Positions 1 to 35,596 of a DNA stretch of 35,596 nucleotides are shown here, piece by piece. Position 1 is the first letter of the stretch. Every line of letters starts with the position of its first letter. The stretch covers positions 1 to 35,596 of the forward strand of contig NZ_WUCC01000024.1 of NCBI RefSeq assembly GCF_009807095.1. Reading direction: 5' to 3'. A model generated the notes under the pieces. It was given only the letters and a program-made list of their open reading frames with translations, made no database searches and had not been told where the DNA came from. The position numbers were made by a program, and so were the translations under genes. Source of the stretch: Rathayibacter sp. VKM Ac-2754 (GTDB taxonomy: Bacteria > Actinomycetota > Actinomycetes > Actinomycetales > Microbacteriaceae).

Positions 1-187
1 GGAGAGTGCGGCGACGCCCAACCTGTCAGCGGAGGATCGCCTGCTGATGCAGCGGCGCAACTCGAACCGTGGCTACGGGGAAGGGTCCCCGATCCCGTCA
101 AAGGTCGAGCGCACGGAGCGTATTCCGGTGGACGATCTGCCGCCGCTGATGCCGGGACGAGGACGCAACGATGACCGCGACCGATGA
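1..187 (+). CDS. Relaxase, C-terminal end (continues from 34095-35596 across the circle junction)
   Basis: The open frame enters at base 2 and stops with TGA at 185-187, giving 61 residues rich in Arg, Asp and Pro, with no catalytic motif. Two bases left over at the window end plus base 1 form one codon (CGG), so this is the tail of the relaxase that begins at 34095. The whole protein would have 562 residues. A linear reading would leave a truncated gene at both ends of the window. The tail looks disordered, which is common for the C-terminus of mobilisation proteins. The next gene starts 30 bases downstream on the same strand, so the two are probably co-transcribed. The circular reading is inferred from frame continuity and from the plasmid content. 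Confidence 0.8.
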   Translation, partial: ESAATPNLSAEDRLLMQRRNSNRGYGEGSPIPSKVERTERIPVDDLPPLMPGRGRNDDRDR

Positions 188-217
188 CAGAGCCGATCAC
201 AACGAAGGGGAGCGATC

Positions 218-1090
218 ATGAGTGACGCAGACGATGGCGGCGTGGAGGAAGACCTCAACGCGGCCGCACGCACAGCACTGACCGTGGCGATGCAGATGGG
301 CGAGAAGTTCGCCCGGTTGCGTGAGGAGATGGCCCGGGACGCGCAGCGCCGAGACACTGACGCCGCGCGGGAGCTGTCGACTCGGTTCGAGGCAGAGCGC
401 TCCGTCGCACGAGTGCAGCTCGACGTCGTGAACCAGCCCGAGTGGTGGAACAACGCCACCATCCCCGACATCGCCCGAGTAGCGGAAACGGCGGCGGCGT
501 GGAAGGACTTTGAGCCCGCCGCAGCGGCGGCGTCTGACGTCATCGCGCGGGAGGTGCAGGAGCGCCACGGCGTGGACGTGACCACCCTCGTAGCCGACGA
601 ACGGGCCAGGGCCGGCGAGGAGCGCACAGAGGCCGTGCAGCTCATCGCGGAAGCCGACCGGCTCGACCGTGCAGCCACCCCGACCGAAGACCGCGACCGT
701 CCTACGGATGTCATCGACCAGCTCGACCGTGCGGCGCGGGCGCCGGATCAGGACGCACAACGCGACGTCGACGGAGCGGACAACCCGAGCGAGCAGCGTT
801 CCCAGTCGGCCAATGGTGATCAGTCTCGGCAGGGTTCCGCGGAGTCCACGGCGCTGCGCGCTGACGCCGGTAACGCCTACGACAGCGCCGAGCGCCGCGA
901 GGCGTACGCGGCGAGCCTGGCAGGCCCCGGCGTCAGCGCTGAGGACATCACCGTGCGCATGCGCGCCTCCACCAATCAGGGCCGGCCCCCGCAGGACGCC
1001 GTGACCTCTCCGAGCCGCAGCGGCAACCGCACCGCCGCACCCCACCACGTCCCCACCCGCACCCGGGAGCGTGGCGATAGGAGCCGCTGA
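218..1090 (+). CDS. Coiled-coil protein downstream of the relaxase
   Basis: A 290-residue, highly charged protein of unknown function. The ATG at 218 follows GGGGAG at good spacing, which supports this start. Residues 1-75 are alpha-helical in character (Ala, Glu, Arg). A short hydrophobic and aromatic patch with a tandem Trp-Trp sits near residues 73-90. The region after about residue 150 is Asp/Arg/Ala-rich and probably disordered. I see no signal peptide, membrane segment or catalytic motif. It follows the relaxase by 30 bases and ends just before a strong two-way terminator, so it is the last gene of the mobC-relaxase transcript. A role as a relaxosome accessory or a relaxase-to-coupling-protein adaptor is inference from position only. 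Confidence 0.75.
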   Translation: MSDADDGGVEEDLNAAARTALTVAMQMGEKFARLREEMARDAQRRDTDAARELSTRFEAERSVARVQLDVVNQPEWWNNATIPDIARVAETAAAWKDFEPAAAAASDVIAREVQERHGVDVTTLVADERARAGEERTEAVQLIAEADRLDRAATPTEDRDRPTDVIDQLDRAARAPDQDAQRDVDGADNPSEQRSQSANGDQSRQGSAESTALRADAGNAYDSAERREAYAASLAGPGVSAEDITVRMRASTNQGRPPQDAVTSPSRSGNRTAAPHHVPTRTRERGDRSR

Positions 1091-1113
1091 GCGCCGCTCA
1101 GAACGCACAACGT

Positions 1114-1148
1114 GAAGGGCCGGAACCTCTGGGAGGTTCCGGCCCTTC
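1114..1148. terminator. Bidirectional terminator between convergent operons
   Basis: A perfect 16-bp stem (GAAGGGCCGGAACCTC and its complement) closes on a 3-base loop. It lies between the plus-strand mobilisation genes and the minus-strand mating-channel operon. There is no clear T-tract, which is usual for actinobacterial terminators. Confidence 0.85.
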
Positions 1149-1156
1149 CGTGTCTG

Positions 1157-1612
1157 TCAGGCGTCTTCGGGTGGCTGGTTGTCGGGCGGGAAGAACGATG
1201 GGGGAGGCGCGGTGTAGGGCAACGGTTCGCCGGCTTTGTTCTCATCGAGGGAAAGCGCGTAGGGGCCGGCGGCAGAGAGCAGCATCGCCATCTGTCTGTC
1301 GCAGTGGCTGATCCACCAGTCGCTCATCCCGGACCCGCCGTCGAGGCGAGCTTTCTCCCAGGAACGCCACAGCGCCTCGATCCGCGAGGCAGCCTCCTCG
1401 CTCTTCCACCACGCGGCCTGCCACCGGAAGTTAGCCCGGTTGGGCCGACCGACCTGGCGGCGGTAGTGGTAGCGCAGATGCTTTCGAACGAACTCATCCT
1501 CCGACGCATAGAACAGCGTCGGCTTCTCCTCCTCAGCGGCCCCCACTTCGCCCGTCTCGACGTCGACAGTGCCGGCCTCGTCGTCATCGAAGTCATAGCC
1601 GGCGGCGGTCAC
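1157..1612 (-). CDS. DUF4913 family protein
   Basis: A 151-residue protein matching the DUF4913 pattern as I know it. An acidic N-terminus is followed by an FVRKHLRYHYRR-like segment, a WQAAWWKSEEAASRIEALW core with paired tryptophans, then SDWWISHCD and a GPYALS segment, ending in a Pro-rich tail. DUF4913 proteins occur on actinobacterial chromosomes and mobile elements, often next to TraG-like genes, and have no proven function. The start is the GTG at 1612-1610, which overlaps the traG stop (GTGA). Longer upstream starts would run inside traG. It is the last gene of the mating operon and is followed by the strong terminator. The position suggests a coupling-protein accessory role; that is inference. 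Confidence 0.82.
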   Translation of the reverse strand: MTAAGYDFDDDEAGTVDVETGEVGAAEEEKPTLFYASEDEFVRKHLRYHYRRQVGRPNRANFRWQAAWWKSEEAASRIEALWRSWEKARLDGGSGMSDWWISHCDRQMAMLLSAAGPYALSLDENKAGEPLPYTAPPPSFFPPDNQPPEDA

Positions 1613-3342
1613 GATCGGCCTCCCGGCTCGTGCGCCTTGATCGACGCCTTGATAGCCGCGACAGTCTCTTTCGCCCCCTGGTACCACGGCACCGTGCGCA
1701 GCAGCACGGCACGGTTACCGGAGGAGTACATCACCGCACGCCCGCGGGGCATATCCGCCAGCTCCTGCACTTCAAGGATCTTCTCTCGCTTCAACGACGA
1801 GGACGTGGAGCGCACGCCCTTGTTCATGCTGACGGAGGTCGTCTCGCGATCGTAGGTGCCGATCAGATCGGACATCTCACCCAGAAAGGCCGGCTCGGAA
1901 ACGCCGCCCGCGTAGACCTTCACATTGGACGCGGACCAGAGCTTTCGCATCCCGTCCTGCCCGAACACGGCGATGCCTTGGCTGTAGGACTGGAAGACAC
2001 TCATGATCGGGATTCCTCGAGAACCGAAGTGGCTGTAGAGGTCGGGAAGGTCGGTCCACCGGCACACGTTCGCCGCTTCATCCAGCAGCCCCAGCAGCGG
2101 CGTTTGCAGCCGCCCGCCGGGCGAGTTCGAGGCCAGCTCCTCCGCTGCCTCGATCGTCGCCGCGGTGAGCGCGGTGACGAGCGGGCCGGCGGTGCCGGCA
2201 CCTTCCTTGGAGAGGCTGTAGAGGGTTCCGGTGCCCTTGACGAACTCGTGCGGGTTGAACTCGGGTCGCGGCGAAAGCGGCGACGGGTCGGGGTTCACCC
2301 ACCGCTCGATGCCGGTGTTCTTCAAGCACGCAGCCATCCGCTCCGCCGAGGAGTAGATGCTGTCGCGCTGCTTATCCACCATCCGCTGCACGGAGGTGAC
2401 ACCATCGGCCATCCGCCGGTACCCGGACGCCTCCAGGTACTCCAGGTGCTCGGTGCGGGTGACGTCAGAGAGCCAGTCGTACACGTCCGTGATCGGCCGG
2501 TTCCCGACCGCGGCCGCGAGCAGCAGGCCCGCGAGGAGGTCTTTACCCTTGCCCTCGAAGTACGGATCGGTCTTCGAGCCCGCCGCGGTCGTCCCGGAGG
2601 AGAAGTGCTCGGCGAGCTTCGCGGCCTTGGTGTCGTCGGTGACGTAGGAGAGCGGGTTCCACCACCACGTCGGCTCCTCCAACGCGACGCGCTGAGGGTC
2701 GAACACCCACACGGTGCCGACCTGCGCGCGCAGGTCCCGGGTCGCGTCGAGCACATCGCGCTTGTTCGACGTCGTGACCACCGCGCCAGGAGCGGCGGTG
2801 ATCGCGGGGATGACCAGCGACGTCGACTTACCCACCCGCGGGCCGGCAATCAGGATCATCATGTCCTCGAACGACGCGAACAACGTCCGCCCGCCGAGCA
2901 TCATCCGACCCATCGGCACGCCGGCATTCTTCGGCACTCCCAGACGCGCCGACTTCACCAACGACTGCTTCTCCTGCATCCCCGTCATCTGCTTCGGGGT
3001 AGCCATGTAGCGGGCCGCGTGATCCACGCTCGTGCGGCCCTTCGCCCCCATCGCGCGCAACCACAGCACCCACACCCCGATCAGGACGATGACGCCGAGG
3101 AACACCGCAGCGATCGTCGTCCCCGAACTGGGCCAGGAGTAGATGCCTTTGCGCAGGCCCTCGATCATCGCGAACGGGTCCGCCGGGATTCCAGCGTTGA
3201 CGCCATCCATGTCGGAGCCGATCTTCATCGACACCGCGAAGCCGACGATCGCAATGATCGCCGCGACCGCCGACACAAGAATCAGCGTCTCGTTGCCGGC
3301 TTTGCCGGGCTCGCGCCGGCGGTTGTTCATCGTCGCGGTCAT
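1609..3342 (-). CDS. traG: TraG/VirD4-type coupling protein (T4SS ATPase)
   Basis: A 577-residue type IV coupling protein, which links the relaxase-DNA complex to the membrane channel and powers export. Two N-terminal membrane helices lie at about residues 20-39 and 76-95. The Walker A motif GPRVGKST is at residues 167-174, and a Walker B-like LLGLLDEAANV lies in the second half, followed by the conserved segment reading ...PIMSVFQSYSQG typical of VirD4/TraG. Length fits the family. The start ATG at 3342-3340 overlaps the stop of the small gene upstream (ATGA), and its own stop overlaps the DUF4913 start. It is the clearest sign that this is a self-transfer system and not only a mobilisable plasmid. 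Confidence 0.92.
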   Translation of the reverse strand: MTATMNNRRREPGKAGNETLILVSAVAAIIAIVGFAVSMKIGSDMDGVNAGIPADPFAMIEGLRKGIYSWPSSGTTIAAVFLGVIVLIGVWVLWLRAMGAKGRTSVDHAARYMATPKQMTGMQEKQSLVKSARLGVPKNAGVPMGRMMLGGRTLFASFEDMMILIAGPRVGKSTSLVIPAITAAPGAVVTTSNKRDVLDATRDLRAQVGTVWVFDPQRVALEEPTWWWNPLSYVTDDTKAAKLAEHFSSGTTAAGSKTDPYFEGKGKDLLAGLLLAAAVGNRPITDVYDWLSDVTRTEHLEYLEASGYRRMADGVTSVQRMVDKQRDSIYSSAERMAACLKNTGIERWVNPDPSPLSPRPEFNPHEFVKGTGTLYSLSKEGAGTAGPLVTALTAATIEAAEELASNSPGGRLQTPLLGLLDEAANVCRWTDLPDLYSHFGSRGIPIMSVFQSYSQGIAVFGQDGMRKLWSASNVKVYAGGVSEPAFLGEMSDLIGTYDRETTSVSMNKGVRSTSSSLKREKILEVQELADMPRGRAVMYSSGNRAVLLRTVPWYQGAKETVAAIKASIKAHEPGGRS

Positions 3343-3533
3343 GGTGCAGCTCCTTCAATCGGTGCGGTCGTGGTGAGGGTCGGTGGGGCGGGAATCGCGC
3401 TCTGCACCGTCGCGGTAAACGCGAGGGTCGCGGCCGTGGCCACGAGGACCGCGACAGCCAGGAGCCCAGCGATCGCGCCGGCCTGGCCAAGCGGACCCCG
3501 CAGCAGTGCGCCCCGGGTGCGGGTGGCCGTCAC
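3339..3533 (-). CDS. Small single-pass membrane protein in the transfer operon
   Basis: A 64-residue protein with a basic N-terminus (several Arg and Thr), one long hydrophobic stretch at about residues 18-42 (Ala/Val/Leu-rich), and a short Pro/Thr-rich tail. I chose the GTG at 3533-3531 because it overlaps the upstream stop in a GTGA arrangement, as its neighbours do. It overlaps the traG start by 4 bases on the other side. No family is recognised. A structural or assembly role at the membrane beside TraG is inference from the operon position. Confidence 0.65.
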   Translation of the reverse strand: MTATRTRGALLRGPLGQAGAIAGLLAVAVLVATAATLAFTATVQSAIPAPPTLTTTAPIEGAAP

Positions 3534-3790
3534 GACGTCACCAGCTCCGCCAGGGGCACGGGCGCCAGCAGGAACCGGCGCGGCTCGCACCGCTCATAGA
3601 TCGGCCCGTCGTAGCGCGGCGTCGCATCGGCCGCCGCGGCCTCACAGCTCGTGCCCCAGGTGAGAATCGCCTGCCCGGCGTCGACGTACTCGACCGGCAG
3701 GTCCGCCAAGTGGTCCATGTGCGGGAGCGTCGTCGTCATCCCGCAACCCCAGAGGTATCCGTCGTAGACGACCGTCGACGTGCAGCTCAC
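3530..3790 (-). CDS. Small Cys-containing hypothetical protein in the transfer operon
   Basis: An 86-residue protein with four cysteines and a soluble, mildly acidic composition. Aromatic and acidic residues cluster in the first half (VVYDGYLWGCG, VEYVDAGQAILTWGTSCE). There is no membrane helix. It begins at GTG 3790-3788 and overlaps the genes on both sides by 4 bases, so it is translationally coupled within the virB4-to-traG block. I do not recognise the family. The overlapping start and stop arrangement and the good codon use argue that it is real despite its size. Confidence 0.65.
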   Translation of the reverse strand: MSCTSTVVYDGYLWGCGMTTTLPHMDHLADLPVEYVDAGQAILTWGTSCEAAAADATPRYDGPIYERCEPRRFLLAPVPLAELVTS

Positions 3791-3996
3791 GAGAGCACCT
3801 GCCCCCACAAGCCGGCGGCCGTCACTCCCGCGGAGACAGCCAGCGCCGTCCAGCAGCCGAGGGTGGCGACGTGCTCGACGTCGGCCTTCACATCCGCGAC
3901 TCTCAGCCGCACGGCGAGGACGCTCCCGGCGAGGAGAGCGCCCACAGTCACGATCGACACCCCGACCGCGGCGACGGTGACGGCCGTGGCGGTCAC
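3787..3996 (-). CDS. Small two-helix membrane protein in the transfer operon
   Basis: A 69-residue hydrophobic protein with two predicted membrane segments (about residues 4-27 and 46-64) joined by a charged linker containing RLRVADVKADVEH. The start GTG at 3996-3994 overlaps the virB4 stop (GTGA) and its stop overlaps the next start in the same way. The size and two-helix topology resemble small inner-membrane T4SS parts such as VirB3 or PrgI-like peptides, but sequence similarity is not evident. An unknown membrane component is the safer call. Confidence 0.65.
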   Translation of the reverse strand: MTATAVTVAAVGVSIVTVGALLAGSVLAVRLRVADVKADVEHVATLGCWTALAVSAGVTAAGLWGQVLS

Positions 3997-5954
3997 GGCA
4001 GAATCTCCACCACGACCGGATCGGTCGCCAGCGGCTCGTTCGCCCGTCCCGCGCGCGAGGTCGTGTGCCAGAGCTTGTTCGTGTCGTTGACGTCCAGCTC
4101 CGCGGCCGTGAGCTGCACCCGGATCGGGATGCCGGGCCGGCCACCCACCTTGATCAGGAACCGCCCGCGGCCGGGAGGCTCCGACTCGTGCCCGGAGACG
4201 GGGTCCCAGGCGGGCGGGTCCTGCCAGCTCGTGAGCATCGACTGTTCCGCGTTCGACATCGGCACCGCCGAGGTCAGCAACGGCATCTCCGCGCCCGGAA
4301 GGCCACCGCAGATGACCATGCCCGAGCGCTCCACGAAGCCCTTCGCCTTCATCCGGTCCTCGTCGGTCGAGAGCGCGAGCAGGTCGCTCATCGTGTGGCT
4401 GATCATCGCCAGGCCGACGCCGCGGGCACGGTTGAGCCGGGTGAGCGCGTCGACGCGATCGACCATGCCCTTGCCCGCGCGCAGCGCCCGCCACAGCTCA
4501 TCGAGGATGACGAAGTAGTGCCGGCGCGGCTCCAACCCCGCTTCCGCGAGGGCCGAGGCGACGTTGACGGTGCCGAACCCGGCGGACCAGCAGGCCAGGA
4601 GGATGCTGGCCTGCAGATCGCCTTCGGAGTCATCGATCGAGGACACGTCGTAGACCACAGGACGGTCCCGCCGCATCGGAGTCGTCGTCTGGCGGGAGAA
4701 GATCTCCCCGAGGCGGCCTCCGGTGGTCAGGCCGATGAGGGACGCTTCGAGGTCTTCGGTGATCTCCTTGTACCGGTCGAGGTTGTTGCGATCGAGCGCG
4801 ACCTGACGAATCTCATCCGGCGCCGCCTGGATCACGGCGAGGAGGTCCGCGAGGACGGGGATGCCCTCGTGCGTCTCGTCCAGGTACTTCAACGCCCGGT
4901 CAATGATCGTCTCCTCCCGGTCACTCGGCGGCTCGGACCGGAGGATCGTCAGAAGCGCCGCGATCATCGTGTGCCGGCGGCCGTGAGCGTCCGCGAGCAC
5001 CTGCGACGCGAGCCGCTGCGACTTCACGGCGTGCTTGCGCAGCTCCGCCGAGTTCTCGCCGCGGGCGTCGAGCTCAGCCGCCTGCGCGAGCTTCTGGTCG
5101 GCGTCGGCACGGAGTCGAGCTGCCGCGGTGGTTGCCTCTCCCGGGTCGAGGATGTTGAGGTAGCCGCGGCCGCGGCCGAGGGTGATGACCTGCCCGTCCA
5201 TCGCCCGGATCAGGTCCACGTAGTCAGGCTTCAAATCGCCCAAGACCAGTGGCAGGGTGCCGTATCCGGCGAGCCCGGTCGCCATGCGCCGAGTGAGCGA
5301 GGACTTCCCCAGGCCCGGCTTGCCGAGGACGAACATCGACGGGTTGGAGATGAGCTGCGCCCGCTGGAACCAGCTGATCGGGTCGCACAGCACCGACGCG
5401 CCCGTGGCGAGGTTCTTCCCCAGCGGTACGCCGATCATCGGTGTTCCGGTGCCGACCGAGAACGGGTACAGCCCGCACACCTGCACGGTCGTCGCACGGA
5501 ACTCATCGGCGGGCTGGATCGAAACGGCCTGCCCGCCGCCACGACCCAGCCATCCCGTCGACGTCGGCCGCATCGGGCGCTTAAGGGCCGGCTCCTTCTC
5601 GATCTTCTGCTTCCCGCCCTGGTGCGGGATCGCCCGCTTCTTCCGAGACCGCTTCGAGGGCTTGTCGCGGGCGAGCCGCGAGGCCGCAGCGCGAGCCGCG
5701 GCGGCCTCCTCCTGCGCCTTCCGGGTCCGGCGGGACACGCCCCGGCTGTCCGTCGTCGCCACTTCCGCAGCGTCCGTCGACGGCGCACCGACCGCTCCCG
5801 TGGGGACGGCCGTGTCGAGCGCGACGACGGCGCCGTTGTCCTCGATCCGGTCGACGTCCGCGGCGCCGGTGGGCAGTTCGTCGCTCGGGGCGGTGATCGC
5901 GTCGACGGGCTCGACGTCGCGGTGGCGGGAGAAGAGCTTGGTAGCGATGCTCAC
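3993..5954 (-). CDS. virB4: VirB4-family T4SS ATPase
   Basis: A 653-residue ATPase of the mating channel. Residues 1-130 are a charged Ala/Arg/Lys-rich extension with basic runs. The AAA+ core follows, with Walker A GKPGLGKSS at residues 211-219, a GDLKPDYVDLI strand after it, and Walker B in YFVILDELWRAL, then a VGLAMISHTMSDLL sensor-like segment. It is the motor domain of VirB4. The N-terminal domain of classical VirB4 seems to be carried by the separate SCO6880-like protein upstream, as is usual in actinobacteria. The stop overlaps the next small gene. A hairpin-bearing gap of about 110 bp separates it from the upstream gene, the largest gap in this part of the operon. Confidence 0.9.
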   Translation of the reverse strand: MSIATKLFSRHRDVEPVDAITAPSDELPTGAADVDRIEDNGAVVALDTAVPTGAVGAPSTDAAEVATTDSRGVSRRTRKAQEEAAAARAAASRLARDKPSKRSRKKRAIPHQGGKQKIEKEPALKRPMRPTSTGWLGRGGGQAVSIQPADEFRATTVQVCGLYPFSVGTGTPMIGVPLGKNLATGASVLCDPISWFQRAQLISNPSMFVLGKPGLGKSSLTRRMATGLAGYGTLPLVLGDLKPDYVDLIRAMDGQVITLGRGRGYLNILDPGEATTAAARLRADADQKLAQAAELDARGENSAELRKHAVKSQRLASQVLADAHGRRHTMIAALLTILRSEPPSDREETIIDRALKYLDETHEGIPVLADLLAVIQAAPDEIRQVALDRNNLDRYKEITEDLEASLIGLTTGGRLGEIFSRQTTTPMRRDRPVVYDVSSIDDSEGDLQASILLACWSAGFGTVNVASALAEAGLEPRRHYFVILDELWRALRAGKGMVDRVDALTRLNRARGVGLAMISHTMSDLLALSTDEDRMKAKGFVERSGMVICGGLPGAEMPLLTSAVPMSNAEQSMLTSWQDPPAWDPVSGHESEPPGRGRFLIKVGGRPGIPIRVQLTAAELDVNDTNKLWHTTSRAGRANEPLATDPVVVEILP

Positions 5955-6017
5955 TGGGGGCCTCCAAGAAGGGACGAAACGACGGCAAGGACGGGCGAGG
6001 GCTGAGGGTTAAGCCGA

Positions 6018-6047
6018 GACGGCACCGGACGTGTGTCCAGTGCCGTC
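6018..6047 (-). promoter_or_regulatory. Intercistronic hairpin upstream of virB4
   Basis: GACGGCAC and GTGCCGTC form an 8-bp stem enclosing a further GGAC/GTCC pairing and a GTGT loop. It sits in the only sizeable gap between the SCO6880-like gene and virB4. It could be a partial terminator, an RNA-processing site or an mRNA stabiliser that sets the ratio of upstream to downstream genes. I see no convincing promoter beside it. Confidence 0.55.
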
Positions 6048-6066
6048 CTGGTGGTGGCGGTATCCG

Positions 6067-7584
6067 TCACAACGCTTCCCGGACCTCGTTGGGGATGCGC
6101 AGATGCCGAGGCAGGACCAGACCGAGCGGGAGCGCGGCAGCGAACGCGGAGTCCTGCGACCCGAACGCCGGCCGCATCCGCAGCCGAGCCGCGGACGTCA
6201 GCGAGTCGATCGCGGCGCGGGCCTCCGGCTCCTGGGTGCGGTCCATCGTCGTGGCGGTGACGATCAGGCCGAAGTTCATCAGCCCGGCGCCGGAGGCTTC
6301 CTCCGCGGCTGTTGCCTGCGCCGAGCGGGTCGAGAGCGTCGAGCGAGCGGTCGGCTTCGTGGAGGCCGAGCTGTTGAACTGCGCAGCGTTGAGGTCCGCC
6401 TCCACCAGCGCGGCAGCTCGGGCCGGATCGATCGGGCGGTACAGCAGCGTGACGCGCTTGCGGGCGACGTCCCGGTGCGGGGCGAGCAGGCGAGCGAGGA
6501 TGCCCGCCTGCACCACGCCGCGCGGCGGAGCGGTCATCGTCCACGACGTCGACACGGCCCCGTCGTGCCGGTATGAGTCCCAGTGCGCTTCGGCCGCGGC
6601 GGGGCCGACGTCGGTCCAGGACAGGTCGGCCGTCTCTCCCGCTGCGCGGGCCTGGTCGATGAGCATCGCGGCGTCGGGGTCGTAGGCGGTGCGGATGACC
6701 TCGCACAGCTCCTGCGCGTTCAACGGCCGAGCGGCGCCCGCGCCGGTCGCTGCCAGCGAGGACGTCAGCCCGGGGATGCGAGAGGAGAGGTCGGTGGCGA
6801 CCTCCTTCGCGTTGCGGCGCTTTCCGCCGATGCGGGCGGTCGCCGTGAAGGTCAGAGCGATGTACGCGCGGATCGTCGCGGAGCCCACGGGGTAGCTCTC
6901 CACGACCTCTTGGAGCATCGCTCGAGCGAACAACGGAGCGTCGGGGTCCATCGATCCCTCGACCTCACCGCGCAGGCGCGTGCCCGTGTCAGGGGCCGTC
7001 TCGACCGTGACCGAGGCGGCCTCGATGCCGGGCTCGTCTCCGAGGTTCGCGAGCCAGATGCCGTACTCCGCGACCTGGTTGTTGATCTGCTCCTGGTCCA
7101 CCAGCGCAGCCCCGTCCGGCTCCGTCGCGAGAACCACGGTGAAGTGCTTCGTGGTCGGGGTGCTGATCAGCGCGAACCGGCGCCCGTGAGAGTCCTCGTG
7201 CTCCGTGAGCTGCGACGCCGCGGCCAGGCCCGGGAGCTGGAACGTGCCCCACTTCGCGCGGCCGATCGGGCCGGAGCGGTAGATGTTCGCTCCCTTGCTC
7301 TTGGTACGCCACCAGTTCACGCGGACCACCATCCTTCCGAGGGCTGATTGCCCGTGCTTGTCCTTGACCGAGACGGTCAGGAGGATGCCGCCGAAGACGG
7401 CGGCGACGATCAGAGCTGGCCCGAGGCCGGCGAACATGGACGCGACGATCGAGGAGAGGATGCCCACGAACATCACGAGGGTGGCGACCTGCCCCAGGCC
7501 GCCGAGACCGGCGGTCTGCGGCTTTCGCCAGTTGCCATAGGTGCGGGCCTTAACCGGATCGGTCGCTGTAGCTGTGCTGGTCAT
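6067..7584 (-). CDS. SCO6880-family transfer protein (PrgI-like plus VirB4 N-terminal-like)
   Basis: A 505-residue protein of the actinobacterial SCO6880 type. Two closely spaced membrane helices lie at about residues 32-70 in a PrgI-like arrangement, followed by a VKDKHGQSALGRMV segment and a long soluble region with the NWWRTKSKGANIYRSGP motif that I associate with this family. The C-terminal part has LLYRPIDPARAA and a PRHLRIPNEVREAL ending. In actinobacterial T4SS loci this protein precedes a short VirB4 ATPase, exactly as here, and it probably serves as the membrane platform for it. The start is the ATG at 7584. The gene lies 3 bases after the trbL-like stop. Confidence 0.85.
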   Translation of the reverse strand: MTSTATATDPVKARTYGNWRKPQTAGLGGLGQVATLVMFVGILSSIVASMFAGLGPALIVAAVFGGILLTVSVKDKHGQSALGRMVVRVNWWRTKSKGANIYRSGPIGRAKWGTFQLPGLAAASQLTEHEDSHGRRFALISTPTTKHFTVVLATEPDGAALVDQEQINNQVAEYGIWLANLGDEPGIEAASVTVETAPDTGTRLRGEVEGSMDPDAPLFARAMLQEVVESYPVGSATIRAYIALTFTATARIGGKRRNAKEVATDLSSRIPGLTSSLAATGAGAARPLNAQELCEVIRTAYDPDAAMLIDQARAAGETADLSWTDVGPAAAEAHWDSYRHDGAVSTSWTMTAPPRGVVQAGILARLLAPHRDVARKRVTLLYRPIDPARAAALVEADLNAAQFNSSASTKPTARSTLSTRSAQATAAEEASGAGLMNFGLIVTATTMDRTQEPEARAAIDSLTSAARLRMRPAFGSQDSAFAAALPLGLVLPRHLRIPNEVREAL

Positions 7585-7587
7585 GGT

Positions 7588-9189
7588 CTAGCTCCCGTTC
7601 TCGTTGCTGCCGGTTGCGTCATTAGTGGCCGACTTCACGGCCTCCGCGGCGTGCTTCGCGCCTTCGGCCGCCTTCGTCGCGACCGCGATACCGGCGCCGA
7701 TCGGGCCGGCCGCTGCCGCTGCGCCGCCTGCTGCCGCGCCGCCCGCTGCCGCGCCGCCGCCTGCTGCCGCGCCGCCGCCCGCTGCGGCACCTGCACCCGC
7801 GCCGGCTCCGCTCGTCGCGGCTGACCCGGACGGGTCCGCTGCCGGCGATGACGCAGGAGAGCCGGGAGAGGCCTTGCTGCCGGTCGGGCCGTCCGTAGAC
7901 GAGCTGCTGCCGCCTCCGCCGCCTCCGCCGCCGCCGTTGTTGCTGGCGCGGATCGCACCCGTCGCGATGTCGCCCGCGCCGCTGATTGCTGCTGCACCGA
8001 GGAGCAGGCCCGCGCTTCCGCCGCCGCCGACCGAGGAAACGGCCGGGACGAGGAAGCGCATCAGCGCGGGCAGGGCCACGAGAGCGATGAGCATCAGAGC
8101 GAGGCCGGTCATGATCTGGAAGAGCCCGGTGCCGTCCGACTTGAAAAGGTCGGTGCCGGTCATCCGGAACGCGATCGCGTAGACGATCGCCGCCGCCGGC
8201 TTGTAGAGGATGAAGGCGATGGTCCAGGCCATCGCCTTCTTGAACCACTGCCGCCCGATTTCGGTGTTCGTGAAGGACGCGGCGACGGGGAAGATGCCGG
8301 CGAGGACGACGAGCATCGCGCCGCGGAAGACCATCAGCGCGATCTGGACGTAGGTCATCACTACCGCGAGCATTCCCAGGAAGAACAGCCCGATCAGACC
8401 CACAGGCGAGGTCAGAGTGAGGCCGATCATTGCCGAGACGTTTGTGCCGAAGCAGTTCGATTCACCGTTGGTGATGCTGCAATCGGTGGAGTTTTGGAGA
8501 ATCCACACCGAGAACGCATCGCCCGCCTGAGTGGCGAGACGAATAACGACGAGGCCGGCTCCGGCGACAGCGATCAGAGTCAGGACCGAGCCCATCAGCT
8601 CCTTCAACGGAGCCGCGCGCTGCGTCCAGACCATTCGGCCGGCCGCGACGAGCACGGAGAGGACAGCAAGGCCTCCGGTGTACCACTGCAACTGACCCTG
8701 CACCCAGCCGACGACCGAGGAGGACTCGTTCAGGTGCATCGCCAGGGGCAGGAACCCGGTCACGAGCGCGGAGGCGGAGGAGAGCAGCAGGACGGCGAAG
8801 ATGATGACGCCGACGCGGCCGAAGTGAGCCTCCCCATCGCCGTGACGGCGGCGAGAGGCCATCATCACTCCGGCGAAGATCAGCGACATGATCGCGAGGC
8901 CGGCGGACACCCACGTGACGTAGCCGAGGATCGTCTCGAACGCCTCCGGCAGCGGCGGGGTGCCGCCGCCGTTTACTCCGCCTCCACGGTCCACGACCGT
9001 CACAGGGGACGGGACTTCCACCCAGAGGGTGCCGAGGGAGGCGATCGCCTTGCCGTAGCCCTCGAAGATGTTGTTGACGAACTCCTGCAAAGCGTCGTTT
9101 GTCGCCTGCGAGACGACCTGACCGACGCCATCGCCAACTACGCAAAAGACATCGAACGGGAGGCAGGGCTCACCCTCGGGAGGGGCCAT
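7588..9189 (-). CDS. TrbL/VirB6-type polytopic channel protein
   Basis: A 533-residue membrane protein with about seven hydrophobic segments between residues 85 and 395. An extracytoplasmic loop carries two cysteines (TDCSITNGESNCF). The last 130 residues are very low in complexity (poly-Gly, Gly/Ala/Ser), ending in a helical Ala/Lys segment. This pattern fits TrbL/VirB6 proteins, which form the inner-membrane channel of conjugation systems and often have such tails. The start ATG at 9189-9187 overlaps the preceding stop by one base (TAATG). The repetitive Gly/Ala coding region makes this stretch prone to length change. Confidence 0.85.
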   Translation of the reverse strand: MAPPEGEPCLPFDVFCVVGDGVGQVVSQATNDALQEFVNNIFEGYGKAIASLGTLWVEVPSPVTVVDRGGGVNGGGTPPLPEAFETILGYVTWVSAGLAIMSLIFAGVMMASRRRHGDGEAHFGRVGVIIFAVLLLSSASALVTGFLPLAMHLNESSSVVGWVQGQLQWYTGGLAVLSVLVAAGRMVWTQRAAPLKELMGSVLTLIAVAGAGLVVIRLATQAGDAFSVWILQNSTDCSITNGESNCFGTNVSAMIGLTLTSPVGLIGLFFLGMLAVVMTYVQIALMVFRGAMLVVLAGIFPVAASFTNTEIGRQWFKKAMAWTIAFILYKPAAAIVYAIAFRMTGTDLFKSDGTGLFQIMTGLALMLIALVALPALMRFLVPAVSSVGGGGSAGLLLGAAAISGAGDIATGAIRASNNGGGGGGGGGSSSSTDGPTGSKASPGSPASSPAADPSGSAATSGAGAGAGAAAGGGAAAGGGAAAGGAAAGGAAAAAGPIGAGIAVATKAAEGAKHAAEAVKSATNDATGSNENGS

Positions 9190-9923
9190 TAGACACCTGC
9201 CCAGGGGGTGTAGCCGCCGAGAGATTGCAGCTGAGTAGTCGAGAAACGCTGCTGTCCGTTATCGGTAAGTTCCATTTTCCAATCGCCTTCAACCCAGGTC
9301 ATCGCCATGGGGTAACTGACCAGGCCTTCGCCCGCGGTGGAGGTGACCCGCCAAGCCAGATCGATCACGGCGTTGTCGGCCGTGTAGGACGTGATGTTGT
9401 AGCCGACGAGCTGAAGACGGCTAGATGAAACGGGCCGGTTGGGGTCCGCGCTCGCAATGGCGATGTCACGACCGGGGCCAGGCGCAACCAGCTCGGTCAC
9501 GCGCGCGGCGGTCTGTGCATCAGACGACATGGCCACGTAACTGACGGCGGAGAACAGGGCGCCGGCCGCTGTGTGCGCAAAGCACGTGCGGAAGCCGTCG
9601 TCATCAACCACGCCCGGGCCGACGAGGGGCGACTCGGGCACTGCGACGGTCCCAGTGATGTTCCACTCTGCTTCCGGAGGAGAAGTCAGGGTGTTGGTCT
9701 CCTCGTATCCGGGGAGGTCGCAAACGCTTGCCGCGTCAGCGTCGATGTTCGGGGTGGAGCTGGTGGTAGGCGTCGCGGTGGCGGCGGGTGTGTTCTGCCC
9801 GCCGCCACCGCCCAGGGACGTGACGGCGAGGAGGATCGCTGCCAGGACGAGGGCTCCGAAGATGATGGCTCCGAAGATGAATCCTCGACTGGTGAACGGG
9901 TTGCGAGACTCCGTGTCGCTCAT
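9189..9923 (-). CDS. VirB8-like bitopic transfer protein
   Basis: A 244-residue protein. It has a short cytoplasmic N-terminus, one membrane helix at about residues 14-36, a Gly/Thr/Ser-rich linker (about 38-60) and an extracytoplasmic domain of about 180 residues. That domain holds two cysteines, a helical first half and a strand-rich second half reading DLAWRVTST, MAMTWVEGDWKMELTDNGQ. Topology, size and the strand pattern resemble the NTF2-like VirB8/TcpC domain of T4SS assembly factors. The call rests on topology and position between the pilin-like and TrbL-like genes, not on a diagnostic motif. A structure prediction showing an NTF2 fold would settle it. Confidence 0.65.
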   Translation of the reverse strand: MSDTESRNPFTSRGFIFGAIIFGALVLAAILLAVTSLGGGGGQNTPAATATPTTSSTPNIDADAASVCDLPGYEETNTLTSPPEAEWNITGTVAVPESPLVGPGVVDDDGFRTCFAHTAAGALFSAVSYVAMSSDAQTAARVTELVAPGPGRDIAIASADPNRPVSSSRLQLVGYNITSYTADNAVIDLAWRVTSTAGEGLVSYPMAMTWVEGDWKMELTDNGQQRFSTTQLQSLGGYTPWAGV

Positions 9924-9968
9924 GACGTCATGCCTTTCGTTGGTGGTGCCGGTCGGTTTCCCCGGACG

Positions 9969-10274
9969 CTACGCGCCCATCAGGAACCCGACGATCGTGA
10001 ACGCGGCGGACACGATGATCACGCCGACGAGGAGTCGTCCGAGCCAGCCGCCGATTTCTCCGCCTTCGCCGCGGCGGGCGGAGACGGTCATGGTGACGCC
10101 GAGGATGATCAGGCCCACGACGGCGACGCCGAGGCCGACCCACTTGGCCCAGCCCATGACGACCGTGAACGACTCGAATCCGGGGGGCATGCCGCCGGGG
10201 CCCGGGTCGGGGACGACGGCGCCGAGGCTGCCGGCGGCCGAGATGAATTCGGTTGCTGCGAGGAGTGCAGACAT
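9969..10274 (-). CDS. VirB2/pilin-like small membrane protein
   Basis: A 101-residue protein starting at ATG 10274-10272. A longer in-frame extension reaches into the upstream gene and looks spurious. The N-terminal 35 residues are Ala/Gly/Pro-rich, and two membrane helices lie at about residues 43-62 and 78-98, separated by a short charged loop (SARRGEGGEIGGW). The two-helix layout and the place in the operon match VirB2/TrbC-type subunits of Gram-positive systems. No long N-terminal leader is evident. The stop TAG is at 9971-9969. The next gene follows after 45 bases. Confidence 0.68.
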   Translation of the reverse strand: MSALLAATEFISAAGSLGAVVPDPGPGGMPPGFESFTVVMGWAKWVGLGVAVVGLIILGVTMTVSARRGEGGEIGGWLGRLLVGVIIVSAAFTIVGFLMGA

Positions 10275-10344
10275 GGTGTGCTCCGTTTCGTGTTGGTGGT
10301 GCGGGGTGTTCGGTGCCGCCGGTTGGGGCGCCGAAGAGGACCGG

Positions 10345-11514
10345 TTATCCGGTGATGAGGGGGCCGTCCGCGTAGGCGACGTCGAAGTGCAGGTGGTTCG
10401 GGGTGTCCCCGAACTGCGTGATGTGCTGATACGTGGTCGAGCGGCACTGAATCTGGCCGGCGCGCGAGCCCATCGGCACCTGCGGGTCCAGGACGGTGAG
10501 GAGCTGGAGAGCGTTCGCATCGCAGCCCGTCGTGGCGGTGCCGGCGAAGGAGTAGAAGTCGACCGCGTGGCCGCCGCCGTCCATCCAGTGCGAGGACCCG
10601 GTGCCGGCGCCCAGGAGTGAGCCGGTGCACTGGCGGTTGAGGTCGGAGACGCCGACCTTCCCGAACGTGTTCAGCGCAATCGTGATGATCTGGAGAATGC
10701 GCACATCGATCGCGCAGTTCTCCTTGGCGGTTCCCGCGGCCATGTCGCGAATCTGCTGCGCGTACCGATCCTCGAGAAGTGTCAGGTTCCCGGCGTCCAT
10801 CGCGGCAACGAGGTTCGCGGCGAGGGCCTGTGCATCCCCCGAGACAGCGACGCACCCACCGACCGGCGCTGCCGTCGCGGGCGGTGTGCCCACGGGCGTC
10901 GACGGGAGGCCGACCGGCGCCGTCGACGTCGGGGCGCTCGTGGCGCCGCCGAGGCTGGTCAGGTAAGCCATGATCGCCACGGCGTCGGAGCGGTACTTCG
11001 TGTAGTGGTTCGGGTCGGCGTTGCGCTGCACCTTGTTGATCGCGATGGAGGGCTCCATCGCCTGCCACCCCTCAACCTTCACGAGGCGGTCGTAGAAGAA
11101 GCCAGCCGACGTCGTAGGGTCCATGCGCTGCTCGACGGTGCCCCAGCTCGACTGCTGCTGGAAGAGACCGATGGAGTCAGCGACCGATCCGTCCGGGTTG
11201 ATCGCGCCGTCTCCGTAGCTGATGTTCACCAAGGAGGACTCCCCGATCGCGGTCTGCACGCCGAGGGTCTGCCCGTCAGCGCCGAGCCCCTTCGCCGCTC
11301 CCGCGTTCACGATCAGTGCAGCGTTCACGAGCTGGTCGTGCCCGTAAGCGCCGACCTTCGCATCCGCCGGGATCGCCGCGACGTTCACCGGTCCCCCGCC
11401 CGGCAGGCATGCCGCCGCGGCGGCGCCGCCGAAGAACAGCACCCACAGCAGCAGCGCGATCGCTACGACGGGCACCATGACTGCCGCCAGCACCCCCAGT
11501 CCCCCCTTCTCCAC
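10345..11514 (-). CDS. Membrane-anchored cell-wall hydrolase (lysozyme-like plus M15-like domains)
   Basis: A 389-residue protein with an N-terminal membrane helix (about residues 8-30). A lytic-transglycosylase-like domain follows at about 50-195, with the likely catalytic Glu92 in AIGESSLVNISYGDG and the SIGLFQQQSSWGT segment. The C-terminal domain carries SHWMDGGGHAVDF and NHLHFDV (His374 and His376), resembling the zinc-binding pattern of M15/VanY-type peptidases. It is the VirB1-like enzyme of the system and would open peptidoglycan for the channel, cutting both glycan and peptide. The GTG start at 11514-11512 lies 3 bases after the lipoprotein stop. The peptidase subfamily is uncertain; the lysozyme-like fold is more secure. 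Confidence 0.82.
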   Translation of the reverse strand: MEKGGLGVLAAVMVPVVAIALLLWVLFFGGAAAAACLPGGGPVNVAAIPADAKVGAYGHDQLVNAALIVNAGAAKGLGADGQTLGVQTAIGESSLVNISYGDGAINPDGSVADSIGLFQQQSSWGTVEQRMDPTTSAGFFYDRLVKVEGWQAMEPSIAINKVQRNADPNHYTKYRSDAVAIMAYLTSLGGATSAPTSTAPVGLPSTPVGTPPATAAPVGGCVAVSGDAQALAANLVAAMDAGNLTLLEDRYAQQIRDMAAGTAKENCAIDVRILQIITIALNTFGKVGVSDLNRQCTGSLLGAGTGSSHWMDGGGHAVDFYSFAGTATTGCDANALQLLTVLDPQVPMGSRAGQIQCRSTTYQHITQFGDTPNHLHFDVAYADGPLITG

Positions 11515-11517
11515 GCG

Positions 11518-12048
11518 CTACTCCGAAGCCAGAGGGGTGATCTGCTCAACAGCCCACGGGGCCGTCTCGACGGTGCGGTGGACGTACACCGAGTACTCCC
11601 CCGCATCGGTGGGCACGAGGATGCGCATCGTGAAGGCGCCGTCACCGTCGCGCACGGTGACGGGGCCGGTGAGGGTCGTGCAGGGCACGTTCGCGGGGTC
11701 GACCGTCTCGTAGGCGACGGCCGCCTGCTGGCTCAGGAACGGGTACAACTCAGCGATCCACGTGTCGTAGTCCAGCGTCGGCCGGCAGAACGCCGTCACC
11801 GCGCTCGTCGCGAGGCTGACCGTCTCGGCCTCAGCCGAGGCGTCCTCAGTGATTTCCGCATCGCTCGGCACAGCTTCGGTCGGAGCTGCGCTCGGCGTCG
11901 CGGGCGCTGAGGTAGCCACGGACGAAGGCGCCGCGGTCGGAGAGCTGGTGCTTGTCGGTGCAGGTTCCGTGCTCAGGGAGCACCCGGTCAGCCCGCACAT
12001 TGCCAGCGCTACTGCGCCTGCAATCGGCATCAGTCTCGTTCCGCTCAC
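11518..12048 (-). CDS. Lipoprotein, first gene of the transfer operon
   Basis: A 176-residue predicted lipoprotein. I place the start at GTG 12048-12046, which has AGGGGA six bases upstream. An ATG at 12078 would give 10 extra residues with no ribosome site. The signal peptide runs to a lipobox Leu-Thr-Gly-Cys at residues 20-23. A Ser/Thr/Pro/Ala-rich linker follows to about residue 75, then a compact domain with cysteines (TAFCRPTLDYD, VPCTTLTGPV) and a strand-rich end. It would sit on the outer face of the membrane. It may be a VirB7-like or NTF2-like assembly factor, but no family is recognised. Confidence 0.75.
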   Translation of the reverse strand: MSGTRLMPIAGAVALAMCGLTGCSLSTEPAPTSTSSPTAAPSSVATSAPATPSAAPTEAVPSDAEITEDASAEAETVSLATSAVTAFCRPTLDYDTWIAELYPFLSQQAAVAYETVDPANVPCTTLTGPVTVRDGDGAFTMRILVPTDAGEYSVYVHRTVETAPWAVEQITPLASE

Positions 12049-12204
12049 GCTGTTTCCCCTCGTCTGGACGAGGTTCACTCGCCACGACGAGCCTAACTAC
12101 TTTTTGAGCCCACCACCACGTTTGATGTGTGAACCACCAAGAAATAAGTTACGGTGCCCATAACCCCGCGAGGGATTTGTTGCTCAGTGCGCCATGATTG
12201 ATGC
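12049..12204. promoter_or_regulatory. Divergent promoter region of the transfer operon and the first winged-helix gene
   Basis: A 156-bp gap, clearly more AT-rich than its neighbours, between the head of the minus-strand transfer operon and the plus-strand regulator at 12205. It must hold the promoter of the long transfer transcript. CCACCA and GGTG-type half-sites recur around 12108-12150. The plus-strand gene has no ribosome site. CATGAT at 12190-12195 is a possible -10 for a leaderless message. These elements are tentative. Confidence 0.5.
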
Positions 12205-12558
12205 ATGCCCGACCCCTCGCCCATCCCGATACCCGACGAGGTGAAAGTGGCGATACGTGTCATTGGGGACGAGATCAACCACCGCATCCTGTGGTTCTTG
12301 CTTCACCTCGATCAGCCCGAGCGCGGCTCCTACTTCGGCCCGATTCGCAAGCAGGTGCCGGAGAAGACGGCAGAGACCGTGCGCCGTCACCTTGTGCAGC
12401 TCGAAGACGCCGGAGCGGTCATCGTTGACACTCCCGTCGCTGATCGGCCGGGACGGACCGTGCTGTACCGCGCAGACAAGGCCTTCATTAAGGCGCTGTT
12501 CGCGCAGAGCGAGGCCAACATGTTCGCTGACGCCCCCCGGCCGGAGGTCGGCCTCTAG
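12205..12558 (+). CDS. Winged-helix (ArsR-like) transcriptional regulator
   Basis: A 117-residue DNA-binding protein. Residues 10-90 read as a winged helix: IRVIGDEINHRILWFLL as the first helix, then the recognition-helix region PEKTAETVRRHLVQLEDAGAVIVD and a wing with RPGRTVLYRAD. This is the layout of ArsR-like repressors. No metal-binding cysteine pair is present, so metal sensing is unlikely. It is the divergent neighbour of the transfer operon and a natural candidate for its regulator. It converges on the next gene; the two stop codons overlap in CTAG. Confidence 0.8.
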   Translation: MPDPSPIPIPDEVKVAIRVIGDEINHRILWFLLHLDQPERGSYFGPIRKQVPEKTAETVRRHLVQLEDAGAVIVDTPVADRPGRTVLYRADKAFIKALFAQSEANMFADAPRPEVGL

Positions 12559-12893
12559 GCGCACAGCTCCTCGCGGAGAAGGTCTGCGCACGCGGCAGTC
12601 CAGGTCGCGTGCAGCTCGGCGCGATTGACCTCGTAGGTGTGCGCGCGCCCCGAGTTCTCGTGGACGTCGACCAGGCCCAGCTCCTTGAACACCCGAAGCG
12701 GTGGTCGGATCGAGGTCGGTGGAAGCGCCGTCAGTTCGGCAAGCTCATCGCACGTCGCCGGGCCGTGAGTGACCAGCGCGCGGATGACCAGCCAGCGGCG
12801 CTCGTTGAAAACGGCCACCGTCCGGCGCGTGTCCCCCACGCCCGGCTCGATGACGCCGACTGCCTGATCCCCTGAGTTGTTCCCCGTACTCAT
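12555..12893 (-). CDS. Winged-helix transcriptional regulator
   Basis: A 112-residue winged-helix protein: VFNERRWLVIRALVTHG, CDELAELTALPPTSIRPPLRVFKELGLVDVHENSGRAHTYEVN, then a C-terminal helix with two cysteines. It belongs to the same broad fold as the convergent neighbour at 12205 but the two are not obvious copies. The start ATG is at 12893-12891, directly beside the inverted repeat GAGGTA-CAC-TACCTC, which suggests autoregulation. The promoter is divergent to that of the HTH gene at 13001, so this protein may control that cassette. Confidence 0.8.
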   Translation of the reverse strand: MSTGNNSGDQAVGVIEPGVGDTRRTVAVFNERRWLVIRALVTHGPATCDELAELTALPPTSIRPPLRVFKELGLVDVHENSGRAHTYEVNRAELHATWTAACADLLREELCA

Positions 12894-12894
12894 A

Positions 12895-13008
12895 GAGGTA
12901 CACTACCTCGACAAGTAGCAGCCTGCTACCCATCCAGGGGGCGTCCAGCGCTCGTAGAGCAGACATTCATCCTCAGAAACGCAGGTGCTAGCCTACCTGG
13001 ATGGGTAG
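12895..13008. promoter_or_regulatory. Divergent operator region with nested inverted repeats
   Basis: Three inverted repeats lie in about 110 bp. First, GAGGTA-CAC-TACCTC at 12895-12909. Second, GTAGCAG-C-CTGCTAC at 12915-12929. Third, a perfect 13-bp pair, CTACCCATCCAGG at 12926-12938 and its complement at 12996-13008, whose right arm contains the ATG (13001) of the HTH gene. A plausible -10, TAGCCT at 12989-12994, would give a leaderless transcript. The spaced arms suggest repressor looping across the promoter. Confidence 0.7.
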
Positions 13009-13669
13009 TCGAGCGCAGGTCGGACCGTCGTATTTCTCTCTACAGATCGTGGAGGCCATACGACAGCTCCTCCCGCGCAGCGGCATGACAACCACCGAAC
13101 TGATCGAGAAATCGAAGTTCTCGCCCAACTACTACTACGTGCGAATGCGCGCCGACGCGCCGTTCGACGCCGACGACATCGAGCAGATCGCCACCGCCCT
13201 CGATATGACTGTCGCTGAATTCGTCACTCTCGCAGCAAGCACACTCGTCACAGAGCAGAAAGCGCAGCGACGGATCGCCACCGTCGACAAGTCCGAGCTG
13301 GCCCGGCGACTGACGTTCCTCTCGAATGGCCTTTCCGCGGACGCCGTAATGGAGTTGGCCGGCCCTGACGCTTCCTTCGACGTGCTCGACTGGCAGCGGA
13401 TGGCGAATGGACGCGGCGATGGTCGCGAGTACTTCGATGTACTCACGACCCTTGCAACCATCTTTGACGTTGACCCCCGATACCTGTACCAAACCGGCGA
13501 TAGAGAGCTTGCCGAGCAGATCGAAGCGCAGAAGGACTTCGCCAGGGCGGTCGACGAAACCGGCGTGACCAGCATTGCAGCGCGCGCATTCGATGAGATT
13601 AGCCCCGCTGAGCTGCGCGCGTTGACCAAGACCATTCGGACGCTGCACCAAGAACGATCGAGGACCTGA
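13001..13669 (+). CDS. HTH (XRE-like) regulator with paired HTH segments
   Basis: A 222-residue regulator. An XRE-like HTH lies at about residues 10-72 (MTTTELIEKSKFSPNYYYVRM, then a DIEQIATALDMTVAEFVTLA segment). A second HTH-like unit sits at about 100-168, ending in FDVLTTLATIFDVDPRYLY. The C-terminal helix reads LRALTKTIRTLHQERSR. The start ATG at 13001 lies inside an operator arm and just after a -10-like TAGCCT, so the mRNA is probably leaderless. The stop overlaps the next start (TGATG). HTH proteins paired with ImmA-type proteases are repressors inactivated by proteolysis in ICEBs1-like elements; that role here is inferred. Codon use is less GC-biased than in the transfer genes. Confidence 0.82.
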   Translation: MGSRAQVGPSYFSLQIVEAIRQLLPRSGMTTTELIEKSKFSPNYYYVRMRADAPFDADDIEQIATALDMTVAEFVTLAASTLVTEQKAQRRIATVDKSELARRLTFLSNGLSADAVMELAGPDASFDVLDWQRMANGRGDGREYFDVLTTLATIFDVDPRYLYQTGDRELAEQIEAQKDFARAVDETGVTSIAARAFDEISPAELRALTKTIRTLHQERSRT

Positions 13670-14190
13670 TGCGGACCCATTCACTAGACGTAACGGAAAT
13701 TCGACGCCGCGCCGCCAAACTTCTTGACGACGCCGGTATGCAGAAGTGCGCCTCTTTGGATGATGTCGTGGCGATGACGACTGAGATTCACGGAAAGCCG
13801 ATCGACATCCAAGTGACTGACGATCCCACCTACCAATCGCTCAGCGCGGTATGGATCGACTTCCCCGAATTTGCCACGGTCATCGTTCGCGCGAAAGACC
13901 GGCCCGTTTTCCGCGTCAGGGGAATCGGGCACGAGCTCGGGCACATCCTGCACGGCCACACCGGATGCCACCTGACCGCGGCTGCTTTGACTCCCCAGGA
14001 GCAGGAAGCGTTCAACCGATTCACCCGCCAGGGTGCAATCGTTCGAGGGCGCGTGTCTGCCAGCCGGCTGAACCGCCACGCGCCCGACCCTGACTTCGTT
14101 CGCGCCGAAGTCGAGGCGGAGCAGACGGGCGTGCTCATCGTCCGCCACCTCCTCATCGCTTCACATCTCGCGGACAAGGCATTCGGTTAG
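13669..14190 (+). CDS. ImmA/IrrE-type zinc metallopeptidase
   Basis: A 173-residue soluble protein with the zinc protease motif HELGH (His88, Glu89, His92) followed by a nearby HGH, as in the ImmA/IrrE family (COG2856). A conserved Glu-rich helix near the C-terminus (FVRAEVEAEQTGVLIVRHLL) may supply the third ligand. ImmA in ICEBs1 and IrrE in Deinococcus cut a cognate HTH repressor. The cognate here would be the protein encoded just upstream, with which it shares a TGATG junction. The gene downstream starts after 9 bases, so the set forms one operon. The family is secure; the substrate is inferred. Confidence 0.88.
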   Translation: MRTHSLDVTEIRRRAAKLLDDAGMQKCASLDDVVAMTTEIHGKPIDIQVTDDPTYQSLSAVWIDFPEFATVIVRAKDRPVFRVRGIGHELGHILHGHTGCHLTAAALTPQEQEAFNRFTRQGAIVRGRVSASRLNRHAPDPDFVRAEVEAEQTGVLIVRHLLIASHLADKAFG

Positions 14191-14199
14191 ACACGCGCC

Positions 14200-15162
14200 T
14201 TGATTTCGACGCTCGCGCTGCTAGGGCTGATCGCCATCTTCTTGTGGAGGACTCCTCAACAATTCCGGTTCTGGCGGAAGAAGCGCATCGCCTTCACTGA
14301 GGCGCCGTACGCCTGGATCGCGTCAGGGATCGGCATCGTCGCACTCCTCACGCTGGGGATGGCCTACCCCGTTGACACCATCGACCGCGTTCTGAGCGGG
14401 TCGAACAATGTCTACGCCGTTCAGAATGCTCTCGCGGTGACGGCTTTCTGGTTCACGCGAAAGGCCTGCCTTCTGGCGACAGGCCACCACCGAGAAAAAC
14501 AGACCAGGCTGGCAATCACTGTCATCGTTCTGATGATCGCCTCAACGGTCTCGTTCTTTCTGATCACGGATCGAGCGAAGACGTCGCCGGAGTTCATTCA
14601 CGACCACATCGAGCAACTTCCTGCCATTCTCTGTGCCGGGCTGTATCTGAGCGCTGTTCTCGTCATCGCTCTGGACCTTTTGCGACTCTCCGCGCAGGAT
14701 GAGGCTGTCGGCCATCGATTCTTCGTCGTCGCCGCTGCGCTCATCGTGGCCGGCGCTCTCGATGAAATCGCGGCCTTGCTCTTTGGATACTTTGGTGCCG
14801 CGGAAATATCAGCCATGCTCCACGCGACATTCAGCTACCTCTTCTATCCCGGCATACTCTTCGTCATGTTCGGAATCGTGTATTTCTCTGTCAAGCGCAG
14901 AAGATGGGTCAGGGCCGCCGACCGAATGCTAGCCGACCTCCGTAGCCCTATCGAGCGTCTTCGCGGAACCATCTACGAACTCACAGAGGACGAGCTTGTC
15001 GAGGTCGATATCGCTACGACACTCTTCGAGTACGTGGTAACGCTTCGTGATGCGTTGAACGACCGGGCAATAGAACTCTCTGCACAAGAAGAAGAACAAT
15101 TAGCCGCAGCCGAGATTTGGCTTGAGTCACATCTGGGATCGATTATGGAGATTTCTCAATGA
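14200..15162 (+). CDS. Seven-helix membrane protein (DUF6545/MAB_1171c-like)
   Basis: A 320-residue integral membrane protein starting at TTG 14200. Seven hydrophobic segments lie at about residues 1-15, 34-53, 71-90, 102-120, 139-157, 173-198 and 207-229. A soluble helical tail of about 85 residues follows (RSPIERLRGTIYELTEDELVEV). Topology, tail and position right after an HTH/ImmA pair fit the actinobacterial MAB_1171c family, which is annotated as a putative transporter but has no shown function. The stop overlaps the hydrolase start (ATGA). The gene is visibly less GC-rich than the transfer genes, for example AAGAAGAAGAACAATTAG near its end, suggesting separate origin. A sensor or transporter role is speculation. 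Confidence 0.72.
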   Translation: MISTLALLGLIAIFLWRTPQQFRFWRKKRIAFTEAPYAWIASGIGIVALLTLGMAYPVDTIDRVLSGSNNVYAVQNALAVTAFWFTRKACLLATGHHREKQTRLAITVIVLMIASTVSFFLITDRAKTSPEFIHDHIEQLPAILCAGLYLSAVLVIALDLLRLSAQDEAVGHRFFVVAAALIVAGALDEIAALLFGYFGAAEISAMLHATFSYLFYPGILFVMFGIVYFSVKRRRWVRAADRMLADLRSPIERLRGTIYELTEDELVEVDIATTLFEYVVTLRDALNDRAIELSAQEEEQLAAAEIWLESHLGSIMEISQ

Positions 15163-16340
15163 AGCAAGCACTTCTCGGTGCAGCGATCGGAGCTGCTGCC
15201 GTCTCGACGGCAAGCCTCGCCCTGGGTATCGCGTTCGCGAAACGGGTCGTGTCGCCGTCCAAACCCAAGACGGTCAAGGTGATCGCCGCAAGCCGCGACG
15301 TCGTTGTCCTGCCTCGTGACCTCCTGACGGCTCATCGAGGCGTGATGGGGCTCTGGTGGCCTGACGGCCACGCCATCGTCGGAGAGGTCGATCCAGCCCG
15401 CAGCGACGCCAAGCAGGTGACCCGGCATGTCCTCGCGGTCCGCGGCACCTTGCCTGCACCCGGGGAGCGTGCGATCTGGGAGGGCGACTCGTTCGACGGC
15501 CCGACCGCCGTGTCACCCGACGCCGAAGACATCACGATCGATACCGACTTGGGCGCAGCACCGGCCTGGCTCTTTCCGGGCACCACCAACGAGAGCACCT
15601 GGGTCATCCATGTGCACGGAATCCGGGCCAGCCGAGTGAACGCGCTCCGCACCGTCCCCGCCGCCTTAGAGGTTGGCTGCACGAGCCTCGTGTGTTCCTA
15701 CCGGGGCGACGGTGAGGGTCCGAATGGTCCGCGACCGGCCTCGACGCTCGGGCTGGACGAGTGGCACGACATCGACGCGGCGATGCGCTTCGCGGTCGAG
15801 CGCGGCGCCACCTCGATCGTCCTGGTTGGCTGGTCGATGGGCGCGAGCATCGTCCTCCTCGCGGCCGAGCGCTCGGCGCTGCGCCATCTCGTCCGCGGCC
15901 TCGTGCTGGTGTCCCCCGCGACGGAGTGGCGCCGCACCATGGCGAACGTCGCCGGGAAGATGGGCCTGCCCTTCCCCAACGTATGCGCGAGGCTGGCCGA
16001 GGTGGCTCTCACGCGCTGGCCGCTGACCTCGATCGTCGGGCTGAGTGGCCCGGTCGACCTCGACCAGCTCGACTGGACCGCCCGCAACCGAGTGACCGTG
16101 CCGAGCCTGGTCATCCACTCGGCCGGCGACCGCAAGATTCCGTTCGACAGCTCGCTCGCCTTCGTCGCCCAGCACCCCGACACCGCCACGCTCTGGGAGT
16201 CATCAGGAGCCGACCACGCCTGGGAGTACAACGTCGACGCGCAGCTCTTCACGTCGACCGTCGCTGCCTGGCTCCGAGCCCGGATCGAGGCCGCAGCCGA
16301 GGTCTCGCCGCAGGCGCCCACGGACCCGGTAGGGTCGTGA
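15159..16340 (+). CDS. Alpha/beta hydrolase with N-terminal membrane segment
   Basis: A 393-residue serine hydrolase. An N-terminal signal or anchor segment spans residues 5-28. The alpha/beta core starts near residue 148 with the oxyanion HVHGIRASR. The nucleophile elbow is GWSMG (Ser226), the acid probably Asp324 in SAGDRKIPF and the base His353 in SGADHAWE. The intact triad implies an active esterase, lipase or amidase; the substrate is unknown. Residues 30-147 form a separate N-terminal domain of unknown role, with FDGPTAVSPDAEDITI. The start overlaps the stop of the 7TM gene, so it is part of the same operon. The four genes together look like one pathway: repressor, protease, membrane protein, enzyme. 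Confidence 0.85.
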   Translation: MKQALLGAAIGAAAVSTASLALGIAFAKRVVSPSKPKTVKVIAASRDVVVLPRDLLTAHRGVMGLWWPDGHAIVGEVDPARSDAKQVTRHVLAVRGTLPAPGERAIWEGDSFDGPTAVSPDAEDITIDTDLGAAPAWLFPGTTNESTWVIHVHGIRASRVNALRTVPAALEVGCTSLVCSYRGDGEGPNGPRPASTLGLDEWHDIDAAMRFAVERGATSIVLVGWSMGASIVLLAAERSALRHLVRGLVLVSPATEWRRTMANVAGKMGLPFPNVCARLAEVALTRWPLTSIVGLSGPVDLDQLDWTARNRVTVPSLVIHSAGDRKIPFDSSLAFVAQHPDTATLWESSGADHAWEYNVDAQLFTSTVAAWLRARIEAAAEVSPQAPTDPVGS

Positions 16341-16357
16341 CCACGTAAAATGTGGTC
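16339..16357 (+). promoter_or_regulatory. Inverted repeat upstream of the RHH-like gene
   Basis: GACCAC and GTGGTC flank the 7-base AT-rich spacer GTAAAAT. The spacer contains a TAAAAT -10-like hexamer, so a protein bound to the repeat would cover a promoter. It begins at the stop of the hydrolase gene and lies about 40 bases before the next start. It may be the operator of the small RHH-like protein, which would be autoregulatory. Confidence 0.6.
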
Positions 16358-16398
16358 GTGAGTCACCGATGGCCGCTAGATCGAGGGGAGAGGGGCAG

Positions 16399-16695
16399 AT
16401 GAGCGATTCGCTCGCCGAAGTCTCAACACGCCGCCCCAGCAGCGCTCTCGTGCTAGCACGAGCACCCATGATGACCCCTATGGGACTGAAGCGCCGGCCG
16501 GAAGGCACTGCTGTTGTGCAGTTGAACACGCGGGTACTCCCCACCGTGCGGGATGCCGTGACCGATGCCGCTGCTGCCAGCGGCATGAGTGTGTCGCTCT
16601 ACATCGAGACGCACTTCACTCACCTGATGTCCGAGGACGGCCGTCTCCCCCGCGCCCAGGACCTTCGATCGGAGCTGCCGATCACCGCCGCTTAA
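16399..16695 (+). CDS. Small ribbon-helix-helix-like protein
   Basis: A 98-residue protein. The ATG at 16399 has an excellent AGGGG site just upstream, and I prefer it to the in-frame ATG at 16369, which has none. Residues 36-80 read as a strand followed by two helices (VVQLNTRVLPTVRDAVTDAAA, then SGMSVSLYIETHFTHLM), the pattern of MetJ/Arc-type RHH DNA-binding proteins. Residues 1-30 are Ser/Arg-rich and flexible. It lies just upstream of rep and has its own operator-like repeat and terminator, so control of replication copy number or of its own promoter is plausible but unproven. Confidence 0.65.
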   Translation: MSDSLAEVSTRRPSSALVLARAPMMTPMGLKRRPEGTAVVQLNTRVLPTVRDAVTDAAAASGMSVSLYIETHFTHLMSEDGRLPRAQDLRSELPITAA

Positions 16696-16700
16696 CGCAT

Positions 16701-16728
16701 TAGGCCCGCCGCTCACGCGACGGGCCTA
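16701..16728 (+). terminator. Terminator hairpin after the RHH-like gene
   Basis: TAGGCCCGCCG and CGACGGGCCTA form an 11-bp stem with one mismatch around a 6-base loop, five bases after the stop codon. No T-tract. Confidence 0.7.
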
Positions 16729-16827
16729 GAAGCTCTCGCTCCACACCCCACGCTTACCAGGGCAACAGGTGTGAAGCAGTTGATCAGGACCGGTTTCCTA
16801 GGCCGGGCCTCATCCATCCCCCCCGAG

Positions 16828-16851
16828 GGAGGAGAAGTGACCTCATCGTAA
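16828..16851 (+). promoter_or_regulatory. Strong ribosome site and four-codon mini-ORF before rep
   Basis: GGAGG at 16828-16832 is followed four bases later by GTG ACC TCA TCG TAA (16837-16851). The rep start at 16863 has no ribosome site of its own. Translation of this mini-ORF followed by re-initiation could set Rep output, as leader peptides do on some other plasmids. The rest of the gap (16741-16827) shows only a CACACC/GGTGTG repeat and no gene. Confidence 0.4.
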
Positions 16852-16862
16852 GCCACATTGCT

Positions 16863-18806
16863 GTGTCTGTGCACGCCCAAAATGCCGAAGTTGACTCCTT
16901 CTCGGCGCCCTGGGCGCTGACGCGCCGGCTGAGCCCTCGCGCCGCTGTGCGCACGATGCGCCCCGACGCCTACGGCCGCCTGGACGAGAACGCCTATCCG
17001 GCCGCATTTCCCGTCTCCCCCGTCGCTCCGACCGCCCCATGGGCGATCTACCTCACAGATGACGCCGGAGCGTTCCGGCTGCTGTGCTTCGACTTCGACG
17101 GCAAGGACTCCCACGGCGTCGACGCCGACCTCATGGAGCAGGCCGCAGACGACTGCGACGCCCTCTCCGCCGTCCTCGACGGCCACCAGGTCGCTCACGT
17201 CGTCTGCCAGTCCTCCGGCACCGGAGGCCGCCACCTGTGGGTCGCTCTCGCAGAAGGCGCCCCGGCCGAGCTGGTAGCCCGCTTGGCGATCGCCGCCCGC
17301 GCGAACTTCCGCACCTTGGATCACGGGATGCTCCGCAATCCGCGCACGGGCGCTGCCCGCCCGCCGCTGTCCCCGCATCGCGACGGCAGTTTCTCGAGCG
17401 TCCTCCGCGGCCGCGCAGAGGAGCTGCTGGACACGACCGTCACCGCGGCCGCCATCGAGGCCGTCACAGCCGCACTGGAAGCGTCACGGCCGCCGCTGCG
17501 CGTCGACGCCACTCCCCCGGTACCCACGGCCACCGCGCACCAAACACACCGTCAGCTCAGTGCGGCCGGCGCCGCGCACATGGCCACGGCCGGCGGCGGC
17601 GCGAACCCGTCCTGGACGGCGTTCATGTGCCTACTCTCGGCCGCGCACGCCGGCTGGTCTGACACCGACGTCGAGCACGCCGCCCGGACCGCTCCCGGGA
17701 TGGAGCACTACCGGACCAAGAACACCGGCCGTGGCCACCGCCGGCCGCGAGCCCGCGACGAGGCCGCCGAGCGCCTTGCGCGGCAGTGGGACAAGGCCCG
17801 CCAGTACGCGGCGCTGCACGCCGTTCTCCCGCCCGAGCGCGAGCCCGCCGACCTAGCGGAGCTGGACAGCCTCGTCGCCTCCGTCAGTGCCCTCCTGGAC
17901 CGGTTCCGGGTCAGTCCCGGCCGGTGGGGTCGGAGCGAGCGGGCGACGTCAGAGAAGACGATCCTCACCGCCCTGGCCTACCTCACCCTGCACACCGGCA
18001 AGCGCACCGTCGCCGCGTCCATCCGCGACCTGGCTCTCCTGGCGGGACTGGGCCGCACCACGGCCGCCAGTGCGCTGCGGACGCTGCGCGAGGACGGCTA
18101 CGTGCAGCTCGCCGTCCTTGCGGACGGCTCGAACGCCAGCGAATGGCGACTGTCGGAGCACTTTTCCACAGGCTCACTGCAAGGTCCGGTCACAACCTTT
18201 GATAACCCCCGCCCCCCCGGGCCGCTCTTCACCGAACGAACCATGCTCCTCGCCACGCTCGAAGCCGACCTCACCGACGGCCGGCACGATCTGTTCACCC
18301 GCGCCGGCCTGGGACACCTGGCAGGTAAGGCGTACGCGCTGCTGCGCCGAGAAGGGACCCTCGCCGTCGACGCCGCCGCGACGCTGTTGGGAGTGACCGC
18401 CCGCACCGCCGCCACCGCCCTCTCCCGCCTCCGCACGCACCGGCTCATCGTCAAGCACACCACTGGCTGGGCTCAGGCGAAGCGCGATCGCCGTACCGCC
18501 GCAGCTCGCGCGCTCGGCGTCGACGGAGCCTTGATGGATCGAGCCCACCGCTACGACGTCGAGCGCGAAGTGTGGGCTTGGTGGCAAGCCGAGCTGACCC
18601 ACCGCTCCTCCTCCCCCAGAGAACGCCCTCGACGCCGACACGTCACGAGCCGGCTTCTGTTCGAGGACACCACCGCGGGCGAGCGCGTCTGGCCGCTCTA
18701 CCCCCGCGACGCCGCCGGCCGCGGTGACCACCGCGAGGCGCTGCACTGGGGACGTGCCGGCATGCTCGCCCCCGGCTCGCTCTGGTGGTCCTCGACCGCC
18801 GCATGA
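16863..18806 (+). CDS. Replication initiator with AEP primase-like domain
   Basis: A 647-residue replication protein. The N-terminal 200 residues show the archaeo-eukaryotic primase pattern: FRLLCFDFDGKD (Asp77, Asp79), SSGTGGRHLWV (His124), and RNPRTGAARPPLSPHRDGS after it. A middle helical part follows, and the C-terminal half holds two winged-helix-like units (ASIRDLALLAGLGRTTAASALRTLREDGYV and AATLLGVTARTAATALSRLRTHRLIVKH). Primase-like N-terminus plus winged helices is the layout of many actinobacterial plasmid Rep proteins. The start could be GTG 16863 or GTG 16869; neither has a good ribosome site, but a mini-ORF lies just upstream. It is followed by a small SOS-boxed gene and parAB. 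The nearby origin is not identified with certainty. Confidence 0.85.
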   Translation: MSVHAQNAEVDSFSAPWALTRRLSPRAAVRTMRPDAYGRLDENAYPAAFPVSPVAPTAPWAIYLTDDAGAFRLLCFDFDGKDSHGVDADLMEQAADDCDALSAVLDGHQVAHVVCQSSGTGGRHLWVALAEGAPAELVARLAIAARANFRTLDHGMLRNPRTGAARPPLSPHRDGSFSSVLRGRAEELLDTTVTAAAIEAVTAALEASRPPLRVDATPPVPTATAHQTHRQLSAAGAAHMATAGGGANPSWTAFMCLLSAAHAGWSDTDVEHAARTAPGMEHYRTKNTGRGHRRPRARDEAAERLARQWDKARQYAALHAVLPPEREPADLAELDSLVASVSALLDRFRVSPGRWGRSERATSEKTILTALAYLTLHTGKRTVAASIRDLALLAGLGRTTAASALRTLREDGYVQLAVLADGSNASEWRLSEHFSTGSLQGPVTTFDNPRPPGPLFTERTMLLATLEADLTDGRHDLFTRAGLGHLAGKAYALLRREGTLAVDAAATLLGVTARTAATALSRLRTHRLIVKHTTGWAQAKRDRRTAAARALGVDGALMDRAHRYDVEREVWAWWQAELTHRSSSPRERPRRRHVTSRLLFEDTTAGERVWPLYPRDAAGRGDHREALHWGRAGMLAPGSLWWSSTAA

Positions 18807-18822
18807 CGTCGACCGCGAGCGT

Positions 18823-18838
18823 TCGAACATATGTTCTA
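18823..18838 (+). promoter_or_regulatory. SOS (LexA) box
   Basis: TCGAACATATGTTCTA matches the actinobacterial/mycobacterial LexA consensus TCGAAC-N4-GTTCGA at 11 of 12 fixed positions, and its centre GAACATATGTTC is a perfect palindrome. It lies 9 bases before the GTG of the next gene, so LexA would block its transcription until DNA damage. Confidence 0.8.
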
Positions 18839-18846
18839 CTGGCGGC

Positions 18847-19155
18847 GTGGGAACGAACCGACGCTACGAGCGCCACGTCGGCGCGCAGATCGATCGCCGC
18901 ATCGAGGAGATGGCCGGCCTCGGTCACCCCATCGGCCTGACCGATGACGAGCTGGACAAGACCCGGCAGCGGCCGACCTGGGCCGCAACTCCCCTGCCTG
19001 TCTGGGCGTGGGTCCGCTACCCCGGCACCGCCGTCCGAATCGAGGGCTTCGCGATCGCCTGGACCGCCCGAGCCGTCATGGTCGAGTGGCAGGACCGCGA
19101 CACCAGCCGCCGGCTTTGGGTCTGGGCCTCCGCCGTCGAGCGACGAGCGCAGTAA
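18847..19155 (+). CDS. Small SOS-controlled protein of unknown function
   Basis: A 102-residue protein read from GTG 18847. The N-terminal 50 residues are charged and helical (RRYERHVGAQIDRRIEEMA). The rest is Trp-rich and strand-like (WAATPLPVWAWVRYPG, AIAWTARAVMVEWQDRD, RRLWVWASAVER), suggesting a small beta-barrel. No family name comes to mind. The LexA-type box immediately upstream implies DNA-damage induction, and the close spacing suggests a leaderless message. It sits between rep and parA, so a role in replication control or damage response is possible. There is no catalytic motif. Confidence 0.7.
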   Translation: MGTNRRYERHVGAQIDRRIEEMAGLGHPIGLTDDELDKTRQRPTWAATPLPVWAWVRYPGTAVRIEGFAIAWTARAVMVEWQDRDTSRRLWVWASAVERRAQ

Positions 19156-19176
19156 CAGTGACTTCGCGCGACGCAT

Positions 19177-19237
19177 CTGTATTTACAGCTTTACAGTGAC
19201 CTGTATTCCTGTATATTGGTATCACTGTAAACCTGTA
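19177..19237 (+). promoter_or_regulatory. parA promoter with TACAG operator half-sites
   Basis: Seven TACAG/CTGTA pentamers lie in 61 bp: 19177, 19184 and 19192 (TACAG at 8-bp spacing), 19201 and 19209 (CTGTA at 8-bp spacing), 19224 and 19233. Opposed groups face each other across the promoter. The same pentamer builds the arrays at 20077 and 22200, so this is very likely the autoregulatory site of the partition ParB. TATATT near 19212 may be the -10. Confidence 0.75.
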
Positions 19238-19251
19238 CTGAGGGGATTGTG

Positions 19252-19845
19252 ATGCGAGTAGCACTCGGAGGCTTGAAGGGCGGGGTCGGGAAGACGACCT
19301 CCGCCACCTACATTGCAGCGGGTCTCGCTCGGCGCAACGAGGGTGTCGTGTTGATCGACGCCGACCCCCAGGGTTCGGCTCTGCGCTGGTCGGAGCGCGC
19401 GGAGTTCCCCTGGCTCACCGTCGCTTTGCCGACCAAGACGATTCACCGCCAGATCGACCAGCTCGGCGGCGATGGGCATGTCGTGATCGACACTCCCCCC
19501 GGGGACCTCGGCATCGTCGCCTCTGCGATGAAGGCCGCGCGGACTCTCGTCATCCCGGTACAGCCCACGGCAGCCGATATGGACCAGCTTGCGGAGACGT
19601 TGTCCCTCGCAGGCGACGTCGCTGCGCTCAACGATCTGCGCGTCCTCATCTTGCTGACACGAGTGGTCAAGGGCACCAAGGCTCGATCCCAGACGCGCGA
19701 GGCCCTAGTGGACGCGGGACTCGACGTGATGGAGTCCGAAGTGGCGCAGGCGCAGGCGCTTGCGCTCGCGCACGGGCAACCAATTCAAGACCTCGGGTCC
19801 TACGAAGCCGTCGTGGAAGAACTCATCGAGAGCGAGAAGCGCTGA
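19252..19845 (+). CDS. parA: ParA partition ATPase (type Ib)
   Basis: A 197-residue partition ATPase with the deviant Walker A motif KGGVGKTT (residues 9-16), LIDADPQGSA after the second strand, VIDTPPGDL for switch/Walker B and a VQPTAADMDQL segment. The short length and absence of an N-terminal HTH place it in the type Ib group, which works with small RHH centromere-binding proteins. The ATG at 19252 follows AGGGG by six bases; a GTG at 19249 is an alternative. The stop overlaps the parB start (TGATG). It would move plasmid copies to daughter cells over the nucleoid. Confidence 0.92.
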   Translation: MRVALGGLKGGVGKTTSATYIAAGLARRNEGVVLIDADPQGSALRWSERAEFPWLTVALPTKTIHRQIDQLGGDGHVVIDTPPGDLGIVASAMKAARTLVIPVQPTAADMDQLAETLSLAGDVAALNDLRVLILLTRVVKGTKARSQTREALVDAGLDVMESEVAQAQALALAHGQPIQDLGSYEAVVEELIESEKR

Positions 19846-20072
19846 TGGCCGAGAAACCGAATCCGTTGAAGGCATCCCTTGAGGGCGGCGCCGCACGCCG
19901 CCGCACCCCCGGAGAGCGATCCGGCGCCGGAGCGCTTCCGGAGGAGGAGAAGCTGCTCACCGTGTCGATCCCTCTGTCTCTGCACCGTGACCTTAAAGCC
20001 GGCGCAGCGACCCGCGCTGAAACCATGAAGCAGCTCGTCACTCGCGCGCTTCGCGCCGAGTTGGACAGATAG
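19845..20072 (+). CDS. parB: RHH centromere-binding protein (ParB/ParG-like)
   Basis: A 75-residue protein. A flexible basic N-terminus of about 35 residues is followed by a ribbon-helix-helix fold: LLTVSIPLSLHRDLKAGAA, then TRAETMKQLVTRALRAEL. This is the layout of ParG/omega-type partners of type Ib ParA, whose tail stimulates the ATPase. Translation is coupled to parA by TGATG. The TACAG array starts five bases after its stop codon, so operator, genes and centromere form one compact partition cassette. Binding to TACAG is inferred from the repetition of that pentamer in both places. Confidence 0.85.
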   Translation: MAEKPNPLKASLEGGAARRRTPGERSGAGALPEEEKLLTVSIPLSLHRDLKAGAATRAETMKQLVTRALRAELDR

Positions 20073-20074
20073 CG

Positions 20075-20463
20075 TCTACAGCTCTACAGCTCTACAGCTC
20101 TACAGCTCTACAGCTCTACAGGTACCTGTATCTGCTGGTCAGGGCTCTCGGGTCGCTGTGGGGGAGGGCCGGCGTTGCCGTCCCGTGAGGGGCCGGCCCC
20201 TCACCCTCCCCGGTTCTCCGCCCGGGGGGCGGGGCGCGCTTCGCGCGCATCGCCTGCGGCGACCGGGAGCCGCTGCGCGGCGCTGCTTTGAGGTTTTTTG
20301 TTCCTCTCCGCGGTACAAACCTATTTCGCTCCGGCGGCTACGTGCCACCTATTCCGAACGCGGTCGCTGCGCTCCCTTATTTCGTTCGGAATAGGCGTCA
20401 CTCCGCCGCCTCCACTCAAACGGTTCTTCCCGCCGGAGAGGCACAAAAAAACGATCAGACAAG
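20075..20463 (+). repeat. 389-bp direct repeat, copy 1
   Basis: By eye every base from 20075 to 20463 matches 22254 to 22642 (offset 2179). It holds the TACAG array, a perfect 20-bp palindrome at 20185-20204, a GCGCGC hairpin near 20231-20248, the T6 run in AGGTTTTTTG, a perfect 13-bp inverted repeat CCTATTCCGAACG (20348-20360 with 20383-20395), and an A7 run at the right end. There is no credible gene inside. Each copy is followed about 60-70 bases later by a gene start, so the right end may act as a promoter or terminator region. A function in replication or partition is inference. Confidence 0.88.
20077..20130 (+). repeat. Centromere-like array 1: six 8-bp TACAG repeats plus palindrome
   Basis: TACAG recurs with strict 8-bp period (unit CTACAGCT) at 20077, 20085, 20093, 20101, 20109 and 20117. 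The last unit is the left half of the palindrome TACAGGTACCTGTA (20117-20130). Together with the parA operator this looks like the parS/parC site for the RHH protein. It is the left end of the 389-bp direct repeat. Confidence 0.85.
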
Positions 20464-20524
20464 GGATAAGCCAGGCGTCACCATCAGGTGAGAGGCCCGG
20501 TCTCGTTCCGGAGAAGCGGGAATC

Positions 20525-21001
20525 ATGTCGAACACGTTCACAGGCCAGGCCACCCCCGAGCAGCTCGCGCTCATCTGCACCACGCAGCGCGCGGCCAGCG
20601 CGGACTACGACACCGCCACCGACGCCGAAATCCTCGAGGACGCCCGCAACACGCTCTGCCTGCCCGGGACAGCAGCGCCCGGAGCGCTGGCGATCGAGCA
20701 GGACGGGTCCCCGTTCGCGGAGGCGCTGATCGCCCTTCTCACGCCCGCTGTCAAGCCCGAGGGAGCGGAACCAGCCGCACCGGCGCCGAGCGTGGAGGAG
20801 GCTCTGGCGGCGTTCCTGGATACGTTCGCGAGTTGGGACCTTGCCGGGGACGTCGCAGCGCGGCTGAACTGTGGTGAGGTCGACGCCCTCGCCGGACTCC
20901 TGCGAGCCGCAGGCAGGGGAGAGGCCGCGGACCTGTGGATCGCGGAGCACGCCACCGACGACGACGAGGGCGATGCCCACTACACCCCGGAAGGAGAGTG
21001 A
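20525..21001 (+). CDS. Acidic hypothetical protein
   Basis: A 158-residue acidic, Ala-rich protein starting at ATG 20525 after a GGAGAAG site. The N-terminal part reads TPEQLALICTTQRAASADYDTATDAEILEDARN. The middle is Pro/Ala-rich, and the C-terminal half is helical with the pattern AAFLDTFASWDLAGDVAARLNCGEVDALAGLLRAAG. No membrane segment or motif is visible. It opens the operon that contains nrdH and the SSB-like gene, 5 bases before nrdH. The function is unknown; it could be a plasmid housekeeping protein. Confidence 0.7.
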   Translation: MSNTFTGQATPEQLALICTTQRAASADYDTATDAEILEDARNTLCLPGTAAPGALAIEQDGSPFAEALIALLTPAVKPEGAEPAAPAPSVEEALAAFLDTFASWDLAGDVAARLNCGEVDALAGLLRAAGRGEAADLWIAEHATDDDEGDAHYTPEGE

Positions 21002-21006
21002 GACTC

Positions 21007-21237
21007 ATGGCCCTGACCGTCTACTCGAAACCAGCTTGCGTTCAGTGCACCATGACTTATCGGGTGCTCGATAGAAAGGGCATCGAATACACCACCGTTG
21101 ATATCACGACTAACCCCGCCGCTCTCGCTTATATTACCGAGGAGCTGGGCTATTCCGCCGCTCCGGTGGTCGTCGCGAGCGACGAGGACCACTGGTCGGG
21201 GTTCCGCCCCGACCTCATCGAGAAGCACGCAGCGTGA
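21007..21237 (+). CDS. nrdH: NrdH-type glutaredoxin-like redoxin
   Basis: A 76-residue thioredoxin-fold protein with the redox motif CVQC (residues 11-14), VDITTNPAALAYI, the cis-Pro region AAPVVV, and HWSGFRPDLI, which is diagnostic of NrdH. NrdH supplies electrons to class Ib ribonucleotide reductase. The reductase genes nrdE and nrdF are not in this window, so it would serve the host enzyme. The gene is noticeably less GC-rich and has different codon use from its neighbours, which suggests separate acquisition. The stop overlaps the next start (GTGA). Confidence 0.9.
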   Translation: MALTVYSKPACVQCTMTYRVLDRKGIEYTTVDITTNPAALAYITEELGYSAAPVVVASDEDHWSGFRPDLIEKHAA

Positions 21238-21953
21238 CCGGCCCGGACGCCACGAGCGACGAGTACCGGGCAGGGTATCTCGCCGGGCGCGCGGACCGGC
21301 AGGGCGAGGTTGACTGGGCAGAGAACGAGGCCGATCGGTACTACCGCCTCGCCTACGGCGACGAGCGACGCCTTCCTGCCTACGCCGTGACGCGCGCTGA
21401 GCTCGAACAGCGCAGGGCGCTGTCCGAGCCGCCCGTCGAGGTCACCCGACGCGACGCTCTCGCGTCCTGGGGAATAGAGACCGAAGCGCCAGAGCAGGAC
21501 ACCCCGAGCGCATCCCCGTCGACGTCGACGGGACGACCCACGAACCGAACGAGCAGGAGAAGGCAAATGAGCACCAGGACGATCACCGGGAATCTCGCCA
21601 TCGATCCCGAGGCCGTGCAGGCCGGGCGCGTGCAGATCGTGAAGTTGCGCGTGATCGAGAACACCGGAGAGTTCCGCGGAGGGGAGTGGACCGCGCACGA
21701 GGCCCCGACGACGCACTTCGTGGAAGCGAAGTTCGAGCTGGGCGAGCATGTGCTCGCGTCCCTCCACAAGGGCGACGGGGTGATTGTCGTAGGTTACGAG
21801 CACACTGTCGCCTGGGGTGAGGGAGACAACCGCCGCACCGGCCGCGTGATCGAGGCCGACGCCATCGGCCCCAACCTCACCCGCGCAACCGCCGTCGTCA
21901 CGACGGCCGCGCAGCGCACCCCGCGCCGCAGCGCCGCCCCGGCAACCGAGTAA
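21234..21953 (+). CDS. Open frame running into the SSB-like domain (N-terminal part uncharacterised)
   Basis: From GTG 21234, coupled to nrdH by GTGA, one frame of 239 residues runs without a stop to 21953. Residues 1-85 look like a small independent protein (SDEYRAGYLAGRADRQGEV, NEADRYYRLAYGDER). Residues 112-239 are the SSB-like protein, which has its own good ribosome site. Between them, residues about 86-111 use codons unusual here (AGG, AGA, CGA, GGA, CAA), while another frame over the same bases uses normal GC-rich codons. Either a true fusion exists, or a frameshift near 21490-21520 makes the upstream gene read on in frame. Two separate products are the more natural reading. Confidence 0.5.
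   Translation: MTGPDATSDEYRAGYLAGRADRQGEVDWAENEADRYYRLAYGDERRLPAYAVTRAELEQRRALSEPPVEVTRRDALASWGIETEAPEQDTPSASPSTSTGRPTNRTSRRRQMSTRTITGNLAIDPEAVQAGRVQIVKLRVIENTGEFRGGEWTAHEAPTTHFVEAKFELGEHVLASLHKGDGVIVVGYEHTVAWGEGDNRRTGRVIEADAIGPNLTRATAVVTTAAQRTPRRSAAPATE
21567..21953 (+). CDS. ssb: SSB-like single-stranded DNA-binding protein
   Basis: A 128-residue OB-fold-type protein. The ATG at 21567 follows AGGAGAAGG at normal spacing. Visible features are GNLAIDPEAVQAG, KLRVIENTGE, HFVEAKFELGEHV, SLHKGDGVIVVGYEHT and GRVIEADAIGPNLTRATA, which follow the strand pattern of SSB. The usual long acidic tail is missing; the end is basic and Ala/Pro-rich. Plasmid SSBs protect single-stranded DNA during entry and replication. 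The frame is open upstream to 21234, so an N-terminally extended form cannot be excluded from sequence alone. Confidence 0.78.
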   Translation: MSTRTITGNLAIDPEAVQAGRVQIVKLRVIENTGEFRGGEWTAHEAPTTHFVEAKFELGEHVLASLHKGDGVIVVGYEHTVAWGEGDNRRTGRVIEADAIGPNLTRATAVVTTAAQRTPRRSAAPATE

Positions 21954-21956
21954 CCC

Positions 21957-22115
21957 TTACTCCGAGCTGCCGTCGACCCGGAGCACGTACAAGATGACGT
22001 GATCCTCCGGGATCATTGCGCGCACTTCCGCGATCGCGTCGGCGCTTGTCGCCGCGCTGCTGCGCACCACCGTCGATGCCGATTCCGCGCGCGTCCGGTG
22101 TGCCAGCTCCCACAT
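21957..22115 (-). CDS. Possible 52-residue hypothetical protein
   Basis: A short minus-strand frame that fills the gap between the SSB-like gene and the second repeat array. From the ATG at 22115-22113 it reads MWELAHRTRAESASTVVRSS, then an Ala-rich segment and AEVRAMIPEDHVILYVLRVDG, which looks like a helix followed by a strand. GGAGG lies only one base before the ATG, closer than usual. A longer start at 22196 gives a basic, unlikely N-terminus. No family is recognised. The gap is otherwise empty. Confidence 0.45.
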   Translation of the reverse strand: MWELAHRTRAESASTVVRSSAATSADAIAEVRAMIPEDHVILYVLRVDGSSE

Positions 22116-22199
22116 GCCTCCATCGTCCCATCCGGCGCCGACAGCGGCTCTCAGCTCCCGGCGGGGGAGGTCCTGATGCGGCCGCGGTGACCTCACATC

Positions 22200-22309
22200 T
22201 ACAGCTCTACAGCTCTACAGCTCTACAGCTCTACAGCTCTACAGCTCTACAGCTCTACAGCTCTACAGCTCTACAGCTCTACAGCTCTACAGCTCTACAG
22301 GTACCTGTA
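22200..22309 (+). repeat. Centromere-like array 2: thirteen 8-bp TACAG repeats plus palindrome
   Basis: TACAG recurs at strict 8-bp intervals from 22200 to 22296 (13 units) and ends in the same TACAGGTACCTGTA palindrome (22296-22309) as array 1. The seven extra units relative to array 1 suggest expansion by slippage or unequal exchange. A second partition site, or a reservoir of ParB binding, is likely. Confidence 0.85.
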
Positions 22310-22642
22310 TCTGCTGGTCAGGGCTCTCGGGTCGCTGTGGGGGAGGGCCGGCGTTGCCGTCCCGTGAGGGGCCGGCCCCTCACCCTCCCCGGTTCTCCGC
22401 CCGGGGGGCGGGGCGCGCTTCGCGCGCATCGCCTGCGGCGACCGGGAGCCGCTGCGCGGCGCTGCTTTGAGGTTTTTTGTTCCTCTCCGCGGTACAAACC
22501 TATTTCGCTCCGGCGGCTACGTGCCACCTATTCCGAACGCGGTCGCTGCGCTCCCTTATTTCGTTCGGAATAGGCGTCACTCCGCCGCCTCCACTCAAAC
22601 GGTTCTTCCCGCCGGAGAGGCACAAAAAAACGATCAGACAAG
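22254..22642 (+). repeat. 389-bp direct repeat, copy 2
   Basis: Identical by eye to 20075-20463, same orientation, with the same palindromes (20-bp palindrome at 22364-22383, 13-bp inverted repeat at 22527-22539 and 22562-22574). The two copies bracket the nrdH and ssb segment. Recombination between them would excise or duplicate 2179 bp. Copy 2 precedes the ardC gene by about 70 bases. Confidence 0.88.
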
Positions 22643-22711
22643 ACGAAAGCCCCGTAGTTCTGTTACAACCACGGGACCCGTCGCGTTGATCCTCGCACAG
22701 GGAGAACCGCC

Positions 22712-23650
22712 ATGACCAGCACGACCACCACCCGCAAGACCGCCACCAAGAAGCGCGCCCCCCGGACTACCCCCGAGGAGCGCCGCGAGCAGGCCGCGGC
22801 GCTGCACGAGAGCATCACCGAGCAGGTCGAGGCGCTGCGCGACACGGAGCAATGGCGCCGGTTCCTCTCGTTCGCGTCCTCGTTCCACCGCTACAGCCTG
22901 GGCAACCTCCTGCTGATCCTCGCTCAGCGTCCCGACGCCTCCGCCGTCGCGGGGTTCCGCGCGTGGCAGGGCAAGGGCCGCCAGGTTCGCAAGGGCGAGA
23001 AGGCGATCAAGATTTTCGGCTTCGCTCAGCGCAAGATCGACGCCGACGAGGAGTCTGAGGAGGGCACCACGACCAGCACCGACGAGAAGGGGCAGAAGGT
23101 CCAGACCTACTACCCCCTCGTGTCTGTGTTCGCGATCGAGCAGACCGACCTCATGGAAGGTGCCGAGGACCCCCGCGACATCGCCCGGCCGCTGACCGGG
23201 GCCGAGGATCACGGCGTCATCGCGGCGCTGAGCGCGTTTCTCGAGGCCGAGGACTGGACCGTCGAGCGCCGCCCCCTCCCGCAGGGAACGAGCGGCTACG
23301 CCCGCCCCGAGGACCGCACCGTCGTCGTCGGAGACACCCTCGCGCCGGAGCAGGCCGCGAAGACCCTGATCCACGAGACGGCGCACATTCTCTTGGGTCA
23401 CGTGGACGACCTGGAGGAGTACGCGCAGCACCGCGGGCTGATGGAGACCGAGGCCGAGGGCGTCGCCTTCGTCGTCGCCGGGCTCGCGGGGTTCGATACG
23501 AGCGCCTACAGCGTCGGCTACATCGCGGGGTGGAGCAACTGCGACGCGGACGTGATCCGCGGGACCGCCGCGCGGGTGCTGACGACCGCGCACCGCATCG
23601 CGGAAATCCTCGACGGCGACGAGGCCGACGCCGAGGACGAGGACGCCTGA
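22712..23650 (+). CDS. ardC: ArdC-type antirestriction protein
   Basis: A 312-residue protein with the ArdC layout. An N-terminal single-stranded DNA-binding domain (about residues 25-145) contains FLSFASSFHRYSLGNLLLI, GFRAWQGKGRQVRKGEKAIKIF and a YYPLVSVFAIEQTD strand. The metalloprotease-like C-terminal domain carries HETAH (His221, Glu222, His225) and a downstream Glu in METEAEGVAFVVAG as probable third ligand. ArdC proteins shield incoming plasmid DNA from restriction. The ATG at 22712 has an AGGGAGAA site. The C-terminus is acidic. A terminator hairpin follows at once. Some annotators would call it only ArdC-like or a zincin-like metallopeptidase. Confidence 0.85.
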   Translation: MTSTTTTRKTATKKRAPRTTPEERREQAAALHESITEQVEALRDTEQWRRFLSFASSFHRYSLGNLLLILAQRPDASAVAGFRAWQGKGRQVRKGEKAIKIFGFAQRKIDADEESEEGTTTSTDEKGQKVQTYYPLVSVFAIEQTDLMEGAEDPRDIARPLTGAEDHGVIAALSAFLEAEDWTVERRPLPQGTSGYARPEDRTVVVGDTLAPEQAAKTLIHETAHILLGHVDDLEEYAQHRGLMETEAEGVAFVVAGLAGFDTSAYSVGYIAGWSNCDADVIRGTAARVLTTAHRIAEILDGDEADAEDEDA

Positions 23651-23654
23651 CACA

Positions 23655-23686
23655 GCGGGGGACCGGCCTTCGGGTCGGCCCCCCGC
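23655..23686 (+). terminator. Terminator hairpin after ardC
   Basis: GCGGGGG pairs with CCCCCGC, and a second stem CCGGCC/GGTCGG follows inward around a TTCG tetraloop. It lies five bases after the stop. Confidence 0.7.
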
Positions 23687-23725
23687 CTCCCCTCCGCGAT
23701 CCTCCCCTCACCGAAAGGCCACACC

Positions 23726-24160
23726 ATGACCACCACCAGCAGCACCCCCGCCGCCGCCGTCGACGTCGACGTGTGGGGACACACCCCCGAGCTGCGCGCC
23801 GCGCAAGACGCCGTGAACACCGCCGCCGAGTCCGGCGACGCCCGCGCGCTGCGCGCCGCTGTCCGCGTTCTCTTCACCGCTGCCGCCCGGCACGCCTGGC
23901 CCACCGCCACGGCTCTCGTGTTCAAGCGCGAGAGCGTGGGCACGTTCTCCGGTTTCTGGGCGCTCTACCGCGTCACCGACGCCGGACACCGGGTGCTCCG
24001 CGAGTGGGAGAACGAGCCCGACGAGATGAGCGACGAGAGCGACGAGGAGCGCGTCGCGCTCGACCTCATCAGCAACAGCCACGAGACGCAGGACTACGCC
24101 GACACCTTCGGACCGCTCCGCGAGGGCGTGGCGGTCGGATACCACCTGTACATGCTCTGA
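23726..24160 (+). CDS. Hypothetical protein downstream of ardC
   Basis: A 144-residue protein starting at ATG 23726 (CGAAAGGCC upstream). It is Ala-rich and helical at the N-terminus (PELRAAQDAVNTAAESGDARALRAAVRVLFTAAARHAWP), with an aromatic strand region (TFSGFWALYRVTDAGHRVL) and an acidic DEMSDESDEE stretch, ending in VAVGYHLYML. No membrane helix or active-site motif is visible. It probably belongs to the same establishment region as ardC although a hairpin separates them. No family recognised. Confidence 0.7.
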   Translation: MTTTSSTPAAAVDVDVWGHTPELRAAQDAVNTAAESGDARALRAAVRVLFTAAARHAWPTATALVFKRESVGTFSGFWALYRVTDAGHRVLREWENEPDEMSDESDEERVALDLISNSHETQDYADTFGPLREGVAVGYHLYML

Positions 24161-24168
24161 CGGCGCGC

Positions 24169-24201
24169 GTGCGGGCCGACCCGAAACGGGCCGGCCCGCA
24201 C
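24169..24201 (+). terminator. Terminator hairpin after the 144-residue gene
   Basis: GTGCGGGCCGACCC pairs with CGGGCCGGCCCGCAC (one bulge) around a GAAA loop, eight bases after the stop. Confidence 0.7.
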
Positions 24202-24262
24202 GAGGGGGAGAGCCCCCTCGACCCCCCAGCCCGCGCAGAACGGCTACGCGAGGGAGAGGAAC

Positions 24263-24505
24263 CTAGCTGCGCTGCCGGAGCTTTTTCCCCGCGCGGATAT
24301 TCCGGTTCTCGATGACACCGACGAAGGCCAGGCCGATCGCAACGACGACGAGGAGCACCCAGCCGAGGACGTTGAACCACTGCCCGGTGAACGCCGCGTA
24401 CGTCTGCTCACCTGCGATGCTCGCGAACATCAGCGACAGGCCGAACCAGACCATGCCATTGCTAATCAACGCGGCACGAGCCAGAGGCGTCCGGGGAGTG
24501 GTCAT
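24263..24505 (-). CDS. Small two-helix membrane protein
   Basis: An 80-residue protein starting at ATG 24505-24503. Two membrane helices lie at about residues 12-31 and 43-64, with a short loop between (AGEQTYAAFTGQW) and a basic tail (IRAGKKLRQRS) that would be cytoplasmic. Possible roles include surface exclusion or a small membrane modulator, but nothing in the sequence decides this. It is monocistronic, with no partner within 200 bases. The stretch 24506-24649 upstream holds no gene that I can see. Confidence 0.62.
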   Translation of the reverse strand: MTTPRTPLARAALISNGMVWFGLSLMFASIAGEQTYAAFTGQWFNVLGWVLLVVVAIGLAFVGVIENRNIRAGKKLRQRS

Positions 24506-24649
24506 ACCGTCACTGTGACACCCGCGACTGGGACTGCCCCCAACAGGCGCGCCGTTCTACGCTGACGATGCGGCGTCGAGCGGGACCGCACGTTCCGGCT
24601 CCGCTGCCGCGGACCCCGCCACTCGCCCCGGGTGGCCGAGGGACCGCCA

Positions 24650-24694
24650 GTAGCCCCCGGCGCGCGCTCCGTTTCGCGGCCCGCCGGGGGCTAC
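24650..24694 (-). terminator. Terminator hairpin downstream of lsr2
   Basis: A perfect 12-bp stem, GTAGCCCCCGGC (24650-24661) with GCCGGGGGCTAC (24683-24694), 13 bases beyond the lsr2 stop on the minus strand. It is GC-rich with no T-tract. Confidence 0.75.
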
Positions 24695-24707
24695 CCGCGA
24701 CACCGCC

Positions 24708-25043
24708 CTAGTGACCGTCGTCGTACGCCTTCTGGACCTCAGCAGAGATGCGGCCGCGGTCGGAAACGTTGTGCCCGTTCTTGGCCGCCCACTCCCGGAT
24801 CGTCTTCAACCGCTCCGGGTCGCTCTTCGCCCGAGCGGGAGTCGAGGAGCCGGCGTTGCCGTCTCGACGCACGCGCCGGCCGGCGTCCACGTACTTATCG
24901 AACGCGGTGCGCAGCTTCGACGTGTTCTCTGCCGACAGATCGATTTCGTAGTTCGCGCCATCGATCGAGAAGGTGACCGTCCCACCATCTCCCTCGATAG
25001 GGGTGCCGTCCAGGTCATCGATAAGAGTGAGCTTCTGGGCCAT
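24708..25043 (-). CDS. lsr2: Lsr2 nucleoid-associated protein
   Basis: A 111-residue protein with clear Lsr2 features. The start MAQKLTLIDDLDGTPIEGDG leads into the dimerisation strands (VTFSIDGANYEIDLSAENTSKL). A basic linker RRVRRDGN follows, and the C-terminal DNA-binding domain contains KTIREWAAKNGHNVSDRGRI, where the Arg-Gly-Arg hook binds the minor groove. The start at 25043 has GGAG nearby; five extra upstream residues are possible. Lsr2 silences AT-rich foreign DNA and bridges DNA, like H-NS. A plasmid copy may hide the plasmid from the host Lsr2 balance. It is restricted to actinobacteria, so it supports the host assignment. Confidence 0.93.
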   Translation of the reverse strand: MAQKLTLIDDLDGTPIEGDGGTVTFSIDGANYEIDLSAENTSKLRTAFDKYVDAGRRVRRDGNAGSSTPARAKSDPERLKTIREWAAKNGHNVSDRGRISAEVQKAYDDGH

Positions 25044-25190
25044 CAGGTGTATCTCCAAGCAGAGTGAAAAGGTGATCGCTCTGTTTCTAGCAGTCGCCGG
25101 CCGCTGAACCAGCCAGGGCTATAGGTTCAGCCGCGAATCCGTCAATACAATTCGGCGTGGCGGAGCGGTCGAACGGGGTGCAGGGACCTC

Positions 25191-25252
25191 ACGGGTTCGA
25201 GTTCCGTTGATGCGGCGAGGGGCAACCGTTCGGGTCGGTGCGCCCCTCGCCG
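25191..25252 (+). other. tRNA-like T-arm followed by a strong hairpin
   Basis: ACGGG-TTCGAGT-TCCGT (25191-25207) forms a proper 5-bp T-arm with the canonical 7-base loop, and a D-arm-like GCGGAGCGGTCGAA lies upstream (around 25160). I cannot pair an acceptor stem, so it is not a working tRNA by eye. A perfect 11-bp stem, CGGCGAGGGGC (25213-25223) with its complement at 25242-25252, follows. The gap 25044-25430 has no other gene. It may be a tRNA relic, an attachment site remnant or a small RNA with a terminator. Confidence 0.4.
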
Positions 25253-25430
25253 TGCACGTGCCGGCGTTCTCACGCCAGGTGCCAGAGACCGGTGGCCAGG
25301 GAACACCAGTCGATCCATGCAGAAGAATACACATCATCGTTAGAAGCTCTAGCGAAACTCCTCGCTTAGGGGGGTAATTCCCCGTTGCTGTCCGCGGGGA
25401 TCGGGTACAGGCAATCGTCCCGGTGCCCGG

Positions 25431-25628
25431 TCACGGGTAGTAGATCGACCACTCTGTCTCGGGCAGCTCGCGCACGTCGTTGAGGATTCGTATGCGCCAC
25501 CCGTCGCTGGTGCGTTCCTCGATTTCGCCGCGCACGATCTCCGGCGTCCATCCGTCTCGCGTGTTCACGTATCGGATGAAACGCATGTGCCGGCCGGGCG
25601 GGGGATTGGTGAGGTTGACCGTGGACAT
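25431..25628 (-). CDS. Small hypothetical protein
   Basis: A 65-residue protein from ATG 25628-25626 (GGAG just upstream). It reads MSTVNLTNPPPGRHMRFIRY, then a strand-rich part with EIVRGEIEERTSDGWRIRILN and the end ETEWSIYYP. This suggests a small beta-sheet domain. A longer frame upstream crosses a hairpin and looks spurious. It lies downstream of the SRAP gene, separated by a terminator-like stem, so it probably has its own promoter. No family recognised. Confidence 0.58.
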   Translation of the reverse strand: MSTVNLTNPPPGRHMRFIRYVNTRDGWTPEIVRGEIEERTSDGWRIRILNDVRELPETEWSIYYP

Positions 25629-25673
25629 GGCTCCATCTTCGGCCGGTGCGGTGTCGCGAAGCTGAGCGGGGTG

Positions 25674-25710
25674 CTGCTCTCGGCCGCGCCATACACGCGG
25701 CCGAGAGCAG
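25674..25710 (-). terminator. Terminator hairpin between the SRAP gene and the 65-residue gene
   Basis: A perfect 15-bp stem, CTGCTCTCGGCCGCG (25674-25688) with its complement (25696-25710), around a 7-base loop. It lies about 110 bases past the SRAP stop on the minus strand. Confidence 0.75.
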
Positions 25711-25817
25711 GGCGGCATCCGAGCTCCTGCACCGGTATGGCCGCTCGCGGCGTCAACGAAACTCCCACTTCTCGACCGCACTGCCACCGTAGACGCGGAA
25801 GCTCTCGAAAGGTGCCG

Positions 25818-26507
25818 TCAGGGGAGTGGGTCGAGCAGGTGAGGCCCGTTGTTACGGACACTGTTCACGTCTCGAGAAACCTCGTAGTGCTCCAGGTTGT
25901 GCGCGACCGCATAGGACTCCCGGTCGAGCAGCTGCATCAGAGCGTCGACGTCGAGGTGGCCGCCGAGCCAGTCGTCGTACCCGTCCGGCGTGATGCACGC
26001 CGGCATCCGGTCGTGCACCTCACCCGGCGCCACATGCGAGTCGCGGGTGATGATCGCCGTCGACAGCCGCCACTTCTCCGGATCGTCCTCCGCCTTCGAC
26101 GGATCCGGCCACGCCGAGACGACGCCCGCCATCGCGAGGGCCGCGTCGGGCTCGTAGATGAAGTGCGGCTGCTTCCCCGTCTCGGTGACCGTCCACTCGT
26201 AGTAGCCGGCCGCCGGGATCAGCACCCGCGACGTCGCGAACGCCTTCCGGAACATGGGCGACGTCGCGACCGTCTCGATCCGCGCGTTGATCGGCTGCGG
26301 CCGCTGCTTCTTGAAGTCCTTCGCCCACACCGGCACGAACCCCCAGTGCACGGTTGGCGCCGACCGCTCCCCATCGCGCTCACGCACGACGGTCACCGGA
26401 TTCGTCGGCGCCACGTTGTAGTTCGGGCGCATGCCAGCGAAGTCGCCGGTGAAAAGGTCCGGGAGCAGGCCTTCGGTGTTGTCCTTGACGACGAATCGAC
26501 CGCACAT
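25818..26507 (-). CDS. SRAP-domain protein (YedK/HMCES family)
   Basis: A 229-residue SOS-response-associated peptidase-family protein. The catalytic Cys2 follows the initiator Met (MCGRFVV). Other family residues are Asn74 in INARIET, Glu104 in GYYEWT and His165 in VHDRMP. SRAP proteins form a thiazolidine crosslink with abasic sites in single-stranded DNA and so protect them. On a transferred plasmid this would guard the incoming single strand, together with the SSB-like protein. All active-site residues are present and the length is normal. It is read alone on the minus strand, with a terminator-like hairpin downstream. Confidence 0.92.
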   Translation of the reverse strand: MCGRFVVKDNTEGLLPDLFTGDFAGMRPNYNVAPTNPVTVVRERDGERSAPTVHWGFVPVWAKDFKKQRPQPINARIETVATSPMFRKAFATSRVLIPAAGYYEWTVTETGKQPHFIYEPDAALAMAGVVSAWPDPSKAEDDPEKWRLSTAIITRDSHVAPGEVHDRMPACITPDGYDDWLGGHLDVDALMQLLDRESYAVAHNLEHYEVSRDVNSVRNNGPHLLDPLP

Positions 26508-26561
26508 GCGCTCAGCCTACGGACGGCGCCGCCCGTCTCCTCGACCGGCGGCGCGAGCCAG

Positions 26562-26867
26562 TCAGTTCATCGAGGCGCGCGGGGTGAGGAATACGCGGCC
26601 CTCACCGTCGACATTGATGGTCATCGGCCCCACGCCGCACACCGACACCGTAAGCGGTGGCTGACTCGGGTCATCATCCACGATGCCCTGCACGATCGAG
26701 GTGTACTGGGCGATGATCTGCTCCCGCGTCTGTGGCGGCCGCACAACCGGAGCAGGAAGTACCGGCTCCGGTTCGAAGCTCGGGCGCCGGAACAGACGTG
26801 CCGCCCACGAGCGGGCGCCACGATCGTCGGAATGCTCGTGCGCTGCCTTCCGGCGAGGCCGAATCAC
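26562..26867 (-). CDS. Hypothetical protein coupled to the gene divergent from the methylase
   Basis: A 101-residue protein. The GTG at 26867-26865 overlaps the upstream stop (GTGA), which decides the start over a GTG three bases earlier. The N-terminal third is basic (VIRPRRKAAHEHSDDRGARSW). Pro-rich sequence follows, then a helix (TREQIIAQYTSIVQGIVDDD) and two strands (LTVSVCGVGPMTINVDGEGRVFLT). No domain is recognised. It is in the operon of the 269-residue protein beside the restriction-modification genes. The pair could be a third component of that defence unit; this is a guess from position. Confidence 0.6.
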   Translation of the reverse strand: MIRPRRKAAHEHSDDRGARSWAARLFRRPSFEPEPVLPAPVVRPPQTREQIIAQYTSIVQGIVDDDPSQPPLTVSVCGVGPMTINVDGEGRVFLTPRASMN

Positions 26868-27673
26868 CACGCGCTCTGCTCGCCCGGAAGCGGCGGCGGA
26901 GGTGTCGCAGCATCCTGTTCTGCTCGGAGCTGCTGAACGACGCGCGCCACGAGAACCACGGCCTGCGCTGAGGCAAATGCGTCGGTGTGAGAAATGTCAC
27001 CGTGAGTGACTTTCTGCGCAAGGTCCCAAGCCGTGCGAACGAAAGCCCGCAGTTCAGCATGGGCTTTCCCGCTCGAATTCTCCGCGAGGAACAGGTCCAG
27101 CCACGCTTTCGCGTCGCCGGCTTTCGGGGGCTCGGCGTCCTTCGGCACGGTGGTGGAGGGAGCGATGAGCTTCGCCACGTCGATGATGATTTCGCGGCTA
27201 CGGCGGCCGACGTCCTGCCAGTCATCCCGATCACGCGCTCCGTTCATCTCCTTGATCAGAGCGTCGATCCGGCGGTCTACCGCTTCCCAAGTTGGCTCGC
27301 CTGTCGAACCCACATCCTGCACAGTCGCGCGGCTCTCGTACGCCGTCAGCTCATCGAGCGCAGCCTTCGCGAGGTCCTGAATGAGGGCGCGGCGTTCCGC
27401 GTAGCTCGGAAGTTCTCGGGACCACTGACCATGCCACTCCCAGAGGTTCTCCCACGGAAACGCGGGCGGCAGCCCCAGGCGTTCAAGATTGTCGGTGAGC
27501 GTCCTCGCATCACCGATGTAGCTCGCGTTCACGCTGGGGATACGGGGTCCGCCCGTCGCGACGGTCGTCAGAACGTTCGCCTGCTGCTTCAGCAGCGTGC
27601 GGATGTTCTGCACGCTCAGAATGTCGCTCCCGCCCGGCGGGTGAGCGTTGAAAAGGTCATCGATGTTCGACAC
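26864..27673 (-). CDS. Helical hypothetical protein divergent from the R-M genes
   Basis: A 269-residue protein from GTG 27673-27671. An ATG at 27709 is possible, and longer starts would run inside the methylase gene. It is mostly helical. Segments include ILSVQNIRTLLKQQANVLTTV, WENLWEWHGQWSRELPSY, GRRSREIIIDVAKLI and a C-terminal stretch EFVRTAWDLAQKVTHG-type followed by an Ala/Val-rich helix (ASAQAVVLVARVVQQL). The C-terminal pattern (Arg ... His in a helix pair) faintly recalls HEPN-like or Abi_C domains of abortive-infection proteins, but I cannot assign it. It shares a short divergent promoter region with the methylase, which suggests an R-M-linked defence role. Confidence 0.6.
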   Translation of the reverse strand: MSNIDDLFNAHPPGGSDILSVQNIRTLLKQQANVLTTVATGGPRIPSVNASYIGDARTLTDNLERLGLPPAFPWENLWEWHGQWSRELPSYAERRALIQDLAKAALDELTAYESRATVQDVGSTGEPTWEAVDRRIDALIKEMNGARDRDDWQDVGRRSREIIIDVAKLIAPSTTVPKDAEPPKAGDAKAWLDLFLAENSSGKAHAELRAFVRTAWDLAQKVTHGDISHTDAFASAQAVVLVARVVQQLRAEQDAATPPPPLPGEQSAW

Positions 27674-27768
27674 ACACCCATTCTCTTGCCCGTGACTCGC
27701 CCACAGCATCTTCGCGATCGCTGAGACCTCGACGCAGCGAGGCGAGGGCGTCGCCGCTGCGCGCAGTC

Positions 27769-27774
27769 GATAAT
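27769..27774 (+). promoter_or_regulatory. Probable -10 element of a leaderless methylase transcript
   Basis: GATAAT lies 8 bases before the ATG at 27783, which places the transcript start at or next to the start codon. No separate ribosome site is well spaced. No good -35 is visible. Confidence 0.5.
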
Positions 27775-27782
27775 CTCGAAGG

Positions 27783-28706
27783 ATGCACCTCCAAGTCGTT
27801 CCGAGCGGCACGCCCGCCGTGCCCTCCGACTCCGCCGCCGCGCTACGGCAGCTCCTCGCGGACGGCGTGACCTGGGGTGACTCGTCCGCATGGCTCCCCG
27901 CCCTGCCCGCAAAGAGCGTTGACCTGTTCTTCACCTCCCCGCCGTACGCCGATCAGCGCGCCTACAGCCGCATTCACCCGGACCGCTACGTCGAGTGGTT
28001 CCTGCCCTTCGCGCGAGCCATGTACGACGCAAGCGCGGACACCGGCTCGTTGGTCATCAACATCAAGAACCGCGTCGCGAAGGACGGACCCCTCCGGGGG
28101 CAGCGACACCCCTACGTGTTCCAGCTCGTGATCGCGTTGCAGAACATGGGCTGGCGCTGGGTGGAGGAGTACATCTGGCAGAAGCCCAACGCGATCCCTG
28201 GCAAGTTCGGCCCTCGTACTAAGGACGCTTTCGAGCACGTGTTCCACTTCGCCCGAGGGGCAAAGCCGTACTTCGACCTCGATGCGATCCGGGTTCCCTA
28301 CAAGACCACCGATGACGAAATCGCACGCCGCCGCCTCGACACCAACGGCCGGCGCACCACAGAAGCCGGCTTCGGCCGCGATCGCGTCGGAACCTACCGT
28401 CACGGCGGCGCCGATCCTGGCAACGTCGTCTCGGTCAGCCAGACCTACAACCAGCACCGCGGCGTGAAGCACACTGCCGCTATGCCGGAAGGGCTCGCAG
28501 AGTTCTTCATCAAGGCCATGTCACCGGTCGGCGGAACCGTCATCGACCCGTTCGCCGGCGGCGGCACGACCGCCGTCGTCGCCCGCCGGTTCGGACGCCT
28601 CGCCGGCGGTGTCGAGCTGCACGAGGAGTTCGCCACCGAGGCGCGGCGACGTATCGCCGTCGACGTTGACAGCGACGTGCCCGGCCAGATGCTCGGCCTC
28701 GGCTGA
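27783..28706 (+). CDS. Type II DNA methyltransferase (beta-class, SPPY)
   Basis: A 307-residue site-specific DNA methyltransferase. Catalytic motif IV TSPPY (residues 51-55) comes first and the AdoMet-binding motif I, IDPFAGGGTT (about 254-263), comes near the C-terminus. This is the beta-class order used by many N4-cytosine and some N6-adenine enzymes. Between them lie INIKNRV, EEYIWQKPNAIPGKFG and EHVFHFARG, which are typical conserved segments. SPPY favours N4-cytosine methylation, but the target base and site cannot be read from sequence. Its stop overlaps the endonuclease start by one base (TGATG), so the pair is a complete restriction-modification system. Confidence 0.92.
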   Translation: MHLQVVPSGTPAVPSDSAAALRQLLADGVTWGDSSAWLPALPAKSVDLFFTSPPYADQRAYSRIHPDRYVEWFLPFARAMYDASADTGSLVINIKNRVAKDGPLRGQRHPYVFQLVIALQNMGWRWVEEYIWQKPNAIPGKFGPRTKDAFEHVFHFARGAKPYFDLDAIRVPYKTTDDEIARRRLDTNGRRTTEAGFGRDRVGTYRHGGADPGNVVSVSQTYNQHRGVKHTAAMPEGLAEFFIKAMSPVGGTVIDPFAGGGTTAVVARRFGRLAGGVELHEEFATEARRRIAVDVDSDVPGQMLGLG

Positions 28707-29815
28707 TGCCCAGCGTTGAAGAGACCGTCGCCCGCATCGTTGATACCGCGACCTGGGATCAGCGCGTCGCTCAGATTCGGCTCATCAGTCAGAACCACGG
28801 AAGCGCGCAGTATCAAGAGATCTACGCGGCCGTCGCGCGCGAGCTGTATGTGCCCCACCTGGCGCCTGACTTCGCCTACGTGCACTCAATGGAGTTCTAC
28901 GACCTCCCCACTTTCCAGAGCGCCTATGCGGCAGCCAGCAAGGCGACCGCCGCCTTCACCGACGTGTCAGAACAGACGCTCGCAGACACCATCCTCGAGA
29001 ACCCGCGGACCCTCCTCGCGTTCAGAACGATCCTCGGCCTTACCGGCAAGGAGTTCGCTCAGTCGACCAGCCTCGTCGCGGAGCCGCTGAAGATCGCGGC
29101 CGTCTCCCCAGGCAAAATCGACTCGATCGAGCGCAGCGGAACGACCATCACCGCGCAGCAGGCGAAGCTCATCGCCATGACGATCCTCGTCGTGATGGAC
29201 GGCAGTCTCTTCGGGGACCCGCCCGGCGATCTGCACCGCAAGCAGGAGAAGTACGACACCGAGCGCGGTTGGGAAGGCGTGCACGAACTCGCCCGAGACG
29301 GCGTGCCCTACGAGGCGCTGCTTCACCAGCGCCACTACGGCGGGGCTTTCCGTCAGCTCCTCGACGCGACGTCGACGTTGCGCGGGAATCTCCTCGAAGA
29401 TGCCGTCGAGGAGCTGTTCATCGAGAATGGCATCCCGCACATCCGCACCGGCAGCCACAACCAAGGCGACATCGTGAAGCGATTCGAGCTCCACGTCACC
29501 CCGGCGCCCGATTTCGTCGTCTACGACAGCTCCGGCAGCCTCCGCGCGATCCTCGAATGCAAGCTCGTCAACGACGGCGGCACGGCCCGCGACAAGGCGT
29601 TGCGTTTCGAACGACTCCGAGCTGAATCGCTCAGGCTCGGTGGAGTGCCACTCCTCGCCGTCCTCGCCGGCCTCGGCTGGACCCGCGTGAACGACACGCT
29701 CGGGCCCGTCGTCCGCGACACAGACGGCCGCGTGTTCACCCTTGCCACCCTGCCCGACATGCTCGACGTGAACCCGTTCCCGTCGCTCATCGGCACGCAG
29801 GAAGACGCTCAGTAG
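28706..29815 (+). CDS. Type II restriction endonuclease (PD-(D/E)XK), partner of the methylase
   Basis: A 369-residue nuclease translationally coupled to the methylase. The catalytic fold is in the C-terminal third: Glu231/Glu235 in NLLEDAVEELF, Asp269 in APDFVVYD, and Glu284-Cys-Lys286 in AILECKLVND, a PD-ExK nuclease core. Residues about 100-165 (LLAFRTILGLTGKEFAQ, KIDSIERSGTTITAQQAKLIAM) look like an XRE-type HTH, which could bind DNA or the operon promoter. The recognition sequence is unknown. Its position beside the methylase, with no other partner, supports the endonuclease call. The chance that it is a different DNA-cutting enzyme is small. Confidence 0.82.
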   Translation: MPSVEETVARIVDTATWDQRVAQIRLISQNHGSAQYQEIYAAVARELYVPHLAPDFAYVHSMEFYDLPTFQSAYAAASKATAAFTDVSEQTLADTILENPRTLLAFRTILGLTGKEFAQSTSLVAEPLKIAAVSPGKIDSIERSGTTITAQQAKLIAMTILVVMDGSLFGDPPGDLHRKQEKYDTERGWEGVHELARDGVPYEALLHQRHYGGAFRQLLDATSTLRGNLLEDAVEELFIENGIPHIRTGSHNQGDIVKRFELHVTPAPDFVVYDSSGSLRAILECKLVNDGGTARDKALRFERLRAESLRLGGVPLLAVLAGLGWTRVNDTLGPVVRDTDGRVFTLATLPDMLDVNPFPSLIGTQEDAQ

Positions 29816-29832
29816 CGCCTAGCCGGCGATCG

Positions 29833-30165
29833 TCACAGTTTGTCGATCCAGGTGTCCTCGTCTCGATCAGCCCAGGCGTTGCCGGTGCTTTTCGTGCCGG
29901 TCGCCTCGATGCGCCGCGACAAGCTCAGCAGCAACGTTTGCGCCTGCCGTTGCGTCAGCTCCGCCACCGAAGTGATCCGCTGACCCGTCAGCTCGGCCAC
30001 CACTGCGAATTGCTCCCGCGCCGTCGTTACTCCGAGCTTCGCGAACGCCTGCCGCACCTGCCCACGAGTCACGTCGCTCATCATCGGCTCGATCGCTCGG
30101 GTGGTGGTTGCGGGAGCGTTGTCCTCATCCTCGAAGAGCGACGGTGCGTGTGACTCGCCAGTCAT
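29833..30165 (-). CDS. Hypothetical protein, last of a small-gene operon
   Basis: A 110-residue protein from ATG 30165-30163, coupled to the gene before it (ATGA). The N-terminus is acidic (LFEDEDNAPATTT). The centre is helical: SDVTRGQVRQAFAKLGVTTAREQF, VAELTGQRITSVAELTQRQAQTLLLSLSRRIEA. This resembles short DNA- or protein-binding modules seen in phage and plasmid proteins, such as the UvsW/XRE-like or SAP-like type, but I cannot name the family. It ends with NAWADRDEDTWIDKL. It converges with the endonuclease gene, 17 bases away. Confidence 0.65.
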   Translation of the reverse strand: MTGESHAPSLFEDEDNAPATTTRAIEPMMSDVTRGQVRQAFAKLGVTTAREQFAVVAELTGQRITSVAELTQRQAQTLLLSLSRRIEATGTKSTGNAWADRDEDTWIDKL

Positions 30166-30359
30166 CGCCGCCCACCCTGACGCTTCTTTAGTGACCTCTT
30201 GTAGGGCCGATCCACGTTCTTGCGTCGCCACGCAACGAGTGCAGCGCGTTCGCGCGAGTGCCGCACCTTGTTGCGTGTCCGCGGGATGAAGAACTTGATT
30301 CTGTGCCAGAGGGCCTCGAAGAAGACCGACTCGCTGGGCCGGTTGAACCTGCGGCTCAC
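30162..30359 (-). CDS. Small basic protein
   Basis: A 65-residue protein with about 20 Arg/Lys residues. It reads MSRRFNRPSESVFFEALWHRIKF, then NKVRHSRERAALVAWRRKNV and a KRSLKKRQGGRR tail. It begins at GTG 30359-30357, overlapping the stop of the zinc-ribbon gene (GTGA), and overlaps the next start by 4 bases. The charge suggests nucleic-acid binding. No family recognised. Confidence 0.6.
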   Translation of the reverse strand: MSRRFNRPSESVFFEALWHRIKFFIPRTRNKVRHSRERAALVAWRRKNVDRPYKRSLKKRQGGRR

Positions 30360-30583
30360 AGCCACTGCTCCACGTGCTTGTCGTCGTAATCCGCGTCACC
30401 GTTCACCATGTCGATCGCGATGCCCTTGTTCAACAACGACTCCGAGTCGGCAACCGCGCACGATCCGCAGACCTCGCCCTCGTAGTGGTCGTCGTACTCG
30501 GGGTCGCCGTGGAACTTGGCGTCGTACTCCCCACGCGCATCATCGACTTCGAACTCGGAACCACATCGATTACAGGTCGGCAT
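30356..30583 (-). CDS. Small zinc-ribbon protein
   Basis: A 75-residue acidic protein. CNRC at the start (after MPT) and CGSC near residue 39 form a probable four-cysteine zinc site. The part between and after is very rich in Asp, Glu and Tyr (DDARGEYDAKFHGDPEYDDHYEGE). It begins at ATG 30583, 9 bases after the neighbouring small Cys-rich gene, and overlaps the next start by 4 bases. A protein- or nucleic-acid-binding adaptor is plausible; function unknown. Confidence 0.65.
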   Translation of the reverse strand: MPTCNRCGSEFEVDDARGEYDAKFHGDPEYDDHYEGEVCGSCAVADSESLLNKGIAIDMVNGDADYDDKHVEQWL

Positions 30584-30592
30584 GCCGTGACC

Positions 30593-30778
30593 TTATCCGT
30601 AGTCCTCGAAGTCGTCCGGATCGGCGGCGACGTTGCCCAGGCCGTCGCAATCCGGACACACGCCCCACTCCGGCGGGTCGGCAGGGTCGAACGTGATCAT
30701 CCGGCTTCCCTCGCCGTCACAGTCGCCGCAGACGGCGCGGTACTCGTCGGGATCGCCGGTATCGAATCGTGTCGTCAC
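30593..30778 (-). CDS. Small DnaJ-type zinc-finger protein
   Basis: A 61-residue acidic protein with two CxxCxGxG motifs, CGDCDGEG and CPDCDGLG, the signature of the DnaJ cysteine-rich domain. There is no J-domain or C-terminal substrate domain, so it is a single isolated zinc module. The start is GTG 30778-30776. It is the first gene of a run of four (30778 to 29833) with spacing of 9 bases or overlapping junctions, three of the four being unusually small. Single zinc modules of this type occur in actinobacterial phages and plasmids; their role is unknown. Confidence 0.65.
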   Translation of the reverse strand: MTTRFDTGDPDEYRAVCGDCDGEGSRMITFDPADPPEWGVCPDCDGLGNVAADPDDFEDYG

Positions 30779-30817
30779 AGCGCAACAGTACTCAGCGCAA
30801 CGAGAGGAACTAGAGCG

Positions 30818-31063
30818 TCAGACATCGCTACTCTCGCCGCCCCCATCCGGCTTGTCGTCGCGGTTCTCGCGCGCGCCGCCTGCCGGGCCGGTGTGCGTGT
30901 CTCGGGGCGGACCAGATGGTTGCGTGCGGCGCTCCACGATCCACTTACGTCCAACGGCTACGCCGCCGGCTAGCGCACTTACCACGACGCTGAAGACGAC
31001 GCCTTGAATGCGCCCCTTGCCGACTCCCTTGTGGAATCCGTGACCCCATGCAGGATTACCCAT
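30818..31063 (-). CDS. Small single-pass membrane protein
   Basis: An 81-residue protein from ATG 31063-31061, which has a strong GGAGG site six bases upstream. A Gly-rich start (MGNPAWGHGFHKGVGKGR) precedes one membrane helix at about residues 20-39. A hydrophilic Pro/Gly/Asp tail follows (TQPSGPPRDTHTGPAGGARE). Much longer frames on this strand are antisense to the resolvase gene and were rejected. Location suggests a late member or neighbour of the small-gene operon, but 40 bases separate it from the next gene. Function unknown. Confidence 0.65.
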   Translation of the reverse strand: MGNPAWGHGFHKGVGKGRIQGVVFSVVVSALAGGVAVGRKWIVERRTQPSGPPRDTHTGPAGGARENRDDKPDGGGESSDV

Positions 31064-31248
31064 CGTCTGCCTCCGCTGAACTGCTCGACCCGCGAGTTTG
31101 TGATGTTCCAGGATGCCATCGGCTGGAGCGTGGGTTGACCGCAGCCGATCGCCTCGTTTCTTCATCGAGAGCGCGTTGGTGGCGTCCGTTAGGGGGTCGC
31201 TATCCGGACACTCCCGCAGCGCCGGCCGACGTCGCGTCTCCCGCCGTT

Positions 31249-31411
31249 GTGCAGAGGACCTTGACGAGTCGTGCAGAGGACCTTGAGACCTGCCACATCC
31301 GCGCAATCGCGCGGTGCAGCGCGCTCGTGCAGAGGAGTGCGGACACTGAAAATCAGCCGAGAGGGTTGCCGCGGCCAACGTCTCGATAGACCCGTCCGGA
31401 ATTGATTCCGG
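31249..31411 (+). repeat. Candidate res site of the resolvase
   Basis: GTGCAGAGGA occurs at 31249, 31271 and 31327; the first two belong to a 16-base direct repeat ending CCTTGA with 22-bp period. An inverted repeat CCGGAAT-TG-ATTCCGG lies at 31396-31411, about 30 bases before the resolvase gene. A multi-site region directly upstream of a serine resolvase is the expected place for res. The remainder of 31064-31441 contains no gene that I can support. Confidence 0.5.
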
Positions 31412-31441
31412 TGACGGGGTAGCTACTGAGACACTTTCGTC

Positions 31442-32071
31442 ATGGCGAAGCTGGTTGGGTACGCGCGGGTGTCGACGGACAAGCAGGACGCGACGGCGCA
31501 GCGCGACGCGCTGCACGCCGCGGGGGTGCCGCTGGATCGCATCTACGTCGATGCCGGCCGTTCGGGCGCGAACCGGGATCGGCCGGCGCTGCGCGAGGCG
31601 ATGGCGGCGTGCGACGAGGGCTCGACGCTGTTGGTCACCAAGCTCGACCGGCTCGCGCGATCGCTGCCAGATGCGCGCGACCTGGTGGCGGAGCTGACGA
31701 CGCGAGGCGTGAGTCTGAGCATCGGGGGAGCGGTGCACGACCCGACCGATCCGGTGGGCCGGCTGTTGTTCAACATGCTCGCGATGGTCGCGGAGTTTGA
31801 GGCCGAGATGATCCGGTCGCGCACGCGCGAGGGCATGGCGGTCGCGAAGGCGAAGGGTCGGTTGAAGGGCCGCAAGCCGAAGCTGTCGGCCAAGTTCGAG
31901 CAGCTCATGGTGGCGGAGTACCGGACCGGTGAGCACACGGTCGCGGAGCTGGCCGAGCAGTACGGCGTGGGCCGGGCGACGGTCTACCGCGCGCTCGATC
32001 GGGTGAAGGCGAAGGGTGACGGATCGCTCGCTCTGTCGCTCACCGAGACGCGGGACGAGTCGGCCGCCTGA
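31442..32071 (+). CDS. Serine resolvase/invertase
   Basis: A 209-residue serine recombinase of the Tn3 resolvase group. The catalytic Ser11 lies in VGYARVSTDKQ, with TLLVTKLDRLARSLPDA supplying the conserved arginines and MLAMVAEFEAEMIRSRTREG forming the long helix. A C-terminal HTH (HTVAELAEQYGVGRATVYRAL) binds the crossover site. No transposase or terminal repeats are in the window, so the gene more likely serves plasmid multimer resolution than a live transposon. The ATG at 31442 has no clear ribosome site. It is followed by a terminator hairpin. The full length and intact motifs suggest activity. Confidence 0.9.
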   Translation: MAKLVGYARVSTDKQDATAQRDALHAAGVPLDRIYVDAGRSGANRDRPALREAMAACDEGSTLLVTKLDRLARSLPDARDLVAELTTRGVSLSIGGAVHDPTDPVGRLLFNMLAMVAEFEAEMIRSRTREGMAVAKAKGRLKGRKPKLSAKFEQLMVAEYRTGEHTVAELAEQYGVGRATVYRALDRVKAKGDGSLALSLTETRDESAA

Positions 32072-32078
32072 GCGAGGA

Positions 32079-32112
32079 GAGGCCCCGCGAGCGTGACGCT
32101 CAGCGGGGCCTC
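32079..32112 (+). terminator. Terminator hairpin after the resolvase gene
   Basis: GAGGCCCCGC (32079-32088) pairs with GCGGGGCCTC (32103-32112), and the loop has an inner GAGCGT/GCTC pairing. It lies eight bases after the stop. Confidence 0.75.
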
Positions 32113-32195
32113 CATTGCGACGAGGGGTGTCATCACGACAGTCACGCTACTAGCGAGGTTCGGGATGAGCTGGACCCCGCATCGACGTCTGGTGC

Positions 32196-32660
32196 TCAGT
32201 CCGGTTCGAGGTCCCAGGTGATCAGCGGTGGTCGTTGAACTATGCGGGGCATGGGTCCGGTGCTGTCGATGGTGCGGGTGGGCTGGTGGTAGCCGGCGGC
32301 GTGCGCGATCGCGGTGAGCGCGAGCTGAGCGTGTTCGTAGTCGAGGCTCTTGGTGACGTATCGGATGGACACATGGGTGCCCTCTGCGAGGGATGCGGCG
32401 AGCGTGAGGATCGCCATCTCATCGCCGGTGAGCCCGGTGCGTCCGTGGAGGGCGAGGTCATAGTCGACGGCGTAGACGTCCCATCCGGTGTCGTGGAGAA
32501 TCCAGGGCTCCTCCGCTTTCGCGAGCCCGGTGCGGATGAGCAATTCGGTCGCTGCCTCGCGCCCATTGTCGCCCGCTGCCCAGGCGCGCAGCTCGGCGTC
32601 CGGATATGCGCTGGTCATGCCGTGTCCCGTCGTGTCGGTAGCACTGTTGGTGGTGTCCAT
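32196..32660 (-). CDS. Hypothetical protein
   Basis: A 154-residue acidic protein from ATG 32660-32658; an internal ATG at about 32618 could also serve. It is soluble and reads DAELRAWAAGDNGREAATELLI, then GWDVYAVDYDLALHGRTGL and TGDEMAILTLAASLAEG, ending with strands (HVSIRYVTKSLDYEHAQLAL, RPPLITWDLEPD). The acidic motif GDNGREAATELLIR suggests a helical DNA-mimic or regulatory protein, but no family is recognised. It lies leftward of a structured stretch of 165 bases. It points toward, and converges on, the resolvase gene. Confidence 0.62.
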   Translation of the reverse strand: MDTTNSATDTTGHGMTSAYPDAELRAWAAGDNGREAATELLIRTGLAKAEEPWILHDTGWDVYAVDYDLALHGRTGLTGDEMAILTLAASLAEGTHVSIRYVTKSLDYEHAQLALTAIAHAAGYHQPTRTIDSTGPMPRIVQRPPLITWDLEPD

Positions 32661-32668
32661 TCTCTGAG

Positions 32669-32806
32669 GCCATCCATCCGATAAGCAGAGCGCCGGCCGG
32701 AGGGGCGAGGCCGTCAAGTGTGGCCCGGAGGGCCATCCCCGGAGGGGACGCGAAGCGCTCTTGACGGTCTCGAACCGGAGGCCAGAGTGCCGCGTCGGAT
32801 GGACGG
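32669..32806. repeat. Long imperfect inverted repeat without a gene
   Basis: Arms CCATCCATCCGA (left) and TCGGATGGACGG (right), and CGAGGCCGTCAAG (32706-32718) against CTTGACGGTCTCG (32760-32772), enclose small GGCCC-GGA-GGGCC and CCCC-GGA-GGGG hairpins. No gene fits the gap 32661-32826. It may encode a structured RNA, form a recombination or regulatory structure, or be a relic of an element end. Confidence 0.5.
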
Positions 32807-32826
32807 CCGGAACGCGAGACGACTGC

Positions 32827-33144
32827 TTAGTGCGGGTCGGGCGTCGGGAGCTGGTCGATGAATTCGCGGAGGTCGGTGTAGACCTCCGTGCGGGTTTGAC
32901 CGGTTGCTTCCCCGAGTGCGATGGCCAGGTAGTCGAGCGCACTCGCTGATGCGAGGAGCACGATTTCGTAATCCGTCGCAGGGTTGGAGTGGCCGGGCTT
33001 GTTGCGGTCGTCGTTCTCGCGAAGGACGGCCGTCGCGGTGTCGAACGCTTGCTTCGATTCGACGGTCCCGCGACCGATGCCGTGTCGGTCCTGCGCGTAG
33101 CTCACGAGAGCTTGGGCGACCGCGCGGGTCTCGTCGTGCATCAT
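32827..33144 (-). CDS. Hypothetical helical protein of a two-gene unit
   Basis: A 105-residue protein from ATG 33144-33142, overlapping the stop of the gene before it (ATGA). It is helical throughout. Segments include TRAVAQALVSYAQDRHGIGRG, VESKQAFDTATAVLREND, DYEIVLLASASALDYLAIALGEATGQTR and TDLREFIDQLPTPDPH. No signal peptide or catalytic motif. The long helices suggest a dimerising or protein-binding partner of the preceding gene. Position beside the candidate oriT suggests a transfer-linked or stability role, which is inference. Confidence 0.65.
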   Translation of the reverse strand: MMHDETRAVAQALVSYAQDRHGIGRGTVESKQAFDTATAVLRENDDRNKPGHSNPATDYEIVLLASASALDYLAIALGEATGQTRTEVYTDLREFIDQLPTPDPH

Positions 33145-33467
33145 TCGGCGTGCTCCGGGGCAGGGGTCGGCGTCTCCTCGGTTGCGCGTCGGGTGGAGCG
33201 ACGTGCGCGGGGAGTGGAGCCAATCGTGCCGGGGGCGCGGGCTCCGGTGGCGCGGAGTTCTTTGTCGCTCCATCCGGAGGCGAGGGCGGCGTCCCACGCT
33301 TTGCTGTGGGCGTCGCGTGCGTCCTTCGCTGCCTGGTCCGCCGTGTCGACGTCGTTGGTCGCCGCGACGAGGACGCGCACTGCTGCGACCCGTTCTTCGA
33401 CGGATCGTTCGAGCAGTTCGCGTGCGGAGGCGGCTGCGGTGTCGGGGTCGATTCTCTTGTCTGCCAT
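33141..33467 (-). CDS. Hypothetical coiled-coil protein of a two-gene unit
   Basis: A 108-residue protein from ATG 33467-33465. The N-terminal 75 residues are a long helix with heptad-like spacing (DTAAASARELLERSVEERVAAVRV and DTADQAAKDARDAHSKAWDAALA). A GWSDKELRATG turn follows, then a Pro/Arg/Thr-rich tail. It is coupled to the next gene by ATGA. The candidate oriT and the divergent mobC lie upstream. A relaxosome role like that of small accessory Mob proteins is conceivable. A toxin-antitoxin pair is another option, but neither protein shows a recognisable toxin fold. Confidence 0.65.
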   Translation of the reverse strand: MADKRIDPDTAAASARELLERSVEERVAAVRVLVAATNDVDTADQAAKDARDAHSKAWDAALASGWSDKELRATGARAPGTIGSTPRARRSTRRATEETPTPAPEHAE

Positions 33468-33499
33468 GCAGCCAGCGTATTCGAGCCGCACGCCGACCA

Positions 33500-33653
33500 C
33501 CACATCGAATGTGGCGGCAGCCGTGGTCGACGGAGCACCTACGGTGCCGGTCGCTGATCAGGAGCATTGTGGGGAGCAAGCTGGCCGGTTAGGTCCCCTA
33601 ACCTGCTTCCCGGCCTGGCGCTGCGCTGGTCCGGGGTGCACACTGGACGTGTG
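33500..33653 (+). other. Candidate oriT region
   Basis: The 238-base gap between two divergent operons, upstream of mobC and the relaxase, carries three inverted repeats: CCACAT-CGA-ATGTGG (33500-33514), GGTTAGG-TCC-CCTAACC (33587-33603) and CACAC-TGGAC-GTGTG (33639-33653). OriT usually lies beside mobC, and inverted repeats next to a nick site are typical. I recognise no known nic core, so the exact site is unknown. Confidence 0.5.
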
Positions 33654-33705
33654 GTCCCCGCCAGGAGGCGGGTTCGCTGCGCTGGGCCAAGGGACGGAGG
33701 ACGGG

Positions 33706-34098
33706 ATGACGAACGAGGGTCGCCTGTTCGGTCGCAAGCGCCGAGCGAACGTGCCGGGAGAGCAGCGCCGCGAGAAGACGTACAAGGTGCGGGTGTCGCC
33801 GGCCGAGGATGCCGCGTTGCGTGCTCGGGCGGAGGTGTTGGAGGTCACGGTGCCGCGTCTGATGTTCGAGGCGGCGACCGATCCGGAGCGCCGATCGAAC
33901 GTGGAGTGGCGGGCTGTTGCGTCGGAGCTGTCGCAGGTTCGAACGTTGATGGGACGTATCTCGAACAACATGAACCAGCTCGCGCGATTCGCGAACACGG
34001 AGGGTCAGTTCCCGGCCGAGGCAGCGCAGTTGGCGGCTGACTACAAGTTGCTGGTTCCGCGGGTCTACGCGGCGTTGGATCGGTTGGAAGGCAAGTGA
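33706..34098 (+). CDS. mobC: MobC-family mobilisation protein
   Basis: A 130-residue relaxosome accessory protein. The ATG at 33706 has GGAGG six bases upstream, and longer starts would run into the oriT region. The N-terminal RHH-like part (REKTYKVRVSPAEDAALRARAEVLEVTVPRLMFEAA) is followed by the MobC core, VEWRAVASELSQVRTLMGRISNNMNQLARFANTEG, where the Asn-Asn-Met-Asn-Gln segment is characteristic. MobC opens the DNA near nic and helps the relaxase. The relaxase start overlaps the stop codon (GTGA), as usual for the mobC-relaxase pair. Confidence 0.92.
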   Translation: MTNEGRLFGRKRRANVPGEQRREKTYKVRVSPAEDAALRARAEVLEVTVPRLMFEAATDPERRSNVEWRAVASELSQVRTLMGRISNNMNQLARFANTEGQFPAEAAQLAADYKLLVPRVYAALDRLEGK

Positions 34099-35596
34099 TC
34101 CCCAACGTCACCTACGGCGGGGACATGGGCGGCCTCGTGCAGTACCTCGCCGGCCCCGGCCGTGCCAACGAGCACACCGAGCAGCACTTGATCGCGGGGG
34201 ACCCGGCGATCATGGCGATGCACGGTGAGTCGGTGCTTGATCGCGAGGCTGCGCGGGCGATCGCGAAGATGCTGACCCGCAACCGGGACATGTTCGACGT
34301 CGACGTGACCCGTCAGGTGAAGGTGTTCGATCCGGAGACGGGAGAGCAGACCGGCACCGAGCGGGTGAAGTCCGATGTGTGGCATTGCTCGCTGTCGCTG
34401 CGCGCCGAGGAGGGCCAGCTCACGGACGAGCAGTGGGGCCGGATCGCGACTGATTTTGTGGACCGGATGGGGTTCGCGGGGGACTCGTCGGGAAAGGCTG
34501 ACTGCCAGTGGATCGCGGTGCGTCACGGGGTGTCGAAGAACGGGAACGACCACATCCACATCGCCGTGTCGACGGTGCGCGAGGACGGCACCAAGGCGCA
34601 CATCCCGCGGGACAAGAAGCTGTCCCAGACGGTCGCCCGCGAGCTTGAACGTGAGTACGGGTTGGAGCGTCTGCACGAGCCGGAGCGTGAGCTGGGGGAG
34701 CGTGCGGTGCAGCCGGCCGCGCGCGAGGTCGCGCAGCGCCGCGGTGCCGTCGAGGTGGACTCGCACCGGCTGGAGCGCGCGGTGCGATCCTCCGCCGCAG
34801 CGTCGGTGGATGAGGCAGAGTTCGTGCGCCGGATGCGTCAGGCCGGCGTCCTGGTTCGGCCCCGCTACGCGGCAGGCCGTGACGATGTTGTCGCGGGCTA
34901 CTCGGTCGCGTTGCGGCCCGAGAAGGGGCAACCGGTGGTGTGGCACGGCGGCGGAAAGCTGGCGCGTGATCTGACGCTGCCGGAGATGCGCAAGCAGTGG
35001 CCGGACTGTCCGGAGACGGCGACCGAGGCGGTGCAGGAGTGGCGGGCGACGGCGAAGAACCCGTGGAAGTACCAGCCGGTCAACCCGGGCCGGGAAACGA
35101 AGGAGCCGGCGCCGGAGTTGTGGTCGGAGTACACCCGTGACATCGCTCGGCTGAATGAGCAGTTGAAGGGCGTCTCGTTCGCGGATCGCGCGACGTGGGC
35201 GCATGCGGCGAAGGAAGCATCGGGCGCATTTGCCGCCTGGTCGCAGCGCATCGAGGCGACCCCGGGGCCGCTCGCGGATGCCGCGCGATCGCTGGCGCGG
35301 ACGGCGCACCTGCGCGCGCACGAGTCGAAGGCGCGACCGGTGCAGCGCTCGTCCGCGGCGGGTAACGCCATGGTGCTGATGCAGCTCGCGCAGTCCGGTA
35401 AGCCGGGCATGGCGGAGGCGCTGCTGATGCGTGAGCTGGTGAAGCTGAGCATGTCGATCTACCGCATGCACAAGGCGGCCGGCGACGCGCGACGCGCCCA
35501 CGACGTGCGCTCGATGATGGAGCAGCGGATGATGCGCGTGTCCGAGCGGATGCCTGCCATTCCCGATGCCGCGAAGACCACGCCGGCACCGCAGCG
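34095..35596 (+). CDS. Relaxase, N-terminal 500 residues (continues at base 1)
   Basis: The conjugative relaxase (PF03432-type, MobP-like). The start GTG at 34095 overlaps the mobC stop. A catalytic Tyr is probably Tyr7 or Tyr17 in VTYGGDMGGLVQYLAG. WHCSLSL (about residues 96-102) and the metal site HGVSKNGNDHIHIAVS, with His153 and His155 plus His144, complete the three relaxase motifs. The rest is a helical, Ala/Arg-rich domain with no helicase motifs. The frame is still open at the window end and continues exactly at base 2, giving 562 residues. The relaxase nicks oriT, stays covalently bound and is exported with the strand. Confidence 0.92.
   Translation, partial: MIPNVTYGGDMGGLVQYLAGPGRANEHTEQHLIAGDPAIMAMHGESVLDREAARAIAKMLTRNRDMFDVDVTRQVKVFDPETGEQTGTERVKSDVWHCSLSLRAEEGQLTDEQWGRIATDFVDRMGFAGDSSGKADCQWIAVRHGVSKNGNDHIHIAVSTVREDGTKAHIPRDKKLSQTVARELEREYGLERLHEPERELGERAVQPAAREVAQRRGAVEVDSHRLERAVRSSAAASVDEAEFVRRMRQAGVLVRPRYAAGRDDVVAGYSVALRPEKGQPVVWHGGGKLARDLTLPEMRKQWPDCPETATEAVQEWRATAKNPWKYQPVNPGRETKEPAPELWSEYTRDIARLNEQLKGVSFADRATWAHAAKEASGAFAAWSQRIEATPGPLADAARSLARTAHLRAHESKARPVQRSSAAGNAMVLMQLAQSGKPGMAEALLMRELVKLSMSIYRMHKAAGDARRAHDVRSMMEQRMMRVSERMPAIPDAAKTTPAPQ

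Follow-up and report, generated by a model that had tools for sequence, protein, structure and literature searches.

Four adjacent genes encode a regulator, an ImmA-like protease, a seven-helix receptor-like membrane protein and an enzyme. The set is found repeatedly in actinobacteria, with other enzymes in place of this one, and has the look of a signalling system not described before. The copy analyzed here lies on contig NZ_WUCC01000024.1 of Rathayibacter sp. VKM Ac-2754, within a stretch of 35,596 nt that is called the window below. It sits on a plasmid, beside type IV secretion (T4SS) and replication (Rep) genes.

The four-gene cassette

The four genes are all on the plus strand. They were re-found in the ORF list of the window with the coordinates and junctions that a first-pass annotation had given.

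13001..13669, plus strand: regulator, 222 aa, with an N-terminal Cro/C1-type HTH (residues ~20-77) and an EspR-like C-terminal half (~98-222)
13669..14190, plus strand: ImmA/IrrE-like (M78-type) metalloprotease, 173 aa, with an HExxH motif
14200..15162, plus strand: seven-helix membrane protein, a distant MAB_1171c relative, predicted N-out/C-in with a helical cytoplasmic tail
15159..16340, plus strand: membrane-anchored alpha/beta hydrolase, 393 aa, with Ser226-Asp324-His353 (PF00561)

The regulator and protease genes share one base (TGATG), a 9-nt gap separates the protease gene from the membrane gene, which starts with TTG, and the membrane gene overlaps the hydrolase gene in ATGA. The plasmid site by T4SS and Rep genes, the two-part regulator, the predicted cytoplasmic position of the hydrolase and the variable enzyme slot are additions to the earlier annotation.

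The regulator appears to have two DNA-binding-type halves, the second of them EspR-like. Pfam HTH_26 matches at 3.3e-4, just below the cut-off. A profile of the regulator family (28 homologs) matches the EspR structures 4ndw (4.2e-12), 3r1f and 3qf3, with the C-terminal ~130 residues of the family aligned along the length of Mycobacterium EspR. The window regulator as a single query against structures found only ClgR, a weak match (E 0.046). Unlike EspR, the window regulator and part of its family have an extra N-terminal Cro/C1-type domain, and the cassette regulator is plasmid-borne, with palindromes at its promoter. EspR itself acts as a nucleoid-associated protein rather than a simple repressor, which counts against the switch model below.

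The second protein had been called an ImmA-type protease. The catalytic residues uphold this, since HExxH (H88, E89, H92) and two glutamates (E147, E151) are invariant in 31 ImmA-like sequences, but the Pfam M78 match of the window protein (E 0.037, 14.3 bits) falls short of the 22-bit cut-off. The NCBI name of its L038 homolog is ImmA/IrrE family. By family it is of the repressor-cutting type, and it may act on the regulator. Matches to clostridial toxin chains around HExxH in a PDB sequence search (E 0.74 and 2.2) were taken as chance.

The membrane protein is related to MAB_1171c through a wider membrane family. The claim that it is MAB_1171c-like does not hold for the window protein itself, which has no match to DUF6545 (PF20182) and none to the NCBIfam MAB_1171c model (NF042915; curated cut-off 100 bits) up to E 1; at E 0.001 the model has no match in the whole genome. 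However, NF042915 matches 13 of 32 homologs (best 1.6e-27), and one iterated profile unites the window-type proteins with the MAB_1171c-matching set. On the whole the predicted outer face is the most conserved part of the protein, and conservation is also high in the inner half of helix 2 and of helix 7. A PDB sequence search gave one weak match (E 0.045). Pfam matches in one or two homologs were set aside as weak: 7TMR-DISM (0.0069), PalH (0.0083), colicin immunity (0.0027), holin (0.0066), DUF2177 (0.00097) and others.

The hydrolase matches PF00561 at 1.8e-10 (41.3 bits, cut-off 25.8), and its nearest sequences in the PDB are distant esterases and other hydrolases. It had been described as an intact serine hydrolase with a membrane segment, and both points stand. 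Ser226 does not vary in 29 sequences including the window, in which Asp324 and His353 are at least 90% conserved, all three are invariant in a second set of 34 that also includes it, and one N-terminal helix is predicted. Positive charge is greater after this helix than before it in 30 of the 34, so the catalytic domain is predicted to be cytoplasmic.

Conservation of the cassette and its enzyme slot

The linked four-gene unit is conserved in Micrococcales and the hydrolase belongs to it, which supports the first-pass annotation in treating the four genes as one system. A neighbourhood survey gave 84 distinct membrane-gene loci of diverged sequence (92 before eight repeats of the same places were removed). 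An ImmA-like gene accompanies the membrane gene at 83 of them and a regulator at 72, while hydrolase or PAP2 phosphatase genes are found at 81, a total that is biased because some loci were fetched via the hydrolase. Among 34 loci picked solely for the membrane gene, 33 carried one of the two enzymes. The same is true of all 40 plasmid entries chosen in this way among the matches listed (31 hydrolase, 9 PAP2), which were matched by hand and include many Clavibacter near-copies. The set has eight arrangements, or five if hydrolase and PAP2 are merged, and it stays together even where the hydrolase is on the opposite strand (seven cases, still adjacent).

The hydrolase and PAP2 are unrelated enzymes that occupy one slot. 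Checked against the refuting condition set earlier, that cassettes commonly lack the hydrolase, 19 of the 84 loci do lack it, but 16 of these have a PAP2 gene instead and three have neither. PF01569 matches the L034 protein at 28.7 bits (cut-off 27.2), with L053, L033, L193 and L210 below the cut-off. The PAP2 motifs SxH and SR...(D)H are present in most of the alternative-partner sequences among those listed.

The hydrolase family is large: 86 of 119 genomes have a match, and the genome of the window carries a further paralog on its chromosome. Most cassette hydrolases form groups separate from the common chromosomal paralogs. No cassette genes surround 15 chromosomal paralogs, although this is no independent test because the places were hand-picked away from membrane-gene matches. 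The chromosomal surroundings have only shared housekeeping-type neighbours and give no functional clue.

Outside Micrococcales, the MAB_1171c superfamily has a wider choice of enzymes. Of 32 cases scanned, at least 26 have an enzyme gene abutting the membrane gene on the same strand, and the slot is filled by amidases, amidohydrolases, methyltransferases and FAD oxidoreductases; PF01569 at 1e-4 matches 9 of 32 neighbours. One gene further along, neither FAD nor PAP2 families appear among the 25 of 29 families listed. Eighty loci of this parent family were fetched, in a sample weighted towards one genus (g89) where gene calls are heuristic (GC3). Five had no membrane ORF (L214, L280, L289, L303, L304), and two more (L203, L257) were lost at gene choice, which left 73. 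Within 3.5 kb and unfiltered, an ImmA-like gene is found at 70 of 75 loci and an EspR-like gene at 47; after the gene-choice filter the counts are 52 and 46 of 73. No PAP2, common FAD group or hydrolase profile matches within 600 bp at 40 of the 73. Some of the 40 carry other enzymes, and others have none recognized, for example L201, L253 (PadR-like gene), L261 (bestrophin-like) and L199 (YkuD). The hydrolase match at L208 is weak and upstream, and some of 16 convergent neighbour genes may be shadow ORFs (L272, L275, L282).

Operator-like sites

Palindromes of the pattern CTACC-N6-GGTAG lie in the divergent promoter of the regulator. No strand applies to the sites.

12903..12918: operator-like palindrome CTACCTCGACAAGTAG, one mismatch to the pattern
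12926..12938: half operator CTACCCATCCAGG, a perfect inverted repeat of 12996-13008
12993..13008: perfect palindrome CTACCTGGATGGGTAG, no mismatches, overlapping the regulator start codon

In the close relative L039 the first site keeps its arms with a changed centre, and the third is identical. The half operator has zero-mismatch copies in the window only at 12926-12938 and 12996-13008, and the 16-base site at the former has two mismatches to the pattern. Exact sites also occur upstream of the regulators of L040-L042 and L045. Across 30 promoters tested, the regulator promoter shows a 10-fold enrichment of the palindromes. Without the window and L039, the source of the pattern, 12 of 18 sites remain in 28 promoters, which is ~7-fold over background by a hand-derived figure that includes the near-copies L040-L042. 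No such palindrome at up to two mismatches is found in 18 of the 30 promoters. Operator sites elsewhere in the window are not supported, as there are 10 matches at this threshold against 8.3 expected, which is chance level, so only position and low-mismatch sites are informative. The start-codon palindrome overlaps a conserved coding start (MGR), and this counts against an operator role.

Plasmid neighbourhood

The genes around the cassette include ones for conjugation, probable replication and partition.

1609..12078, minus strand: conjugation (T4SS) operon, with SCO6880-type and other T4SS genes
1609-3342, minus strand: T4SS coupling protein, TraG/TraD (PF12696, 1.4e-30)
10345-11514, minus strand: lytic enzyme of the T4SS operon, homologs annotated CHAP/M23/transglycosylase
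11518-12078, minus strand: putative lipoprotein of the T4SS operon, homologs annotated lipoprotein
12205..12558, plus strand: second small winged-HTH gene, picked up by the profile that also finds 12555-12893, with which it is convergent
12555..12893, minus strand: small winged-HTH regulator, divergent from the cassette, with sub-threshold ArsR-type matches
16863..18806, plus strand: probable replication initiator (Rep), with sub-threshold primase-like and winged-HTH matches; L114 homolog annotated replication protein
19249..19845, plus strand: ParA partition ATPase (AAA_31 1.1e-14, CbiA 1.8e-13)

Apart from TraG/TraD, the genes of the T4SS operon have no Pfam match; profile homologs of T4SS genes are annotated as SCO6880, CHAP/M23/transglycosylase, TrbC/VirB2 and lipoprotein. 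Small winged-HTH genes recur beside cassettes, and the profile finds them at 33 loci. Of the 84 distinct cassette loci, 29 have at least two T4SS families and 37 have Rep. In L021, L023, L037, L046, L049 and L218 the regulator gene and Rep diverge, with the T4SS lying downstream, so the operon under control is not fixed. Neither Rep, ParA nor a pair of T4SS genes is present at 34 of the 84 loci in the stretch fetched, and for this reason a role purely as a transfer-operon regulator is not upheld. By eye, some of the 34 adjoin primase-polymerase-, DUF2637-, excisionase- or relaxase-like genes, which resemble parts of integrative elements. A chromosomal form in Curtobacterium has no detectable regulator, and a Curtobacterium copy is flanked by what we take to be mevalonate-pathway genes and gltB.

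A proposed membrane-coupled proteolytic switch

In our judgment the chances are even for a model in which a conjugative plasmid uses the cassette as a membrane-coupled proteolytic switch that carries its own signal-processing enzyme. It starts from the gene set, its conservation, the swap of enzyme families, the operator-like sites and the predicted topology; the steps of binding, cleavage and signalling we infer as follows. The two-headed HTH/EspR-like regulator would bind the palindromes, one of them at its own start codon, and repress its own operon and the neighbouring transfer (or Rep) genes, directly or via the small winged-HTH gene. The seven-helix protein would use its conserved outer face to detect a lipophilic signal, and its cytoplasmic tail would activate the ImmA-like protease, which in turn would inactivate the regulator. 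The membrane-bound hydrolase would make or, more likely, clear the signal or its precursor, and so set the background or self-induction. That the signal is lipophilic, presumably a lipid, is suggested by the enzyme families in the slot. The earlier reading, of a signal made or destroyed by the enzyme and sensed at the membrane, is consistent with the seven helices, the membrane-bound enzyme and the regulator-protease pair. There is a tension in the model, as the predicted side of the hydrolase is the cytoplasm, whereas the conserved loops of the receptor point outside. Also counting against it are the 18 of 30 promoters that lack the palindrome, the varying place of the T4SS, the 34 loci where Rep, ParA and T4SS pairs are missing from the stretch fetched, the Curtobacterium form with no detectable regulator, the conserved inner parts of helices 2 and 7, and the 40 of 73 parent-family loci that match none of the three enzyme profiles.

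Known systems offer partial parallels. ImmR/ImmA of ICEBs1, like IrrE/DdrO, places an M78-type protease gene beside one for an HTH regulator, in ICEBs1 within a conjugative element, and passages of one article describe ImmA-ImmR as governing ICEBs1 conjugation, which is a precedent (PMC6540685). The cassette differs in the extra EspR-like half of its regulator, and it also includes a seven-helix membrane protein and, with few exceptions, an enzyme. The PrgY pheromone shut-off of pCF10 may work alike, as a plasmid-encoded membrane protein thought to reduce the donor's own signal (same passages), but that signal is a peptide. In the MAB_1171c parent family, whose members are named putative transporters, ImmA-like and EspR-like genes are also nearby. 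The literature search for DUF6545, in open-licence articles, found no paper, and the available part of the one article found on the family, which covers a MAB_1171c knockout (PMC8707978), mentions no enzyme partner.

A broader reading is offered tentatively, as less likely than not. The cassette may be one form of an undescribed modular actinobacterial signal-transduction system, in which a GPCR-like seven-helix receptor would control an EspR-like regulator by way of an ImmA protease, each copy having an interchangeable enzyme that makes or breaks its own lipophilic signal, and conjugative plasmids would time transfer with one form. The interchangeable enzymes are alpha/beta hydrolase, PAP2, FAD oxidoreductase, amidase, amidohydrolase and methyltransferase.

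Alternative explanations

The alternative that survives best, though rather unlikely, is an envelope-stress sensor. The seven-helix protein would respond when the lipids of the cell's own membrane change, for example through damage or the assembly of a mating channel. The hydrolase or PAP2 would be the output that repairs or remodels those lipids, with no cell-to-cell signal. Both Micrococcales enzymes are by family membrane-bound hydrolases of lipid-like substrates, the hydrolase is akin to a chromosomal gene of most genomes, and the Curtobacterium copy lies between apparent mevalonate-pathway genes and gltB. However, the amidases, amidohydrolases, methyltransferases and FAD oxidoreductases have no obvious common role in membrane repair.

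It is improbable that the seven-helix protein moves a compound which the enzyme modifies, with the regulator-protease pair inducing both as a resistance cassette. The NCBI name of MAB_1171c and the detoxifying-type enzymes in the slot agree with transport, as does the reduced biofilm of the knockout, reported in the part of PMC8707978 available. The predicted N-out/C-in topology, soluble tail and GPCR-like fold would be unusual for a transporter, and the window protein matches no transporter family up to E 1.

A toxin-antitoxin or addiction module, in which the protease or enzyme is a toxin neutralized by the regulator and the plasmid is thereby kept, is very unlikely. Xre-COG2856 pairs, which combine an HTH protein with an HExxH protease on mobile DNA, are listed as predicted toxin-antitoxin systems in a section of PMC2701414, and a Brucella pair was studied as one (PMC10538038). 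The cassette also adjoins Rep/ParA, and its membrane protein matches SLATT_4 below threshold (E 0.2), a match that was not built upon. But the same section of PMC2701414 argues that the protease cleaves the Xre repressor, a set of four that includes exchangeable enzymes and a membrane protein resembling a receptor is a different layout, and none of the four proteins matches a toxin family above cut-off.

That the hydrolase is an unrelated neighbour landed beside the trio is hardly credible: its family is large, with a paralog in the same genome and many members that stand alone, but the locus census rejects this, with an enzyme at 33 of 34 membrane-gene-chosen loci and cassette hydrolases that mostly group apart and stay adjacent even on the other strand.

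Implications

In the open-licence literature searched, control of plasmid transfer in Micrococcales, which include soil Arthrobacter and plant-associated genera, was not found. This control becomes testable now that the genes of the set are named, candidate operators are located and swaps of the paired enzyme are known. A widespread family of "putative transporters" becomes a candidate receptor family with a protease relay, and the neighbouring enzyme may be a clue to the ligand of each receptor copy.

Cassette genes and promoter region

The four cassette genes lie where the first-pass annotation had placed them, with the junctions that it described. In Pfam searches the fourth product is a clear alpha/beta hydrolase, the Cro/C1-type HTH of the first scores slightly below the cut-off, the M78 match of the second is sub-threshold, and the third has no above-threshold family.

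13001-13669, forward strand: regulator, HTH with an EspR-like half
13669-14190, forward strand: ImmA-like M78-type metalloprotease
14200-15162, forward strand: membrane gene, seven-helix protein, distant MAB_1171c relative
15159-16340, forward strand: membrane-anchored alpha/beta hydrolase, triad Ser226-Asp324-His353
12903-12918, 12926-12938 and 12993-13008: three related operator-like sites, inside the 107-bp divergent region or at its edge

The hydrolase triad, and the HExxH motif and glutamates of the protease, are kept among homologs, so both enzymes look intact. Net positive charge follows the N-terminal helix of the hydrolase and exceeds the charge preceding it in 30 of 34 cases, which predicts a cytoplasmic catalytic domain.

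The promoter palindromes suggest that the regulator represses its own gene, since one of them lies on its start codon. From the same position, the message is possibly leaderless. Sites matching CTACC-N6-GGTAG with up to two mismatches number 18 in 30 promoters versus 164 in the remaining 493 kb, a 10-fold enrichment, and 12 of the 30 promoters have at least one. Exact sites are found in the window and at L039, L040-L042 and L045 (L-numbers denote individual loci compared with the window). Two similar small winged-HTH genes, convergent with a 4-base overlap, occupy 12205-12893, and such genes recur next to many cassettes.

Conservation in Micrococcales

Where the hydrolase is missing from Micrococcales cassettes, a PAP2 phosphatase gene in most cases adjoins the membrane gene. 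Arthrobacter FB24 plasmid 3 is an example of the PAP2 form, and Microbacterium amylolyticum of the hydrolase form. The membrane gene was found at 92 loci, 84 of them distinct once 8 repeats were dropped; these include an ImmA-like gene at 83, the regulator at 72, the hydrolase at 65, PAP2 at 16, and neither enzyme at 3. Among the loci searched, 34 were obtained through a hydrolase-based scan, and 28 of these have the membrane and ImmA-like genes. Clusters at 70% membrane-protein identity, made without the loci of that scan, comprise 30 with hydrolase, 10 with PAP2 and 3 with neither.

Counting the window's own, the membrane gene is present in 16 of 119 genomes and in 23 of 396 Micrococcales genomes, four weak or fragmentary places of the latter scan being left out of the fetched loci. 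Loci fetched by the membrane gene alone have hydrolase or PAP2 in 16 of 16 cases in the first set (excluding L045, whose contig ends within the membrane gene) and 17 of 18 in the second, the sole miss being a fragment (L192). Neither of two loci selected by an NCBIfam model (L194, L195) has hydrolase or PAP2. In tblastn searches of plasmid records, mostly Micrococcales, the hydrolase occurs in 55 and the membrane gene in 42; of the latter, 15 are Clavibacter records, many of them nearly identical copies. The best 40 of the 42 were examined, with the hydrolase matched by hand within the same record; 31 have it near the membrane gene, and the remaining nine, all fetched, have a PAP2 gene by profile.

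Curtobacterium has a chromosomal-looking form on large contigs, in which the regulator was not detected (L231-L235, L239, L241, L244, L246, L247); its neighbors we take, by eye, to be HMG-CoA synthase/reductase and glutamate synthase genes. On Paenarthrobacter aurescens TC1 plasmid pTC1 (L115, 5984-8156) the membrane-protein gene contains ISAau1 transposase genes, and the hydrolase and protease/regulator genes flank it on either side.

The hydrolase family extends beyond the cassette, with matches in 86 of 119 genomes and a second copy in the window's genome. Fifteen members, hand-picked away from membrane-gene matches, have no cassette genes in the stretch fetched (18 kb; one 9.4 kb). Most have common housekeeping-type neighbors, and L098-L100 have another set. 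In a 76-row FastTree, 6 changes suffice for the cassette label versus 17.8 when shuffled. Most of the picked chromosomal members cluster by themselves; placed with the cassette hydrolases are L098-L099 as well as the lone L226-L229 and L249. The hydrolase frame is broken into two ORFs at L029 and L181, and two Deinococcus plasmids (L026, L036) have hydrolase relatives with the rest of the cassette absent in the stretch fetched.

The variable enzyme gene

On the membrane-protein tree (95 rows, a quick tree with several long branches), the hydrolase label requires 2 changes versus 29 shuffled and PAP2 6 versus 19. Arthrobacter sp. U41 plasmid unnamed2 has two cassettes (L024, L121), one of the hydrolase form and one of the PAP2 form; a separate Rep-like gene accompanies each. 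At L188 and L189 the protease-membrane pair is flanked by two different PAP2-like genes.

In the parent MAB_1171c family of other orders, 80 loci were fetched and 75 have the membrane ORF. Within 3.5 kb of it, 70 of these have an ImmA-like gene and 47 the regulator. At the 73 loci remaining after gene choice, genes within 600 bp include one FAD-oxidoreductase group (20), PAP2 (10) and hydrolase-profile matches (3); 40 loci have none of these three within that distance. Among 32 hand-picked genes that directly adjoin the membrane gene on its own strand, several overlapping it by 4 or 8 bases, Pfam identifies FAD_oxidored (12), PAP2 (9), amidase (2), and one each of amidohydrolase, methyltransferase and short-chain dehydrogenase; thus at least 26 are enzymes. 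Sixteen opposite-strand genes include 4 FAD and 3 alpha/beta hydrolase genes. One gene further downstream (28 scanned), FAD and PAP2 are absent among the best 25 of 29 families. An SMP-30/gluconolactonase-like family is found in 7 of those 28 (parent-family loci, L201-L307), a possible lactone clue.

Plasmid setting

The module is often, but not always, on mobile elements. Two or more T4SS families are found at 29 and Rep at 37 of the 84 distinct loci, and 34 have, in the stretch fetched, neither two T4SS families, nor Rep, nor ParA. The window is a complete 35,596-bp contig within a 3.97-Mb genome, with no overlap between its two ends. Judged by gene content it is a conjugative plasmid, with a TraG coupling protein, a T4SS operon, a Rep-like gene, ParA, ArdC, DNA methylase, resolvase, NikA/MobC-like and (sub-threshold) SSB-like genes. 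A second M78 gene (22712-23650) fuses an ArdC antirestriction N-domain to an M78-type peptidase domain. Of the named relatives, Rathayibacter sp. SD072 is nearest, with 88% identity in the hydrolase.

In the window the cassette is divergent from the T4SS and points toward Rep and then ParA, a layout common to L039-L042, L044 and others; at L021, L023, L037, L046, L049 and L218 it is divergent from Rep, with T4SS downstream. L211 and L213, from other orders, also adjoin T4SS-type genes. UmuD/Y-family polymerase genes lie near the cassette on two plasmids (L020, L118).

Proposed function

If the role of the enzyme is to tune what a receptor-like protein binds as its ligand, a stable regulator-protease-seven-helix core with a replaceable enzyme, as found here, would be expected. 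The enzyme would make or break a ligand of the seven-helix protein; this ligand, like the cut by the ImmA-like protease, is putative. ICEBs1 offers a precedent, its repressor being relieved by ImmA (PMC6540685). That the cassette instead senses envelope stress is a less likely alternative. A shared structural role is unlikely because swaps among chemically different enzymes would hardly be tolerated. The cassette is a putative new form of ImmA-type switch, and it may, tentatively, represent a modular bacterial receptor-protease pathway.
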